The notes below the pieces were generated by a model. The model worked only from the letters and a program-made list of their open reading frames with translations, did not search any database and was not told where the DNA came from. Of a stretch of 64,000 bases of DNA, positions 1 to 64,000 are shown in pieces. Each line of letters begins with the position of its first letter. Within the stretch, counting starts at the first letter, position 1. The stretch spans positions 186,001 through 250,000 of the forward strand of contig NZ_JAIVAE010000006.1 in NCBI RefSeq assembly GCF_020171785.1, in the 5' to 3' direction. A program made the position numbers and the translations under genes. The DNA is from Guptibacillus hwajinpoensis. Lineage in GTDB: Bacteria > Bacillota > Bacilli > Bacillales > Guptibacillaceae.

Positions 1-186
1 GATGGCTACTTCAGTGATAAAACAGTTACAGCTGTAAAAGCTTTTCAACGTTCGAATGATATAAATGTATCGGGTAAAATAGACGAAAAGACGGCTCAAA
101 AACTTCAGGAGAATATTATTGATTCCATTCGCAATCCTGATAACGATGTGCAGCTCGAAACAGCAGTTGAGCTTCTTACGAAATAA
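1..186 (+). CDS. ctpB: C-terminal end of carboxy-terminal processing protease CtpB (partial)
   Basis: Only the last 61 residues are inside the window; the gene begins upstream. The visible part, from DGYFSDKTVTAVKAFQ to about residue 35, is a peptidoglycan-binding type 1 repeat (helical, with the typical GYFSDKT and VSGKIDEKTA elements), followed by a short acidic tail. In Bacillus this domain closes CtpB, a secreted S41 serine protease with a PDZ domain that cleaves SpoIVFA and related proteins during sporulation signalling. The identification rests on this domain plus the position directly before minJ, the order known in B. subtilis. The catalytic part cannot be inspected. A different secreted protein ending in the same domain is possible but less likely. 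Confidence 0.75.
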   Translation, partial: DGYFSDKTVTAVKAFQRSNDINVSGKIDEKTAQKLQENIIDSIRNPDNDVQLETAVELLTK

Positions 187-222
187 TCGTAAGAAGGAAT
201 TGAACGGTTGATGTCGAAGCTA

Positions 223-252
223 TTCCGCAGGAAAACCTGCGGAATTTTTTTT
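223..252 (+). terminator. Intrinsic terminator after ctpB
   Basis: A 9-bp perfect stem (TTCCGCAGG / CCTGCGGAA) with an AAAA loop is followed by eight T. It separates ctpB from minJ. Confidence 0.9.
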
Positions 253-339
253 CGAATTTCTCTGTTTGCAGTCGCTTTGCTCTGCATATTGATTTATGAC
301 TTCTAGATAAATAGGAACTTACGCATGGAGGATTACTAA

Positions 340-1530
340 ATGGACACTTTTGGCCTATCTATACTTAAAGGGATTATAAGCTTTTTTCTACATCCCCTCA
401 CGTATATCACAATCATCGGAGCATTTCTTCTTGGGAGGTCACGAGTAAAACGTGACCGCAGAGATTTTCATACGAGAGTGCACGATGTGCTGGATGACGT
501 CGTGTTTGCTATCGTACCTTGTTTAATCATTGGAGCTGCCTTTTTGCTCTTTAATCTGTTTCTAGGTCTAACAGTTCCTTTCAGTACGACGGTCGTCATG
601 AGCATTGCAGCATTATTACTTTTAATCACAGGACAAATTCGTTTTTTGTCTCCAGCTTTTGTTATGATTCTTCCAGTTTTTGCGGCGTTGTTTTATACGC
701 CACGTGATCTTGGCAACAATACGTTGAATAGGATGCAAGAAGGGATTGGATCAGTTTCGCTTGTAGCGCTCGCCCTTTTAGTTGGGCTTCTAGTCTTTAT
801 CGAAGGGTTCTTAATTGCTACGAACGCCGGGAAGCAGACTTCTCCAAGACTTGTTGAAAGTAAGCGTGGTAAGATTGTAGGATCCCATGAAATGCAGAGA
901 TTATGGCTTTTACCATTGTTTCTTTTTCTTCCGGTAGGTAATGTTGAATCTCTTTCTTGGTGGCCACTTCTGGATTTCGGTAACGAGACCTATGCCTTTC
1001 TTCTCCTTCCGTTCCCAATTGGTTTTCGAAAACTTATTCACCATGCCCTACCGCTTCCTGAAATGAAAACTAACGGTAGACAAGTTGCTCTTCTAGGTGC
1101 TGGAACACTGATCCTTGGTATAATCAGTTATTTTCTCGACAACGAGTGGGTCGCTTTAACTGCGATTGGCTTAGTCATAGTAGGACGAGCTGGAATATTA
1201 CTTCTTCATCGTGGTAAAAACAAGCCCGCCTATTTTAATGAGCGAAATGAAGGCTTAGTCATTTTAGGAATCATTCCTGGGTCTCCAGCCGATCAAATGA
1301 GTCTACAGGTTGGTGAAGTGATTTCAAAAGTAAATGGTCTTTCATTAGGGAAAGGCGTCGACTTCTATACAGCACTTCAACGGAATGCCGCCTTTTGTAA
1401 ATTAGAGGTTCTCGACATTAATGGAGAGATAAGGTTCGAACAAAAAGCACTTTATAACAATACGCATCATGAACTTGGTTTATTGTTCGTAAAAGAAAAT
1501 CGCTTTGAGGATCAGGAAGAAGCCCAATAA
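340..1530 (+). CDS. minJ: Cell division topological determinant MinJ
   Basis: A 396-residue polytopic membrane protein. The first ~300 residues contain a series of hydrophobic segments. A cytosolic PDZ domain follows at about residues 305-370, with the carboxylate-binding GLVILGIIPGSPAD segment and the VGEVISKVNG strand. In B. subtilis MinJ bridges DivIVA at poles and septa to MinD, restricting FtsZ assembly to mid-cell, and is also needed for swarming. The start has a good GGAGG about 9 nt upstream. A strong terminator follows, so it looks monocistronic. Family assignment is from domain architecture plus its position between ctpB and csbA-uvrB; length is typical. Confidence 0.85.
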   Translation: MDTFGLSILKGIISFFLHPLTYITIIGAFLLGRSRVKRDRRDFHTRVHDVLDDVVFAIVPCLIIGAAFLLFNLFLGLTVPFSTTVVMSIAALLLLITGQIRFLSPAFVMILPVFAALFYTPRDLGNNTLNRMQEGIGSVSLVALALLVGLLVFIEGFLIATNAGKQTSPRLVESKRGKIVGSHEMQRLWLLPLFLFLPVGNVESLSWWPLLDFGNETYAFLLLPFPIGFRKLIHHALPLPEMKTNGRQVALLGAGTLILGIISYFLDNEWVALTAIGLVIVGRAGILLLHRGKNKPAYFNERNEGLVILGIIPGSPADQMSLQVGEVISKVNGLSLGKGVDFYTALQRNAAFCKLEVLDINGEIRFEQKALYNNTHHELGLLFVKENRFEDQEEAQ

Positions 1531-1540
1531 TATTGATTGA

Positions 1541-1575
1541 AAAAGAAGAAGGTATCTGCCTTCTTCTTTTTTTTT
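1541..1575 (+). terminator. Intrinsic terminator after minJ
   Basis: A 12-bp stem made of AAAAGAAGAAGG and CCTTCTTCTTTT surrounds a 6-nt loop and runs into a long T tract. Confidence 0.85.
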
Positions 1576-1729
1576 CTGCAAAACGTGTTCAAAAAAGTTA
1601 AACCTTCTTTTTGAAAAAAATGTCTAAATTTCTATGCCATTTTGTTATAGGGTCTATTCAAGAAATATATGGAAGAGTCAGAATCGACTGAACACCTGCA
1701 TGGTTGCGTTTACACGGATTTTGACAGTC

Positions 1730-1758
1730 TTGTTTGTTCAGAAATCCCTTGCTACAAT
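1730..1758 (+). promoter_or_regulatory. Probable sigma-A promoter of the Rok-like gene
   Basis: TTGTTT (1730-1735), 17-nt spacer, TACAAT (1753-1758). It lies 33 bp before the chosen ATG at 1792. It sits inside the longer open frame that begins at 1669, which argues for the downstream start. Confidence 0.55.
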
Positions 1759-1791
1759 TTGATCATTCTTAACGTAAAGGAGCATGTCACA

Positions 1792-2136
1792 ATGACTGGA
1801 GAAACTCATCTACAGCAACAATTGATGGATCTCAATGCGAGAGAAATGAAGTTGCTTCAGAAGTTTGAAATAGAGCGTGAAACGATTATGAGTCAAATGA
1901 ATGGCAGCACTTCGGTAGTAACAGAAGCCCCAACAAAGGAAGTTGTGAAAATCTTGGAACGGTCACAAGTCGGTATGGGACCTCTTTACCTCTCGGATTT
2001 ACTCGAAAAGCATTATGGAATTACGATTTCAAAGTCATCACTTTTTAATATTCTCATGATGTTAGCTGAATCTACAGAATACCCAATCAGTCGTATTAGC
2101 GAAAAATGCTTTAAATATAATACCAAAGTCATTTAG
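1792..2136 (+). CDS. Short Rok-like nucleoid-associated / transcription repressor protein
   Basis: A 114-residue protein. Residues 1-38 form a charged amphipathic helix (QQQLMDLNAREMKLLQKFEI) of the kind that drives oligomerisation in Rok. After a variable linker, residues ~55-114 resemble the Rok winged-helix domain (EVVKILERSQ..LSDLLEKHYGI). B. subtilis Rok represses comK and silences AT-rich foreign DNA by binding the minor groove. This protein is shorter than B. subtilis Rok (~190 aa), closer to plasmid or phage sRok forms. The start at 1792 is preferred over an in-frame start at 1669 because of AAAGGAG nine bases upstream and a promoter within the longer frame. The match is from remembered family features; a moderate call. 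No partner genes share its transcript. Confidence 0.55.
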   Translation: MTGETHLQQQLMDLNAREMKLLQKFEIERETIMSQMNGSTSVVTEAPTKEVVKILERSQVGMGPLYLSDLLEKHYGITISKSSLFNILMMLAESTEYPISRISEKCFKYNTKVI

Positions 2137-2207
2137 TCATAGAGCGTTCTTTTCCAATTCTCTTACAAAAAAAGAGCGGCTTTATTAAGAAAGAAAAGGT
2201 GATTAGA

Positions 2208-2762
2208 ATGAACAATGAATTAGAAAATAGCCACATGAAGTCAACGAATGAGTCTAGGACTGCGAAAGCGACAGTCGTTAACCCAACTCATACGAATATT
2301 CATGGAACGTTATTTGGAGGCCAATTAATGGCGTTTATTGATGATGTTGCTCTTATTTCAGCAACTCGTCATTCAAGAAGACCTTGTGTGACAGCTTCAA
2401 CCGATTCGGTGGATTTTCTTCACCCAATTCATCAGGGAGACATCGTCTGTCTGGAATCAATGGTAACGTGGACACATAAAACATCAATGGAAGTTTTTGT
2501 GAAAGCTATTGCGGAGAAAATGTTCACCGGTGAACGTCATGTTTGTGCAACAGCGCTTCTAACGTTTGTTGCTCTTGATGAAGAAGGGAACCCGGTTGAA
2601 GTACCTGGTGTTTATCCTGAAACGGAAGAAGAAAAATTCTTGAATGAAACAGCTGCTGAACGTAAAGAACTTCGTAGAGGAAGAAAGGGCGAAAGTCGAA
2701 AATTAGCGCGTGAATTCGGCACGCCAAAACCGTGGGATGCTACGCAATTTACTGGGGTGTAA
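2208..2762 (+). CDS. ykhA: Acyl-CoA thioesterase, hotdog fold (YkhA/BACH type)
   Basis: 184 residues. A single hotdog domain spans residues ~15-135. It carries the family signature NPTHTNIHGTLFGGQLMAFI, with the catalytic Asp just after it (FIDD), and a second strand SVDFLHPIHQGDIV. The C-terminal 40 residues are charged and predicted coil (EERKEL/RRGRKGE-rich). Cytosolic hexameric thioesterases of this class hydrolyse medium to long acyl-CoA to free fatty acid and CoA. The start at ATG 2208 has AAAAGG about 8 nt upstream; an in-frame GTG at 2199 overlaps that site and is rejected. It is monocistronic between the Rok-like gene and csbA. Physiological substrate is not shown by the sequence. 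Confidence 0.85.
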   Translation: MNNELENSHMKSTNESRTAKATVVNPTHTNIHGTLFGGQLMAFIDDVALISATRHSRRPCVTASTDSVDFLHPIHQGDIVCLESMVTWTHKTSMEVFVKAIAEKMFTGERHVCATALLTFVALDEEGNPVEVPGVYPETEEEKFLNETAAERKELRRGRKGESRKLAREFGTPKPWDATQFTGV

Positions 2763-2820
2763 AGACTAAACCGTAATCAGCCTCACCGAGTTAAAAGAGA
2801 GAATTCCTTACTCATCATAG

Positions 2821-2859
2821 CTTTCTCTCCCTATCTTGTTGTAAGATGGGGAGAGAAGT
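2821..2859. other. Long imperfect hairpin before csbA
   Basis: CTTTCTCTCCCTATCTT pairs across a 4-6 nt loop with AAGATGGGGAGAGAAG, about 16 bp with one G-U. There is no T tract on the plus strand, and the csbA ribosome binding site follows within 20 bp. It could be a weak terminator, an mRNA-stabilising element or an operator. Confidence 0.5.
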
Positions 2860-2885
2860 GTTTAGAGAGAGGGGAACTCATCCGT

Positions 2886-3116
2886 ATGCAGGGAATATTA
2901 ATTGCTTTATTAGTTCCAGCGATAATTATGGTCGTGTTTACACGAGTAACATATAACACATACGTTAGCTTTGGATTAACCATTTTATTTATGTGGGCTG
3001 TATTCGGTGGTATTGACCATCCCATTCACCTTATTTTATTAACAATACTGTCTTCGCTCGTAGGTTTTTATTTTTCGATGCAAACCCAAAAAAAGAACAA
3101 GAAAAAAATGAAGTAG
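2886..3116 (+). CDS. csbA: Small membrane protein CsbA
   Basis: 76 residues with three hydrophobic segments and a lysine-rich cytosolic tail (KKNKKKMK). The FTRVTYNTYVSFGLT segment matches the CsbA family (B. subtilis CsbA, also 76 aa, has FTRVTFNHYV). Function is unknown; in B. subtilis it is a sigma-B controlled gene immediately upstream of uvrB. I did not find a convincing sigma-B promoter here. GAGGGGAA about 10 nt upstream serves as ribosome binding site. In this genome a divergent TauE-type gene has been placed between csbA and uvrB. Confidence 0.85.
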   Translation: MQGILIALLVPAIIMVVFTRVTYNTYVSFGLTILFMWAVFGGIDHPIHLILLTILSSLVGFYFSMQTQKKNKKKMK

Positions 3117-3149
3117 CGTCTATTCAAAAAAGAATAGGCGCTTCTTTTT
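3115..3149 (+). terminator. Terminator between converging csbA and permease genes
   Basis: AGCGTCTATTC and GAATAGGCGCT (11 bp, one G-U) flank an A6 loop, with TCTTTTTC downstream. The hairpin begins inside the csbA stop codon and covers the 3' end of the minus-strand permease gene. Confidence 0.8.
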
Positions 3150-3992
3150 CGTCCAATACTGGTAAAGAAATAGCCCCATTAACGTCATAATGTATCCGAT
3201 TAGAATGAGGAGGCCAGGAATTGTTTGATGAAGTAGCTTTAAAACAATACTTATCATTGTAAAAAAATAAAGTATGCCAAGTAACTTCTTCATCATTTTT
3301 TCAGGAAAAGAAGCTGTTACACTTGCCCCAAATCGAGCCCCAACTAATGCCCCAATCACAAGAATAGTAGCAAGCGTAATCGGGATCGAGACCGTTTGTA
3401 TGTAAGAGAAAAAACCTGTCGATACAATGAAGAAGATTGACGTAAGTGATGTACCAACGGCTAGTTGGGCTGGTATACCTAATACACTTATTAATAACGG
3501 TACCATCACGAAGCCGCCCCCAACGCCAAGAATTGAAGAAACAAATCCGCCTAGTAAGCCGATTAGGATTGGTCCAAGAGGGGAAAAGGTAGTAGTACTT
3601 CTATTCCCAGCGTTTTTTTTAGCTTCGAACAGCATTGATAGTGAAAAATACCCTAAAAGAAAGATATACAATAGGGAGATTACCGTATCATCTAGTCCTT
3701 CTTTAGTGAGATAGAGGACGAGTGGCTTAGCAAGTTGAGTTCCAATCATGCCACTAATTGATAGAAATAGTGTAGTTTTTGCTGTGAATTTCTTACTTTG
3801 TATATACGTTAAAGCTCCAGAAAGCGATGTACTCATACTGTAAAGTAAACTGATTGTGATGGCGGTTGATGGCGAATACCCAAGAAGTAGAAGGATAGGT
3901 GTGAGTAGAAACCCACCGCCCACCCCGAAAAAACCCGAGATCGCTCCAATGGCTATGCCTGTTGGTAAAGCCCATAAAAGCAGCAATAACAA
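3120..3992 (-). CDS. TauE/SafE family sulfite/anion exporter
   Basis: 290 residues, eight or so hydrophobic segments, with the duplicated family motif: GAISGFFGVGGGFLLTPILL near residue 16 and SSILGVGGGFVMVPLLISVL near residue 155. TauE/SafE (formerly DUF81) proteins are membrane permeases for sulfite, sulfoacetate or other small organosulfur anions; substrate cannot be read here. Translation appears to start at TTG (3992) behind AAGGGG. The gene is convergent with csbA and divergent from uvrB. The C terminus is basic and phenylalanine-rich, encoded through the shared terminator. Confidence 0.8.
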   Translation of the reverse strand: MLLLLLWALPTGIAIGAISGFFGVGGGFLLTPILLLLGYSPSTAITISLLYSMSTSLSGALTYIQSKKFTAKTTLFLSISGMIGTQLAKPLVLYLTKEGLDDTVISLLYIFLLGYFSLSMLFEAKKNAGNRSTTTFSPLGPILIGLLGGFVSSILGVGGGFVMVPLLISVLGIPAQLAVGTSLTSIFFIVSTGFFSYIQTVSIPITLATILVIGALVGARFGASVTASFPEKMMKKLLGILYFFTMISIVLKLLHQTIPGLLILIGYIMTLMGLFLYQYWTKKKRLFFFE

Positions 3993-4107
3993 TAATAAAA
4001 CCCCTTTTTAGTAAAGCTAGTTAAACGGTAAACAGAAGCTGAATCACTCTGTCCACCTTTAACAGCATACAGGAGTTTCATCTCGAGAGAAAGTTAGTAA
4101 AAAAACG

Positions 4108-4121
4108 CGAATGTCAGTTCG
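4108..4121. promoter_or_regulatory. LexA (DinR) SOS box upstream of uvrB
   Basis: CGAATGTCAGTTCG fits the Bacillus DinR/LexA consensus CGAAC-N4-GTTCG at nine of ten defined positions. It lies just before the uvrB -35 region, so LexA binding would block the promoter until DNA damage. Confidence 0.85.
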
Positions 4122-4127
4122 CTTTAA

Positions 4128-4158
4128 TTGAAGTTTTGCCTAACATCTGTGTTATAAT
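4128..4158 (+). promoter_or_regulatory. Sigma-A promoter of uvrBA
   Basis: TATAAT at 4153-4158 is clear. The best -35 is TTGAAG at 4128-4133 with a long 19-nt spacer. The downstream ATG is 33 bp from the -10 end. Confidence 0.65.
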
Positions 4159-4190
4159 AAATCACAGGAAAGATAGGAACGGAGGCGAAG

Positions 4191-6170
4191 ATGGTGGAGA
4201 AAAAGTTTGAGTTGGTATCGGATTATGAGCCTCAAGGTGACCAGCCAGAAGCAATCAAGAAGCTCGTGAAAGGTGTTCAACAAAATGAACGTCATCAAAC
4301 GTTGCTTGGTGCAACTGGAACCGGTAAAACGTTTACGATGTCAAACGTGATTCAAGAAGTGAATAAACCTACCCTTATTATTGCGCACAATAAAACGCTG
4401 GCAGGACAGTTATATAGCGAATTTAAAGAGTACTTCCCACATAATGCAGTGGAATACTTCGTCAGCTATTATGATTACTATCAGCCGGAAGCTTACATAC
4501 CGCAATCCGATACATTTATTGAAAAAGATGCAAGTATTAATGATGAAATTGATAAGCTTCGCCACTCAGCAACATCCAGTTTATTTGAGCGTAATGATGT
4601 TATTATCGTAGCGAGTGTTTCTTGTATTTATGGTCTCGGTAATCCAGAAGAATACAAGAGCTTAGTGCTATCTCTTCGAAAAGGAATGGAGAAAGATCGC
4701 GATCAGTTACTGCGGGATATGGTCGATATTCAATATGCGCGTAATGATATTAATTTTACACGCGGGACATTTCGCGTTCGAGGAGACGTTGTGGAAATTT
4801 TCCCAGCCTCTCGTGATGAGCACTGCATTCGTATTGAATTCTTTGGGGACGAAATTGATCGTATTACAGAAGTGAATTCGTTAACTGGTGAGATTCTAGG
4901 GGAGAGAGAGCACGTAGCCATTTTCCCAGCCTCTCACTTCGTAACCCGTGAAGAAAAGTTAAAAATCGCTATCCAGCGAATTGAAGCTGAGCTTGAAGAA
5001 AGGCTTAAAGTTCTAAATGACGAAGGAAAACTTCTCGAAGCACAGCGTCTAGAGCAGCGAACAAGATATGATATTGAAATGATGGCCGAGATGGGATTCT
5101 GTTCAGGAATTGAAAACTATTCAAGACATTTAACACTTCGTGAAGCGGGAGCAACGCCATATACGTTAATGGACTACTTCCCAGAAGACTTCTTAATTAT
5201 GGTCGATGAGTCTCATGTTACGCTTCCTCAAGTAAGAGGTATGTATAACGGTGACCAGGCGAGAAAAGGCGTGCTAGTCGATCACGGCTTCCGACTACCT
5301 TCTGCGAAAGATAATCGCCCTCTTCGATTTGAAGAGTTTGAAGAGAAAGCTCATCAGTTTGTCTATGTATCGGCAACGCCCGGTCCATATGAAGGGGAGC
5401 ATTCGACGCAAGTTGTGGAGCAGATTATTCGTCCAACTGGGCTTCTTGATCCTACGATTGAAATGCGTCCAATCGAAGGTCAGATTGATGATCTACTAGA
5501 TGAAATTAATCAGCGCTCCGCTCGTAATGAACGTGTGCTTGTTACCACCCTCACGAAAAAGATGTCAGAAGACTTAACGGATTATTTACTTGAAATGGGG
5601 GTAAAGGTACGTTACCTGCACTCTGAAATAAAAACGCTTGAACGAATTGAGATTCTACGTGATTTACGCTTAGGGGTATTTGATGTATTAGTTGGAATTA
5701 ACCTTCTTAGAGAGGGACTCGATATTCCTGAAGTGTCACTTGTCGCCATTTTGGATGCGGATAAAGAAGGTTTCTTGAGATCAGAACGCTCCTTAATTCA
5801 AACAATTGGACGTGCGGCGCGTAACTCCAGCGGACATGTTATTTTATATGCCGATAAAGTTACGAATTCGATGGAAATTGCGATGAACGAAACAAGTCGA
5901 CGTCGTGAAATTCAACAAGAATACAACACCAAGTACGGTATTACCCCAACGACCATTAAGAAAAAAGTTCGTGAAGGCATCCGAGCCACTATTGCAGCTG
6001 AAGAAGGCGAAGAATATACAGTACCAACCCCAGGTAAGATGAACAAACAAGAACGTGCAAAAGTGATTGAAAATGTAGAAAAAGAAATGAAGGATGCTGC
6101 GCGAGACCTTAATTTCGAGCGCGCTGCTGAACTTCGTGACCTATTATTAGAGCTTAAAGCGGAAGGATGA
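4191..6170 (+). CDS. uvrB: Excinuclease ABC subunit UvrB
   Basis: 659 residues, normal length. Damage-verifying SF2 helicase-like subunit of nucleotide excision repair, loaded by UvrA2 and handing DNA to UvrC. Visible motifs: Walker A GATGTGKT (~residue 40), the beta-hairpin [12 protein letters not shown] that inserts between strands, DESH in motif II (~residue 340), helicase motif [10 protein letters not shown], and the C-terminal UVR coiled-coil region ([17 protein letters not shown]) that binds UvrC. Start ATG has GGAGG six bases upstream. It is the first gene of a two-gene operon with uvrA, controlled by the LexA box at 4108. Confidence 0.98.
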
Positions 6171-6177
6171 CGAACAA

Positions 6178-9045
6178 ATGGCAAACGATGAGATCGTCGT
6201 CAAAGGGGCCAGAGCCCATAATTTAAAAAATATTGATGTGACGATTCCGAGAGATAAACTTGTGGTGGTTACAGGTTTATCAGGATCGGGAAAATCCTCC
6301 CTTGCTTTCGATACAATTTATGCAGAGGGACAGCGTCGCTACGTTGAATCTTTATCAGCTTATGCAAGGCAGTTTCTTGGTCAAATGGATAAGCCGGATG
6401 TAGACGCTATTGAAGGACTTTCACCAGCGATTTCAATTGATCAGAAAACCACAAGTCGTAACCCGCGATCAACAGTTGGAACGGTAACCGAAATCTATGA
6501 TTACCTTCGCCTGTTATATGCAAGGATTGGTCGACCAGTTTGTCCTCGTCACGGCGTTGAAATCACGTCACAAACCATTGAGCAAATGGTCGATCGTATT
6601 CTTACTTATGAAGAGCGTACGAAGCTACAGATTCTATCGCCTGTTGTCTCAGGACGTAAAGGTGAACATGTGAAAGTGCTTGAGGATATTAAGAAGCAGG
6701 GCTATGTTCGCGTTCGTGTCGACGGTGAAATGATGGAAGTAGCTGACGAAATCACATTAGAAAAAAACAAGAAGCATTCAATCGAAGTTGTTATTGACCG
6801 GATTGTTGTAAAAGATGGCGTTCAATCAAGACTAGCAGATTCATTGGAAACCGCTCTTACTCTCGGTGGTGGTCAAGTAATTGTTGATGTAATGGGACAA
6901 GAAGAATTGCTCTTTAATCAGCACCATTCGTGCCCATATTGCGGTTTTTCGATTGGAGAGCTAGAGCCGAGACTGTTTTCGTTTAATAGTCCTTTCGGTG
7001 CTTGCCCCTCTTGTGATGGTTTAGGGCTGAAGCTTGAAGTGGACCTTGATTTAGTTATTCCGGATTGGGAGAAGTCGCTTCGTGAGCATGCACTTGCTCC
7101 ATGGGAACCAGTTAGTTCAAACTATTATCCGCAATTACTTGAAAGTGTGTGCAATCATTTCGGTATCGACATGGATACTCCTGTAAACAAAATCCCAAGA
7201 GCGCAGCTTGATAAAGTGCTTTATGGCAGCGATGGAGAAAAAGTGTATTTCCGATATGAAAATGATTTTGGCCAGGTTCGCGAGAATAATGTGCCATTTG
7301 AGGGTGTTATTCCAAACGTTGAGCGTCGCTATCGTGAAACAAGCTCTGACTACATTCGTGAGCAAATGGAAGCTTATATGGCACAAAAACCGTGTCCCAC
7401 ATGTAAAGGCTACCGTCTAAAGAAGGAAGCTCGTTCTGTTTTAATTAACGGAAAGCATATTGGAGAAGCAACTGAATATGCGATTAAAGATGCAGCAGGA
7501 TTTTTCGACCAATTGGAACTAACGGCAAAAGAAGCGACAATTGGTAAGATGATTTTACGCGAAATTCAGGATCGCCTTGGTTTCCTTGTTAACGTTGGCT
7601 TAGATTATTTAACACTTAATCGTTCCGCTGGTACGTTATCAGGTGGGGAAGCTCAGCGCATTCGACTCGCTACTCAGGTAGGCTCACGATTAATGGGTGT
7701 GTTGTATATTTTAGATGAACCATCAATTGGTCTTCACCAACGTGATAACGATCGGTTAATTTCAACTCTTCAAAATATGCGTGACCTCGGCAATACGCTT
7801 ATTGTCGTAGAGCATGATGAGGATACAATGTTATCTGCTGATCATATTATTGATATCGGTCCCGGAGCGGGAGCACATGGTGGCTATATTACATCTGAAG
7901 GATCTCCGGCTGAAATTATGGATGATGAAGAATCTTTAACTGGAGAATATCTTTCAGGTAAAAAGTTCATTCCTGTGCCAACAGAGCGCCGGAAGCCTGA
8001 TGGCAGGTACATTGAAATCATTGGGGCAAAAGAAAATAACCTTAAAAATACGAAAGCAAAAATTCCGATTGGTTTATTTACTTGTGTAACAGGCGTTTCT
8101 GGTTCAGGAAAAAGTACGCTGATCAATGAAATCTTGTACAAAGCGCTTGCTCAGAAGCTTCATAAAGCAAAGGACAAGCCTGGAGAACATAAAAAAATAA
8201 ACGGTCTTGAGCATGTCGATAAAGTTATTGATATCGACCAATCTCCTATTGGGCGAACGCCTCGGTCGAATCCAGCAACGTATACAGGTGTGTTCGATGA
8301 TATCCGTGATGTTTTTGCTCAGACAAATGAAGCAAAAGTACGAGGGTATAAAAAAGGACGGTTTAGCTTTAATGTGAAAGGCGGTCGTTGTGAAGCATGT
8401 CGCGGTGATGGAATCATTAAGATTGAAATGCACTTTTTGCCTGATGTCTACGTTCCTTGTGAAGTATGTCATGGGAAACGCTATAACCGAGAAACGCTAG
8501 AAATTGAGTATAAAGGCATGAATATCGCGGATATTCTGGAGATGACGGTAGAAGATGGACTTGATTTCTTTAAAAACATTCCAAAGATTAACCGTAAGCT
8601 TCAAACCCTTTATGATGTAGGCTTAAGTTATATTAAACTTGGCCAGCCAGCTACGACTGTTTCAGGCGGCGAAGCGCAGCGTGTGAAACTTGCCTCACAG
8701 CTCTATAAGCGATCAACTGGAAAAACGCTTTATATTCTTGATGAACCGACGACTGGATTGCATGTTGATGATATCTCGCGTTTATTGGAAGTTCTTCAAC
8801 GTCTCGTTGAAAATGGTGACTCCGTGCTCATTATTGAGCATAATTTGGATGTCATTAAAACAGCGGACTATCTCATTGATTTAGGTCCTGAAGGTGGCGA
8901 TGGTGGCGGTGAAGTTATTGCAACAGGAACACCTGAAAAAATTGCTAAAGAAGAACGTTCATACACAGGAAACTATCTTGCGCCAATTCTTGAGCGAGAT
9001 AAAAACCGGATGAAGAAGAAACTAGAGCAAACTCAGTCAGTATAA
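6178..9045 (+). CDS. uvrA: Excinuclease ABC subunit UvrA
   Basis: 955 residues. ATP-dependent damage sensor of nucleotide excision repair with two ABC ATPase modules. Walker A motifs: GLSGSGKSS (~residue 33) and GVSGSGKST (~638). ABC signatures: [12 protein letters not shown] (~488) and [12 protein letters not shown] (~828). Zinc sites: the CPYC...CPSC pair (~253-280) and CEAC...CEVC (~738-763). The start lies 8 nt after the uvrB stop, with the ribosome binding site GGAAGGA inside the end of uvrB, so the two are translationally linked. A terminator follows immediately. Confidence 0.98.
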
Positions 9046-9051
9046 AATGTT

Positions 9052-9084
9052 AAGACAGCGAATCGCTGTCTTTTCGTTTTTTTC
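9052..9084 (+). terminator. Intrinsic terminator after uvrA
   Basis: AAGACAGCG / CGCTGTCTT 9-bp stem, AAT loop, then a T-rich run. Confidence 0.9.
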
Positions 9085-9095
9085 TTATTTCTTTT

Positions 9096-9121
9096 TGAAA
9101 CTTTCTTTTTGACGAATCGTA
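9096..9121 (+). promoter_or_regulatory. Sigma-W (ECF) promoter for the yvl operon
   Basis: TGAAAC (9096-9101), exactly 16 nt, CGTA (9118-9121): the Bacillus sigma-W consensus without mismatch. It stands 36 bp before the first gene. The yvlABCD operon belongs to the sigma-W regulon in B. subtilis, which agrees. Confidence 0.9.
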
Positions 9122-9156
9122 TAGTTAGGTAGAGAATATTGAAAGGGGAAGCAATT

Positions 9157-9450
9157 ATGTCTGTAGAAAAAGTAATGTCCTCCCTTTGTTATTTTAGCGT
9201 GTTTTTCGCACCATTTCTTTTTCCGATCATTGTTTATTTTGTTGTGAGGGATGAAGAAGTGTCCTATCATGCGAAGCGCTCGATTGTCTCTCACCTTCTT
9301 CCATTTCTTACGATCATTCTGGCTCTTTTAGCTGTATTTGTGATGGATGTCGGTGTGGTGATCATTTTAGGTTTTATCTTGTTTAGTTTACTTAATGTTG
9401 TGGTCTTTATCTGGAACATTGTAAAAGGAATTCAGGTTCTCCGGTGGTAA
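9157..9450 (+). CDS. YvlA-like small membrane protein (DUF4870-type)
   Basis: 97 residues with three hydrophobic stretches: CYFSVFFAPFLFPIIVYFVV, then SHLLPFLTIILALLAVFVMD and VVIILGFILFSLLNVVVFIW. The pattern of an N-terminal helix, the short cytosolic RDEEVSYHAKRS turn, and two more helices is that of DUF4870/YvlA-like proteins. Function unknown. ATG 9157 is preferred over an in-frame TTG at 9139 because GAAAGGGGAA precedes it at good spacing. It is the first gene under the sigma-W promoter, so it is expected to respond to envelope stress. Confidence 0.6.
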   Translation: MSVEKVMSSLCYFSVFFAPFLFPIIVYFVVRDEEVSYHAKRSIVSHLLPFLTIILALLAVFVMDVGVVIILGFILFSLLNVVVFIWNIVKGIQVLRW

Positions 9451-9495
9451 TTGTTCAAATAGTTTAAACGAATAAACAAAAAGGAGATGTTTTGA

Positions 9496-10548
9496 ATGAA
9501 TGAAGAACGTAGAATGATTCTTAAAATGATTGAAGACGGTAAAATTTCGGCTGATGAAGGTGCTAAACTATTAAAAGCTGTCGGAACAAATGAAGGGTCA
9601 GAGGAAAGGAAATTTGAGAAGTCAACAGATACTCACACTGATCGAACCGCTCCTAGCTATAAGGTAGGGCAGTTTGTCGAATCACTTATTCAAAAAGTAA
9701 AAGATATGGATCTCGATTTTAATTTTGGTTCATCTGAAGAAGTAACTCACGTTTATGAACAACTCGAAGCTACACCAGAGACGCTTGATGTGCATGTACG
9801 AAATGGCGAAATTACATTTCAGACGTGGGAACGAAACGATGTGAAAATCGATTGTCGTGCCAATGTATACCGTGTATCGAATCAACAGGATGCAATGGAT
9901 AAGCTGTTACGAGATACTTACTTTTCAGTCGACAATGGAAAAATGACGTTCAAGTCAGAACGTGCTGATGTCAAGGTGAATCTAGTGATCTATGTCCCTG
10001 CCTCTAACTATGAGGGAGTGTGGATCACGACGTTTAATGGTGATGTAACAGGTGAGAGTATTACATCAGCAAAAGCTAAGTTAAAAACAGCTAATGGGAA
10101 AATCGGTATTCGAAAATCGAACGTAAACGTACTTGAAGCTGAAACAGGAAATGGCGCGATTGTGGTAGAAGAGTCCACTGGTGAAATTTGTGAACTTGAA
10201 ACGGCAAATGGTCCAATTACAATAGATGGCACATTTGTTGAGACAGACGCGCAATCAATGAATGGAGCCATTCGCCATACGCTCCAAAAAGCTGTTAATG
10301 GTCGTGCGGATTTCAAAACGGTTAACGGTACAATACAAATTGTTATCCCTAAAGGCATGAATATAAAAGGTGATCTTAAGTCGACAATCGGAGCGATTAC
10401 TACGGATCTTAATAACATGAGTATTCTTCGCGAGAAAAAAGAGATTTCACATCGCTTGAAGAAGTTTAGAACAGAAGAAGAGTCTGAACACAGCTATCGC
10501 ATCGAAGCGAATTCAACAGCTGGTTCAATTTCAGTTTCTTATCTTTAG
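9496..10548 (+). CDS. yvlB: YvlB-like DUF4097 family protein
   Basis: 350 residues. The N terminus (NEERRMILKMIEDGKISADE) is a short helical SHOCT-like module common at the start of such proteins. From residue ~90 on the sequence is a run of short beta strands rich in NG turns (TFNGDVTG, TANGKIGI, TGNGAIVV, TANGPITI, SMNGAIRH, TVNGTIQI), the beta-helix/DUF4097 signature. No transmembrane segment or signal peptide is evident, so it is probably cytosolic and may sit on membrane partners. Its role in sigma-W dependent envelope stress is unknown. GGAGATG ribosome binding site. It follows the yvlA-like gene by 45 bp. Confidence 0.8.
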   Translation: MNEERRMILKMIEDGKISADEGAKLLKAVGTNEGSEERKFEKSTDTHTDRTAPSYKVGQFVESLIQKVKDMDLDFNFGSSEEVTHVYEQLEATPETLDVHVRNGEITFQTWERNDVKIDCRANVYRVSNQQDAMDKLLRDTYFSVDNGKMTFKSERADVKVNLVIYVPASNYEGVWITTFNGDVTGESITSAKAKLKTANGKIGIRKSNVNVLEAETGNGAIVVEESTGEICELETANGPITIDGTFVETDAQSMNGAIRHTLQKAVNGRADFKTVNGTIQIVIPKGMNIKGDLKSTIGAITTDLNNMSILREKKEISHRLKKFRTEEESEHSYRIEANSTAGSISVSYL

Positions 10549-10611
10549 AAGATCGAATAAAGGATAAAGAAACGCCTATACTAAAAAAGGTCAATGGATA
10601 GGGGGGGTATG

Positions 10612-10974
10612 ATGCGACACTGGCTTTTAAGTTTACTTGTGAATAGCGTCGTGTTAATGGTTGTAGCAGGATATTTTGATGGTTTTATTATTCAAGGGCT
10701 CGGATCGGCTATTCTCGCGAGCGTTATCCTTTCGCTTGTGAATGTATTTATTAAGCCGTTCCTTATCCTGCTTACCCTTCCTGTGACGATTCTTACGCTA
10801 GGTTTGTTCCTGGTTGTGATAAATGCGATCACTCTTATGATTACAGCGGCGCTAATGGGTGATGCATTCGTCATTGATGGCTTTGGAATGGCAATTCTTG
10901 CTGCCATAGTAATCGGATTGTTAAATTTATTGATTGACAAGTTCATCATGGAACCGATTCGTCGGAAAGCATAA
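10612..10974 (+). CDS. yvlD: YvlD-like membrane protein (phage holin family 4 superfamily)
   Basis: 120 residues, four hydrophobic helices, with the family-defining LVNSVVLMVVAGYFDGF start, the NVFIKPFLILLTLPVTILTL segment, and GLFLVVINAITLMITA. In B. subtilis YvlD closes the sigma-W operon. The family is often called phage holin family 4 by similarity of topology; no lysis role is implied. A G-rich ribosome binding site (AGGGGGGG) precedes ATG 10612; ATG 10609 and ATG 10594 are in frame but less favourable. In B. subtilis a PspC-like yvlC stands between yvlB and yvlD; it is absent here. Confidence 0.8.
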   Translation: MRHWLLSLLVNSVVLMVVAGYFDGFIIQGLGSAILASVILSLVNVFIKPFLILLTLPVTILTLGLFLVVINAITLMITAALMGDAFVIDGFGMAILAAIVIGLLNLLIDKFIMEPIRRKA

Positions 10975-10975
10975 T

Positions 10976-11009
10976 AGCACGCTCTCTTCTCGAGAGTGTG
11001 CTTTTTTTC
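10976..11009 (+). terminator. Intrinsic terminator after yvlD
   Basis: AGCACGCTCTC / GAGAGTGTGCT, 11 bp with one G-U, 5-nt loop, seven T. Confidence 0.9.
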
Positions 11010-11152
11010 ATAGAGGAAGAACCAGACAGATGAAGGAGGAAGTAAATCTCAGTCCAAAATTAGGTTCAGTTAAGCTGTTTGGGTAGGAAGGCTCTTCCAG
11101 ATGGAAGTTTCTCGTTATTCTGGTATGATGAAAAGAAAAGGAGGGATGATCG

Positions 11153-11713
11153 ATGTCGTTTCATAACCAAAGCATCCTACCAGCGGTGAGGAAAATGCGT
11201 GATTTTGAAATATTATTAAATAGTAAATATACATATATAGTCCTTTTAGATACGCATATCGGCCAATTAAAATCAGTTATTCGGGAGGGAAATCGAGCAG
11301 GTAAAAAGATTCTATTGCACGCAGATCTTGTTCAAGGCTTACGGAATGATGAACATGGTGCTGAATTTTTATGTCAAGAAATTAAGCCAGCGGGCCTTAT
11401 CTCGACAAGATCCAGTGTGCTTGGAGTAGCCAAAAGAAGAGGCATTCTCTCTGTGCAGCGCTTGTTCATGCTCGACTCGATGGCGCTCGATACGAGCTAT
11501 AGTATGGTGAAAAATACGAAACCAGACTGTGTAGAAGTGTTGCCAGGTATTATTCCTCAGGTGTTTGAAGAACTTCATGATCAAATTAAAGTTCCGATCT
11601 TCGCAGGAGGATTTATTCGGACAATTGAAGACGTAGAGGCAGCGTTAAGTGGAGGAGCGGCGGCGGTGACTACATCGAAAAAAGAGTTATGGAAACATTT
11701 TCAACCGGATTGA
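11153..11713 (+). CDS. glpP: Glycerol-3-phosphate responsive antiterminator GlpP
   Basis: 186 residues, single TIM-barrel-like domain of the GlpP family (ILPAVRKMRDFE..., LHADLVQGLRNDEHGAEFL, GGFIRTIEDVEAALSGGAAAVTTS). With glycerol-3-phosphate bound, GlpP binds the leader RNA of glpFK and glpD and prevents termination; it also stabilises glpD mRNA. The start has AAAGGAGGGA upstream, and an extended -10 (TGGTATGAT at 11121-11129) lies about 25 bp before. Both targets lie directly downstream, so the full regulatory circuit is in one place. Confidence 0.93.
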   Translation: MSFHNQSILPAVRKMRDFEILLNSKYTYIVLLDTHIGQLKSVIREGNRAGKKILLHADLVQGLRNDEHGAEFLCQEIKPAGLISTRSSVLGVAKRRGILSVQRLFMLDSMALDTSYSMVKNTKPDCVEVLPGIIPQVFEELHDQIKVPIFAGGFIRTIEDVEAALSGGAAAVTTSKKELWKHFQPD

Positions 11714-11718
11714 ACCAC

Positions 11719-11748
11719 TTGACATCGCTTACATATATCTGGTTAAAT
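11719..11748 (+). promoter_or_regulatory. Sigma-A promoter of glpFK
   Basis: TTGACA (11719-11724) and TTAAAT (11743-11748) with an 18-nt spacer. The -35 hexamer is a perfect consensus and begins 6 bp after the glpP stop. Confidence 0.75.
11720..11733. promoter_or_regulatory. CcpA cre site overlapping the glpFK -35
   Basis: TGACATCGCTTACA agrees with the cre consensus TGWNANCGNTNWCA at every position. It covers the -35 element, a position where CcpA with HPr-Ser-P or Crh-Ser-P would repress initiation. Confidence 0.8.
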
Positions 11749-11785
11749 TAGTTTTAGGTTAATAGCTCGTGCCTGAGATGAGGAG

Positions 11786-11838
11786 AACCACGCACAAATC
11801 CTGTCAGTTGATAGGAGAGATTGCTGTGGTTTTTTTTA
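11786..11838 (+). terminator. GlpP-dependent leader terminator of glpFK
   Basis: A long imperfect hairpin (outer stem CCAC..GCA with TGC.T.GTGG) followed by eight T, inside the untranslated leader about 80 nt upstream of glpF. The preceding AGGAGAA-CCAC motif is shared with the glpD leader, as expected for a common GlpP target. Confidence 0.8.
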
Positions 11839-11918
11839 ATTTCCCTTTTAGAATGATAGAAAGAGGGAATAGGCTCAGAGAGGAGTTTTAACTAAACTCA
11901 GGAAGAAGGTGTTCCGAA

Positions 11919-12746
11919 TTGTCTCCATTTATAGGTGAAATATTAGGTACAATGATTCTTATTATATTTGGTGGTGGCGTTGTTGCAAACGTTAACTTAA
12001 AAGATTCGAAAGCTCAAGGCGGGGGATGGATTGTCGTTGCCCTAGGATGGGGCCTTGGTGTTGCTATGGGGGTTTATGCAGTTGGTCAGGTAAGTGGCGC
12101 TCATTTAAATCCTGCTGTATCGTTAGGGTTAGCAGCTGTTGGTGATTTTCCGTGGAGTGATGTACCAGGCTACATATTGGCGCAAATGATTGGTGCATTT
12201 CTCGGTGGATGTATCGTGTACTTTCATTTTCTTCCTCATTTCCGTAGAGAAGACGATAAAGCGCTTAAATTGGCAGTATTTTCTACCGATCCTGCTATTC
12301 CGCATACGTTTAGTAACTTTTTAAGTGAGTTTATTGGAACAGCGATGCTTTTGATTGGACTTCTTGCGATTGGTTCGAATGATTTTACTGATGGACTGAA
12401 TCCCTTCATCGTAGGTTTCCTTATTGTAGCAATCGGACTTTCTCTTGGTGGTACGACGGGGTATGCGATTAACCCTGCTCGAGACCTTGGCCCAAGAATC
12501 GCTCACTTTTTCTTGCCTATTCCAGGCAAAGGGGATTCGAATTGGCAGTATGCTTGGATTCCGGTTATAGGTCCCGCTTGTGGCGGAATGTATGGTGCCA
12601 TTCTTTTTAAAGCGGTAACAGAAGCAACTTATAGCACTGTTTTTTGGGTATCTACTGTCATTGTAGCAATTTTATTTGCAATTCTTTATCAACTTAGTGA
12701 TAAGCTTCAAGATACAGTACATGCTTCGTCTGAAGCGAAAAATTAA
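11919..12746 (+). CDS. glpF: Glycerol uptake facilitator GlpF
   Basis: 275 residues, aquaglyceroporin of the MIP family; a membrane channel for glycerol. Six membrane spans and two half-helices carrying the NPA boxes: GAHLNPAVSLGLA (~residue 65) and GYAINPARDLGPR (~residue 185). The Asp after the second NPA-R (NPARD) is the residue that separates glycerol facilitators from water-selective aquaporins. Initiation appears to be at TTG 11919 behind AGAAGGTG. glpK follows after 30 bp, making a glpFK transcript controlled by the cre site and the GlpP leader. Confidence 0.95.
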   Translation: MSPFIGEILGTMILIIFGGGVVANVNLKDSKAQGGGWIVVALGWGLGVAMGVYAVGQVSGAHLNPAVSLGLAAVGDFPWSDVPGYILAQMIGAFLGGCIVYFHFLPHFRREDDKALKLAVFSTDPAIPHTFSNFLSEFIGTAMLLIGLLAIGSNDFTDGLNPFIVGFLIVAIGLSLGGTTGYAINPARDLGPRIAHFFLPIPGKGDSNWQYAWIPVIGPACGGMYGAILFKAVTEATYSTVFWVSTVIVAILFAILYQLSDKLQDTVHASSEAKN

Positions 12747-12764
12747 TCATTTAATTCTATTTAG

Positions 12765-14273
<1,509 letters not shown>

Positions 14274-14283
14274 TCCATTTTTC

Positions 14284-14312
14284 TAGGCATAGCATACAGG
14301 TTATGCTATAAT
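14284..14312 (+). promoter_or_regulatory. Sigma-A promoter of glpD with overlapping inverted repeat
   Basis: TAGGCA (14284-14289), 17 nt, TATAAT (14307-14312). A perfect inverted repeat TAGCATA-N5-TATGCTA (14290-14308) fills the spacer and enters the -10. Confidence 0.65.
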
Positions 14313-14351
14313 GAACTTAAGTTAATAGTGTTCTGGTCGGAGAATAGGAGA

Positions 14352-14407
14352 AGACCACAGCGCCCAAGCATGGATTGTCATGCTCTGGTGTGTTGTGGTC
14401 TTTTTTT
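14352..14407 (+). terminator. GlpP-dependent leader terminator of glpD
   Basis: AGACCACA pairs with TGTGGTCT around an internal CATG...CATG hairpin and is followed by seven T, about 140 nt before glpD. The GAATAGGAGAAGACCAC motif resembles that in the glpFK leader. Confidence 0.85.
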
Positions 14408-14547
14408 GTTCTTTAATCGAGTTTTTGTAGGAATGTTTAAACCAATGCTTAAGAAACCCTCTATTAGGGGTAAAGTACTGAGGAGAAGAATTATAGAAAC
14501 TGAAGTTAATTAAGTAATTGTTCATATAACAAAAGGGAGTGTTCATC

Positions 14548-16221
14548 TTGGTTAAACCATTTTCAGGATTGCAAAGAAGCGTAGTACTTGATCAAATCGT
14601 CTCAGAGGAGCTAGATGTCCTCGTTGTAGGTGGAGGAATTACCGGTGCAGGGATTTTACTTGACTCAGCTTCGAGAGGAATGAACGCAGCTGTTATCGAA
14701 ATGCAGGATTTCGCTGCTGGTACGTCAAGTCGTTCAACGAAGCTCGTACACGGTGGTCTTCGCTACCTTAAAAATTTCGAAGTAGGGCTAGTTGCTGAAG
14801 TGGGGAAAGAGCGTGCGATTGTGTATGAAAACGCGCCACATGTCACAACGCCGGAATGGATGCTACTACCAATTATTAAAGGCGGTACGTTTGGGAAGTT
14901 CTCTACTGGAGCAGGTTTGGCTCTTTATGACAGATTAGCTGGTGTGAAACGAAAAGAAAGAAGAAGTATGTTGTCGAAGAAAGAGACGTTAGATAAAGAA
15001 CCGCTTCTTCGTAAAAGTGATATAAAAGGCGGCGGGTATTATGTAGAATACCGCACGGACGATGCTCGTCTAACGCTAGAAATTATGAAGGAAGCTGTTC
15101 ATCGCGGTGGAAAAGCGGTTAACTATGTGAAAGCGGAACAGCTTCTATATGAAGATGGGAAAGTAGTTGGCGTTCGCGCGAAAGACGTTGTAACGGGTGA
15201 AACACGTGAAATCCGCGCGAAAAAAGTCGTAAACGCAGCGGGACCATGGGTAGATGAAATTCGCGAGCTTGATCAATCGAAAAAAGGAAAGCACATGTTC
15301 CTAACGAAAGGTGTTCACCTTGTTTTTGATCAGTCTAAATTCCCGCTCCAGCAAGCCGTGTATTTCGATACACCGTTTGATGATGGTCGGATGATGTTTG
15401 CGATCCCACGTGCTGGTAAGACGTACATCGGTACAACGGATACACAATATACGAAAAACCCTGTACATCCTCAGATGACGGTCGAAGATAGAGACTATAT
15501 TGTTGATGCAGCGAACTTCATGTTCCCTGGCATTAATGTAACGAAAGAAGATGTGGAATCAAGCTGGTCTGGTGTTCGTCCATTGATTCACGAAGAAGGA
15601 AAAGATCCATCTGAAATTTCTCGTAAAGATGAAATCTTCCTTTCTGACTCTGGTTTAATTACAATTGCTGGCGGTAAACTTACGGGCTACCGTAAAATGG
15701 CTGAGAAAGTGGTCAATCTGATTACAGATCAATTTAAAGAAGAAAAATATAAAAAGTTCCCAGCTTCGACAACGAAAAACATGGTGCTATCAGGCGGGTA
15801 CGTTGGCGGAAGCAAAGGTTTTAAAGAATACGCAACGGAACAAGTACGACGCGGAACTACGCTTGGTTTAAGCGTGAAAGAAGCAGAAACGCTCGTACAG
15901 CGTTACGGTTCTAATATTGAACGAATTTATCAAATCATTGAAACGATTGGAACAGAGGCAAGCTTCCATCACTTAAGTCTTGAAGTGTTCTCAACCCTTA
16001 TTTATGGGATCGAAGAAGAGATGGTGGCAACGCCGCTTGATTACTTCAACCGTAGAACAAGTGCACTTTACTTTGATATTGATTGGGTCCGTCGTTGGAA
16101 AGAGCCTGTCATTGAGTACATGGCGAAGCGACTTAACTGGTCAAACGAAATGAAGCAAGCACACATTCAGGAACTCGATAAGCAAATGCACGATGCGGTT
16201 GTACCGTTGAAAGTAAAATAA
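14548..16221 (+). CDS. glpD: Aerobic glycerol-3-phosphate dehydrogenase GlpD
   Basis: 557 residues, FAD flavoprotein at the inner face of the membrane. It oxidises glycerol-3-phosphate to dihydroxyacetone phosphate and passes electrons to the quinone pool. Rossmann FAD motif DVLVVGGGITGAG near residue 29, then GTSSRSTKLVHGGLRYL, and a C-terminal GGKLTGYRKMAEKV. The start is best placed at TTG 14548 because AAAGGGAG lies 8 nt before it; an in-frame GTG at 14539 overlaps that site. Expression is governed by the GlpP leader hairpin. DHAP feeds into the tpiA/gapA genes also in this window. Confidence 0.96.
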   Translation: MVKPFSGLQRSVVLDQIVSEELDVLVVGGGITGAGILLDSASRGMNAAVIEMQDFAAGTSSRSTKLVHGGLRYLKNFEVGLVAEVGKERAIVYENAPHVTTPEWMLLPIIKGGTFGKFSTGAGLALYDRLAGVKRKERRSMLSKKETLDKEPLLRKSDIKGGGYYVEYRTDDARLTLEIMKEAVHRGGKAVNYVKAEQLLYEDGKVVGVRAKDVVTGETREIRAKKVVNAAGPWVDEIRELDQSKKGKHMFLTKGVHLVFDQSKFPLQQAVYFDTPFDDGRMMFAIPRAGKTYIGTTDTQYTKNPVHPQMTVEDRDYIVDAANFMFPGINVTKEDVESSWSGVRPLIHEEGKDPSEISRKDEIFLSDSGLITIAGGKLTGYRKMAEKVVNLITDQFKEEKYKKFPASTTKNMVLSGGYVGGSKGFKEYATEQVRRGTTLGLSVKEAETLVQRYGSNIERIYQIIETIGTEASFHHLSLEVFSTLIYGIEEEMVATPLDYFNRRTSALYFDIDWVRRWKEPVIEYMAKRLNWSNEMKQAHIQELDKQMHDAVVPLKVK

Positions 16222-16228
16222 GACTTAA

Positions 16229-16257
16229 AAAACCGGAGCAGATGCTTCGGTTTTTTT
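16229..16257 (+). terminator. Intrinsic terminator after glpD
   Basis: AAACCGGAGCA / TGCTTCGGTTT, 11 bp with one G-U, two-base centre, seven T. Confidence 0.9.
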
Positions 16258-16389
16258 GTTGGGGTCGGGAGGTGCGTAATCCCTATCATAAATTGGTTTT
16301 AATCTATATGTGCTTTGAAATAGGAAATGGTACAATAGGGGAAGTTGAATTGGAACCGTTGCTTTGGTTCATACATAGGAGGTTTACGA

Positions 16390-17328
16390 ATGGTTAAAGT
16401 TCGTATGAAAGATGTGATTGAAAAGTTCAATTTAGAATTAGTGAGTGGTGAAGAAGGGATCCATCGACCGATCACAACGAGTGATATCTCACGTCCAGGA
16501 CTTGAAATGGCAGGTTTTTTCACTTATTATCCTGCAGAGCGTTTGCAGCTACTTGGAAAAACGGAGATGTCTTTCTTTCATGGTCTCACTGAGGAACAAA
16601 AGATGGAGCGTATGCAAAAGCTTTGTACAGACGAGACACCAGGTATCGTACTTTCGAGAGAAATGGACGTTCCTGAAGAACTGATTCAGGCATCGAAAGA
16701 AAAGGATGTTCCCATTATACGGTCAACGATGACAACCACTCGTTTGAGCAGCCGTTTAACAAACTATCTTGAAAGTCAGCTTGCGCCGAACACGGCTATC
16801 CACGGCGTGCTTGTTGATATTTATGGTGTCGGAGTTTTAATTACGGGTTCAAGTGGTGTTGGAAAAAGTGAGACAGCTCTTGAACTTGTAAAACGTGGCC
16901 ATCGGCTCGTAGCTGATGATTCAGTAGAAATCCGCCAAGAAGCAGAAAATACGCTTGTAGGAAGTGCTCCTGAATTAATTCAACACCTTCTAGAAATTCG
17001 CGGCCTTGGAATCATTAACGTTATGACGTTATTTGGTGCAGGTGCAATCCGAAACTATAAGAAGATTTCTCTTGTTATGAATCTTGAACTTTGGGATTCT
17101 AAGAAAGTGTATGATCGCCTTGGGCTTGAAGAAGAGTACATGAAAATCATTGATTCAAATGTGCCAAGACTTGTCGTACCTGTTCGACCTGGCCGAAACC
17201 TTGCCATTATTATTGAAGTAGCGGCGATGAACTTCCGTTTGAAAAATATGGGGATGAATGCAGCGAAACAATTTTCAGAACGATTGACGCGAGAAATTGA
17301 AGATGGGGACGAACACGATAGCATCTAA
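16390..17328 (+). CDS. hprK: HPr kinase/phosphorylase HprK
   Basis: 312 residues. Bifunctional sensor enzyme of carbon catabolite repression that phosphorylates Ser46 of HPr and Crh with ATP or PPi and dephosphorylates it with Pi. Walker [10 protein letters not shown] (~153-160), HPrK signature [18 protein letters not shown] (~202-219), and N-terminal MurF-like domain. The start at ATG 16390 behind AGGAGG gives almost the B. subtilis length (310); the frame stays open further upstream but has no ribosome binding site. It is first in the operon hprK-lgt-yvoD-ppaX-yvoF. PpaX in the same operon removes the PPi made by the phosphorylase reaction. Confidence 0.97.
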
Positions 17329-17364
17329 TCTTAAGTAGGATATCGATAAAGGAGAGACAACGAC

Positions 17365-18177
17365 ATGTTAGCCTCAATACAGCCACTTGATCGTGTCGCG
17401 CTAGAGCTTGGACCGATCTCAATCTACTGGTATGGCATCATCATTGCACTAGGTGCTTACCTTGGTTTGCTTTTAGCCATCAAGGAAACACAAAGACAGG
17501 GATTGCCGAAAGAAACGTTTGTTGATTTAATCTTATGGGCTGTACCGATTGCAATCATTTCTGCCCGTATTTACTACGTCACGTTCCAATGGAGCTATTA
17601 TAAAGATAATCCAGGTGATATCTTTGCGATTTGGGAAGGTGGAATTGCGATTCACGGTGCTCTGATTGGTTCCGTTATTACCGCAATCATTTTCACAAGA
17701 AAGCGTGGTCTCTCTTTCTGGAAAATTGCTGATATCGCTGCACCAAGTATCCTTCTTGGGCAAGCAATTGGTCGCTGGGGAAACTTTATGAACCAGGAAG
17801 CACATGGGGGGCCTGTTACAAGAGCGTTTCTTGAAAACCTGATGCTGCCAGAATTTATTATTAATCAAATGTATATTGACGGTACGTATTATCACCCTAC
17901 GTTTCTATATGAATCCCTTTGGAACTTAGCTGGCGTTGTGTTGCTTGTGATTCTGCAACGAACGTCAGTGAAGAAAGGCGAAGTTTTCCTTTCTTACGTT
18001 ATTTGGTATTCATTTGGACGCTATTTTATTGAAGGATTACGAACAGATAGCCTAATGTTAACCGAATCGCTTCGAGTGGCACAGGTAATCTCAGTCGTAT
18101 TGATTATTGTATCGGTTGCCTTGATTATTTATCGACGCAAGGTGATGAAAGCTAAGCCATATAACGAAAAAAGCTAG
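17365..18177 (+). CDS. lgt: Prolipoprotein diacylglyceryl transferase Lgt
   Basis: 270 residues, polytopic membrane enzyme. It moves diacylglycerol from phosphatidylglycerol to the lipobox cysteine of prelipoproteins, the first step of lipoprotein maturation. Lgt signature [15 protein letters not shown] (~residue 92) with the essential His, and [14 protein letters not shown] (~residue 135), plus late [13 protein letters not shown]. Good GGAGAG site. It lies 36 bp after hprK and is followed by yvoD with 13 bp between. Confidence 0.97.
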
Positions 18178-18190
18178 GAGGCGTGTCAGT

Positions 18191-19138
18191 GTGGGGATTT
18201 TGCGACGTGGTTTAAAAGCAGGACTGATGACAACGTGGGAACTTGGAAAAATCATTTTTCCGATTACGTTAGTAATGACCCTCCTTCGGTATACTCCTGT
18301 CCTCGAATGGATCGTTGCGCTGATCGCTCCTGTGATGAAATGGATCGGTTTGTCAGGGGACGCTGCCATTCCTTTAGTAATAGGAAATTTCTTAAATCTT
18401 TATGCTGGAATCGGGGCAATCTTAACACTAGACTTAACGGTTAAAGAAGTTTTCATTTTAGCTGTTATGCTATCCTTCTCCCATAATTTGCTGATTGAAT
18501 CGGGCGTTGCGGCAAGAGTTGGTGTAAAGCTTTGGGTCATTCTTGCTGTAAGAATTGGACTTGCCGTCGTATCGGCTTTTGCTATCAATCTTGTTTGGCA
18601 AGGTGGGAGCGAGCAGGCAGCTTATGGACTTGTTTCTCAAACGAATGAAACGGTGAGCGGCTTTGGACCCATTCTTCTTCAAGGGTTGGAAAAAGCGTCA
18701 TTAGGCGTTCTGCAGCTTGCTATGATCGTCATTCCACTAATGATTTTCATTCAGGTTATGAAAGATTTATCCTGGCTTACAACCTTTTCACGCTGGATGG
18801 CACCTGTGACGAGAAGCCTTGGCATGAAAGAAAACACATCGACAACGCTTGCTGCAGGACTTGTCTTTGGCCTTGCATACGGAGCAGGGGTTATGATTCA
18901 GGCTGCAAAAGAAGATGGCGTTGAGAAGAAAGATCTTTATTTAGCGTTTATTTTTCTCGTGGCGTGTCATGCTGTCATTGAGGATACCCTCATATTTATT
19001 CCACTCGGGATTCCGGTCATCTGGTTGCTTCTCGTTCGATTAGTAACAGCCATTCTTTTAACGGTAATCATCTCAGTTATATGGAAACGTCGTGAACTAA
19101 ATGCTTCAAAAAGAAAGGATCCATCGTATGAGTATTAA
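18191..19138 (+). CDS. yvoD: YvoD-like nucleoside-recognition (Gate domain) membrane protein
   Basis: 315 residues, about nine hydrophobic segments. It has two copies of the Gate/nucleoside-recognition pattern, each with a G-rich stretch: residues ~45-75 (LSGDAAIPLVIGNFLN) and ~215-245 (TTLAAGLVFGLAYGAGVMIQ). The late CHAVIEDTLIFIPLG motif is typical. Related to SpmA/SpmB and FeoB-type gate domains; substrate unknown. Starts at GTG 18191 behind AGGAGG. Its 3' end overlaps the ppaX start by 11 bp. Operon position between lgt and ppaX is conserved in Bacillus. Confidence 0.8.
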   Translation: MGILRRGLKAGLMTTWELGKIIFPITLVMTLLRYTPVLEWIVALIAPVMKWIGLSGDAAIPLVIGNFLNLYAGIGAILTLDLTVKEVFILAVMLSFSHNLLIESGVAARVGVKLWVILAVRIGLAVVSAFAINLVWQGGSEQAAYGLVSQTNETVSGFGPILLQGLEKASLGVLQLAMIVIPLMIFIQVMKDLSWLTTFSRWMAPVTRSLGMKENTSTTLAAGLVFGLAYGAGVMIQAAKEDGVEKKDLYLAFIFLVACHAVIEDTLIFIPLGIPVIWLLLVRLVTAILLTVIISVIWKRRELNASKRKDPSYEY

Positions 19139-19772
19139 CACCCTTTTATTTGATTTAGACGGAACATTAATTAATACAAATGATTTAATTATGGCTTCAT
19201 TTAAACATACGTTTGATCATTTTTATCCCGGACGTTATGAGGATGAAGAATTAAAACAGTTTATTGGAGAGCCGCTTTACTTAACGTTCGCAAAGCATGA
19301 TGAAAGTCGTGCAGAAGAAATGGTCGCTTTTTATCGTGATCATAATATTACGAATCATGATCACCTTGTCACGGAATTTGATGGCGTATTTGAAACGGTG
19401 AAGACGTTATCTGAAAAAGGATACAAACTAGCAATCGTAACGTCAAAAATGAGAAACACGGTAGAAATGGGATTAAAGCTAACAAAGCTTGATCAATTCT
19501 TCCCTGTCGTTATCACAGTTGATGAAGTTGAACATCCTAAGCCACATCCAGAGCAGCTTGAAACAGCCATGAACAAACTGGGTTCTGTTCGTGAAGAAAC
19601 GCTGATGGTTGGTGATAGCCAATATGATATTCTCGCTGGACAAAATGCGGGTGTAACGACAGTTGGTGTGTCCTGGACGATTAAAGGATCCGACTTTCTT
19701 GCCTCATTTAAGCCAGATTACCTGGTTGATCATATGGGAGAAATTCTTTCGATTGCTGGAGCCGATAAGTGA
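19128..19772 (+). CDS. ppaX: Pyrophosphatase PpaX (HAD superfamily)
   Basis: 214 residues. HAD-fold hydrolase with the nucleophile motif FDLDGTLINTND (~residues 7-18), motif II VTSKMRNT, and motif III/IV KPHP...GDSQYDILAGQNAG. In B. subtilis PpaX hydrolyses the inorganic pyrophosphate released when HprK dephosphorylates HPr-Ser-P, which fits its place in this operon. The start at ATG 19128 has AAAGGAT upstream; a longer in-frame start at 19101 lies inside yvoD and is not supported. It overlaps the next gene by four bases (GTGA). Confidence 0.93.
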   Translation: MSINTLLFDLDGTLINTNDLIMASFKHTFDHFYPGRYEDEELKQFIGEPLYLTFAKHDESRAEEMVAFYRDHNITNHDHLVTEFDGVFETVKTLSEKGYKLAIVTSKMRNTVEMGLKLTKLDQFFPVVITVDEVEHPKPHPEQLETAMNKLGSVREETLMVGDSQYDILAGQNAGVTTVGVSWTIKGSDFLASFKPDYLVDHMGEILSIAGADK

Positions 19773-20275
19773 GAAACACAGAGCGGTACCCCGTTACTGG
19801 TAGCAATGCTCTCTGGCAAATTTATAAAACCGTTCCGTTTTGGAAGGTCGTGAAGAACTTTATTGTGATCCAGCTCGCTCGATACACTCCTTTTATTCCT
19901 ATGAAGAATTGGTTGTATAAAACCTTCCTAGGTGTGAAAATTGGTGACCAAACGGCATTTGCCCTTATGGTGATGCTCGACATTATGTTTCCGGAAAAGA
20001 TTTCAGTCGGAAAAAACTCCATTATAGGCTACAATACAACGATATTAGCTCATGAATATTTGATAGATGAGTATCGCCTTGGCGATGTTGTCATTGGTGA
20101 TGGGGTGATGATTGGGGCGAATAGTACATTGTTGCCGGGCATTACGATTGGTGATGGGGCGATTGTATCAGCTGGGACGCTTGTTCATAAAAGTGTGCCA
20201 GCAGGGGCTTTTGTTGGTGGAAATCCAATGCAGGTCATCTATACGAAAGAAGAACGAGCAAAGCACGATATATAA
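19769..20275 (+). CDS. yvoF: YvoF-like acyltransferase (left-handed beta-helix)
   Basis: 168 residues. The N-terminal ~60 residues are basic and partly hydrophobic (WKVVKNFIVIQLARYTPF). From ~75 on there are hexapeptide repeats (ISVGKN SIIGYN TTILAH, VVIGDG VMIGAN STLLPG ITIGDG AIVSAG), the LbH acyltransferase fold. The PAGAFVGGNPMQVI ending is typical of maltose/galactoside-type O-acetyltransferases. Acceptor unknown. The GTG start overlaps the ppaX stop, indicating translational coupling. Last gene of the hprK operon. Confidence 0.85.
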   Translation: MRNTERYPVTGSNALWQIYKTVPFWKVVKNFIVIQLARYTPFIPMKNWLYKTFLGVKIGDQTAFALMVMLDIMFPEKISVGKNSIIGYNTTILAHEYLIDEYRLGDVVIGDGVMIGANSTLLPGITIGDGAIVSAGTLVHKSVPAGAFVGGNPMQVIYTKEERAKHDI

Positions 20276-20306
20276 AAGCCCGCAGCAGATGCTGCGGGCT
20301 TTCTTG
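20276..20306. terminator. Bidirectional terminator between yvoF and map
   Basis: AGCCCGCAGCA / TGCTGCGGGCT perfect 11-bp stem, flanked by TTTCTT on the plus side and a short A run before it that gives T on the minus strand. Confidence 0.85.
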
Positions 20307-20309
20307 TAA

Positions 20310-21065
20310 TTACTCGTCACCCTGATCTGTTAGAATAACTGGGCCGTCTTTTGTAATGGCTAGTGTATGTTCATACTGAGCGGATGTAGAGCCATCCACT
20401 GTGCGAGCTGTCCAGCCATCTTCGTCAATCGTGCTGTATGGTTTACCAATGTTTAGCATCGGTTCAATTGTAATCACCATACCTTCTTTCAGTCTAGCGC
20501 CTGTACCGGGCTGACCGAAATGTGGAATCATCGGTTCTTCGTGAAGAGTCGGTCCAATGCCGTGTCCAGTGAAATCTCGAACAACGCCAAATCCTTCTGC
20601 TTCAGCATATTTTTGAATCGCATGGCCGATGTCGCCAATGCGGTTGCCAATGACGGCTTGCTCGATACCTAAGTAGAGAGATTTTTTCGTCGTTTCAAGC
20701 AAATGCTGCTTTTCTTCTGAAATTTCTCCTACTGCATACGTCCATGCAGAATCAGCGAGTGCGCCATTTAAATTCACAACCATGTCGATTGTAACGATGT
20801 CGCCTTCTTTCAGTTTTCTTGAACCTGGGAACCCGTGACAAATGACATCATTAACAGAAGCACATGTGGCGTAAGGGTAATCTTGATAGCCTTTTTGCTC
20901 TGGTGTCGCCCCGCGTTCTTCTAAAAAGAGTTCAACAAAATCATCAATTTGTTTCGTTGTAACACCTGGTTTAATAATGCTACGAAGTTCTTTGTGGCAA
21001 TCAGCCAGAACCTCTCCAGCTTCTTTCATTAATTGAATTTCTCGACTTGTTTTACGGTGAATCAT
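20310..21065 (-). CDS. map: Methionine aminopeptidase type I
   Basis: 251 residues. Cytosolic metalloprotease that removes the initiator Met from nascent proteins. Pita-bread fold with metal ligands visible in order: VTIDMVVNLNGALADSAWTY (two Asp), FTGHGIGPTLHEEPMIPHFG (His), MVITIEPML (Glu) and the final AQYEHTLAIT (Glu). The form without N-terminal zinc finger resembles B. subtilis MapB/YflG rather than the ribosomal-operon Map. A second paralogue is therefore expected elsewhere. Minus strand, standing between the hprK operon and chaA; AGGCGAAA precedes the ATG. Confidence 0.95.
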   Translation of the reverse strand: MIHRKTSREIQLMKEAGEVLADCHKELRSIIKPGVTTKQIDDFVELFLEERGATPEQKGYQDYPYATCASVNDVICHGFPGSRKLKEGDIVTIDMVVNLNGALADSAWTYAVGEISEEKQHLLETTKKSLYLGIEQAVIGNRIGDIGHAIQKYAEAEGFGVVRDFTGHGIGPTLHEEPMIPHFGQPGTGARLKEGMVITIEPMLNIGKPYSTIDEDGWTARTVDGSTSAQYEHTLAITKDGPVILTDQGDE

Positions 21066-21184
21066 GTTTTCGCCTACTTTCTGCGTTTTCGTTCGATCCG
21101 TTAGGTGGACATTCCATCATCCTGAAGAGGATGAAGTCCAATTTCTAACACGTTATGCGGAAGATCTTCCCTCAGTTACTGTAA

Positions 21185-21210
21185 CAAAAAAGCCCGCAAA
21201 TTGCAGGCTT
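21185..21210 (-). terminator. Terminator of chaA (minus strand)
   Basis: On the minus strand GCCTGCAA / TTGCGGGC forms an 8-bp stem with one G-U, followed by T6. Confidence 0.8.
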
Positions 21211-21215
21211 CTTGA

Positions 21216-22292
21216 TTAAAGTAAATAAAATCCGATCCCCATAATTAAGTAAGCAGCGAGTAACGTCGCTCCTTCAAACCAGTTCGTTTCGCCATCATTA
21301 CTGATGACAATCATTAGCAATACGGCTGTTACCATCGTCACTAGCTCTGGTAACGTAAAGACAAGTGGCATTTGCACCGGGAAGAAAAGGGAGATAAGGA
21401 CGAGTAGTGGCGCAACAAACATGGCCACCTGTAAGGTTGAACCAACTGCAATTTCAACAGCTACATCCATTTTATTTTTGTAAGCCATGATGATAGCGGA
21501 AGCGTGCTCAGCCGCATTTCCTACAATGGCTACAATGATGACCCCAATAAATAATTCACTCCAGCCAAATGTATCCCCAACTGTTTCAAATGTATGCACA
21601 AGACTTTCTGATACATAGGCCACTGCAGCAGTCGACAGAGCTAGCACAAGCATCGCTTTTTTTCGACTCCACTCAGGTTCTTCGTGAGCGTGTTTGCCGC
21701 CGGCATCGCTCCCTTCTTGATTAGAAACGTGCTGGTAGACACCTCGATGGGTTACGAGCTTAAAGAAGAGTGCAGCAAGGTAAAGAACGATAAGAATGAT
21801 GGATATGCCTGTACTTAATGAAATCGCTTCTGCGTCACTCATGTCCATTGAGAACACTTCAGGTATAACAAATGCCACAATCACTCCAAACATTAACAGT
21901 CCGGAATTGTGCCTGGCGTCATAGACGTTGAATTTTTGTCTTTTAAACTTTAATCCTCCAACGAAGAATGACAAACCAGCAACAAGGAGCAGGTTTCCTA
22001 GAACTGATCCTGTTAGTGAAGCAAGTACAATTTCAATTAAACCTTCTCTTAATGCAAAAATTGAAATGATAAGTTCAACTGCATTTCCAAAGGTTGCGTT
22101 AAGCAAGCCACCAATCCTTGGTCCTGAGATTACTGCAAGACTTTCGGTTGCTCTTCCCATATAAGCGGCAAGAGAAACAATGGTTAAGCAATAGACGACA
22201 AACATGAGTGTTTGTGACCAATGAAGAAGACTTCCTGCAACGGATAGGGGAACGCCGATGATCACGAGGAAAAAGAAAATTTTATTAACCAC
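21216..22292 (-). CDS. chaA: Ca2+/H+ antiporter ChaA/CaxA family
   Basis: 358 residues, about eleven hydrophobic segments. Calcium/cation antiporter superfamily with both alpha repeats: GGLLNATFGNAVELIISIFAL (~residue 60) and GNAAEHASAIIMAYKNKMD (~residue 255), each with the acidic transport residue. A His/acidic-rich loop (KHAHEEPEW) splits the two halves. It exports Ca2+ in exchange for H+ and closely follows B. subtilis YfkE/ChaA in remembered sequence. Initiation at GTG 22292 is favoured because AGAGAGGATG lies at correct distance; the ATG nine bases upstream overlaps that site. Monocistronic. Confidence 0.92.
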   Translation of the reverse strand: MVNKIFFFLVIIGVPLSVAGSLLHWSQTLMFVVYCLTIVSLAAYMGRATESLAVISGPRIGGLLNATFGNAVELIISIFALREGLIEIVLASLTGSVLGNLLLVAGLSFFVGGLKFKRQKFNVYDARHNSGLLMFGVIVAFVIPEVFSMDMSDAEAISLSTGISIILIVLYLAALFFKLVTHRGVYQHVSNQEGSDAGGKHAHEEPEWSRKKAMLVLALSTAAVAYVSESLVHTFETVGDTFGWSELFIGVIIVAIVGNAAEHASAIIMAYKNKMDVAVEIAVGSTLQVAMFVAPLLVLISLFFPVQMPLVFTLPELVTMVTAVLLMIVISNDGETNWFEGATLLAAYLIMGIGFYLL

Positions 22293-22518
22293 GTGGCACA
22301 TCCTCTCTTTTCATCATTTAATCTTTTCCTCATTATAGATTTCATTATTTGGAAAAGAAAGTTTCTATCATAGTTATTACCCCAATCTACGAAGAAGTGA
22401 TCACAATTATGAGACAGTAACCCAAAAATCGACATCATTCTTTAAGATCACCTAAAAAATAAAGGTAATTCACATTGGAGTACAGAAAAGGAGTAAAGGG
22501 AATAATGCCCCTTATTGG

Positions 22519-22547
22519 TTGACGAAAAAAATAAAGCCGTGTAAACT
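22519..22547 (+). promoter_or_regulatory. Sigma-A promoter of the histidine operon
   Basis: TTGACG (22519-22524), 17 nt, TAAACT (22542-22547), 60 bp before hisZ. The ~300-bp gap from chaA (22293-22606) otherwise holds AT-rich sequence; I see no T-box, riboswitch or leader peptide in it. Confidence 0.7.
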
Positions 22548-22606
22548 ACAAATAACTTCATCTTGTTAGTATGTTAGCGAACTAAAGGAAATGTGAGGTG
22601 CACAAA

Positions 22607-23785
22607 ATGACAAGACCATTCGTATTTGAGAAACCGCTCGGTATGCGCGATACGCTACCGGTCCTATATGACTTGAAAACAAGCATTCGTGAAAAGATTC
22701 AGCGTGTAACAGAGGGATGGGGCTATCGTTTTATGAACACCCCCACGCTAGAGTACTATGAAACGGTAGGCGAAGCTTCTGCCATTCTTGATCAGCAGCT
22801 TTTTAAACTACTTGACCAGCGTGGCAATACGCTCGTCTTAAGACCCGACATGACGGCCCCAATTGCTCGTGTGGCAGCTTCAAGTCTTAAAAACGAACCG
22901 TTTCCACTACGGCTTGCCTATGATTCCAATGTGTTTCGCGCACAGGAAGACGAAGGTGGGAAACCCGCTGAATTTGAACAAATCGGCGTCGAGTTAATCG
23001 GAGATCGGACAACTAGTGCTGATGCAGAAGTGATTGCATTAATGGCTGCTGTTTTAGAAGAAGCAGGCCTTGAAGATTTTCAAATCGCCATTGGGCACGT
23101 TGGTTTTATTCAAGAACTGTTTCTTTCAATCGTTGGAAATGAAGAACGAGCGGCTGTCCTTCGCCGTTATTTATATGAGAAAAATTATGTAGGCTACCGT
23201 CAGCATGTTCGGGAAATGCCGCTATCCACAATTGATCAAAAAAGATTAATGGCATTACTGACGATTCGTGGTGATGGATCAAAATTAGAAGAAGCGATTG
23301 AACTTCTTCCAAATGAAGCTGGTGAACGAGTGCTTAATGAGCTTCGCACACTCTTACATACGCTCAAAGCTTATGGTGTTTCAGATCAAGTAAAATTTGA
23401 TTTTACACTTGTAAGTCATATGAGTTATTACACAGGCGTTGTATTTGAAGGGTATGCGAACAACCTTGGCGTGCCTCTAAGTAATGGAGGACGTTACGAT
23501 GAGTTGCTCGAGCGCTTTGATCGTCCAGCTCAGGCAACGGGTTTTGGTATTCGCCTTGATCATCTTGCGGAAGCACTAGGGGTAACGGATCATGAGCGCT
23601 TGCCTAATGCCATTATCTTCAGCCCTGAACGAAGAGAAGAAGCCATTCAACAGGCGTCAGAACGACGAGCGGATGGCGAGAAAGTTGTTGTGCAGGAGTT
23701 AAGCGGTATAACGAATCTTGATGCTTACTCTGAGCGTTTTGAAGATGTAACCTATTTAATCGGTAAGAGCGGAAAGGGGATGTAA
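22607..23785 (+). CDS. hisZ: ATP phosphoribosyltransferase regulatory subunit HisZ
   Basis: 392 residues. A histidyl-tRNA synthetase paralogue that lacks the anticodon-binding function and pairs with the short HisG to form the octameric first enzyme of histidine biosynthesis. Class II synthetase fold elements: motif 1 region [20 protein letters not shown], motif 2 [14 protein letters not shown], the ALRL-type [11 protein letters not shown], and [14 protein letters not shown] 22607 follows GAGGTG; an in-frame GTG at 22598 is within that ribosome binding site. First gene of the eight-gene his operon. Confidence 0.95.
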
Positions 23786-23787
23786 TC

Positions 23788-24429
23788 ATGCTAACGATGG
23801 CCATGCCGAAAGGGCGTATTTTTGAAGAAGCAGTTGAATTGCTTCGAAATGCAGGTTATCAACTTCCCCCTGAGTTTGATGATTCACGGAAGTTAATCAT
23901 TGATATAGAAGAAGAAAATCTTCGTTTTATTTTAGCGAAACCAATGGATGTTCCAACTTATGTGGAACACGGCGTAGCTGACGTTGGAATCGCTGGGAAA
24001 GACGTGATGCTTGAAGAAGAACGGAATGTGTATGAAGTGCTTGATCTGAAAATTAGCGGTTGTTATCTCGCGGTTGCAGGACTCTCAGATGGTCCTATTA
24101 AAGGGGTGGCACCGAAAATCGCAACAAAATATCCGAACGTTGCGTCAAATTACTTCCGTCAGCAGGGTGAGCAAGTTGAAATCATTAAGCTAAACGGATC
24201 GATTGAGCTTGCGCCACTGATTGGTCTAGCGGATCGCATCGTTGATATTGTTTCAACAGGTCGAACCTTAACAGAAAACGGCTTAATGGAAACGGCATTT
24301 ATTGAGCCAATCACATCGCGCTTTATTGTGAACCCAGTAAGCTATCGAACGAAAGATGCCATTATTGACGATATGGTCGAACGTCTTTCAGCAGTTGTGG
24401 AAGGAGAGAGTGCAGATGAAAATCGTTAA
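23788..24429 (+). CDS. hisG: ATP phosphoribosyltransferase, short form (HisG)
   Basis: 213 residues, the short HisG that depends on HisZ. Condenses ATP with PRPP to phosphoribosyl-ATP, the committed and feedback-inhibited step. Begins [18 protein letters not shown] and carries the PRPP-binding loop [14 protein letters not shown] (~residue 152). Only two bases separate the hisZ stop from this ATG. The long-form C-terminal allosteric domain is absent, as expected with HisZ. It overlaps hisD by 14 bp. Confidence 0.97.
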
Positions 24430-25690
24430 TCGTAATGAAGGCATTTCCATTAAACGCTCGATTGAGCAAGGAACGGAAGAGCAGCGTCAGGCTGTTCTTT
24501 CGATTCTTTCACAAGTGAAAGCGACTGGTGATGAAGCGATTAAGGAAAACACAAAGAAGTTTGATGGAGCAGACTTAACTGAACTGCGCGTTTCAGCTGA
24601 AGAAATCGAAAGCGCCTATACCGATTTATCTGATGAACTCATCACAACGATTAGACAGGCTGCAAAGAACATCCAAACGTTTCACGAGCGTCAGCGCCGT
24701 CAGTCCTGGTTTACGACGGCTGAAGACGGTACAATGCTAGGACAAAAAGTGACGCCACTTGATTCTGTTGGCGTCTATGTTCCTGGTGGAAAAGCCGCTT
24801 ATCCCTCTTCGGTACTCATGAACGTCATTCCGGCCATCGCTGCGGGTGTAAAGCGAATTGCAATGGTCACACCGCCTGATGCAGAGGGAAATGTCCCTTC
24901 TGGTGTTCTTGTTGCAGCAAATGAAGTAGGCGTTACGGAAATTTTTAAAGTAGGCGGCGCTCAAGCAGTTGCGGCACTCGCATACGGGACCGAAACAATT
25001 TCCCCGGTTGATAAAATTGTAGGACCGGGTAACATCTTCGTTGCACTTGCGAAACGAGAAGTGTTTGGGATCGTCGATATTGATATGATCGCTGGTCCAA
25101 GTGAAATCGTTGTGTTAGCTGATGAACAGGCGAATCCAGCTTATGTTGCAGCAGATCTTTTATCCCAAGCTGAACATGATGAGCGGGCAAGCGCCGTTCT
25201 TGTCACAACATCATCTGCTCTTGCTGAGCGCGTACAGGAAGAAGTGAAGCAACAGCTCGTTGCACTTCCGCGCGCCGACATTGCCGCAACGTCGATTGAG
25301 GATTATGGCATGATTTATGTTGTGGATCACCTTGCGGAAGCGGTTGAAGCTGTAAATGAACTTGCGCCTGAGCACCTTGAAATTATGGTCGATGAGCCGA
25401 TGACGCTGCTAGGGAAAATTCGTCACGCTGGAGCGATTTTCCTTGGGCCATATAGCTCCGAGCCAGTTGGGGATTATTTTGCTGGACCTAATCACGTTCT
25501 CCCAACGAATGGAACCGCCCGATTTTCAAGTCCATTGTCAGTAGATGACTTTATTAAAAAATCAAGCGTTATTTCTTATAGTAAAGAAGCATTGAGAAAG
25601 AACGGTAACAGCATCGCAGCGCTGGCTAAGCTTGAAGGGCTTGATGCTCACGCAAGAGCTGTTGAACTTCGATTGGAGGATTTAAAATGA
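24416..25690 (+). CDS. hisD: Histidinol dehydrogenase HisD
   Basis: 424 residues. Zinc enzyme carrying out the last two oxidations, L-histidinol to histidine with two NAD+. Signature around [20 protein letters not shown] (~residues 220-240), zinc and catalytic ligands in [14 protein letters not shown] (~255-268) and [11 protein letters not shown] (~315-325), and [15 protein letters not shown]. The start at ATG 24416 is set by AAGGAGAG inside the end of hisG. The preceding in-frame codons overlap hisG and are not used. Confidence 0.97.
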
Positions 25691-26280
25691 GCGAAGAAAG
25701 AAAAAGTTCCATTTCAAGAGAAACCTCTGAAACATCGATTAACTTATCCTTTGGGGTAGACGGAAGTGGAAAAACTGATTTGCAAACCGGTGTCCCTTTT
25801 CTTACTCACATGCTTGATTTGTTCACGAAGCATGGCAAGTTTGATTTAGCGATTGCGGCAAATGGGGACACAGAAGTTGATGATCACCACACAACAGAAG
25901 ACATTGGAATTTGCCTTGGTGAAGCACTAAAACAGGCGCTTGGGTCAAAAGAAGGCATTAAGCGATATGGCAATGCGTTTGTTCCGATGGATGATGCGCT
26001 TGCTCAGGTTGTCGTAGATCTAAGCAACCGACCACACCTTGAATATCGTGTGGAACTTCCATCGAATCGTGTTGGAACGTTTGATACTGAATTGGTGCAT
26101 GAGTTTTTGTGGAAGCTTGCGATTGAAGCAAGAATGAACTTACACGTGATTGTTCACTACGGACACAATACACACCACATTATTGAAGCTATTTTTAAAG
26201 CACTCGGACGTGCTCTAGATGAGGCAACGCTAATCGATCCCAGAGTAAAAGGTGTGCCATCAACGAAAGGAATGCTTTAA
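25687..26280 (+). CDS. hisB: Imidazoleglycerol-phosphate dehydratase HisB
   Basis: 197 residues, the monofunctional dehydratase. Two Mn-binding HHxxE-type motifs: [17 protein letters not shown] (~residue 64) and [19 protein letters not shown] (~residue 162). Converts IGP to imidazole acetol phosphate. The ATG overlaps the hisD stop (ATGA), giving translational coupling. The phosphatase half found in enterobacterial HisB is missing, and no HisJ/HisN phosphatase is in this operon. Confidence 0.97.
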
Positions 26281-26916
26281 ATGATCGGTATTATTGACTA
26301 CGGGATGGGGAATTTATACAGCGTAAGTAAGGCACTAGAGCGTCTCGGTTATGACTATTTTGTTTCAGAGGATGAGAAGGAGCTCGCCAAAGCGACTGGA
26401 CTTCTCCTTCCTGGAGTTGGTTCTTTTCGTGATGCGATGGCGATTTTAACGGAAACGGGGTTAAAAGCTTTTATTGAAAAAGAAGTGGAAGCAGGTAAAC
26501 CGTTACTTGGCATTTGTCTTGGCATGCAGCTTCTTTTTGAAGAAAGTGATGAAAATGGGTATGCGGAGGGCTTCTCTTTTTTACCGGGTAAAGTAAAGAA
26601 GTTTCCTGGCAAAGATGCGTTTGGTAATGCCTATAAAGTTCCGCATATGGGGTGGAACAAGCTAGTGATTCATCAGCCTGATTCCTTTTTAATGAATGGT
26701 GTCGGTGATGAGCACGTGTATTTTGTGCACTCCTATTATGTGGATACAGATGATCGTGATGTTTTAATTTCAACAGCTGATTATGCTGAGGAAGTTCCGG
26801 CTGTTGTTGGTAAAGGGAAGGTGTTTGGCACCCAGTTCCATCCGGAGAAAAGCAGTCATGCTGGTCTTACGATTCTAAAAAACTATGCCCAATACGTAGA
26901 AAGGAATGACGCATAA
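26281..26916 (+). CDS. hisH: Imidazole glycerol phosphate synthase, glutaminase subunit HisH
   Basis: 211 residues, class I glutamine amidotransferase. Nucleophile Cys in [16 protein letters not shown] (~residue 80), oxyanion strand LLPGVGSF, and the His-Glu pair in [14 protein letters not shown] (~residue 186). Supplies ammonia to HisF. It starts immediately after the hisB stop with no gap. Confidence 0.97.
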
Positions 26917-26917
26917 G

Positions 26918-27637
26918 ATGCCAATTACCATTTATCCTGCTATTGATATGAGAGGCGGCAAATGTGTACGTCTTTTGCAAGGTGATTACGATAAAGAAAC
27001 GGTTTACGGCGATTCGCCTTTTGATATGGCAAAGCAATTTGCTGATGATGGAGCCGAGTGGATTCATATGGTTGATCTTGACGGGGCAAGAGAGGGAAAG
27101 CGTGTAAATGATCGCCACGTTCTTGAGGTGGCCAACAACTTATCGGCGCGTGTTCAAGTTGGAGGAGGAATTCGAACGGAAGAAGACGTTGCTTATTACC
27201 TTGAAAACGGTGTTGATCGGATTATTCTCGGTAGCAGTGCCATATCTGATCCAGACTTTGTGAAAAGAATGCTCGCGAAATATAAAGAAAAGATTGCGAT
27301 CGGAATTGATGCAAGAGATGGATATGTCGCAGTTGAAGGCTGGCTAAAAACATCCGAAATCAAAGCAGTCGATCTTGGAAAAGAGCTTGCTGAGCATGGC
27401 GCAGAGGTTTTCATTTTTACGGATATTTCAAAAGACGGAATGCTATCAGGTCCAAACGTTGAAGCAATTGCTGAGCTTGGTGAGGCTACCGGTAAAGACG
27501 TGATTGCTTCAGGTGGGATCAGCAACCTTGATGATGTGAAAAGTCTTGAACAAAGAAGTGATTCCATTAGTGGTGCAATTATCGGAAAAGCTCTCTACAC
27601 GAATCAATTTACTTTAAAACAAGCGCTGGAGGTCTAG
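26918..27637 (+). CDS. hisA: ProFAR isomerase HisA
   Basis: 239 residues, TIM barrel. Catalyses the Amadori-type isomerisation of ProFAR to PRFAR. Opening [18 protein letters not shown] with the catalytic Asp, the second catalytic Asp region [16 protein letters not shown] (~residue 165), and phosphate-binding loops [13 protein letters not shown] and [13 protein letters not shown] 26918 aligns with HisA N termini; an ATG four codons earlier (26906) is in frame but sits on the ribosome binding site. Confidence 0.95.
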
Positions 27638-27639
27638 GG

Positions 27640-28398
27640 ATGCTGACGAAACGAATTATCCCGTGCCTGGATGTGAAAGACGGCCGCGTTGTGAAAGGCA
27701 TCCAGTTTGTAGGGCTTAGAGATGCCGGTGATCCTGTTGAATTAGCGAGAGTGTACGATGAGGAAGGTGCAGACGAGCTTGTTTTTTTAGATATCTCTGC
27801 TTCTCATGAAGGAAGAGAAACGATGGTCGATGTAGTGCGACAGGTGGCAGCGGAACTTGCTATTCCTTTTACCGTTGGCGGTGGAATTAATAAGCTTGAA
27901 GATATGAAACGAGTGCTTCGTGCCGGAGCTGATAAAGTATCGATGAATACAGCCGCTGTTCTTCGTCCGGAATTAATTCGTGAAGGCGCCGATTATTTTG
28001 GAACACAGTGCATGGTCGTTGCAATTGACGCAAAGTGGGAAGAAGAAACAAATTCATGGCGCGTTTATACCCACGGTGGTCGTACGGCAACGGAATGGGA
28101 TGCTGTTGAGTGGGCGATCAAAGCTCAGGAAATGGGTGCTGGCGAAATTCTATTAACAAGTATGAATGCGGACGGAAGTAAAGATGGGTTTGATGTTCCT
28201 CTAACGAAAGCGATTGGCGAAGCTGTTTCCATTCCTGTCATTGCATCAGGAGGAGCAGGGTCTTCTGAAGACTTTCTCGAGGTCTTCCACGATGCTTCAG
28301 CAGATGCTGCTTTAGCCGCATCAATCTTCCACTATAAAGAAACCTCACTATCGCATGTGAAAGATTACTTAAAACAAAACGGGGTGGCGATTCGATGA
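27640..28398 (+). CDS. hisF: Imidazole glycerol phosphate synthase, cyclase subunit HisF
   Basis: 252 residues, TIM barrel paralogue of HisA. Forms IGP and AICAR from PRFAR and ammonia channelled from His[19 protein letters not shown] with catalytic Asp11, and the second Asp in [16 protein letters not shown] (~residue 129). Two bases from hisA; the stop overlaps the hisI start (ATGA). AICAR released here links to purine synthesis. Confidence 0.98.
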
Positions 28399-29024
28399 AT
28401 ACCGAAATGATTCAATTTGATGAAAAAGGCCTTGTGCCAGCGATTGTACAGGATGTAGCGAGTAAAGAAGTGTTAACGCTAGCTTATATGAACAAAGAGT
28501 CACTAACGAAAACAATTGAAACAAAGGAAACGTGGTTTTACAGCCGTTCACGCGAAGAACTCTGGCATAAGGGAGAGACTTCAGGCAATACGCAGACCGT
28601 TCTTGATCTTCGCTATGATTGTGATCAAGACGCAGTGCTTGTGCTTGTAAATCCCGAGGGACCGGCCTGTCATAAAGGGACTTACTCTTGTTTCAGTGAA
28701 TCTCTTCTTTCAGAAGAACCAAAGTCAAATGGGGATCGTTTTGCTATCCTCAATACACTCGAACAAACGATTGCTAAAAGAGAAGCTGAGCGTCCTGATG
28801 GAGCTTATACAACATATCTCTTTAATGAAGGTGTTGATAAGATTCTAAAGAAGGTTGGCGAAGAAGCTTCCGAAGTCATCATTGCAGCAAAAAACCGCGA
28901 CCACCAAGAACTTACGTGGGAATCAGCCGACTTGATTTTCCATTTGATGGTGTTGTTGAGAGAGCAGGAATGTGCGCTCGATGACGTTCTTCAGGTACTT
29001 GAGGAACGACACGCTTCAAAATAA
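28395..29024 (+). CDS. hisI: Bifunctional phosphoribosyl-AMP cyclohydrolase / phosphoribosyl-ATP pyrophosphatase HisIE
   Basis: 209 residues, two fused domains. HisI half (~1-110): [21 protein letters not shown] and the zinc/Mg motif [15 protein letters not shown] with CHKGTYSCF. HisE half (~115-209): [25 protein letters not shown] and [18 protein letters not shown], an all-helical MazG-like pyrophosphatase. Last gene of the operon. No hisC aminotransferase or hisJ phosphatase follows; in Bacillus they are commonly elsewhere. Confidence 0.97.
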
Positions 29025-29091
29025 TGAAACTTCTTTCTCTCCCATTCGTAGACAAGAGTAAATTCAATTACGAGAAATGGAGAGAGGTTAC

Positions 29092-29229
29092 ATGTTTGTA
29101 GGGTTCATGTTTGTGGGACTTGCTATTGGACTTTTTCTCGGTGAACCAGGCCCTGGTGTGCTGCTTGGAATGGGAATTGGTTTTATTGCGCAAGAAATCT
29201 CAAAGCGCAAAAAAGATATGTGGAAATAA
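29092..29229 (+). CDS. Small hydrophobic protein, 45 aa
   Basis: A 45-residue open frame with a clear ribosome binding site (GGAGAGAGG about 6 nt before ATG) and its own terminator. The protein is one glycine-rich hydrophobic stretch (FVGLAIGLFLGEPGPGVLLG and a second GMGIGFIAQ) ending in a basic tail SKRKKDMWK. This predicts a hairpin-like two-helix membrane protein with a cytosolic C terminus. I do not recognise a named family. It stands between the his operon and yvcD, transcribed in the same direction. Confidence 0.7.
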   Translation: MFVGFMFVGLAIGLFLGEPGPGVLLGMGIGFIAQEISKRKKDMWK

Positions 29230-29258
29230 AAACGAGCCGAAGAGCTCGTTTTTATTTT
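29230..29258 (+). terminator. Intrinsic terminator after the 45-aa gene
   Basis: AAACGAGC / GCTCGTTT 8-bp stem, 6-nt loop, then TTTATTTT. It overlaps the last base of the stop codon and may serve the his transcript as well. Confidence 0.85.
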
Positions 29259-29417
29259 GGGGTGCATTAGACCAAAACGATTCGAAGAGCGTACCTGAGC
29301 ATTTAGCCAGTTTTTTCTACTTATTTTCTTTTACGATTGGAAGTAGATGTATGTTATACTTTTGAACGGATATGACTGGTAATAGAATTACTTGAAGAAA
29401 GATTATTGGGGGGAAAC

Positions 29418-31016
29418 ATGAGGAAAGAACTTCATGCTTCTTCGGAAATGAAAGGCCGACTGATTCCGTTCGTTCAGGACGGAGATTATTTTTATAAAAA
29501 GGCTATGAGAGCCTATCAGCAACGGAATTTGGATAAAGCAAGACAGCATCTTGAACGTGCGGTTAAACTTGTCCCCGAAGAAGTCGATTATATATGTCAA
29601 CTTGCAGCGGTCCTGTCGGAATTAGGCGAATATGAAGCATCAAATGAATGGCTGAAATTTGTTCTTGACGATCTAGATCCTGAATACTATGATTGCTACT
29701 TTTTCCTTGCGAACAACTTTGCACATATGGGTCTGTTTAAACAAACGGAAGAGCATGCAAGAGCTTATCTTGAGTATGAACCAGAAGGTGAGTTCATGGA
29801 AGATGCCGAAGAGTTAGTTGATCTGATTTTGTTCGAGCAATCTGAGAATATTCCACAAGAAATCGGCGAAGAAGAACAGCTGATTCAAGAGCATGAAGCC
29901 GCTCGTAAAGCGATTGAAGCGGGACATTTTCTTGAAGCGATTGAGTTACTTGAGCGGATGACAGAAGTTTATTCTGAGTTTTGGCCTGCTTACAATAACC
30001 TTGCCCTCGCTTATTTTTATAGTGAGCAGTATGAGGAAGCCGTCGAAGTACTCGATGACGTCTTAACGAAAAATGAAGGGAATCTAAACGCGGTTTGTAA
30101 CTTAACGCTTTTCTATGATTTCCTTGGACAATATGTTAAACGTGATGTGATGCTCGAAAGACTGAAAAATGTCTATCCGATCCATCCAGATCATTCTTAT
30201 AAATTAGGAAGCACGTTTGGGTTTTTAGGTGAACATGAACTTGCTTTTCACTGGCTTCGTAAAGTGGAGAATACAAGACATGTGTGGGACGTGCCCTTTT
30301 ATCATTGGATCGCTGTTTCAGCGTTTCAGCTTGATCGTCCTGACCTTGCAAAACGCTACTGGAAGAAGGTTCAACGTGTTGACGCGGCAAATGAAATGGC
30401 GTCGCGTTATCTCACAGAGCTAGAAGCAGGTACGCTTCTTAAAAGCCAGGTTAGCTATCGGTCTCAAATGCCTCAAGAAGATGAGAAGCATGACGGAAAA
30501 CATGATTATCACGCCAGAATGACTCATCTCATGCTTCTCTATACGAGGCGAGATCCAGAAAGTGCTTCAATCTTACAAACTTATTGTAAACGTAAGGATG
30601 AACCTCTTCTTGTTAAGGAGCTTTCGGCGTATATTGCCATTACACTTTCTGACGATGCCGTTCAAATCGTCGATGGAGAAAAAGCGTATACCGTTCGAAC
30701 GCAGACCGATTTTCCTGAGTACGTACGATCAGGTATGCGTATTATCGCTGAGCTCGAACAGACTGATATTAGTGACTCAGATTTGCATGAGCTAATTGCG
30801 ATGATCTGGTTACCTTGTTATGTTAAACTTTCAAGTAGTGGCAAAGCCTTTCAAAACGTGAAAGCAACTGCTGCTGCGATGTTTTACATGTGGCATAAAG
30901 TAAAACAAACCAATGTCACTCAAATCGAAGTCGCCAAAGCATTTGATGTCTCTGGATCGACTGTCTATGCGTATCGTAAAAAGTTAACGGACTTACTTGA
31001 AACAAAGGGCGTTTGA
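29418..31016 (+). CDS. yvcD: YvcD-like TPR protein with C-terminal HTH
   Basis: 532 residues, soluble. Residues ~25-340 are tetratricopeptide repeats (YKKAMRAYQQRNLDKARQHL, AVLSELGEYEASNEWLKFVL, YNNLALAYFYSEQYEEAVEV, KLGSTFGFLGEHELAFHWLR). The last ~40 residues form a helix-turn-helix of the Psq/HTH kind: VTQIEVAKAFDVSGSTVYAY. The combination suggests a protein-interaction scaffold able to bind nucleic acid; the function of YvcD is not established. ATG 29418 has GGGGGG seven bases upstream. It is followed by trxB after 109 bp. Confidence 0.85.
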   Translation: MRKELHASSEMKGRLIPFVQDGDYFYKKAMRAYQQRNLDKARQHLERAVKLVPEEVDYICQLAAVLSELGEYEASNEWLKFVLDDLDPEYYDCYFFLANNFAHMGLFKQTEEHARAYLEYEPEGEFMEDAEELVDLILFEQSENIPQEIGEEEQLIQEHEAARKAIEAGHFLEAIELLERMTEVYSEFWPAYNNLALAYFYSEQYEEAVEVLDDVLTKNEGNLNAVCNLTLFYDFLGQYVKRDVMLERLKNVYPIHPDHSYKLGSTFGFLGEHELAFHWLRKVENTRHVWDVPFYHWIAVSAFQLDRPDLAKRYWKKVQRVDAANEMASRYLTELEAGTLLKSQVSYRSQMPQEDEKHDGKHDYHARMTHLMLLYTRRDPESASILQTYCKRKDEPLLVKELSAYIAITLSDDAVQIVDGEKAYTVRTQTDFPEYVRSGMRIIAELEQTDISDSDLHELIAMIWLPCYVKLSSSGKAFQNVKATAAAMFYMWHKVKQTNVTQIEVAKAFDVSGSTVYAYRKKLTDLLETKGV

Positions 31017-31092
31017 GCAGACTGGTAGACTTTTGACCAACAATCAGATATGATTCTAAATAAGAAATATTATTTTTTGATAATCAATATAA

Positions 31093-32076
<984 letters not shown>

Positions 32077-32085
32077 TTCGGTATA

Positions 32086-32114
32086 AAAGCAGAGGGCGAC
32101 CCTCTGCTTTTTCT
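32086..32114 (+). terminator. Intrinsic terminator after trxB
   Basis: AAAGCAGAGGG / CCTCTGCTTT stem with a short GAC loop and TTTTTCTTT. Confidence 0.9.
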
Positions 32115-32273
32115 TTATAGCTTGCATTAAAACCCGTTTCGACAGCCTTCGAGCGGTATCGGGTGGTGCCTGTCACCGCGTCATTCCCTTTTAATTTTGC
32201 TGTAACAGCGGTGAAATACAAATGGGGTAAACTAGTAATAGATTTAACCCCCTTTAAATAGATTCACTCTTTT

Positions 32274-32306
32274 GCACGGGCATTTATGCACCGTGCTCTT
32301 TTTTTG
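32274..32306 (+). terminator. Orphan terminator in the trxB-yvcI gap
   Basis: GCACGG / CCGTGC with an inner GCA / TGC extension, followed by CTCTTTTTTT. The 371-bp gap 32077-32447 also holds the trxB terminator, a short dyad at 32165-32177 and a palindromic promoter region at 32350-32381. No gene is seen between the two terminators. Confidence 0.75.
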
Positions 32307-32349
32307 CCTGAATGAGATAAATCTTCATGGCTAATCCAAACCGCTCTCA

Positions 32350-32381
32350 TTGTTCATGGTCAGCAATCATAGTATACTATG
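32350..32381 (+). promoter_or_regulatory. Candidate promoter of yvcI-rapZ-yvcK-whiA with palindrome
   Basis: TTGTTC (32350-32355), 17 nt, TATACT (32373-32378). The -10 lies inside a perfect 14-bp palindrome CATAGTATACTATG (32368-32381), which could be an operator. Confidence 0.5.
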
Positions 32382-32447
32382 GGTAGAAAATCTTGAAGTC
32401 TGAGCTTCTTTCAGGCTTTCGTATACTAACAGGATGATTGAATTGAG

Positions 32448-32921
32448 GTGACAATTGTGCAACGAGTAACAAACTGCATTTTAAACGACGAAGCAAATGA
32501 TCGCGTACTCTTACTACAAAAGCCGCGCCGAGGTTGGTGGGTTGCACCAGGTGGAAAGATGGAATCGGAAGAATCCATCCGTGATTCGGTGATTCGCGAG
32601 TTCCGAGAAGAAACTGGTGTCTATTTAAAGAACCCTAAACTTAAGGGGATTTTCACATTCATTATTAAAGAAAATGAAGTAACTAAGTCTGAATGGATGA
32701 TGTTTACGTTTCTTGCAACGGAATACGATGGGGAATCAGTAGAAAAGTCAGCAGAAGGAAAAGTAGCTTGGGTAAAAACAGATGATGTGAGTGACCTTCC
32801 AATGGCTCCGGGAGATTATCATATTCTTGACTATATGATGAAAGGCCATGGAATTATTTATGGAACGTTCACCTATACCCCCGACTTCAAATTACTTTCT
32901 TATCGACTAGACCCGTCTTAA
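32448..32921 (+). CDS. yvcI: Nudix hydrolase YvcI
   Basis: 157 residues. One Nudix domain with a full box GX5EX7REUXEEXGU: GGKMESEESIRDSVIREF followed by REETG (~residues 38-61). N terminus VTNCILNDEANDRVLLLQKP matches the YvcI group, which resembles 8-oxo-dGTP diphosphatases; RNA-5'-triphosphate processing has also been discussed for relatives. The GTG start at 32448 gives an N terminus like B. subtilis YvcI (MTYLQRVTN). First gene of the conserved yvcI-rapZ-yvcK-whiA cluster. Confidence 0.88.
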   Translation: MTIVQRVTNCILNDEANDRVLLLQKPRRGWWVAPGGKMESEESIRDSVIREFREETGVYLKNPKLKGIFTFIIKENEVTKSEWMMFTFLATEYDGESVEKSAEGKVAWVKTDDVSDLPMAPGDYHILDYMMKGHGIIYGTFTYTPDFKLLSYRLDPS

Positions 32922-32966
32922 TAAAACGTGTACCAATAAGAGAAATTGAGAAACGGAGTGGGGAAA

Positions 32967-33857
32967 ATGACCGATTTAATCGATAAACGCATTCATATGG
33001 TCATTATTACAGGAATGAGTGGTGCGGGTAAAACGGTTGCGATGCAGTGTTTTGAGGATATTGGCTACTTCTGTATTGATAACCTGCCGCCAGCTCTCTT
33101 ACCGAAGTTCGTTGAAATGGTTGACGGATCAGAAGGAAAGTTAAATAAAGTAGCGCTCGTGATGGACTTACGCGGCGGAGATTTCTTTGATCATCTAGTG
33201 GAAGCCGTTGATCATTTGGATTCACATGATCGCTTGGATGCAGAAGTGCTCTTCCTTGATTCAAAAGACTCCACACTCGTCAGACGCTATAAAGAAACAA
33301 GGCGCTCTCATCCGCTGGCACCAGAAGGTTTGCCACTGGAAGGTATCCAAAAAGAACGTGAAATGTTGGAAGAGTTGAAAGGCCGCTCTCAACAAATTAT
33401 TGATACAAGCGATATTAAACCGGTGCAACTTCGAGAGAAAATCATGGAGCGCTTTTCGAACAATGAAAAAGAAAACTTTGGCGTAAACGTGATGTCATTT
33501 GGCTTTAAATACGGCATTCCGATTGATGCTGACCTTGTATTTGATATTCGCTTTCTTCCAAACCCTCATTATGTGGAGCATTTGCGTCCAAAAACAGGTG
33601 TGGAAGAAGAAGTCGCGAACTATGTATTTAAGTGGAAGGAAACACAAATCTTTCTTGAGAAGTTAATTGATATGCTTGCCTATATGCTCCCGCAATATAA
33701 GAGAGAAGGAAAGAGTCAGCTAGTTATCGGCATTGGCTGCACGGGCGGAAAGCATCGTTCTGTTGCTTTTGCTGAACACATCGGCCATCACTTTGAATCA
33801 GAGTATCGAACAAATATTACGCATCGGGATATTGAAAAAGGGAAGGGTCACAAATAA
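32967..33857 (+). CDS. rapZ: RNase adapter / nucleotide-binding protein RapZ (YvcJ)
   Basis: 296 residues. P-loop kinase-like N-terminal half with Walker [17 protein letters not shown] (~residue 15) and a Walker-B-like [12 protein letters not shown]-terminal half with the RapZ signature [15 protein letters not shown] and [13 protein letters not shown]. In E. coli RapZ controls GlmZ decay by RNase E; in B. subtilis YvcJ hydrolyses NTP and affects competence. ATG 32967 behind GGAGTGGGG gives near-standard length (YvcJ 295). One base separates its stop from yvcK. Confidence 0.95.
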
Positions 33858-33858
33858 T

Positions 33859-34827
33859 ATGGATGAGACTAATCTGCCAAAGGCTGTCGTCATTGGCGGA
33901 GGAACAGGCCTATCGGTACTTCTACGTGGACTTAAAAAGTTTCCTGTCGACATCACTGCCATAGTAACAGTAGCCGACGATGGAGGTAGTTCAGGTCGAT
34001 TGCGTGACGAGTTTGATATTCCTCCTCCAGGCGATGTGCGAAATGTTATTACAGCTTTATCTGAAGTTGAACCATTATTAGAGGGATTGATGCAGCATCG
34101 TTTTAAAAACGGAAATGGTTTGTCTGGTCATTCTCTTGGCAACTTAATGCTCGCAGCCATGACCGATATTACCGGAGACTTTGTAAAAGGCGTAAGAGAA
34201 ATGTGTCGCGTCTTGAACGTACGTGGTGAAGTTCTCCCTGCATCGAATCAAAGCATTGTGTTACATGCGGAAATGCGTGATGGAACGTTTGTACAAGGTG
34301 AATCCCAAATTCCAAAGGCAAACAAAGCAATTAAACGAGTGTTTCTTTCACCACCAGGGATCAAAGCGCTACCCGAATCGATTCGAGCCATTCGTGAAGC
34401 AGATTTAATTGTACTTGGACCAGGTAGTTTATATACAAGCATTTTACCGAATTTACTTGTGCCAGGCATCGCGAAAGAAATTCAGCAGGCAAAAGCAAGA
34501 AAAGTATATGTTTGTAACGTTATGACTCAGTTAGGCGAAACAGAAAATTATACGGCGAGTGACCACGTGCAGGCACTCATTGATCACATTGGCTATAAAC
34601 TTATGGATACGATTATTGTAAATGAAGAAATGATTCCCTCTTTTTATGAAAAACGTTATGCACAAGAACGAGCAGAGGTTGTGCAATATGACGAAAATCG
34701 TCTGAAGAGCTTTGGTTTTCATGTAATCAGTGATAAAATTATCCAATACGATGAGAAATATGTACGCCATGATGCGAAAAAAATATCATCGATTCTTCTA
34801 TCTTTATTAGACGATAGAAGAGCATGA
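33859..34827 (+). CDS. yvcK: Gluconeogenesis factor YvcK (CofD-like)
   Basis: 322 residues, CofD/UPF0052 fold. It opens with [19 protein letters not shown] and has [21 protein letters not shown] (nucleotide-sugar binding, the key Asp in ADDGGSSG), then [19 protein letters not shown]. In B. subtilis YvcK is required for growth on gluconeogenic carbon sources and shape (PBP1 placement), and binds UDP-sugars. The start at 33859 is just after the rapZ stop; a longer in-frame start lies in rapZ and is rejected. Confidence 0.95.
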
Positions 34828-34867
34828 TGGGTCAGTGGGGCCCCTGCATGAAAAAGGGGGGATGGCA

Positions 34868-35809
34868 ATGTCATTTGCTGCTGATACAAAGAAAGAATTA
34901 ACGCAGTTAGAAAGCAAACCTTGTTGTGCAAGATCAGAACTAGCAGCTCTTATACGAATGAATGGATCCATTTCGTTTGGAAACAGACAGTTGATTTTAA
35001 ACATTCCGACAGAACATGCTGCCATTGCAAGAAGGATTTATACGCTTATTAAGCGGATTTATAATTATGATGTTGAACTGCTTGTCCGTAAGAAGATGAG
35101 ATTGAAGAAAAACAATGTTTACATTGTTCGGGTCTCAGCAAAAGCGAGAGAGCTTCTTGAAGATCTCGGCATTATGGATAATGCATTTACGTTTACTAGA
35201 ACGATTTCGAGTGACTTTACGAAAAAGGCCTGTTGTAAACGCTCTTATCTAAGAGGAGCATTTCTTGCTGGGGGTTCCATTAATCACCCTGAAACCTCTT
35301 ACCATCTGGAGATCTTCTCCATGTATGAAGAGCATACAGAGTCACTTTGTAACTTAATGAATGAATTTGGTTTAAATGCGAAGATGCTTGAGCGAAAGAA
35401 AGGTTACATCGTCTATATCAAAGAAGGTGAAAAGATTACAGAGTTTTTAAGTGTTGTCGGGGCCCATCAGGCGCTGCTTTACTTTGAAGATGTCCGCATC
35501 ATGAAAGATATGCGAAATTCTGTTAATCGGATTGTGAATTGTGAGACAGCCAATTTGAATAAGACAGTCGGTGCAGCTTTTCGGCAGGTTGAGAACATCC
35601 GCTTTATCCAAAAAGAAGTTGGGCTTGAAATTCTTCCTGATAAATTAAGGGAGATTGCGGAACTTCGAGTGAAACACCAGGATGTAACATTAAAAGAGCT
35701 TGGCGAGATGGTCACGGGTGGAGCAATTAGCAAATCCGGAATCAATCACAGATTGAGAAAAATTGACCAAATTGCTGATAAGCTTCGTAACGGTAAGCCA
35801 ATTTCATAG
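34868..35809 (+). CDS. whiA: DNA-binding protein WhiA
   Basis: 313 residues. N-terminal LAGLIDADG-homing-endonuclease-like fold without catalytic residues ([25 protein letters not shown]), C-terminal helix-turn-helix ([27 protein letters not shown]). In Streptomyces it controls sporulation; in Bacillus it affects division and chromosome segregation without clear gene targets. ATG 34868 follows AAAGGGGGGATGGCA and aligns with Bacillus WhiA starts (MSFAxxTKKEL); two earlier in-frame starts are weaker. End of the yvcI cluster. Confidence 0.95.
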
Positions 35810-35885
35810 TCGTCCTCACCATAGTCTTGACTACTGGTGGACAGTAGCTTTCCGACTAGAAGGAAAGCAGGGTTAAAGAAAAACA

Positions 35886-35920
35886 TTCATTCCCTCATAG
35901 CGCAGGGAATGAGGTTTTTC
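35886..35920 (+). terminator. Terminator after whiA
   Basis: CATTCCCT / AGGGAATG stem with an 8-nt loop, followed by AGG and T5. It means crh is probably not read mainly from the whiA transcript. Confidence 0.75.
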
Positions 35921-35956
35921 TAAATTTTTCACAGTCTGAGATAGCGCTTACTTATT

Positions 35957-35985
35957 TTGAGGGAAAACGACCATCTGCTGATACT
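35957..35985 (+). promoter_or_regulatory. Candidate promoter of crh
   Basis: TTGAGG (35957-35962), 17 nt, GATACT (35980-35985). Located after the whiA terminator and 78 bp before crh. Confidence 0.45.
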
Positions 35986-36063
35986 CGTTTTTACACTCGC
36001 TAAATAAGAGTCCTCGATCCGTTTTTCTTATCAGCAGTTATAAATAAGGGGAGGAATGAACAA

Positions 36064-36318
36064 GTGGTTCAAAAAGAAGTTGTTGTGACATTAGAGACAG
36101 GATTACAAGCTCGACCTGCAGCCCTTTTCGTACAGGAAGCAAACCGTTTTAACGCGGATATTTTCCTTGAAAAAGATGGAAAGAAAGTGAACGCCAAAAG
36201 CATTATGGGTATCATGAGCCTTGCAGTTGGAACAGGAGCTTCTGTTATTTTAACTGTCGATGGTAATGACGAAGAGGATGCTATGTCATCACTCATGGAT
36301 TTTGTGCAGAAAGATTAA
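36064..36318 (+). CDS. crh: Catabolite repression HPr-like protein Crh
   Basis: 84 residues, HPr fold. It differs from HPr exactly where Crh should: position 15 is Gln (ETGLQARPAA) instead of the PTS-phosphorylated His. Ser46 is kept in NAKSIMGIMSL and can be phosphorylated by HprK (also in this window). Crh-Ser-P acts as a second corepressor with CcpA and also binds methylglyoxal synthase. GTG start behind GGGGAGGAA. In this genome it is separated from whiA by ~250 bp with a terminator, so it probably has its own promoter. Confidence 0.96.
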   Translation: MVQKEVVVTLETGLQARPAALFVQEANRFNADIFLEKDGKKVNAKSIMGIMSLAVGTGASVILTVDGNDEEDAMSSLMDFVQKD

Positions 36319-36322
36319 AGAG

Positions 36323-36366
36323 CGAAGGCTTACCGCTAAGTGCAAGCGGTAGCCTTCGTTTTTTTG
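36323..36366 (+). terminator. Intrinsic terminator after crh
   Basis: CGAAGGCT-ACCGCT / AGCGGTAGCCTTCG, about 14 bp with one bulged T, followed by a T7 run. Confidence 0.9.
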
Positions 36367-36391
36367 TTGTCCTAAAGAATTTTTGCGTAAA

Positions 36392-36421
36392 AAAGAGCCT
36401 TTCCTCAGTGAGGAAAGGCTC
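36392..36421 (-). terminator. Terminator of clpP (minus strand)
   Basis: GAGCCTTTCCTC / GAGGAAAGGCTC, 12-bp stem with a 3-nt loop (AGT); read on the minus strand it is followed by TTTTTT. Confidence 0.85.
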
Positions 36422-36434
36422 GATTCAAACTAGT

Positions 36435-37019
36435 TTATGCTTTCTTTTCCATTACTTCATCAATTAAGCCGTATTCTTTCGCTTCTGTTGCTTCCATGAA
36501 ACGGTCACGATCTGTGTCGCGATCAATTGTTTCAAGTGGTTGACCTGTACGTTCAGAAAGAATTTTGTTCAGCTTTTCGCGCATTTGAATAATGCGTTTT
36601 GCGTGAATTTCAATGTCAGAAGCCTGACCTTGGGTACCACCGAGCGGTTGGTGAATCATTACTTCACTGTTTGGGAGCGCATAACGCTTTCCAGGCTCAC
36701 CAGCAGCAAGAAGGAAGGCACCCATGGATGCAGCCATACCGATACAGATTGTTGATACTTTAGGCTTGATGAATTGCATTGTATCGTAAATCGCCATACC
36801 TGCTGTGATTGAACCACCAGGGCTGTTAATGTAAAGTGAGATATCTTTATCAGGATCTTCTGCAGCAAGGAAAAGAAGCTGAGCGACTACAGCGTTAGAA
36901 ACGTTGTCGTCAATTGCTGTTCCTAGCATAATAATACGGTCCTTAAGAAGACGAGAATAAATGTCGTACGCTCTTTCACCGCGGTTTGTTTGTTCAATTA
37001 CCGTTGGAATTAAAACCAT
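36435..37019 (-). CDS. clpP: ATP-dependent Clp protease proteolytic subunit ClpP
   Basis: 194 residues. Self-compartmentalised serine protease forming a double heptamer with ClpC, ClpX or ClpE unfoldases. Catalytic triad visible: Ser98 ([13 protein letters not shown]), His123 ([10 protein letters not shown]) and Asp172 (DTDRDRF). AGGAGG stands 8 nt before the ATG. The promoter at 37068-37096 is overlaid by a CtsR operator, so expression should rise under heat or protein stress. Monocistronic, convergent with crh. Confidence 0.98.
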
Positions 37020-37067
37020 TTAAAATTCCTCCTTTATTTTTATGGAATATGTAGTTGCTGTACGTTC

Positions 37068-37096
37068 ATCATACCTAAAAGGTCAATATAGGTCAA
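37068..37096 (-). promoter_or_regulatory. Sigma-A promoter of clpP
   Basis: On the minus strand TTGACC (37096-37091), 17 nt, TATGAT (37073-37068). Confidence 0.8.
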
Positions 37097-37097
37097 A
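37081..37097. promoter_or_regulatory. CtsR operator at clpP
   Basis: Tandem heptads GGTCAAT-ATA-GGTCAAA match the CtsR consensus (RGTCAAA-N3-RGTCAAA) with one mismatch. They cover the -35 element and spacer of the clpP promoter, a classic repression geometry. Confidence 0.85.
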
Positions 37098-37183
37098 TAA
37101 TGTGCTGTGCTATTTTTGAAAAGGGTAAGGTAGTAGTGTTTTTCTTTCTCTATCTACATCCATTTTCCCCGCCTCACCTTATT

Positions 37184-37570
37184 TTAAACAGACCGCGTGC
37201 TCCTTTTTTTGAGGCGCTCATCTGATACAAAATAAGTTAGAATTCTTCTCTCTACCTGGTTACGAATTTGGATAGATGAATATCGGTATGTTTGATTGTA
37301 GCCACGGCAAAAGACTTTGCAAATGATAACGTCTTCTTTAGTTTCTTCAATGTACACGCGAATTCCTTTTTCATGGAGAATGGCTTTTGCCCATTTTAAA
37401 TCAGTTGAGGCAAGTGACATAGCTGATCGAATCAGTTCCAGGTAAGGGCGCGGAAGCTTCACTCTAGAATGTTGTACCCATTTCATATCTATTTCCAGCA
37501 CTCTTTTTACGTAAGGAAGTAAGAGATAGTTTCTTAATGCCTTCGATTCTTCTTTACTTAATTGGAACAC
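37184..37570 (-). CDS. Conserved-looking protein of unknown function
   Basis: 128 residues, soluble, basic, without a signal peptide or membrane segment. Helical N-terminal half (LSKEESKALRNYLLLPYVKR, PYLELIRSAMSLAS) and a strand-rich second half (KGIRVYIEETKEDVIICKVF, YNQTYRYSSIQIRNQVERRI). I do not recognise the family. GTG 37570 is chosen because AGGCGG stands at the right distance; a GTG three codons upstream overlaps that site. Minus strand, directly behind clpP on the same strand, but with a ~160-bp gap containing the clpP control region, so separately expressed. Confidence 0.6.
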   Translation of the reverse strand: MFQLSKEESKALRNYLLLPYVKRVLEIDMKWVQHSRVKLPRPYLELIRSAMSLASTDLKWAKAILHEKGIRVYIEETKEDVIICKVFCRGYNQTYRYSSIQIRNQVERRILTYFVSDERLKKRSTRSV

Positions 37571-37694
37571 GATCGCCACCGCCTAACAGAACATGTGTTT
37601 GGTTTTACTTTACTATGAGATAATTGACACGTCAAGAGCTTCAGACTTAAGTAACGAAGTCATTCAAATGAAAGAACGGTACAGGGAAAATACC

Positions 37695-37723
37695 TTGCAA
37701 AAAAAGGGGTGATCCCGTATAAT
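37695..37723 (+). promoter_or_regulatory. Promoter of tRNA-Arg
   Basis: TTGCAA (37695-37700), 17 nt, TATAAT (37718-37723); the tRNA begins 21 bp after the -10. Confidence 0.8.
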
Positions 37724-37743
37724 AATCTTTGCGCTAATAAAGC

Positions 37744-37822
37744 GCGCCCGTAGCTCAGTCGGATAGAGCGGTGGTTTCCGGTACCGCGTCAGTCGGGGGT
37801 TCGAATCCCTCCGGGCGCACCA
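37744..37822 (+). tRNA. tRNA-Arg (anticodon CCG)
   Basis: 79 nt including encoded CCA. Acceptor stem GCGCCCG / CGGGCGC. D arm GCTC..GAGC. Anticodon stem GTGGT / ACCGC with loop TTCCGGT, so anticodon CCG at 37778-37780. T arm GGGGG-TTCGAAT-CCCTC. The variable region looks two bases longer than usual. Position near clpP agrees with the trnQ-type single Arg tRNA of B. subtilis. Confidence 0.93.
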
Positions 37823-37835
37823 TATACATAATTCC

Positions 37836-37868
37836 AATCCCTTTCGCTGATGCGAGAGGGATTTTTTA
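37836..37868 (+). terminator. Terminator after tRNA-Arg
   Basis: AATCCCT..CGC / GCG..AGGGATT stem with a TGAT loop, followed by TTTTTTAT. Confidence 0.85.
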
Positions 37869-37995
37869 TACTTTATTATATTATGTATGGTAGACAAATT
37901 CAGAAGAACGCGATCGGTTGTTGATTGATTTCTTGAATAAGAAAAAGAAAAAAAGAGTAGAACTCGTCCACTCTTTCTGCTATCCGTCGTGCCTT

Positions 37996-38271
37996 CTAAC
38001 AATCACGATCATCATCATGTCTTTTGCTGCCTGTTCCACTCATCGTGTGTTTAAAGCCTGAGTGCATACCAGTAGCGCATAGTCCGAGCCATAATCCGAT
38101 AAAGAAGGCTTTTTTGAAATCTTCCGGTTCGACGTAAACATGACTCATCACAATTCCGATGATGATTGAAAGGATGGGTAAAAATCTTACCGGAAAACCA
38201 AACACCTTGAAGAGATGTACTACTCCAATGATGACTGGAAGCAAAGCAATTCCATATACCGCTAAATCCAT
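37996..38271 (-). CDS. Small holin-like membrane protein
   Basis: 91 residues. Three hydrophobic segments (LAVYGIALLPVIIGVVHLF, FLPILSIIIGIVMSHVYV, KAFFIGLWLGLCATGMHSGF) and a polar C terminus rich in Asp, Arg and His (KRHDDDRDC). The layout, especially GLWLGLCATGMHSGFK, recalls small phage holins of the Phage_holin_5 type, which occur singly in Bacillus chromosomes. Start at ATG 38271 is set by AAAGGAGG; a longer frame to 38367 lacks a ribosome binding site. No lysis genes or phage remnant are next to it, so a holin function is only suggested. Confidence 0.6.
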   Translation of the reverse strand: MDLAVYGIALLPVIIGVVHLFKVFGFPVRFLPILSIIIGIVMSHVYVEPEDFKKAFFIGLWLGLCATGMHSGFKHTMSGTGSKRHDDDRDC

Positions 38272-38461
38272 GGCATTTGCCTCCTTTTTTCTCTCTATAA
38301 GACAGTTTATGTAGAAATTTGACTGAGGGACGGGCGATTTCATCATTGTTATTAAAAATGGTGTCAAGAACCATCATTAAAAAACAGAAAATTCTGCTCA
38401 TTTTCGATTTTTCATACCATAAAATGAAACGATATAGTATGATGAAGGTGGAGGGATTGCG

Positions 38462-39757
38462 ATGGAATTAGGATTGATACAAAAGCAGACAACGAAACTA
38501 GTCATGACAACCCAGTTGCATCAAGCGATTTCTATACTCCAATATTCTACGGCTGAATTACTGGAGTACGTGAAAGAACAGGCTCTTGAAAATCCACTTA
38601 TTGAATTACAGTCACCATCATGGGAGAGCGGCGTTCGTTCTTCAAAACGTTCCTACGAGAATGGGACTAGACAAGACCCGCTGGAATATGCGGAAACAAG
38701 AAGAAGTCTGCACGATGAGCTTCACGAGCAGACGAGGTGCATAAACCTTCCAAAAAAAATAACTGGAATTGTCCATTATTTAATTGATAACATCGATGAA
38801 AGTGGCTACTTACGAATCAACGAAACAGAAGTGATGAGTTGTTTAGACTGTGACAAATTTGAGTTAACTGAAGCGATACGACAGGTTCAGTTACTCGACC
38901 CTCCAGGTATAGGGGCTCGCTCTTTATCGGAATGTCTTTCTTTACAGCTAAATCAAGAGGGGGAGGTCTTTGAACTTGCTCGATTGCTCGTATCTGATCA
39001 TTTGAAAGCGTTAGCAGAAAAGAAATACCGTGAGCTTTCGAAGCAGTACCACGTTCCTGTCGAGCACATTCAACAGGCGGCAGATTTGGTAGCAGACCTT
39101 GACCCGCGTCCAGGAACGAAGTGGTTTACTGAGAAAACAACGTACATCGTACCGGATGTTATGATCCAAGAGAAAAATGGACGATTTACGGTTACACTGC
39201 TTGATGATGATTTGCCGGCAATGAAAGTGAGCAACACGTATCGTTCATTTAAACATAATGAAGCAGCCGACTATTTGAAGGACAAATACCAGCAAGTCAG
39301 CTGGTTAATGAAAAGCATTGAACAAAGAAAGCAGACGTTAAGGGCAATTATGGGCGTTGTGATTGTCCATCAACAAGGATTTTTAAGAAATGGCATGAGT
39401 GACCTTGTACCGATCACATTGAAAGAAGTAGCTAATGAAGCTCATGTCCATGAATCGACAGTAAGTCGGGCAATTAAAAGTAAATATGTTCAAACGCCAC
39501 ATGGTTTGTACCCACTAAAAGATTTATTCACTTCAAAGTTAGCGAGTGAATCTGGGGAAGGGGCTTCTTCTTCCAGTGTTAAGCTCTTTATTAAAGAACT
39601 TGTGGAGAATGAGAATAAACTCAAACCGTTATCAGACCAGAAAATTGTAGAAGCTCTTCATATCCAGCGTGGAATTGAAGTATCAAGACGAACAATTGCA
39701 AAATATCGAGACGAATTAAAGATCTTAAGTTCATCTAAGCGAAAGCGATTTACGTAA
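38462..39757 (+). CDS. rpoN: RNA polymerase sigma-54 factor RpoN (SigL)
   Basis: 431 residues. Region I: glutamine/leucine-rich activator-response segment LGLIQKQTTKLVMTTQLHQAISILQ. Core-binding domain ~60-240. HTH ~355-375 (LKEVANEAHVHESTVSRAIK). C-terminal RpoN box RRTIAKYRDELKI (conserved ARRTVAKYRE) that contacts the -24 element. It recognises -12/-24 promoters and needs AAA+ activators; in Bacillus it controls levanase, acetoin and amino-acid catabolism genes. GGTGGAGGG precedes the ATG. Followed by a glutaredoxin-like gene and the cggR operon. Confidence 0.96.
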   Translation: MELGLIQKQTTKLVMTTQLHQAISILQYSTAELLEYVKEQALENPLIELQSPSWESGVRSSKRSYENGTRQDPLEYAETRRSLHDELHEQTRCINLPKKITGIVHYLIDNIDESGYLRINETEVMSCLDCDKFELTEAIRQVQLLDPPGIGARSLSECLSLQLNQEGEVFELARLLVSDHLKALAEKKYRELSKQYHVPVEHIQQAADLVADLDPRPGTKWFTEKTTYIVPDVMIQEKNGRFTVTLLDDDLPAMKVSNTYRSFKHNEAADYLKDKYQQVSWLMKSIEQRKQTLRAIMGVVIVHQQGFLRNGMSDLVPITLKEVANEAHVHESTVSRAIKSKYVQTPHGLYPLKDLFTSKLASESGEGASSSSVKLFIKELVENENKLKPLSDQKIVEALHIQRGIEVSRRTIAKYRDELKILSSSKRKRFT

Positions 39758-39841
39758 CAGCTGCCGGGAAGGTGGCTCTTTTTTTGCGTTTAAATACCTT
39801 GTTAAGTAAACTAGAAAATTGAAAGAAGGGAGGTTTAATTG

Positions 39842-40078
39842 ATGAGTAAATCGGTTACTTTATATTCGAAGGCGACATGTCCACTTTGTGATGAAGCAGC
39901 TTATCTTCTTGAGGAGTTACAGGAGGAAGTGACGTTCTCACTACAAACGGTAGATATTTATAGTGATGAGGCGCTCTTGGAAAAATTTATGCTCATGATT
40001 CCAGTTGTCGAAATCGAAGGTGAAATCGTAGATTATGGTCAAATCTCAAAAAAAACAATAAGAAAACGCTTACTTTAA
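39842..40078 (+). CDS. Glutaredoxin-like protein (DUF836 family)
   Basis: 78 residues, thioredoxin fold. CPLC active-site motif in YSKATCPLCDEAAYLL (~residues 13-16), cis-Pro in MIPVVEIEGEIV. Such short glutaredoxin-like proteins, often downstream of sigL in Bacillaceae, probably reduce disulfides, but the partner is unknown. ATG 39842 with GGGAGG upstream; a TTG one codon earlier is also possible. About 85 bp after rpoN. Confidence 0.85.
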   Translation: MSKSVTLYSKATCPLCDEAAYLLEELQEEVTFSLQTVDIYSDEALLEKFMLMIPVVEIEGEIVDYGQISKKTIRKRLL

Positions 40079-40097
40079 AATTTTAAGTATAACATAG

Positions 40098-40126
40098 TTG
40101 CCCATGCTTTTGGCAACTGCTACAAT
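40098..40126 (+). promoter_or_regulatory. Sigma-A promoter of the cggR-gapA operon
   Basis: TTGCCC (40098-40103), 17 nt, TACAAT (40121-40126). A 7-bp inverted repeat AGTTGCC / GGCAACT (40097-40118) covers the -35 and spacer. Confidence 0.8.
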
Positions 40127-40157
40127 GAAAACTGTAAGAAGTTCTTTTTGATCCAGG

Positions 40158-40193
40158 TGGGACTGAAAATGTCTAAGCGGGACATATTACGTC
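40158..40193. promoter_or_regulatory. CggR operator (tandem direct repeats)
   Basis: Two blocks of the form CGGGAC-N6-TGTC separated by four bases. First block TGGGAC-N6-TGTC (40158-40173), second CGGGAC-N6-CGTC (40178-40193). This is the arrangement described for the B. subtilis cggR operator, with two mismatches in 20 defined positions. It lies ~30-65 bp downstream of the -10, as a transcription roadblock. Confidence 0.9.
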
Positions 40194-40228
40194 TCGGGAA
40201 AAAAGAAGAACAGCAGGGGAGACGAATT

Positions 40229-42315
<2,087 letters not shown>

Positions 42316-42332
42316 TAAGAATTGTTAATAGA

Positions 42333-42364
42333 GGAGGAGGAAGTCTTGGGCCTTCCTCCTTTTC
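42333..42364 (+). terminator. Terminator between gapA and pgk
   Basis: AGGAGGAAG / CTTCCTCCT 9-bp stem, 8-nt loop, only four T. Probably partial, since pgk and downstream genes are normally co-transcribed with gapA. Confidence 0.7.
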
Positions 42365-42440
42365 CATTGTCTTTACTAACGATATAGCTTTATTTAAAAG
42401 GTGAACCTTTTAAAACTTTGTGCAGAGGAGGACGTGCGTG

Positions 42441-43625
42441 ATGAACAAAAAATCAATTCGTGACGTTGAGTTAAAAGGCAAAAAGGTATTCTGCCGCGTG
42501 GATTTCAATGTACCTATGGAAGATGGAAAGGTAACAGATGAAACGCGCATTAAAGCAGCACTTCCTACGATCAAGCATTTGTCTGATCAGGGAGCGAAAG
42601 TCATTCTTGCAAGCCACCTTGGACGTCCAAAAGGTGAAGCTGTTGATGAGCTACGTCTTGATCCGGTTGCAGACCGCTTAAGCGACCTCATTGGCAAAAC
42701 CGTTACAAAAACAGATGCAGTCTATGGTGAAGAAGTTGACCGTGCGATTGCAGATCTAGAAGATGGCGACCTTCTTCTTATTGAGAATGTTCGTTTCGAA
42801 GCTGGAGAAGAGAAGAATGATGAAGACCTTGCGAAAAAATTTGCTGCAATGGCAGATCTTTACGTAAATGATGCTTTTGGCGCAGCACACCGTGCTCACG
42901 CTTCAACAGAAGGTATCGCTCATCATATTCCTGCTGTAGCTGGTTTTCTTATGGAGAAAGAACTTGAAGTTCTTGGAAGTGCTCTAACAGAACCTTCCCG
43001 TCCATTCACAGCTATTGTTGGTGGAGCAAAAGTAAAAGATAAAATCGGTGTGATTGATCACCTACTTGATAAAGTAGATAACTTGATCATCGGTGGTGGT
43101 CTTGCTTATACATTTGTAAAAGCACTTGGCCATGAAGTTGGTTTGTCTCTTCTTGAGGAAGATAAAATCGATCTAGCGAAATCATTCATGGATAAAGCAA
43201 AAGAAAAAGGCGTCAATTTCTATATGCCACAAGACGTTATCATTGGTGATGATTTCTCAAATGATGCCAACACGAAAGTGGTAAGCATTGAAGAAATTCC
43301 TTCCGATTGGGAAGCTCTTGATATCGGACCGAAAACGAGAGAAACGTATAGCAAAGTAATCGCTGACTCGAAACTCGTTATCTGGAACGGACCAATGGGG
43401 GTATTTGAACTAGACGTTTATGCTAATGGTACGAAAGCAGTAGCTGAAGCACTTGCGAACGCAGAAGATACGTATTCCGTTATTGGTGGCGGTGACTCTG
43501 CAGCAGCGGTTGAGAAATTTGGCTATGCTGATCAAATGAGCCACATCTCTACTGGTGGCGGTGCTTCTCTTGAGTTCATGGAAGGCAAAGAACTTCCAGG
43601 TGTTGTCGCACTTAACGACAAATAA
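42441..43625 (+). CDS. pgk: Phosphoglycerate kinase
   Basis: 394 residues, the standard bacterial length. Substrate motif [32 protein letters not shown], and nucleotide-binding [26 protein letters not shown] and [13 protein letters not shown]. Produces ATP from 1,3-bisphosphoglycerate. ATG 42441 with GGAGGA upstream; an earlier in-frame start at 42420 covers that site. Third gene of the glycolytic operon. Confidence 0.98.
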
Positions 43626-43660
43626 AATACTTATGTTTTTAATCTTATAAAGGATGGTGA

Positions 43661-45953
<2,293 letters not shown>

Positions 45954-45973
45954 CTTACATTTAAAGGAGATGA

Positions 45974-47269
<1,296 letters not shown>

Positions 47270-47277
47270 GTTGAATT

Positions 47278-47305
47278 ACCCCGCGTGATAACGCGGGGTT
47301 TTTTA
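47278..47305 (+). terminator. Terminator of the glycolytic operon
   Basis: ACCCCGCGT / ACGCGGGGT perfect 9-bp stem with a GATA loop and six T. Confidence 0.93.
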
Positions 47306-47379
47306 ATGGGTTCTTTTCTTTAAAAGTGATTTTGTTTTGAGAACGGGTTTGAATGACGAGCCATATTTTGTAGTTCATT

Positions 47380-47440
47380 GTAGCGGAAGGTGCTCGACGC
47401 TCGCACCGCGGAAAGCGACCACCTGGAGCTCAAATCAGCC
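47380..47440. repeat. Probable degenerate Bacillaceae intergenic palindromic repeat
   Basis: GC-rich block in the 343-bp eno-secG gap: TAGCGGAAGGTGCTCGACGC, then GCACCGCGGAAAGCG and CACCTGGAGC. It holds nested dyads (GGTGC..GCACC and AGGTG..CACCT). The GCGGAAGG..GGAAAGCG..CTGGAGC pattern resembles dispersed repeats I remember from Bacillaceae genomes. The remainder of the gap carries the eno terminator and AT-rich sequence before secG. Confidence 0.5.
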
Positions 47441-47612
47441 ACCACTCTTATCGGAACGACGTCTACTAAAACAGTCGTTACCGTTCAAGAAGTGTTAACA
47501 CAATGTTAAGAAGGTATGAGAATGTCCTGTATTACCGAAATAGATTGCTTTTACTGAAAAAATTATGGTAAATTTATAGTATTGGAAAGGCTATAGTCCG
47601 GGAGGTGGAATC

Positions 47613-47843
47613 ATGCATCTTGCAGCAACAATTGCATTAGTTATCGTTTCAATCTTACTTATTACTGTCGTCTTGCTTCAGTCAGGTAAAAGCGCCGGAT
47701 TATCAGGAGCGATTACGGGTGGAGCTGAGCAACTATTCGGAAAGCAGAAGGCCCGCGGTTTTGAAGCGGTTTTAAATAGAGTAACGGTAGTACTTGCCGT
47801 ATTGTTCTTTGTTCTTTCAATTCTCGTTGCCTATCTTGTGTAA
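47613..47843 (+). CDS. secG: Preprotein translocase subunit SecG
   Basis: 76 residues. Two membrane helices: [17 protein letters not shown] and [17 protein letters not shown]. They flank the conserved cytosolic loop [28 protein letters not shown]. Third component of the SecYEG channel. GGGAGGTGG ribosome binding site. The order secG-est-rnr-smpB-ssrA is conserved in Bacillus. Confidence 0.96.
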
Positions 47844-47854
47844 CGATAGTGAGA

Positions 47855-47888
47855 AAGCAGCAGGTGTTGAGTCACTTGCTGCTTTTTT
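47855..47888 (+). terminator. Terminator after secG
   Basis: AGCAGCAGGTG / CACTTGCTGCT 11-bp stem with one G-U, 6-nt loop, then six T. Confidence 0.88.
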
Positions 47889-48069
47889 CTTTGGAGGAAG
47901 CGAAAAGGAAGTTTTTTGTCGAATGGATCAGGGAAATAAGCTATGAGAACGAATTCCTTTTGCCTTCCGACTGAAACAGGTAAAATGCAGATAAAGACCT
48001 CATGAGACTGGATATTTCGTTTTTTGTGGGTCAAACTAACAGGTAGTTGATTTAGAGGAGGATCACATC

Positions 48070-48816
48070 ATGAAAGTAGTAGCACCAAAGCCATTTACAT
48101 TCGAGGGAGGCAATCGCGCGGTATTAATGTTGCATGGCTTTACTGGTAATTCAGCAGATGTACGAATGATGGGACGTTATTTGCAGGAAAGAGGCTATAC
48201 ATGCCACGCACCGCAGTATGAGGGACATGGTGTTCCACCTGAACAGCTCGTTCATACGGGTCCACAAGATTGGTGGAAAAACGTCACTGAAGGGTATGAA
48301 AAGTTGAAAAGCATGGGTCATGATGAAATTGCGGTTGTCGGCTTATCACTTGGAGGCGTATTTTCTTTAAAGCTCGGTTATACTGTTCCTGTAAAGGGAA
48401 TCGTGCCCATGTGTGCCCCGATGGATATGAAAGACGAAGAAACCATGTATCAAGGTGTCCTTTCCTATGCGAGAGAATACAAGAAATTTGAACGAAAAAC
48501 TCCTGAACAAATTGAAGAGGAAATGGAAGCTTTCAAAGAAACGCCAATGAATACGCTTGGAGAACTTCGAGACTTAATCTATGATGTGCGTGATAACATT
48601 GATATGATTTATGCGCCAACATTCGTGGTACAGGCAAGACATGATGAGATGATTAATACAGAAAGTGCTAACGTGATTCATGATCATGTTGAATCGGATG
48701 AAAAGAGCTTGAAATGGTACGAGAATTCCACGCATGCGATTACGCTTGGAAAAGAGAAAGAAGTGCTTCATCAAGATGTCCACGCGTTTCTCGATGGACT
48801 TGATTGGTCTGAATAA
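48070..48816 (+). CDS. est: Carboxylesterase Est (YvaK, Est30 family)
   Basis: 248 residues, alpha/beta hydrolase. Oxyanion loop [12 protein letters not shown], nucleophile Ser93 in GLSLGG, Asp192 (ARHDEMIN) and His222 (NSTHAITL). Related to Est30 of Geobacillus, hydrolysing short and medium chain esters; the natural substrate is unknown. AGGAGG ribosome binding site. It lies between secG and rnr, a position conserved in Bacillus, suggesting a housekeeping role. Confidence 0.93.
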
Positions 48817-48854
48817 CCTATGGATATATGTTACTAGAAAGAAGGTGGAAGACA

Positions 48855-51182
48855 ATGGCAGAAGAACATGAACAGAAGATATTGAGCTTCATGAAGGACG
48901 AGGCATATAAGCCGCTAACCGTTCAGGAGCTTGAAGAAGTATTTGGTGTAAAAGATTCAAGCGAATTTAAAGAATTCGTCAAAACATTAAACAGTATGGA
49001 AGATGAAGGATTAATCGTTCGCACAAGAAGCAATCGCTACGGGATTCCTGAGAAAATGAACCTTGTTCGCGGAAAGTTACAGGTCCACGCTAAAGGGTTT
49101 GCTTTCCTTATTGCTGATAGCGATACTGGCGAGAAAGATGTCTACATTAATCAGGGTGATCTAGAAGGAGCAATGAACGGTGACCGCGTCATTGTAAGAC
49201 TTCATCAGAAATCTTCTGGCACTCGTCCAGAGGGCACTGTGATACGTATCATCGAGCGTGGTGTGAAACGCACAGTTGGTACATATTCTGATAGCAAGCA
49301 TTTTGGATTTGTTATCGCCGATGATAAACGAATTCCACACGACATTTTTATTCCCAAAGGAGCTACTGGCGGTGCAGTAGACGGTCATAAAGTCGTCGTC
49401 GAGATCACAAAATATCCAGAAGGACGTATGAGCGCGGAAGGTCGCATTACTGAAATTCTTGGGCATAAAAACGATCCAGGCGTTGATATTCTGTCCATTA
49501 TTTATAAACATGAACTGCCGGGTGAATTTCCTGAAGCTGCGATGGAGCAGGCTCACAAAACACCTGATCAAATTGATGAAAAAGAGATTGAAGGAAGACG
49601 GGACCTTCGCGAAGAAACAATTGTCACGATCGACGGGGCAGATGCGAAGGATCTGGATGACGCTGTTAACGTTGTAAAGCTTCCAAACGGCAACTATAAG
49701 CTTGGTGTTCACATCGCAGACGTAACGTATTACGTAACAGAAAACTCTCCAATTGATCAGGAAGCGCTTGATCGCGGTACGAGTGTGTATCTTGTCGATC
49801 GCGTGATTCCAATGATTCCACACCGCTTATCAAACGGAATTTGTAGTTTAAATCCTCAAGTGGATCGCTTAACAATTTCGTGTGAGATGGAAATTACAAC
49901 ACAAGGGGAAGTTGTGAACCATGAGATTTTCCCAAGTGTGATCCGTACAAATGAACGTATGACGTATACAGATGTGCGTAAAATTCTTCAGCGTGAAGAC
50001 GATGACGTGTTAGAGCGATATAAATCTCTCGTTCCATTCTTCGATAGCATGGGAGAACTAGCTGAAATTTTAAGAAAAGGTCGTTTCGAACGAGGTGCAA
50101 TTGATTTTGATTTTGCAGAAGCAAAAGTGCTCGTCGATGAAGAAGGAGCCCCTCAAGAGATTGTTCAACGAGAACGCTCGGTAGCTGAACGCTTAATTGA
50201 AGAATTTATGCTTGTCGCCAATGAAACTGTTGCACAACATTTTCACTTTATGGAAGTACCGTTCATGTACCGTATTCACGAAGATCCAGATGCAGACAAG
50301 CTAAATACGTTTTTTGAATTTATCACGAACTTTGGCTACGTTGTACGCGGGAATGCGAATACCGTACACCCACGTGCCCTGCAAAAGCTTCTTGAAGAAG
50401 TGAAGGGAGAGCCTGAAGAAGCTGTTATTAGTAAAGTAATGCTTCGTTCGATGCAACAGGCAAAATACTTCCCTGAAAGTCTAGGTCACTTTGGGTTATC
50501 GACAGATTTCTATACGCATTTCACATCACCAATCCGTCGTTATCCTGACTTAATCGTACACCGTTTAATCCGTACGTACCTATTTGAGAAAAAACTGGAT
50601 AACCAGACAACTTCAAAGTGGGGCGAAGCACTTGGTGAAATTGCTCAGCACGCTTCCGCGATGGAACGTCGAGCAGTTGACGCTGAACGCGAAACTGATG
50701 ATCTGAAAAAAGCTGAGTTTATGAAAGATAAAATCGGGGAAGAGTTCGAAGGTGTCATTAGTGGTGTAACGAACTTCGGTTTGTTTGTAGAGTTGCCAAA
50801 TACGATTGAAGGTCTTGTTCACGTTAGTTATTTAACCGATGACTACTACCATTACGATGAAGGTGCTTATGCAATGATCGGTGAACGTACCGGTAACGTA
50901 TACCGCATCGGTGATGAAATCGCCATTCGCGTCTTAAATGTGAATATTGATGAGCGAGCAATTGACTTCGAAATAGTGGGGATGAAGCCACCGAAAGAGC
51001 GTCGTCGTAGAGAAAGTCCAAAAGTCATTGAAGGCGGAAAGCGCAAGAAGCGTGGAAAGTCCTCAAATAAAACAACAGATGCAGGGAAGAAAAAGCGTAA
51101 GTTCTCTCCGCCAAAGGATGGTCAGGGAACGAAAAAGAAACCGAAAAACAAAAAGAAAAAGCGTCGCAATAACAATGCCTAA
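48855..51182 (+). CDS. rnr: Ribonuclease R
   Basis: 775 residues, 3'-5' exoribonuclease of the RNase II family. N-terminal winged helix ([20 protein letters not shown]), two cold-shock domains (~65-220), RNB catalytic domain with [16 protein letters not shown] (four Asp), S1 domain (~620-705: [20 protein letters not shown]). A Lys/Arg-rich tail ([12 protein letters not shown]... [16 protein letters not shown]) is used in tmRNA-linked non-stop mRNA decay. ATG 48855 with AAGGTGG upstream. It functions together with the smpB-ssrA pair directly downstream. Confidence 0.97.
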
Positions 51183-51204
51183 TTAGCTTAATTTTAATCA
51201 CGGC

Positions 51205-51237
51205 GGTCAGAGTAAGTCATCTTGACTTATTCTGACC
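51205..51237. other. 15-bp dyad overlapping the smpB promoter
   Basis: GGTCAGAGTAAGTCA and TGACTTATTCTGACC are inverted around TCT, with one G-U or mismatch. The second arm contains most of the smpB -35 hexamer. There is no T tract after it on the plus strand. Confidence 0.75.
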
Positions 51238-51250
51238 AAATTGATATACT
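51222..51250 (+). promoter_or_regulatory. Sigma-A promoter of smpB
   Basis: TTGACT (51222-51227), 17 nt, TATACT (51245-51250), 30 bp before the ATG. Confidence 0.85.
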
Positions 51251-51280
51251 GGAGTTCGACGCTTGAGAGGGGGGACGGTC

Positions 51281-51748
51281 ATGCCAAAAGGTGATGGTGG
51301 ACTCATTGCACAAAATAAGAAAGCTAGACACGATTATTCCGTTATTGAAACATATGAAGCAGGACTGGTTCTACAAGGAACTGAAATCAAATCCATCAGG
51401 GCAAGACGCGTAAACCTGAAAGACTCTCACGCCATTATCCGTAAGGGAGAAATCTTTCTTCTGAATATGCACATCAATGAATATGAGCAGGGAAATCGTT
51501 TTAACCACGATCCAACCCGAACTCGTAAGCTATTGATGAAGCGGAAAGAGATTGATAAGCTCATTGGCCTAACGAAAGAACAGGGCTACACGGTCATTCC
51601 ACTAAAAGTTTATATTAAAAATGGCTATGCGAAAGTACTTCTTGGCCTTGCGAAAGGTAAGAAAAAGTACGATAAGCGCCAGGATCTTAAAGATAAGACA
51701 ATGAAGCGTGAAGTGGACAAAGCGTTGAAAGAGCGTCAGCGGATATAG
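51281..51748 (+). CDS. smpB: SsrA-binding protein SmpB
   Basis: 155 residues, beta barrel with basic C-terminal tail. Binds tmRNA and delivers it to stalled ribosomes for trans-translation. [40 protein letters not shown] and the tail [20 protein letters not shown] are family hallmarks. ATG 51281 behind GAGGGGGGACG; the in-frame start at 51263 is at the ribosome binding site. ssrA begins ~100 bp downstream. Confidence 0.98.
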
Positions 51749-51755
51749 TTTCCAT

Positions 51756-51783
51756 TTGATTGGAAGCTGATTTATGTTATAAT
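51756..51783 (+). promoter_or_regulatory. Promoter of ssrA
   Basis: TTGATT (51756-51761), 16 nt, TATAAT (51778-51783), about 65 bp before the mature tmRNA 5' end. Confidence 0.75.
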
Positions 51784-51849
51784 TAAAATTACCGAAACAG
51801 CAGATGAAGCTTAACTGCTTACCCGTTTTCGGTTCTCATTTTCTTACAT

Positions 51850-52208
51850 GGGGACGTTACGGATTCGACAGGGGTAGGTCGAGCTTAAGTCGCGAGTCGA
51901 GTTGGCGAGCTACGTTAAAAACGCCACGCCTATAACTGGCAAAGAAAACAACAACTTCGCACTAGCAGCGTAAGCTGTTTTGCGGTTCCTCCCTCCATCG
52001 CCCATGTGGTAGGGTAAGGGACTCAACTTAAGTGGGATACGCCAACAATCCACCGTCTGAGGAAAGTTGGAAGAGATTAACCAGACTAGCTACAAGGAAG
52101 CCTGTCGTTGGGCTGAATTGTAGTGAAACGCTAATATAACGACTACACTCGTAGAAGCTTAAGTGCCGATACTTCTGGACGTGGGTTCGACTCCCACCGT
52201 CTCCACCA
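51850..52208 (+). ncRNA. ssrA: Transfer-messenger RNA (tmRNA, SsrA)
   Basis: 359 nt. tRNA-like ends: 5' GGGGACG pairs with 3' CGTCTCC (52198-52204), then A and encoded CCA at 52206-52208; the T-arm GTGGG-TTCGACT-CCCAC is intact. The tag frame begins at GGC 51938 and reads GKENNNFALAA before TAA at 51971-51973, a normal ALAA-type degron. The last 94 nt belong to a 102-bp segment repeated at the far end of the genomic island, so the gene is intact but its 3' end is an attachment site. Confidence 0.97.
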
Positions 52209-52216
52209 AATACATA
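52115..52216 (+). repeat. Attachment site attL (102-bp direct repeat, first copy)
   Basis: 102 bp identical to 62658-62759. It starts in the tmRNA body, includes the T-arm and the CCA end, and continues 8 bp beyond. The bases on either side differ between the copies. Confidence 0.93.
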
Positions 52217-52254
52217 CGGTGGAAATACAGTAATATCAACGATTATAAAGTTAT

Positions 52255-52299
52255 GGGGTATTGAACAGGAGTTGAACTCTTGCTCAATACCCCTATTTT
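52255..52299 (+). terminator. Element-borne replacement terminator downstream of ssrA
   Basis: A very stable 38-nt hairpin: GGGGTATTGA / TCAATACCCC, one mismatch, then CAGGAGT / ACTCTTG around a TGA loop, followed by TATTTTC. It is the first strong terminator after tmRNA in the present arrangement. Confidence 0.8.
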
Positions 52300-52340
52300 C
52301 TTACTTGGGGATATCTACTACATATTTGAACTGATCATAG

Positions 52341-52372
52341 ACCTTCTAATACATCAATTAGGAGGTTTTTTT
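52341..52372 (+). terminator. Hairpin with T tract overlapping the integrase ribosome binding site
   Basis: ACCTTCTAAT / ATTAGGAGGT, 10 bp with one G-U and a 6-nt loop, then seven T. The 3' arm holds the AGGAGG used for the integrase start at 52373. Confidence 0.75.
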
Positions 52373-53353
52373 GTGATAGTTAATAACAGAAAGCACGGCA
52401 TCTTTTCTGTACCTGAGGAAGCTAGACAATTAAGCTATAACCAAGATAACAAACATAGTACAATAACAATTAAGGACGCACTGACTAACGTATTCCAACA
52501 AATGAGAGTGTCTGGTAATCGTGAACGAACAATTGAAAGTTATAATTATATTTTTAAGCAGTTTGTTGACATGACTCAGATCCAATACGTGGAAGATATT
52601 ACATTAGACAGTATTTACAGCTATCTTGATGCATTGAACGTATCAAGGGAAACAAAACTCATTCGACTTAAATCACTAAAGGCTATCCTATCCCGCTTTC
52701 ACAACAATGGTTGGGTACAGAAAAAATTCTGGTCAACTATTCAAATTAAAATTGATAAGAAGGTTAAAAAGGGGACAGCAGAAGAAGATATTAAAAAGCT
52801 CATAACTCTTATTGATCAAAGTACCTTTATAGGCTTACGAGATACCGTTGCCATACTAATGATGTACAAGACTGGAATACGTATTAGGACTATAGGAGAA
52901 TTACTGGAGCAACATATAGACTTTGATAACTTGTGTTTAAATCTTGATGGATCAATTATGAAAAATCACAACTATTTAAAGTTGCCAATTGACGATGAAC
53001 TAGCAAATATGCTTAAGGCACTCATCTATATGAATAGTAGAATCCGATCATATTATAATCGAAACAATACTAATGTATTTATCACACAAAATGGCTGCTC
53101 CTTGAATAGTAGTAAATCATCAAATAATGCTATTTCAAAGCAATTAAATAAATATAGTAAAATATATGGTTTAGAGAATATCAATGCACATGCACTTAGA
53201 AGAGCATATGCTAAGGATCTACTAAATAAGGGTGCAAGTGTACCGCTTATTAGTAAGGCTTTGGGACATTCAGATATAGCTGTCACTACACAATACTTAG
53301 AATTAGATGTAGATGAGGTAGCAAACGATTTGCGTAAATATATATATAATTAA
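52373..53353 (+). CDS. int: Tyrosine recombinase (integrase) of the island
   Basis: 326 residues, phage integrase family. N-terminal SAM-like core-binding domain (~30-125), catalytic domain ~135-326 with Arg in MMYKTGIRIRTIGELL (~residue 167), the HALRRAYAKDL box (~272), LGHSDIAVTTQYLEL with His (~298) and the nucleophile Tyr (~307). It probably recombines the tmRNA 3' end. GTG 52373 behind AGGAGG; an upstream in-frame stretch to 52280 overlaps two hairpins and is unlikely to be translated. It lies 164 bp from the tmRNA end, reading away from it. Confidence 0.92.
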   Translation: MIVNNRKHGIFSVPEEARQLSYNQDNKHSTITIKDALTNVFQQMRVSGNRERTIESYNYIFKQFVDMTQIQYVEDITLDSIYSYLDALNVSRETKLIRLKSLKAILSRFHNNGWVQKKFWSTIQIKIDKKVKKGTAEEDIKKLITLIDQSTFIGLRDTVAILMMYKTGIRIRTIGELLEQHIDFDNLCLNLDGSIMKNHNYLKLPIDDELANMLKALIYMNSRIRSYYNRNNTNVFITQNGCSLNSSKSSNNAISKQLNKYSKIYGLENINAHALRRAYAKDLLNKGASVPLISKALGHSDIAVTTQYLELDVDEVANDLRKYIYN

Positions 53354-53420
53354 CTTATGTGGAAATGTACTATTGATTATTTAATTCAATTTCGGGTGTA
53401 AGAAAGGTGATTATTTACTA

Positions 53421-55175
53421 GTGGATAACTTGATACTGGAGCAAATGAAACAGCAATTACAACATGAAGTAAAAAATGGGACAAATGATCCTAATAGATT
53501 CCATGTATATGCTTGGGAAGCGGGATTAGGAAAAAGCACACATGTGAATAATAGTATTAGAGAATATTTTAACGATCATGGATTCGAGAGTAATGTTAAT
53601 AAGTATTTAATAGTAAAAAAATTCAAAACTGATGTGTATGAAACTGTAGAACAGTTAGAAAAAAGTGATGCGTTAAAAATGTATGGTGATTATGGTGTTC
53701 TTGGGATAACAGGTGATAATATTGCTTCCTATACAACAGAACAAGTTAGAAACTGCAAAGTGCTTGTAATCACTCATACAAGGTATATAGCTGCATGCGA
53801 AAAAGAACTAATAGAATCTTTTGGTAAAAGAGATGTGTTAATAATTGATGAGCAAGTGCAGTTCCCTGTAATGAAATTCGGGCGAGCTGAGTACAATACA
53901 AAACGTCAACAAATCCATTTATATGAAGGACAAGCTTTGTTTGATAAATGCTTGTTACCATTATTAGAATGGTTAGATACTATATACAAAGAAAAAGAAT
54001 ATAATAATATCATTACTTTCAAAGGCGAATTTAGTAAAGAGCCGCTAAATGATTTTAAAAAGTGGGTTAAGAAAAATACTAATGCTGGGAGAAAAAATAA
54101 GTATAACGAATTAGTTCAAGAAATAGAATCCTTATACAATAAGAATAATTTAGGATTTATCCATAATGATACTCTGTTTTTTATTGACCAAGGTAAACGA
54201 TTCCGAAAATTAAAATCTAATATCATTCTAGATGCTAGTGCTGACATTACTCCATTGTATCAATTAAAAAATCATTTTAATGTAGTAGAGAAGAGATTAA
54301 GTATAAATCATTCACAATCTAAAATTATGTGCATGCCAGTTAATACAAGTAAAAGTGGTATGAAAAACTATCGAGATAACATAATTAAGGATATTCAGCA
54401 TAGGCTGCGAAAGATGAAAAACATTGATAAGCAGGCGCTTATTGTGTGCCATAAAGAGAATTCTACTGAATTACTAACTGGTCTAAAGCAAACTTTAGGT
54501 GAGAAGATATATATTCCAAATGAAGAATCTATGGAAGAAGAAGCTCTTCAAACGATCGCAGCAGTAGATTGGTATGGGAATATTGTCGGGAAAAACACAT
54601 ATAGAGAATATGATATTTGTATGATTGTAGGAACGTTTAACATGCCGCTCCCAGTTTATTTGTTGCAGTTTTTCCAATATAACAGACAAGTTGATCCGAC
54701 TCACCTTCCCGATAAATTGGAGTTAGAAAGCGGTCATTTTAAAAGTGAAAAATTCGAAGAGATCAGAAAGGCTTTTGTTGCCGCTGATTTTTATCAAGCA
54801 GCTAGACGTATACAACGAAATCAAAATCCTAAAGCAGTGTATATTTTATATACTTATGATGAGGATGTTTTGCATGCTTTTAAAAACAAATTCAAGGAAA
54901 TAGGAGATGTACTTTACTTAAACAGGGAAAGTATTATGGAGAAAGAGGTTTCTCCTCGAAAAGAAAAAGCGATTCAAATGTTAATGTATATAGCAGAAAA
55001 CGTTGAGGTAGGAGAACTTATTGCTAAGCAGAATTTGGCTCATGCAATAGGTGTATCTGAAAGCAATTTTTCTAGGTATTTAAAAAATGATGTTATGCAA
55101 AAGCATGTAGAACAAGAGCATATTGAAATCAGAAACAAAGATATAATAAAAAAGTCTGACTTTGTAGTTGTATAG
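53421..55175 (+). CDS. Divergent P-loop (SF2 helicase-like) protein with C-terminal HTH; function unknown
   Basis: 584 residues, soluble, AT-rich coding. Walker A-like AWEAGLGKSTHVNN (~residues 31-44) and Walker B VLIIDEQVQF (~139-148, DEQ in place of DEAD/DEAH). A second lobe (~310-500) has LIVCHKENSTELLTGLKQ (motif IV-like), DICMIVGTFNMPLPVYLLQF (motif V-like) and AARRIQR (motif VI-like, ~455). The last 60 residues carry an HTH: LAKQNLAHAIGVSESNFSRYL type. GTG start, ribosome binding site AAAGGTGA at slightly long spacing. It sits alone between the integrase and the structured RNA. It may be a replication, excision or defence ATPase; I do not recognise a named family. Confidence 0.75.
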   Translation: MDNLILEQMKQQLQHEVKNGTNDPNRFHVYAWEAGLGKSTHVNNSIREYFNDHGFESNVNKYLIVKKFKTDVYETVEQLEKSDALKMYGDYGVLGITGDNIASYTTEQVRNCKVLVITHTRYIAACEKELIESFGKRDVLIIDEQVQFPVMKFGRAEYNTKRQQIHLYEGQALFDKCLLPLLEWLDTIYKEKEYNNIITFKGEFSKEPLNDFKKWVKKNTNAGRKNKYNELVQEIESLYNKNNLGFIHNDTLFFIDQGKRFRKLKSNIILDASADITPLYQLKNHFNVVEKRLSINHSQSKIMCMPVNTSKSGMKNYRDNIIKDIQHRLRKMKNIDKQALIVCHKENSTELLTGLKQTLGEKIYIPNEESMEEEALQTIAAVDWYGNIVGKNTYREYDICMIVGTFNMPLPVYLLQFFQYNRQVDPTHLPDKLELESGHFKSEKFEEIRKAFVAADFYQAARRIQRNQNPKAVYILYTYDEDVLHAFKNKFKEIGDVLYLNRESIMEKEVSPRKEKAIQMLMYIAENVEVGELIAKQNLAHAIGVSESNFSRYLKNDVMQKHVEQEHIEIRNKDIIKKSDFVVV

Positions 55176-55193
55176 AAACTCGTCACCTCCCCT

Positions 55194-55199
55194 TATAAT
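55194..55199 (+). promoter_or_regulatory. -10 element of a possible RNA gene
   Basis: TATAAT, 18 bp after the stop of the P-loop gene. The best -35 is TTGTAT at 55168-55173 with a long 20-nt spacer, so support is modest. Confidence 0.45.
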
Positions 55200-55205
55200 A
55201 TAATG

Positions 55206-55399
55206 AAGATGACGAGATGAGTTAGGAGGCTGTAAATATAATAAAACCATTATTTTATTCACAACTACAATATGCGATTGAAGAGTTTACTTTTTGCGAA
55301 GCAAGAAGTGAACTCTATCGAGGAGTGCAACAGTGAGGAACGAGCGTTGCATGGGCTGATAAGCCAGAAGTAGAGCATTGCTCTACTTCTTTTTCTTTT
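55206..55399 (+). ncRNA. Putative structured RNA or leader in the island
   Basis: The 337-bp gap 55176-55512 contains four consecutive hairpins. (1) A 16-bp stem, 55282-55297 with 55301-55316, GAA loop, two G-U. (2) GTGCAAC / GTTGCAT at 55325-55352, with a 14-nt loop. (3) GGCT / AGCC at 55354-55365. (4) An 11-bp terminator stem AGAAGTAGAGC / GCTCTACTTCT at 55366-55390, with T5 after. This is either an independent small RNA or an attenuator leader ending ~115 nt before hsdR. The transcript 5' end is inferred from the TATAAT at 55194. Confidence 0.55.
55366..55399 (+). terminator. Strong terminator closing the structured RNA
   Basis: AGAAGTAGAGC / GCTCTACTTCT perfect 11-bp stem, ATT loop, TTTTTCTTTT. 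Confidence 0.9.
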
Positions 55400-55512
55400 G
55401 CAATGACAAATGGCAGAAGGATTTTGGGATCATCTCACAACAAATACCATTTATCATGTAAAATAGTAATAGATAGTTTATTTATGACAACTATTCAAGG
55501 GGGCGGGATTAG

Positions 55513-57876
55513 TTGAGTAAGTCAAAACAACAAATGACCGAAGAAGATATTAAATTGAAATACATTACACCCGCCATTCAAAAGGCTGAATGGGATATTG
55601 TAAGTGATGTGTTTTGTGAATATAGTTTCACAGATGGTCGGATTATTGTGCGGGGAAATTTAACTACACGTGGTAGACAAAAACGAGCGGATTATCTGCT
55701 TTTTTATAAAAAGAACTATCCTATCGCAATCATTGAAGCAAAAGATAACAAGCATGAAGTAGGAGCAGGTATGCAACAAGCTCTTGATTATGCCAGTATA
55801 CTGGATGTGCCATTTGCATTTTCATCAAATGGTGATGGATTTATTGAACATAATCGGTTAACAGGTATTGAAAGAGAGTTAACATTGGATGAATTTCCTA
55901 CAAGGGAAGAATTATGGAATAATTACGTTGAGAACGCTCATATTACACCTGCTCAAGAGGAAATAATTAATGAACCATATTTTTTTCAATTAGGGGATAA
56001 AACGCCTCGTTACTATCAACGTATTGCTATCAATCGCACAGTTGAAGCAATTGCTAATGGACAAAATAAGATACTGATTGTTATGGCAACTGGTACAGGT
56101 AAAACATATACCGCTTTTCAAATCATATATCGATTATGGAAGGCAGGTAAGAAAAAGAAAGTTTTATTTTTAGCAGATAGAAATGTACTTGTAGACCAAA
56201 CAATGACAAATGATTTTAAACCATTTGATAAAGTAATGACTAAGATTAAAGGTCATAAGCTTGATAGTTCTTATGAAATTTACTTAGCACTTTATCATCA
56301 ATTAGCTGGGGATGATGGAGAAGAGCCATTCCGACAGTTTAAACCAGACTTTTTTGATTTAATTATTGTAGATGAAGCCCATCGTGGTTCAGCAAAAGAG
56401 GATAGTCGTTGGAGAAAAGTATTAAAATATTTTGATACTGAAGATACAACACAAATTGGTCTAACGGCTACTCCAAAAGAAACAAAAGAAGCATCAAATA
56501 TTTCTTACTTTGGTGAACCAGTATATACGTATAGCCTAAATCAAGGAATTGATGATGGATTTCTAGCACCATATAAAGTAGTACGTGTGGGTCTTGATAA
56601 AGATTTAGAAGGTTATCGACCCGAAATTGGAAAGTTAGATATGTATGGGGAAGAAATTGAGGATAGAGAGTATTCTCAAAAAGATTTTGATAAGAATATG
56701 ATTATTGATGCACGTACTGAAGCGGTTGCTAAGCGTATATCACAATTTTTGAAGAAAAGTGATCGGTTTGCTAAAACAATCATATTCTGTGTCGATATAG
56801 ACCATGCAGAGCGGATGCGTAGGGCATTGGGTAATGAAAATAGCGACCTAGTAGCACAAAACGATAAGTATATTATGCGAATTACTGGCGACAACAAAGA
56901 AGGTAAAGCACAGCTAGATAACTTCATTGATAGAGAAAGCAATTACCCTACTATAGTAACTACATCTAAGTTATTAACTACTGGTGTGGATGTGAAAACA
57001 TGTAAGCTTATTGTATTAGATTCTAATATCAATTCAATGACTGAATTTAAGCAAATCATCGGACGGGGAACACGCTTGGATATAGAACATGGAAAAGAGT
57101 ATTTTACAATTATGGATTTCCGTAATGCTAGTCGGTTATTCGCTGACCCCGAATTTGATGGTGACCCTATTTCGATTATAGAGATACCTAATGATGGAGA
57201 TATGGAAATCCCGCCTGGTGAAGAAGGAGAAGAGGCTGGTGGAGACGATGAAGAAACCACAGGTGGTTTAACTGGTACGGATGATGATGATGATAGAGAT
57301 CCACCAAAAGGACGTAAAAGGTATCGCATAAATGATGTAGATGTTCAGATTGTTAACGAACGTGTACAATATTATGATGTAGGTGGTAAGCTCATAACAG
57401 AAAGCTTAACAGACTATACTAGGAAAAATATTCGTAAAGAGTATGCGAATTTAGACGCTTTTCTACGTAAATGGAATGAAGAAGATAGAAAGGAAGTAAT
57501 TATTGAAGCTTTAAAGGAGCGTGGTGTGCTGTTAGATGCGGTGCGGGAGCAAGAACATCTACAAGAACTAGATGAATTCGACTTGATTCTTCATTTCGCA
57601 TATGATCAACCGCCACTAACAAAAGCTGAACGAGTGAAAAATGTGAAAAAAAGAGGATACATCTATCAATATAAAGATATTGCCCATGATGTATTGGAAA
57701 TGATTCTTGAAAAATATAAAGATGAAGGTATTACAGAGATTGAAGGGACAAAAGTTTTGGAATTAAATGAGTTTCAAAAATTCGGAAGCCCGTTAAAGAT
57801 TGTAAAAGCGTTTGGTAATAAGAAAAAATACCTAGAAGCAATCAAAAAATTAAAAGAAGAAATATATCTAGCTTAG
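55513..57876 (+). CDS. hsdR: Type I restriction endonuclease subunit HsdR (EcoEI-like)
   Basis: 787 residues. N-terminal nuclease of PD-(D/E)XK type: RADYLLFYKKNYPIAIIEAK (Asp...Glu-x-Lys, ~residues 57-76). SF2 translocase: Walker A MATGTGKTYTA (~192), DEAH in LIIVDEAHRGS (~283), SAT-like GLTATPKET, motif VI QIIGRGTRLD. A strongly acidic linker (~570-600) precedes a C-terminal domain like that of EcoEI R subunits. Translocates and cuts DNA unmodified at the HsdS target. TTG start behind AAGGGGGCGGG. Ten bases separate it from hsdM, so the three hsd genes form an operon. Confidence 0.95.
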   Translation: MSKSKQQMTEEDIKLKYITPAIQKAEWDIVSDVFCEYSFTDGRIIVRGNLTTRGRQKRADYLLFYKKNYPIAIIEAKDNKHEVGAGMQQALDYASILDVPFAFSSNGDGFIEHNRLTGIERELTLDEFPTREELWNNYVENAHITPAQEEIINEPYFFQLGDKTPRYYQRIAINRTVEAIANGQNKILIVMATGTGKTYTAFQIIYRLWKAGKKKKVLFLADRNVLVDQTMTNDFKPFDKVMTKIKGHKLDSSYEIYLALYHQLAGDDGEEPFRQFKPDFFDLIIVDEAHRGSAKEDSRWRKVLKYFDTEDTTQIGLTATPKETKEASNISYFGEPVYTYSLNQGIDDGFLAPYKVVRVGLDKDLEGYRPEIGKLDMYGEEIEDREYSQKDFDKNMIIDARTEAVAKRISQFLKKSDRFAKTIIFCVDIDHAERMRRALGNENSDLVAQNDKYIMRITGDNKEGKAQLDNFIDRESNYPTIVTTSKLLTTGVDVKTCKLIVLDSNINSMTEFKQIIGRGTRLDIEHGKEYFTIMDFRNASRLFADPEFDGDPISIIEIPNDGDMEIPPGEEGEEAGGDDEETTGGLTGTDDDDDRDPPKGRKRYRINDVDVQIVNERVQYYDVGGKLITESLTDYTRKNIRKEYANLDAFLRKWNEEDRKEVIIEALKERGVLLDAVREQEHLQELDEFDLILHFAYDQPPLTKAERVKNVKKRGYIYQYKDIAHDVLEMILEKYKDEGITEIEGTKVLELNEFQKFGSPLKIVKAFGNKKKYLEAIKKLKEEIYLA

Positions 57877-57886
57877 GAGATTAAAC

Positions 57887-59353
57887 ATGTCTATCACATC
57901 ATTTGTAAAAACATTACAAAACATCATGCGCAATGACGCTGGTATTTCAGGAGATGCACAACGCATTGAGCAAATTGTATGGATACTATTTTTGAAAATT
58001 TATGACGCAAAAGAGGAAATATGGGAGTTCCATAATGATTCTTTTCAATCCATCATACCTGAGGATTATCGTTGGAGAAATTGGGCAGTAGATTACAAAG
58101 ATGGTAAAGCTATGACAGGTGAGGCTTTACTAAACTTCGTAAATGGTGAATTGTTCCCTGTATTAAAAGAAATTGAAGTAGACGAAAATACACCAATAAG
58201 TAAAGCGATTGTGCGTTTTGCTTTCGAGGATGCTTATAACTATATGAAAGATGGTGTATTGCTTCGTCAGGTAATTAATTTTATTGATAGTATTGATTTT
58301 ACGGACTATAAAGAGAGGCATGCTTTCAATGAAATTTACGAACAAATTTTAAAAGATCTACAAGCTCAACGTGCGTCTGGTGAGTTCTATTCACCACGTG
58401 CAACAACAGATTTTATAACTCGGATGATTAAGCCACAATTAGGAGAACGTGTAGCGGATTTTGCATCTGGTACAGGTGGTTTCTTAACATCTGCATTAAA
58501 TTACTTAAAACCACAAGTGAAATCCACAGAGGATAATGAAGTCTATAATAATTCGGTGTTTGGTATAGAAAAAAAAGCATTTCCTTATTTATTAAGTATC
58601 ACAAATTTATTATTGCATGATATTGATGATCCAGTCATTATCCATGGTAACAGTTTAGATAAGAATGTTCGTGAATACAATGAAAACGAGAAGTTTGAAG
58701 TTATAATGATGAATCCCCCATACGGTGGATCAGAAAAAGACAGTATTAAGATGAATTTCCCTGTGGAGTTACGTAGTAGTGAAACAGCGGATTTGTTTTT
58801 ATCAGTCATAATGTATCGTCTAAAGAAGGATGGTCGAGCAGGTGTTATTTTACCAAATGGATTCTTGTTTGGTACTGACGGTGCAAAGAGAGCAATTAAA
58901 GAAAAAATGATTAAAGAATTTAATTTGCATACAATTATTCGTTTACCACATAGTGTGTTTGCTCCTTATACATCTATTCATACGAACATATTGTTCTTTG
59001 ACAAAACACATCCTACAGATGATGTCTGGTTTTACCGCTTAGATATGCCTGAGGGTTATAAAAACTTCTCAAAAACTAAGCCTATCAAGTTAGAGCATTT
59101 CCAACCTGCGATGGATTGGTGGGAAAATCGTAATGTAATCTCTGAAAATGATGGTTTTAAGGCGCAAAAATATAGCGTGCAAGATATTATTGATGATAAC
59201 TACAACTTAGACTTATGTGGATTCCAGCAAGAGGAAGAAATTGTCTTAGAACCACAGGAATTAATTTCTAAATATCAAGAAGAGCGTACGCAATTAAATA
59301 ACGAAATCGATAATATTTTATCAGTAATTCAAGAAATGTTAGGTGAAGATTAA
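57887..59353 (+). CDS. hsdM: Type I methyltransferase subunit HsdM
   Basis: 488 residues. N-terminal helical HsdM_N region (TSFVKTLQNIMRNDAGISGD) and a gamma-class N6-adenine methyltransferase core. SAM motif I VADFASGTGGFLTSAL (~residue 189) and catalytic motif IV MMNPPYGG (~273). The segment QRASGEFYSPRATTDFITRM before motif I is typical. Methylates adenine in both half-sites with HsdS. AGGAG seven bases upstream. Stop and hsdS start share one base (TAATG). Confidence 0.96.
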   Translation: MSITSFVKTLQNIMRNDAGISGDAQRIEQIVWILFLKIYDAKEEIWEFHNDSFQSIIPEDYRWRNWAVDYKDGKAMTGEALLNFVNGELFPVLKEIEVDENTPISKAIVRFAFEDAYNYMKDGVLLRQVINFIDSIDFTDYKERHAFNEIYEQILKDLQAQRASGEFYSPRATTDFITRMIKPQLGERVADFASGTGGFLTSALNYLKPQVKSTEDNEVYNNSVFGIEKKAFPYLLSITNLLLHDIDDPVIIHGNSLDKNVREYNENEKFEVIMMNPPYGGSEKDSIKMNFPVELRSSETADLFLSVIMYRLKKDGRAGVILPNGFLFGTDGAKRAIKEKMIKEFNLHTIIRLPHSVFAPYTSIHTNILFFDKTHPTDDVWFYRLDMPEGYKNFSKTKPIKLEHFQPAMDWWENRNVISENDGFKAQKYSVQDIIDDNYNLDLCGFQQEEEIVLEPQELISKYQEERTQLNNEIDNILSVIQEMLGED

Positions 59354-60813
59354 TGGATGCAAAAAAGCTGGAAGGTTCTATTTTGCAATTTGCCCTTCAG
59401 GGTAAATTAGTACCCCAAGACCCCAAGGAAGAACCAGCTAGTGAATTAGTAGAGCGGATTAAGGCAGAAAAAGAAAGGTTAATTCAAGAGAAGATTATAA
59501 AAAAAGAAAAACTATTGCCTAAAATTACAGAAGAGGAAATTCCTTTTGAAATACCAGAAACATGGGAATGGGTACGAATTAGAGACGTTTATTATAACCG
59601 TGGACAAAAAAAACCTGATAAAGAATTCACTTATATAGACGTAGCTGCGATTGATAATCAGGAAGGTGCATTATCTAATCAATTAAACATTATTGACCCT
59701 CAAAAAGCCCCATCGAGAGCGAGGAAAATATTGGGGGTTGGTGATGTTGTATATGCGACTGTTAGACCTTATCTACTAAACATAGCTGTAATAGATAGAA
59801 ATTTTGAATATGAACCTATAGCAAGTACTGCTTTTGTAGTAATGAAACCTATCCTAATTGATAATGAGTTTTTATACTTTATATTAAAAAGTCCTATGTT
59901 TAATTATCAGGTAGAATCTAAAGTGCAGGGAGTAACTTACCCAGCAATTAATGATACAAATTTTAATAAATTACTAATACCCCTTCCTCCAGTTAAAGAA
60001 CAAAAAAGAATTGTAAGAGCTATAAAAAATATTAAACCGAAAATTGATACTTATAGTGAGAAAAAAAACCGATTGTTTAAAATACAAGAAGCATTTCCTC
60101 ATCAACTTGAAAGATCAATTCTTCAATATGCTATGCAAGGTGATTTAATTAAACAGAATTCAGATGATGAACCAGTTATTAAGTTAATTGATCGTATTAA
60201 AGCAATGAAAGAAAAGTTAATTGAAGAAAAGGTAGTTCCTAAAGAAAAGACATTAACTGAGAATTTAGTAGGAAAATCTCCATTTAAGATACCTACAACA
60301 TGGGAATGGGTGAGGTTAAAAGATATCTGTCAGGTGAATCCTAAAAATAAAGTTCATGATGAAATGAAAGCAGGATTCGTACCAATGAAGTTGATTGATG
60401 ATGGGTTTGTTAATCATCATTCGTTCGAAGTGAAAACTTGGAAGGATATAAAGAAGGGCTTTACACACTTTCAAAACGGAGATGTAGTTATCGCAAAAAT
60501 AACACCTTGTTTTGAAAATCGTAAGTCGACTATTATCAAAGGTCTACCAAATGGAGTAGGTGCAGGAACAACTGAGCTATTTGTTGTTAGACCATTTACA
60601 AACGATATCAATCCTGAGTATTTGCTTTGGTTATTTAAATCCCATCATTTTATTACTAGTGGTGTAGAAACCTATACAGGTACAGCGGGACAACAGAGAG
60701 TGGCTAAAAGCTTTGTTGAAAATTATCTTATACCTCTCCCTCCTGTTGAAGAACAGAACAGGCTTGTTCAAGCAATAAATAAAGTACATGAAAGTATTAG
60801 TAAAATGAAATAA
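59353..60813 (+). CDS. hsdS: Type I specificity subunit HsdS
   Basis: 486 residues. Two target recognition domains, ~70-215 and ~315-475. Each is introduced by the same conserved module: LEGSILQFALQGKLVPQ near residue 5 and LERSILQYAMQGDLIKQ near residue 253, then AEKERLIQEKIIKKEK / AMKEKLIEEKVVPKEK coiled coils and ETWEWVR / TTWEWVR. TRDs end LIPLPPVKEQ and LIPLPPVEEQ. It determines the bipartite DNA target, which cannot be read from sequence alone. No second, silent hsdS is nearby. Confidence 0.95.
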   Translation: MDAKKLEGSILQFALQGKLVPQDPKEEPASELVERIKAEKERLIQEKIIKKEKLLPKITEEEIPFEIPETWEWVRIRDVYYNRGQKKPDKEFTYIDVAAIDNQEGALSNQLNIIDPQKAPSRARKILGVGDVVYATVRPYLLNIAVIDRNFEYEPIASTAFVVMKPILIDNEFLYFILKSPMFNYQVESKVQGVTYPAINDTNFNKLLIPLPPVKEQKRIVRAIKNIKPKIDTYSEKKNRLFKIQEAFPHQLERSILQYAMQGDLIKQNSDDEPVIKLIDRIKAMKEKLIEEKVVPKEKTLTENLVGKSPFKIPTTWEWVRLKDICQVNPKNKVHDEMKAGFVPMKLIDDGFVNHHSFEVKTWKDIKKGFTHFQNGDVVIAKITPCFENRKSTIIKGLPNGVGAGTTELFVVRPFTNDINPEYLLWLFKSHHFITSGVETYTGTAGQQRVAKSFVENYLIPLPPVEEQNRLVQAINKVHESISKMK

Positions 60814-60842
60814 ATTATTACATATCATTTAACTACACCCTA

Positions 60843-60904
60843 TTGATACAAAATGTTGTGCTAGTGTTATTGGTGTTTTGTAGTGTATCATATACATGTA
60901 TCAA
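60843..60904. repeat. Repeated TTGATACA / TGTATCAA units before the serine recombinase
   Basis: TTGATACA at 60843-60850, TGTATCA at 60884-60890 and TGTATCAA at 60897-60904. The first is inverted relative to the other two. Placed immediately upstream of the recombinase gene they could be subsites of a res/crossover site or an operator. Confidence 0.5.
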
Positions 60905-60930
60905 AACACTTTGGTGAATGGAGTAGTTCT

Positions 60931-61509
60931 ATGAGATATGGTTATGCACGTGTGTCTTCTGTTGGACAAAATTTAGATGCTCAAGTAAAACAGCTTCAAG
61001 AGCATCAATGTAATGTGATCTTTCAAGAAAAGGTTAGTGGTCGTAATAAAGATAATCGTTTGGAATTAAAAAAGTTGTTAGATACCGTACAAAAAGGTGA
61101 AACAATTATTGTTACTAAGTTAGATCGCTTCGCTCGTAGTACAAAAGATGCTTTAGCAACAATTGAACTACTCAACGATAAACAAGTTAACTTAATTGTT
61201 TTGAACATGGGTGGAGATAAGGTAGATACATCTACAGCTATCGGTAAGCTCATGATTACTGTATTAAGCGGTATAGCTGAATTTGAAGCGGATATGATTA
61301 AGGAAAGACAACTTGAAGGAATTGAACTAGCGAAGCAACGTGGTATTTACAAAGGTCGCCCGAAGCGTTATACCGATAAACATAAAGGTTTACAACATGC
61401 TATTGAGCTTTACAACAAGCGAGATGAGAATAAACTAACAGTGAATGAAATTAGCGAAATTACAAAGGTCAGCCGTGCAACTTTATATAGAACTGTTAAA
61501 GAGCAGTGA
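60931..61509 (+). CDS. Serine recombinase, resolvase/invertase family
   Basis: 192 residues. Catalytic domain MRYGYARVSSVGQNLDAQ with the nucleophile Ser in ARVSS (~residue 9-10), Arg residues in VTKLDRFARSTKDA (~residues 65-75), the E helix EFEADMIKERQLEGI, and GRPKRYTDK linker. The C-terminal HTH is LTVNEISEITKVSRATLYRTVKE. Typical of Tn3-type resolvases and Hin/Gin invertases. ATG 60931 has GGAG eight bases upstream and starts the conserved domain; an upstream in-frame GTG-rich stretch to 60883 is not needed. No transposase partner is visible; it follows hsdS by 117 bp. Confidence 0.93.
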   Translation: MRYGYARVSSVGQNLDAQVKQLQEHQCNVIFQEKVSGRNKDNRLELKKLLDTVQKGETIIVTKLDRFARSTKDALATIELLNDKQVNLIVLNMGGDKVDTSTAIGKLMITVLSGIAEFEADMIKERQLEGIELAKQRGIYKGRPKRYTDKHKGLQHAIELYNKRDENKLTVNEISEITKVSRATLYRTVKEQ

Positions 61510-61666
61510 AATAAAGAGGATATATCCACTTCTTCAATTTGCCAAAGGGGGGATATTTTCCTCTTTTTTCAGCTCTTCTATATAGCAATAGGTGTATAGT
61601 AGGTGCATCTACACATTACTATATGGAAACTACCGATACGAGGCGAGTTTTTAGTTACATGTATAG

Positions 61667-62455
61667 TTATAATAGCTTATTTCGCACAAAACGACTTGCA
61701 TAAGTTTCTGCGGTAGAATAACTATGTATTATATTTATATTCTCATGATTGTACATTGCTTTGTTTGTCCAATTGTATGAACCGTTTATTACTGTTTTTA
61801 AGTCTATTACGCAAAATTTTTCATGAAATATATTATCTTGAAAAGCTCCGAAACCAGTTTTTCTATATGTTTCAAAATAATTTTCAAAATCAAATCCAGT
61901 TTGTGAATTAATATCATCCTTATTAATTATGAGTTGAATATTAATACCCTGAGATGCTTTCTTTTTTAAGATGCTAAAGAGTGTATTATCTGTAAACCAT
62001 GCAACTGATACCCAGATTGTAAATTTAGCTTGTGTTAATTGTTCCAATATTTCACTTTGAATATTTTCAAAAGAGGTTTGAATCTCTATAATATCTTCTG
62101 GAATTAATCCTTCTCCTGTTACAACAAATTCATCCTGTTCATTCCTCTGTAAGGCATACCCACAATATTTAATGATTTCGTTTATAGGTTCTATTAAATC
62201 TGAGGCTATATTGATATCACTTCCAAGATATGTTCTTGAATATACAATATGGTTCATAAATCTTTCAAGTTGTTTTGAGTTATTGATGTCCTCTAACTTT
62301 GATAAAGTGTAATCACTCCTAGATGGAAACCCTCTAGCATAAACATCTTCACTACCATATTGATTAAATAAATCTACTAATTCTGGACCTGTTCGATAAT
62401 AACACTCATTGATGTATGGTACTAAATGTTTTAACGCAATTTCATCCAATTTCAA
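61667..62455 (-). CDS. PLD-like nuclease protein, possible abortive-infection type effector
   Basis: 262 residues. C-terminal half is one phospholipase-D-like domain: HKD-type motif IFHEKFCVIDLKTVINGSYN (His-x-Lys-x4-Asp, ~residues 211-218) followed by WT, preceded by KFTIWVSVAWFTDNTLFSIL. One HKD motif implies a dimeric nuclease of the Nuc/BfiI kind. The N-terminal ~115 residues are helical (SDYTLSKLEDINNSKQLERF, then a GYALQR turn), resembling small modules I remember from Abi-type proteins; that part is tentative. TTG start with AGAAGGGAT upstream. It is the only cargo gene on the minus strand and ends the island beside attR. Probable role: phage defence. Confidence 0.75.
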   Translation of the reverse strand: MKLDEIALKHLVPYINECYYRTGPELVDLFNQYGSEDVYARGFPSRSDYTLSKLEDINNSKQLERFMNHIVYSRTYLGSDINIASDLIEPINEIIKYCGYALQRNEQDEFVVTGEGLIPEDIIEIQTSFENIQSEILEQLTQAKFTIWVSVAWFTDNTLFSILKKKASQGINIQLIINKDDINSQTGFDFENYFETYRKTGFGAFQDNIFHEKFCVIDLKTVINGSYNWTNKAMYNHENINIIHSYSTAETYASRFVRNKLL

Positions 62456-62657
62456 AGTTTATCTATCCCTTCTAATTATTTTAATAATATTATATCTATT
62501 AACAAGGAACATTTGGGAAAAGCTTTAAAACTTGCTAGTAATTAGTATATAATGATTCACAGAAGGTCTCCGAACTCAGTTCGTAAATATGTAATACTCC
62601 CTAATAATAATAATCGTTAATGATGGCACTTCTAAGTCTTACTGTTAAAGGGACTAA

Positions 62658-62759
62658 GAATTGTAGTGAAACGCTAATATAACGACTACACTCGTAGAAG
62701 CTTAAGTGCCGATACTTCTGGACGTGGGTTCGACTCCCACCGTCTCCACCAAATACATA
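62658..62759 (+). repeat. Attachment site attR (102-bp direct repeat, second copy)
   Basis: Second copy of the ssrA 3' segment, including the T-arm and CCA. Without the 5' part it cannot make tmRNA. Immediately after it lies the native ssrA terminator. The 202-bp stretch 62456-62657 before it shows no gene. Confidence 0.93.
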
Positions 62760-62777
62760 TTTGGTGGTTTTTTATTT
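62746..62777 (+). terminator. Native ssrA terminator, displaced by the island
   Basis: CCACCAAATA / TATTTGGTGG, a perfect inverted repeat with two central bases, followed by TTTTTTATTT. Its left arm begins at the CCA end of the tmRNA sequence. In the intact ssrA at 52208 only the left arm remains. Confidence 0.88.
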
Positions 62778-62807
62778 GGAAAAAATCATAGCATATAGGA
62801 ACCCTTG

Positions 62808-62837
62808 GCCCACCCTTTGACGGACTGGGCTTTTTTT
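62808..62837 (+). terminator. Second plus-strand terminator beyond attR
   Basis: GCCCA / TGGGC stem with a 13-nt loop and seven T. It converges on the minus-strand DUF4188 gene. Confidence 0.55.
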
Positions 62838-63333
62838 AACGTGATTTTCCTTCCTCGGTATACTTTTTATTCAGACGCTTATTGAAAGAGTCAGCTTGTG
62901 GAGTGACCTTAATCGATCCTAGCGCTTTTCCTAAGCCAAATACGGGCATGTTACCATAAAGACTTTCGTAATGAGAGTTCGGAAGGACATATGTTTCGTG
63001 GTAGATCCCAACAGCACGGTTGTTTCCAATTTTTTGATTAAAGTTCTTCCATGCTTTTAGATGGGCTTGTCCATGCGCATATTGACGGAGATCTTCAGAA
63101 GAGCGCCAGTATTGAAGAAGTAGCGTTGTTCGGAAGCTAAAGAAATTTTCCATTGAGAGGCAACCTAACTGCTTGTTAATGCTAAGTTCACGAATCATAC
63201 CAGGCATCGCAAGAAAAACGGGTAGCCACTTATGCACAGCCCACCATTGATTGATTCGCATTCCAATGAGAAAGACGACAACATCCTGTCCTTTATCTAC
63301 CGTGTAGCGCCCTTTGAATACTTGATTTGCCAT
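62836..63333 (-). CDS. DUF4188 domain-containing protein
   Basis: 165 residues. Resembles the DUF4188 family, which has a dimeric alpha/beta-barrel like that of small monooxygenases: FKGRYTVDKGQDVVVFLIGM, QYWRSSEDLRQYAHGQAHLK, NNRAVGIYHETYVLP. Function uncharacterised; often next to a PadR or MarR regulator, as here. ATG 63333 behind AAGGAGG; upstream in-frame codons to 63366 cover that site. It starts 13 bp after the padR-type gene, so they form a two-gene operon, perhaps a detoxification or heme/redox response. Confidence 0.8.
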   Translation of the reverse strand: MANQVFKGRYTVDKGQDVVVFLIGMRINQWWAVHKWLPVFLAMPGMIRELSINKQLGCLSMENFFSFRTTLLLQYWRSSEDLRQYAHGQAHLKAWKNFNQKIGNNRAVGIYHETYVLPNSHYESLYGNMPVFGLGKALGSIKVTPQADSFNKRLNKKYTEEGKSR

Positions 63334-63346
63334 TTCTCTTTCCTCC

Positions 63347-63886
63347 TTAAAGTACGTTTTTAGCATTCATCACCCAATCATTAGCTGCTTCCGTTGTCCG
63401 TATTCCATAATCCAATGTGAGGAGCCAGAATTTTGCCTCTTCCTGATCACCGTAAGTCCCATATATCATTTCTTTAATTGCGTGATACGTATTCAGCCGT
63501 TCTTGAAGTTTTGAATGGTAATGATCTAATTGCTTTAAGGTTATTTCAGTGCTCTGATGATGACTGAAAAAAAGTTTAAGTAAAAGCTCATTTTTTTCTA
63601 CGCCGATTTCCTGAATAGGCGTTTCCATCCAGTCTTTAAGAGCCTCCCACCCCAAGGAGGTTAGTTGATATTCCTTTTTATCGGGCTTCCCTGACGTGCT
63701 CTCCTCTTGCACTGTAATGAGTTTTTCATCAAGGAGTTTTTTAAGGGTTGGATATATTTGTCCGTAGCTGATTTTCCAAAAATGATTTAAACTTCCATCC
63801 ATCATTTTCTTCATTGAATATCCCGTTTGACAACCAATTGTTAATAATCCAAGAATCGCATATTTCGTATGCATTTGCTTTTCCAC
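63347..63886 (-). CDS. PadR family transcriptional regulator
   Basis: 179 residues. N-terminal winged helix: TKYAILGLLTIGCQTGYSMK, FWKISYGQIYPTLKKLLDEK (recognition helix), then a beta-wing TSGKPDKKEYQLTSLGWEAL. C-terminal VirR-like dimerisation helices ~95-179 (LLKLFFSHHQSTEITLKQLD). PadR proteins repress neighbouring genes and respond to small molecules; the likely target is its own operon with the DUF4188 gene. GTG start with AGGATGTG upstream; ATG four codons later is an alternative. Confidence 0.9.
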   Translation of the reverse strand: MEKQMHTKYAILGLLTIGCQTGYSMKKMMDGSLNHFWKISYGQIYPTLKKLLDEKLITVQEESTSGKPDKKEYQLTSLGWEALKDWMETPIQEIGVEKNELLLKLFFSHHQSTEITLKQLDHYHSKLQERLNTYHAIKEMIYGTYGDQEEAKFWLLTLDYGIRTTEAANDWVMNAKNVL

Positions 63887-63908
63887 TTATTCACATCCTA
63901 TATCTTAT

Positions 63909-63937
63909 TGATACATATCATTTAGATATATCATATA
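63909..63937. promoter_or_regulatory. Candidate operator for the PadR-type regulator
   Basis: AT-rich imperfect dyads (GATACATATCA, then GATATATCATA) lie 20-50 bp upstream of the regulator start. An autoregulatory site is likely in this position, but the match is not to a fixed consensus. Confidence 0.35.
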
Positions 63938-64000
63938 GCATTTCCAAACAGATCAAAAGATAAAATTGTAATATTCCGATTTTTATCTTGATGCATAAAA

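Follow-up and report, generated by a model that had tools for sequence, protein, structure and literature searches.

The window analyzed (the whole stretch of 64,000 nucleotides from Guptibacillus hwajinpoensis) carries at the tmRNA gene ssrA an island with seven main open reading frames (ORFs), all of them open, that lies between two copies of a direct repeat (Table 1). ARAGORN placed the tmRNA at 51850-52208, and the repeat search returned a single 102-nt repeat family (52115-52216 and 62658-62759; identity, 100%; spacing, 10,543), which comprises the last 94 nt of the tmRNA and 8 nt past its end. Since the second-longest direct repeat in the interval 51500-63500 measures just 21 nt, a chance origin of the 102-nt repeat is excluded. 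The GC content is 0.30 to 0.37 between the repeat copies, compared with 0.41 to 0.45 in positions 44000-51999 and 0.38 to 0.41 in the right flank. Both the perfect repeat of the tmRNA 3′ end and the AT-rich DNA between its copies had been proposed in the initial annotation and were reproduced here, as were its integrase, type I restriction-modification (RM) genes, serine recombinase and PLD protein, all of which have family matches. Two features expected of a site-specific integrative element (a tyrosine-recombinase genomic island), namely, a tRNA-like gene whose 3′ end is repeated as att sites and an adjoining tyrosine integrase gene, are thus present.

Table 1. Features of the island and its attachment gene, in window coordinates
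Feature	Position	Strand	Evidence or remark
ssrA (tmRNA), attachment gene	51850..52208	+	ARAGORN; Rfam RF00023, 224.7 bits; left repeat keeps ssrA intact
Left att repeat, 102 bp	52115..52216	+	Direct repeat D1, 100%
Hairpin followed by T-rich stretch, within the island	52255..52302	+	Folds of attL, empty site and attR
Hairpin containing the integrase ribosome-binding site	52339..52368	+	Terminator-like scan; fold; AGGAGG at 52360-52365, by eye
Tyrosine integrase	52373..53353	+	PF00589, E 1.7e-25; PF13495, E 3.7e-06; GTG start picked by eye
Predicted XPD/DinG-type SF2 helicase, 584 aa, C-terminal winged-helix-like domain	53421..55175	+	AlphaFold, Foldseek
Inverted repeat CTCGTCA/TGACGAG, AT-rich spacer, directly 3′ of the helicase stop	55179..55216		p 0.033 versus 60 shuffles
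Structured non-coding stretch, hairpins followed by a terminator	55283..55399	+	Fold z -6.06; 12-nt motif in common with locus L037
hsdR, EcoAI/FtnUII type	55513..57876	+	NF046051, 1155.5 bits (cut-off, 550)
hsdM	57887..59353	+	PF02384, E 1.9e-63
hsdS, two target-recognition domains	59353..60813	+	PF01420, two stretches
Small serine recombinase (resolvase/invertase)	60931..61509	+	PF00239, E 1.8e-40
PLD-domain protein	61667..62455	-	PF13091, E 5.7e-21; one HxKxxxxD motif, by eye; PADLOC DrmC- and Stk2-like stretches
Promoter-like site, right end	62524..62553	+	10/12 consensus matches
Right att repeat, 102 bp	62658..62759	+	Direct repeat D1, 100%
Original ssrA terminator, at the right end of the island	62746..62767	+	Terminator scan; identical sequence 3′ of ssrA in empty sites

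The hairpin at 52255-52302 may substitute for the ssrA terminator, which is displaced to the right end. The promoter-like site at that end would point at the integrase gene in the excised circle; promoter-like sites are no commoner here than by chance (45, versus 52.2 in shuffled sequences). The three RM genes all match their families above the cut-off (NF046051, PF02384, and PF01420), and a type I system of the EcoAI/FtnUII type is predicted from these matches. The PLD-domain protein is a probable nuclease.

To compare the locus within the genus, we used 14 genomes, including that of the window. The ssrA query gave one match in 12 of them and two matches in the genome of the window and in a second genome, G004. 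The island is absent from the 12 genomes with a single match; in 10 of these, the empty site corresponds exactly to the predicted ssrA-to-flank junction, and the other 2 have a variant of this junction (one deleted and one inserted base). A matching empty site, a third feature of site-specific integrative elements, is therefore present as well. This agrees with the initial annotation, which had stated that genomes lacking the island should read from ssrA directly into the right flank. G004 is a second carrier of the same island. Its integrase and helicase genes are ~99% identical to those of the window, compared with 87 to 93% for the rnr and smpB stretches, indicating horizontal movement of the island. 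The att copies of G004 are identical to each other but differ from those of the window at 3 of 102 positions. Since the copies match within each genome and differ between genomes, while the islands differ by gene (0.5% for the integrase, 0.9% for the helicase, and 3.9% for hsdR), repeat identity is no clock, and the recent insertion that had been deduced from the long perfect repeat was not borne out.

The 584-amino-acid protein, initially annotated as a P-loop/HTH protein, is predicted from its AlphaFold model (mean pLDDT, 90.1) and from a Foldseek match to XPD (E 7.6e-15) to be a helicase of the XPD/DinG type whose tail is winged-helix-like. It had no Pfam or NCBIfam match, and PHROG matches were found only at an E value of 0.02 or worse. 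The residues G37 K38, D143 E144, and Q459, R463, and R466 are invariant among 47 relatives and are taken here to represent Walker A, Walker B, and motif VI, respectively. The SF2 fold and the helicase motifs of XPD/DinG proteins are therefore present by prediction, whereas the four-cysteine Fe-S cluster is missing, with just two columns containing at least 50% Cys among the 47 sequences. To our knowledge, CasDinG likewise lacks this cluster. The predicted fold is common to the XPD/DinG SF2 helicases, including CasDinG, but the protein shows 8 to 14% identity to those XPD and DinG chains that were listed, lacks the conserved four-Cys set, and has a tail of its own. The predicted XPD/DinG-type identity of this protein is new here, and its family is apparently unnamed.

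The structured RNA that the initial annotation had placed in the island stands in part: none of 200 shuffled sequences was as stable as 55176-55420 (fold z, -6.06), and an intrinsic-terminator-like hairpin at 55366-55390 closes the structured stretch, but no Rfam family was matched at E up to 1. The stretch at 55283-55399 is a putative RNA or replication-control region. At gathering scores, Rfam returned nothing except one tRNA at the loci of seven relatives. Family-wide, downstream folding is modest, with a median z of -1.73 (n = 47) versus -0.78 in 130 control gaps. In 9 of 47 family members, the sequence after the stop codon has an inverted repeat around a TATA-containing spacer that scores above shuffled sequences at p < 0.05 (~2 expected by chance), according to a test devised after the first examples were seen; eight of the nine, the window included, belong to the window's clade of 20. 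Other candidate features of this region were rejected: (i) tandem repeats as a general mark of the origin, present in 14 of 47 downstream gaps versus 35 of 248 control gaps (of lower mean length) and strong in L063 and L076 only; (ii) a conserved small ORF, the reading frames of which are broken in L041 and L042; (iii) RNA covariation, for which a comparison of the window with L037 alone, poorly aligned and with both partners altered in 6 of 26 pairs, was too weak; and (iv) special conservation of the non-coding stretch between the two islands, which was not clearly stronger (1/337 differences) than that of the integrase (5/982) or helicase (16/1755) genes.

Relatives of the helicase were compiled at 49 distinct loci, selected by the presence of this gene. 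Scans with a single helicase query found no relative, and a comparison with 50,697 phage records gave no match; the plasmid set contained one distant match (25%). Within 10 kb of the helicase gene, 27 of the 49 loci contain a tyrosine-integrase gene (BLAST cluster), 18 contain ParM-like genes (all outside the window's clade), and 13 contain a serine recombinase. The integrase gene is located upstream on the same strand in 13 loci, 6 of which are bounded by repeats of 59 to 187 bp that delimit elements of 11 to 16 kb; defense-type genes were found in 3 of these 6. Other relatives are in phage contigs or Tn7-like loci. Two relatives, both from one genome outside the window's clade, begin with a domain of primase type (phrog_13901; E 5.2e-18 and 1.8e-13); the Pfam scan of both proteins returned no primase domain. 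Terminase or tail genes accompany the helicase relative in 3 of the 4 viral contigs checked (L080, L082, and L083), and none was found among the two proteins scanned in L081. Members of this apparently unnamed helicase family also occur in other small mobile elements. The closest integrase relatives found, from the same order and 41 to 61% identical, are at tRNA-Arg(TCT), which adjoins the integrase gene in 23 of 25 loci, whereas the integrase studied here is at tmRNA; the exceptions are L110, which is broken and at tmRNA, and one locus without a detected target gene. No helicase was found in the ~1.5-kb flanks of the 25 related integrases, and an integrase search of viral contigs revealed no relative.

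We favor, with confidence slightly above even, a compact, site-specific integrative element as the explanation: its helicase would maintain or copy the circle formed on excision, the type I RM system would be its cargo, and a helper would bring about its transfer. The element measures 10,543 bp, counting one att copy. Its ends and the empty site show that ssrA remains intact at the left and that a 94-nt remnant with the original terminator is located at the right end; the tyrosine integrase would produce this arrangement by recombining a copy of the 3′ end of the tmRNA gene. The backbone would consist of the integrase, the XPD/DinG-type helicase, and the structured region after it, which may be an origin or a control RNA. 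A probable role of the serine recombinase is multimer resolution, and the RM system, perhaps along with the PLD protein, would be defense cargo. A relaxase, which would be expected of an integrative mobilizable or conjugative element, was not detected among the seven main proteins (Pfam, NCBIfam), and no virion gene was found in the island; the element would therefore depend for its transfer on a helper, for instance a phage or a conjugative element. In favor of this explanation are the ends, the empty sites, the second carrier, the predicted helicase fold, and the surroundings of the helicase relatives (integrase, ParM-like, and serine recombinase genes and the viral contigs), as well as the primase-type domain in two of them. 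Against it are the position of the ParM-like genes and of both primase-bearing relatives outside the window's clade, the lack of a helicase match in the phage records and the single one in the plasmid set, the related integrase loci with no helicase in their flanks, the modest downstream folding, and the G004 resolvase pseudogene.

Phage-inducible chromosomal islands (PICIs) are of comparable size and carry an integrase and a replication-type gene, and a PICI-like satellite, copied and packaged along with its helper phage, would fit the size, the tmRNA site, the integrase in first position, and the replication-type gene. In addition, a jumbo phage transduces an RM-carrying island at the tmRNA gene of Pseudomonas (PMC12595487). 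We nevertheless consider a satellite rather unlikely: Pfam and NCBIfam scans of the seven main proteins revealed no gene for a phage regulator, a terminase, a capsid protein, or interference, PHROGs gave for four of them only weak helix-turn-helix-type matches (E 0.0079 and worse, packaging or CII-like families), and the island DNA had no match in the phage records. In plasmid records, the island DNA was matched over part of hsdR, at 71% in 4 entries.

The helicase itself could also be antiviral, the island then being a pure defense cassette moved by the integrase and a helper, with no replication of its own. The fold search also returned CasDinG and the anti-phage protein Hna, PADLOC gave a weak match to type IV DinG (E 0.0019), and some helicase relatives are near defense-type genes. 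We judge this improbable, since the primase-type domain in two relatives, the ParM-like neighbors, and the terminase or tail genes in viral contigs that hold a relative point to replication, and the cargo varies among the elements that share the helicase (by which they were selected). We consider the helicase likelier to be element backbone than defense; the initial label of a defense island is appropriate for the RM genes.

An extension of the replicating-element explanation, to which we assign a low probability, is that the helicase and the adjoining site form a self-contained replication module, in which the initiator would bind the inverted repeats and open the AT-rich spacer, and which would define a large unnamed family of defense-carrying integrative elements. 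Herpesvirus UL9, an SF2 initiator helicase acting at inverted repeats that flank an AT-rich spacer in oriS, provides the analogy. Finally, we regard an immobile remnant, whether of a prophage or of an island, as very unlikely: the island occurs in just 2 of 14 same-genus genomes and its G004 copy has a resolvase pseudogene and a rearranged hsdM-hsdS region, but the seven ORFs are open here, 12 relatives lack the island at the same site, and the integrase and helicase genes of the two carriers are more similar than the rnr and smpB stretches.

The initial annotation could not match the cargo to a named element. A literature search at the level of titles and abstract openings found no description, and no name, of a helicase-marked element family, whereas the general kind of element is known (PMC12595487, PMC5862659). 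The tmRNA-targeting defense islands I23, I44, and I55 of Pseudomonas resemble the integrative element described here in having a tmRNA 3′ target, flanking direct repeats, a tyrosine integrase, putative defense cargo (a type II RM system in I55), and no autonomous transfer genes. They belong to another phylum and differ by a repeat of 14 bp, compared with 102 bp here, and by an AlpA gene at the 3′ end, none of which was found in this island; a DinG-type helicase is not among the features given in the accessible portion of that article (PMC12595487). Cryptic integrated elements with PrimPol-PV1 primases, one class of which is devoid of conjugation and phage genes, use tRNA genes, the GMP synthase gene, and tmRNA as sites; their replication-protein hallmark is a primase (PMC5862659), whereas here a DinG-type helicase, which has no primase domain, takes this place.

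For many small defense islands, movement or maintenance is still without explanation. The helicase family, recurring beside integrases, provides a sequence handle for finding such islands and is a testable candidate for the persistence of these elements after excision.

The 10,543-bp island in the tmRNA gene (ssrA) is a real, well-bounded element, the general kind of which is already known. A repeat search located an exact second copy of the last 94 nt of the tmRNA plus 8 nt, 10,543 bp downstream, and the GC content between the repeat copies is 0.30 to 0.37 vs 0.41 to 0.45 on the left side. Its seven main genes encode a tyrosine integrase, a 584-aa predicted helicase, type I HsdR, HsdM, and HsdS, a small serine recombinase, and a PLD-domain protein. 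Immediately upstream of the serine recombinase gene is a palindromic stretch (GTGTTTTG...CAAAACAC), read by eye as a candidate res site.

Features of the island and its relatives (window positions unless a locus is named)
Feature	Position	Remark
tmRNA	51850-52208	
att repeats (102 bp)	52115-52216, 62658-62759	
Island hairpin	52255-52302	
Helicase gene	53421-55175 (+)	
Non-coding stretch	~55176-55420	
Palindromic stretch	60830-60925	candidate res site
Original ssrA terminator	62746-62767	
hsdM-hsdS fusion in G004	L021:8391-10637	in frame, part of an hsdS
Broken integrase relative in G196	L114:1236-2518	directly after tmRNA
L041, L042, L044		bounded at guaA (recognized by eye); window's tree group
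L069		bounded at tRNA-Val; third tree group
L077		bounded at tRNA-Leu; third tree group
L085		bounded by repeats; absent from tree because helicase frame is broken

The ssrA site was compared in 14 genomes of the genus, including its own. Two matches were found in its own genome and in the relative G004, and a single match in the other 12. Ten of these 12 read CCACCAAATA(C/T)ATA-TTTGGTGGTTTTTT; in the other two (G001 and G012), the terminator is the same except for the loss of one base and the gain of one. The empty-site junction predicted by the initial annotation is the one found in these relatives, and therefore the element parted ssrA from its terminator. Judging from its fold, the island hairpin may serve in place of that terminator.

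Relatives of the integrase (E ≤ 1e-40) were present in 27 of 397 order-level genomes, including its own and G004. In 23 of the 25 other loci, tRNA-Arg(TCT) adjoins the integrase; of the remaining two, one (L110, broken) has tmRNA and one has none detected. The tmRNA is thus seldom the target in this set of integrase relatives. None of the ~1.5-kb flanks of the 25 loci contained the helicase. Neobacillus drentensis (L047) has a further integrase relative (49% identical), which adjoins tRNA-Arg(TCT) and is followed downstream by a helicase relative. The G196 locus, from another genus, had no helicase in the flanks searched and no second copy downstream in the stretch checked (2001 to 3300).

The helicase had no match in Pfam (E ≤ 0.1) or NCBIfam (E ≤ 0.01), matched PHROGs only at E 0.02 or worse, and gave a weak type IV DinG match in PADLOC (E 0.0019). 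The best structural matches of its AlphaFold model (mean pLDDT, 90.1) are XPD and DinG structures (E 7.6e-15), and the last secondary-structure elements of the model read as a winged helix. A protein search matched 9 of the 397 genomes, its own and G004 included, and an alignment-based scan retrieved 43 loci from bacterial genomes (according to record titles, mostly Bacillota) and 7 from viral contigs. Because L084 duplicates L054, these amount to 49 loci. The nearest relative is from Sporosarcina sp. P13 (53%; others, 19 to 32%). A midpoint-rooted tree of 47 sequences, without support values, contains three groups: (i) the window's group of 20, with integrase elements and viral contigs L080 to L083; (ii) a group of 22, with all 18 loci that have ParM-like genes, 13 with Tn7-type TnsA, and six with BrxL; and (iii) a group of 5. 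TnsA lies within 10 kb of the helicase in L049, L056, L057, L058, L062, L063, L064, L066, L067, L071, L076, L078, and L079; among these 13 loci, a ParM-like gene is also present in 10, a 23S-IVP-type four-helix gene in 11, and BrxL in 5, an unusual mixture of transposon and plasmid-type maintenance genes.

Bounding repeats were found in 6 of the 13 helicase loci with a same-strand upstream integrase; the 10-kb limit on locus length may explain those missed elsewhere. The L042 helicase frame is interrupted. L044 is an 11,402-bp Paenibacillus contig (NZ_FNVF01000027.1) spanned entirely by the element, with ends identical over 69 bp and similar to the guaA end in L041; it might represent an excised circle, or the assembly may have broken at the repeats. 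Ten cargo proteins per scan, picked for their defence-like look from L039, L040, L042, L044, L047, L050, and L085 (of which L042, L044, and L085 are bounded; L041, L069, and L077 contributed none), were scanned. Pfam matched nine (Mrr, DUF2326, AbiJ, caspase, AIPR, NACHT, sacsin/NO VEIN, OLD, and GmrSD), as did PADLOC. This biased sample shows that defence-type cargo occurs in these loci and gives no frequency.

The stretch after the helicase gene folds far more stably than its shuffles, with the lowest z among 47 family members, and ends in a terminator; its inverted repeat and a 12-nt motif are also kept in L037. The next ORF of at least 100 aa begins 147 to 2,069 nt past the helicase in 46 of the 47 members, and folding there is modestly stronger family-wide than in control gaps (p 0.003). 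This region could act as an RNA, as an origin, or in both roles. In L058, L062, and L071 (three genera), ~1 to 1.2 kb without a long ORF follows the helicase gene, is 75 to 90% identical between species, and had no match in Rfam.

G004 carries the same island (L021). Between the two genomes, identity of the island genes is 99.5% (integrase), 99.1% (helicase), 96.1% (hsdR), and 99.2% (PLD), vs 87.4% for rnr (over 183 bases) and 93.0% for smpB outside the island; the 5' part of ssrA is more conserved (98.5%). The island has thus been exchanged between lineages. In G004, hsdS differs and the serine recombinase gene is a 5'-truncated pseudogene; the hsdM-hsdS fusion is possibly a rearranged specificity unit. 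A recent insertion had been proposed from the perfect repeat, which gives no date, because the att copies are identical within either genome and 3 of their 102 positions differ from one genome to the other.

The site, ends, gene content, and exchange between lineages of the island are established. Parallels are the Pseudomonas tmRNA islands, one transduced by a jumbo phage (PMC12595487), and cryptic primase-bearing elements that integrate at tRNA, the GMP synthase gene, and tmRNA (PMC5862659). In the mechanism we propose, a promoter-like site at the right end would face the integrase in the excised circle, the helicase would maintain or replicate this circle, the serine recombinase would resolve multimers, and a helper would move the island DNA. 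Within the searches made, the helicase-marked family looks new to the literature.
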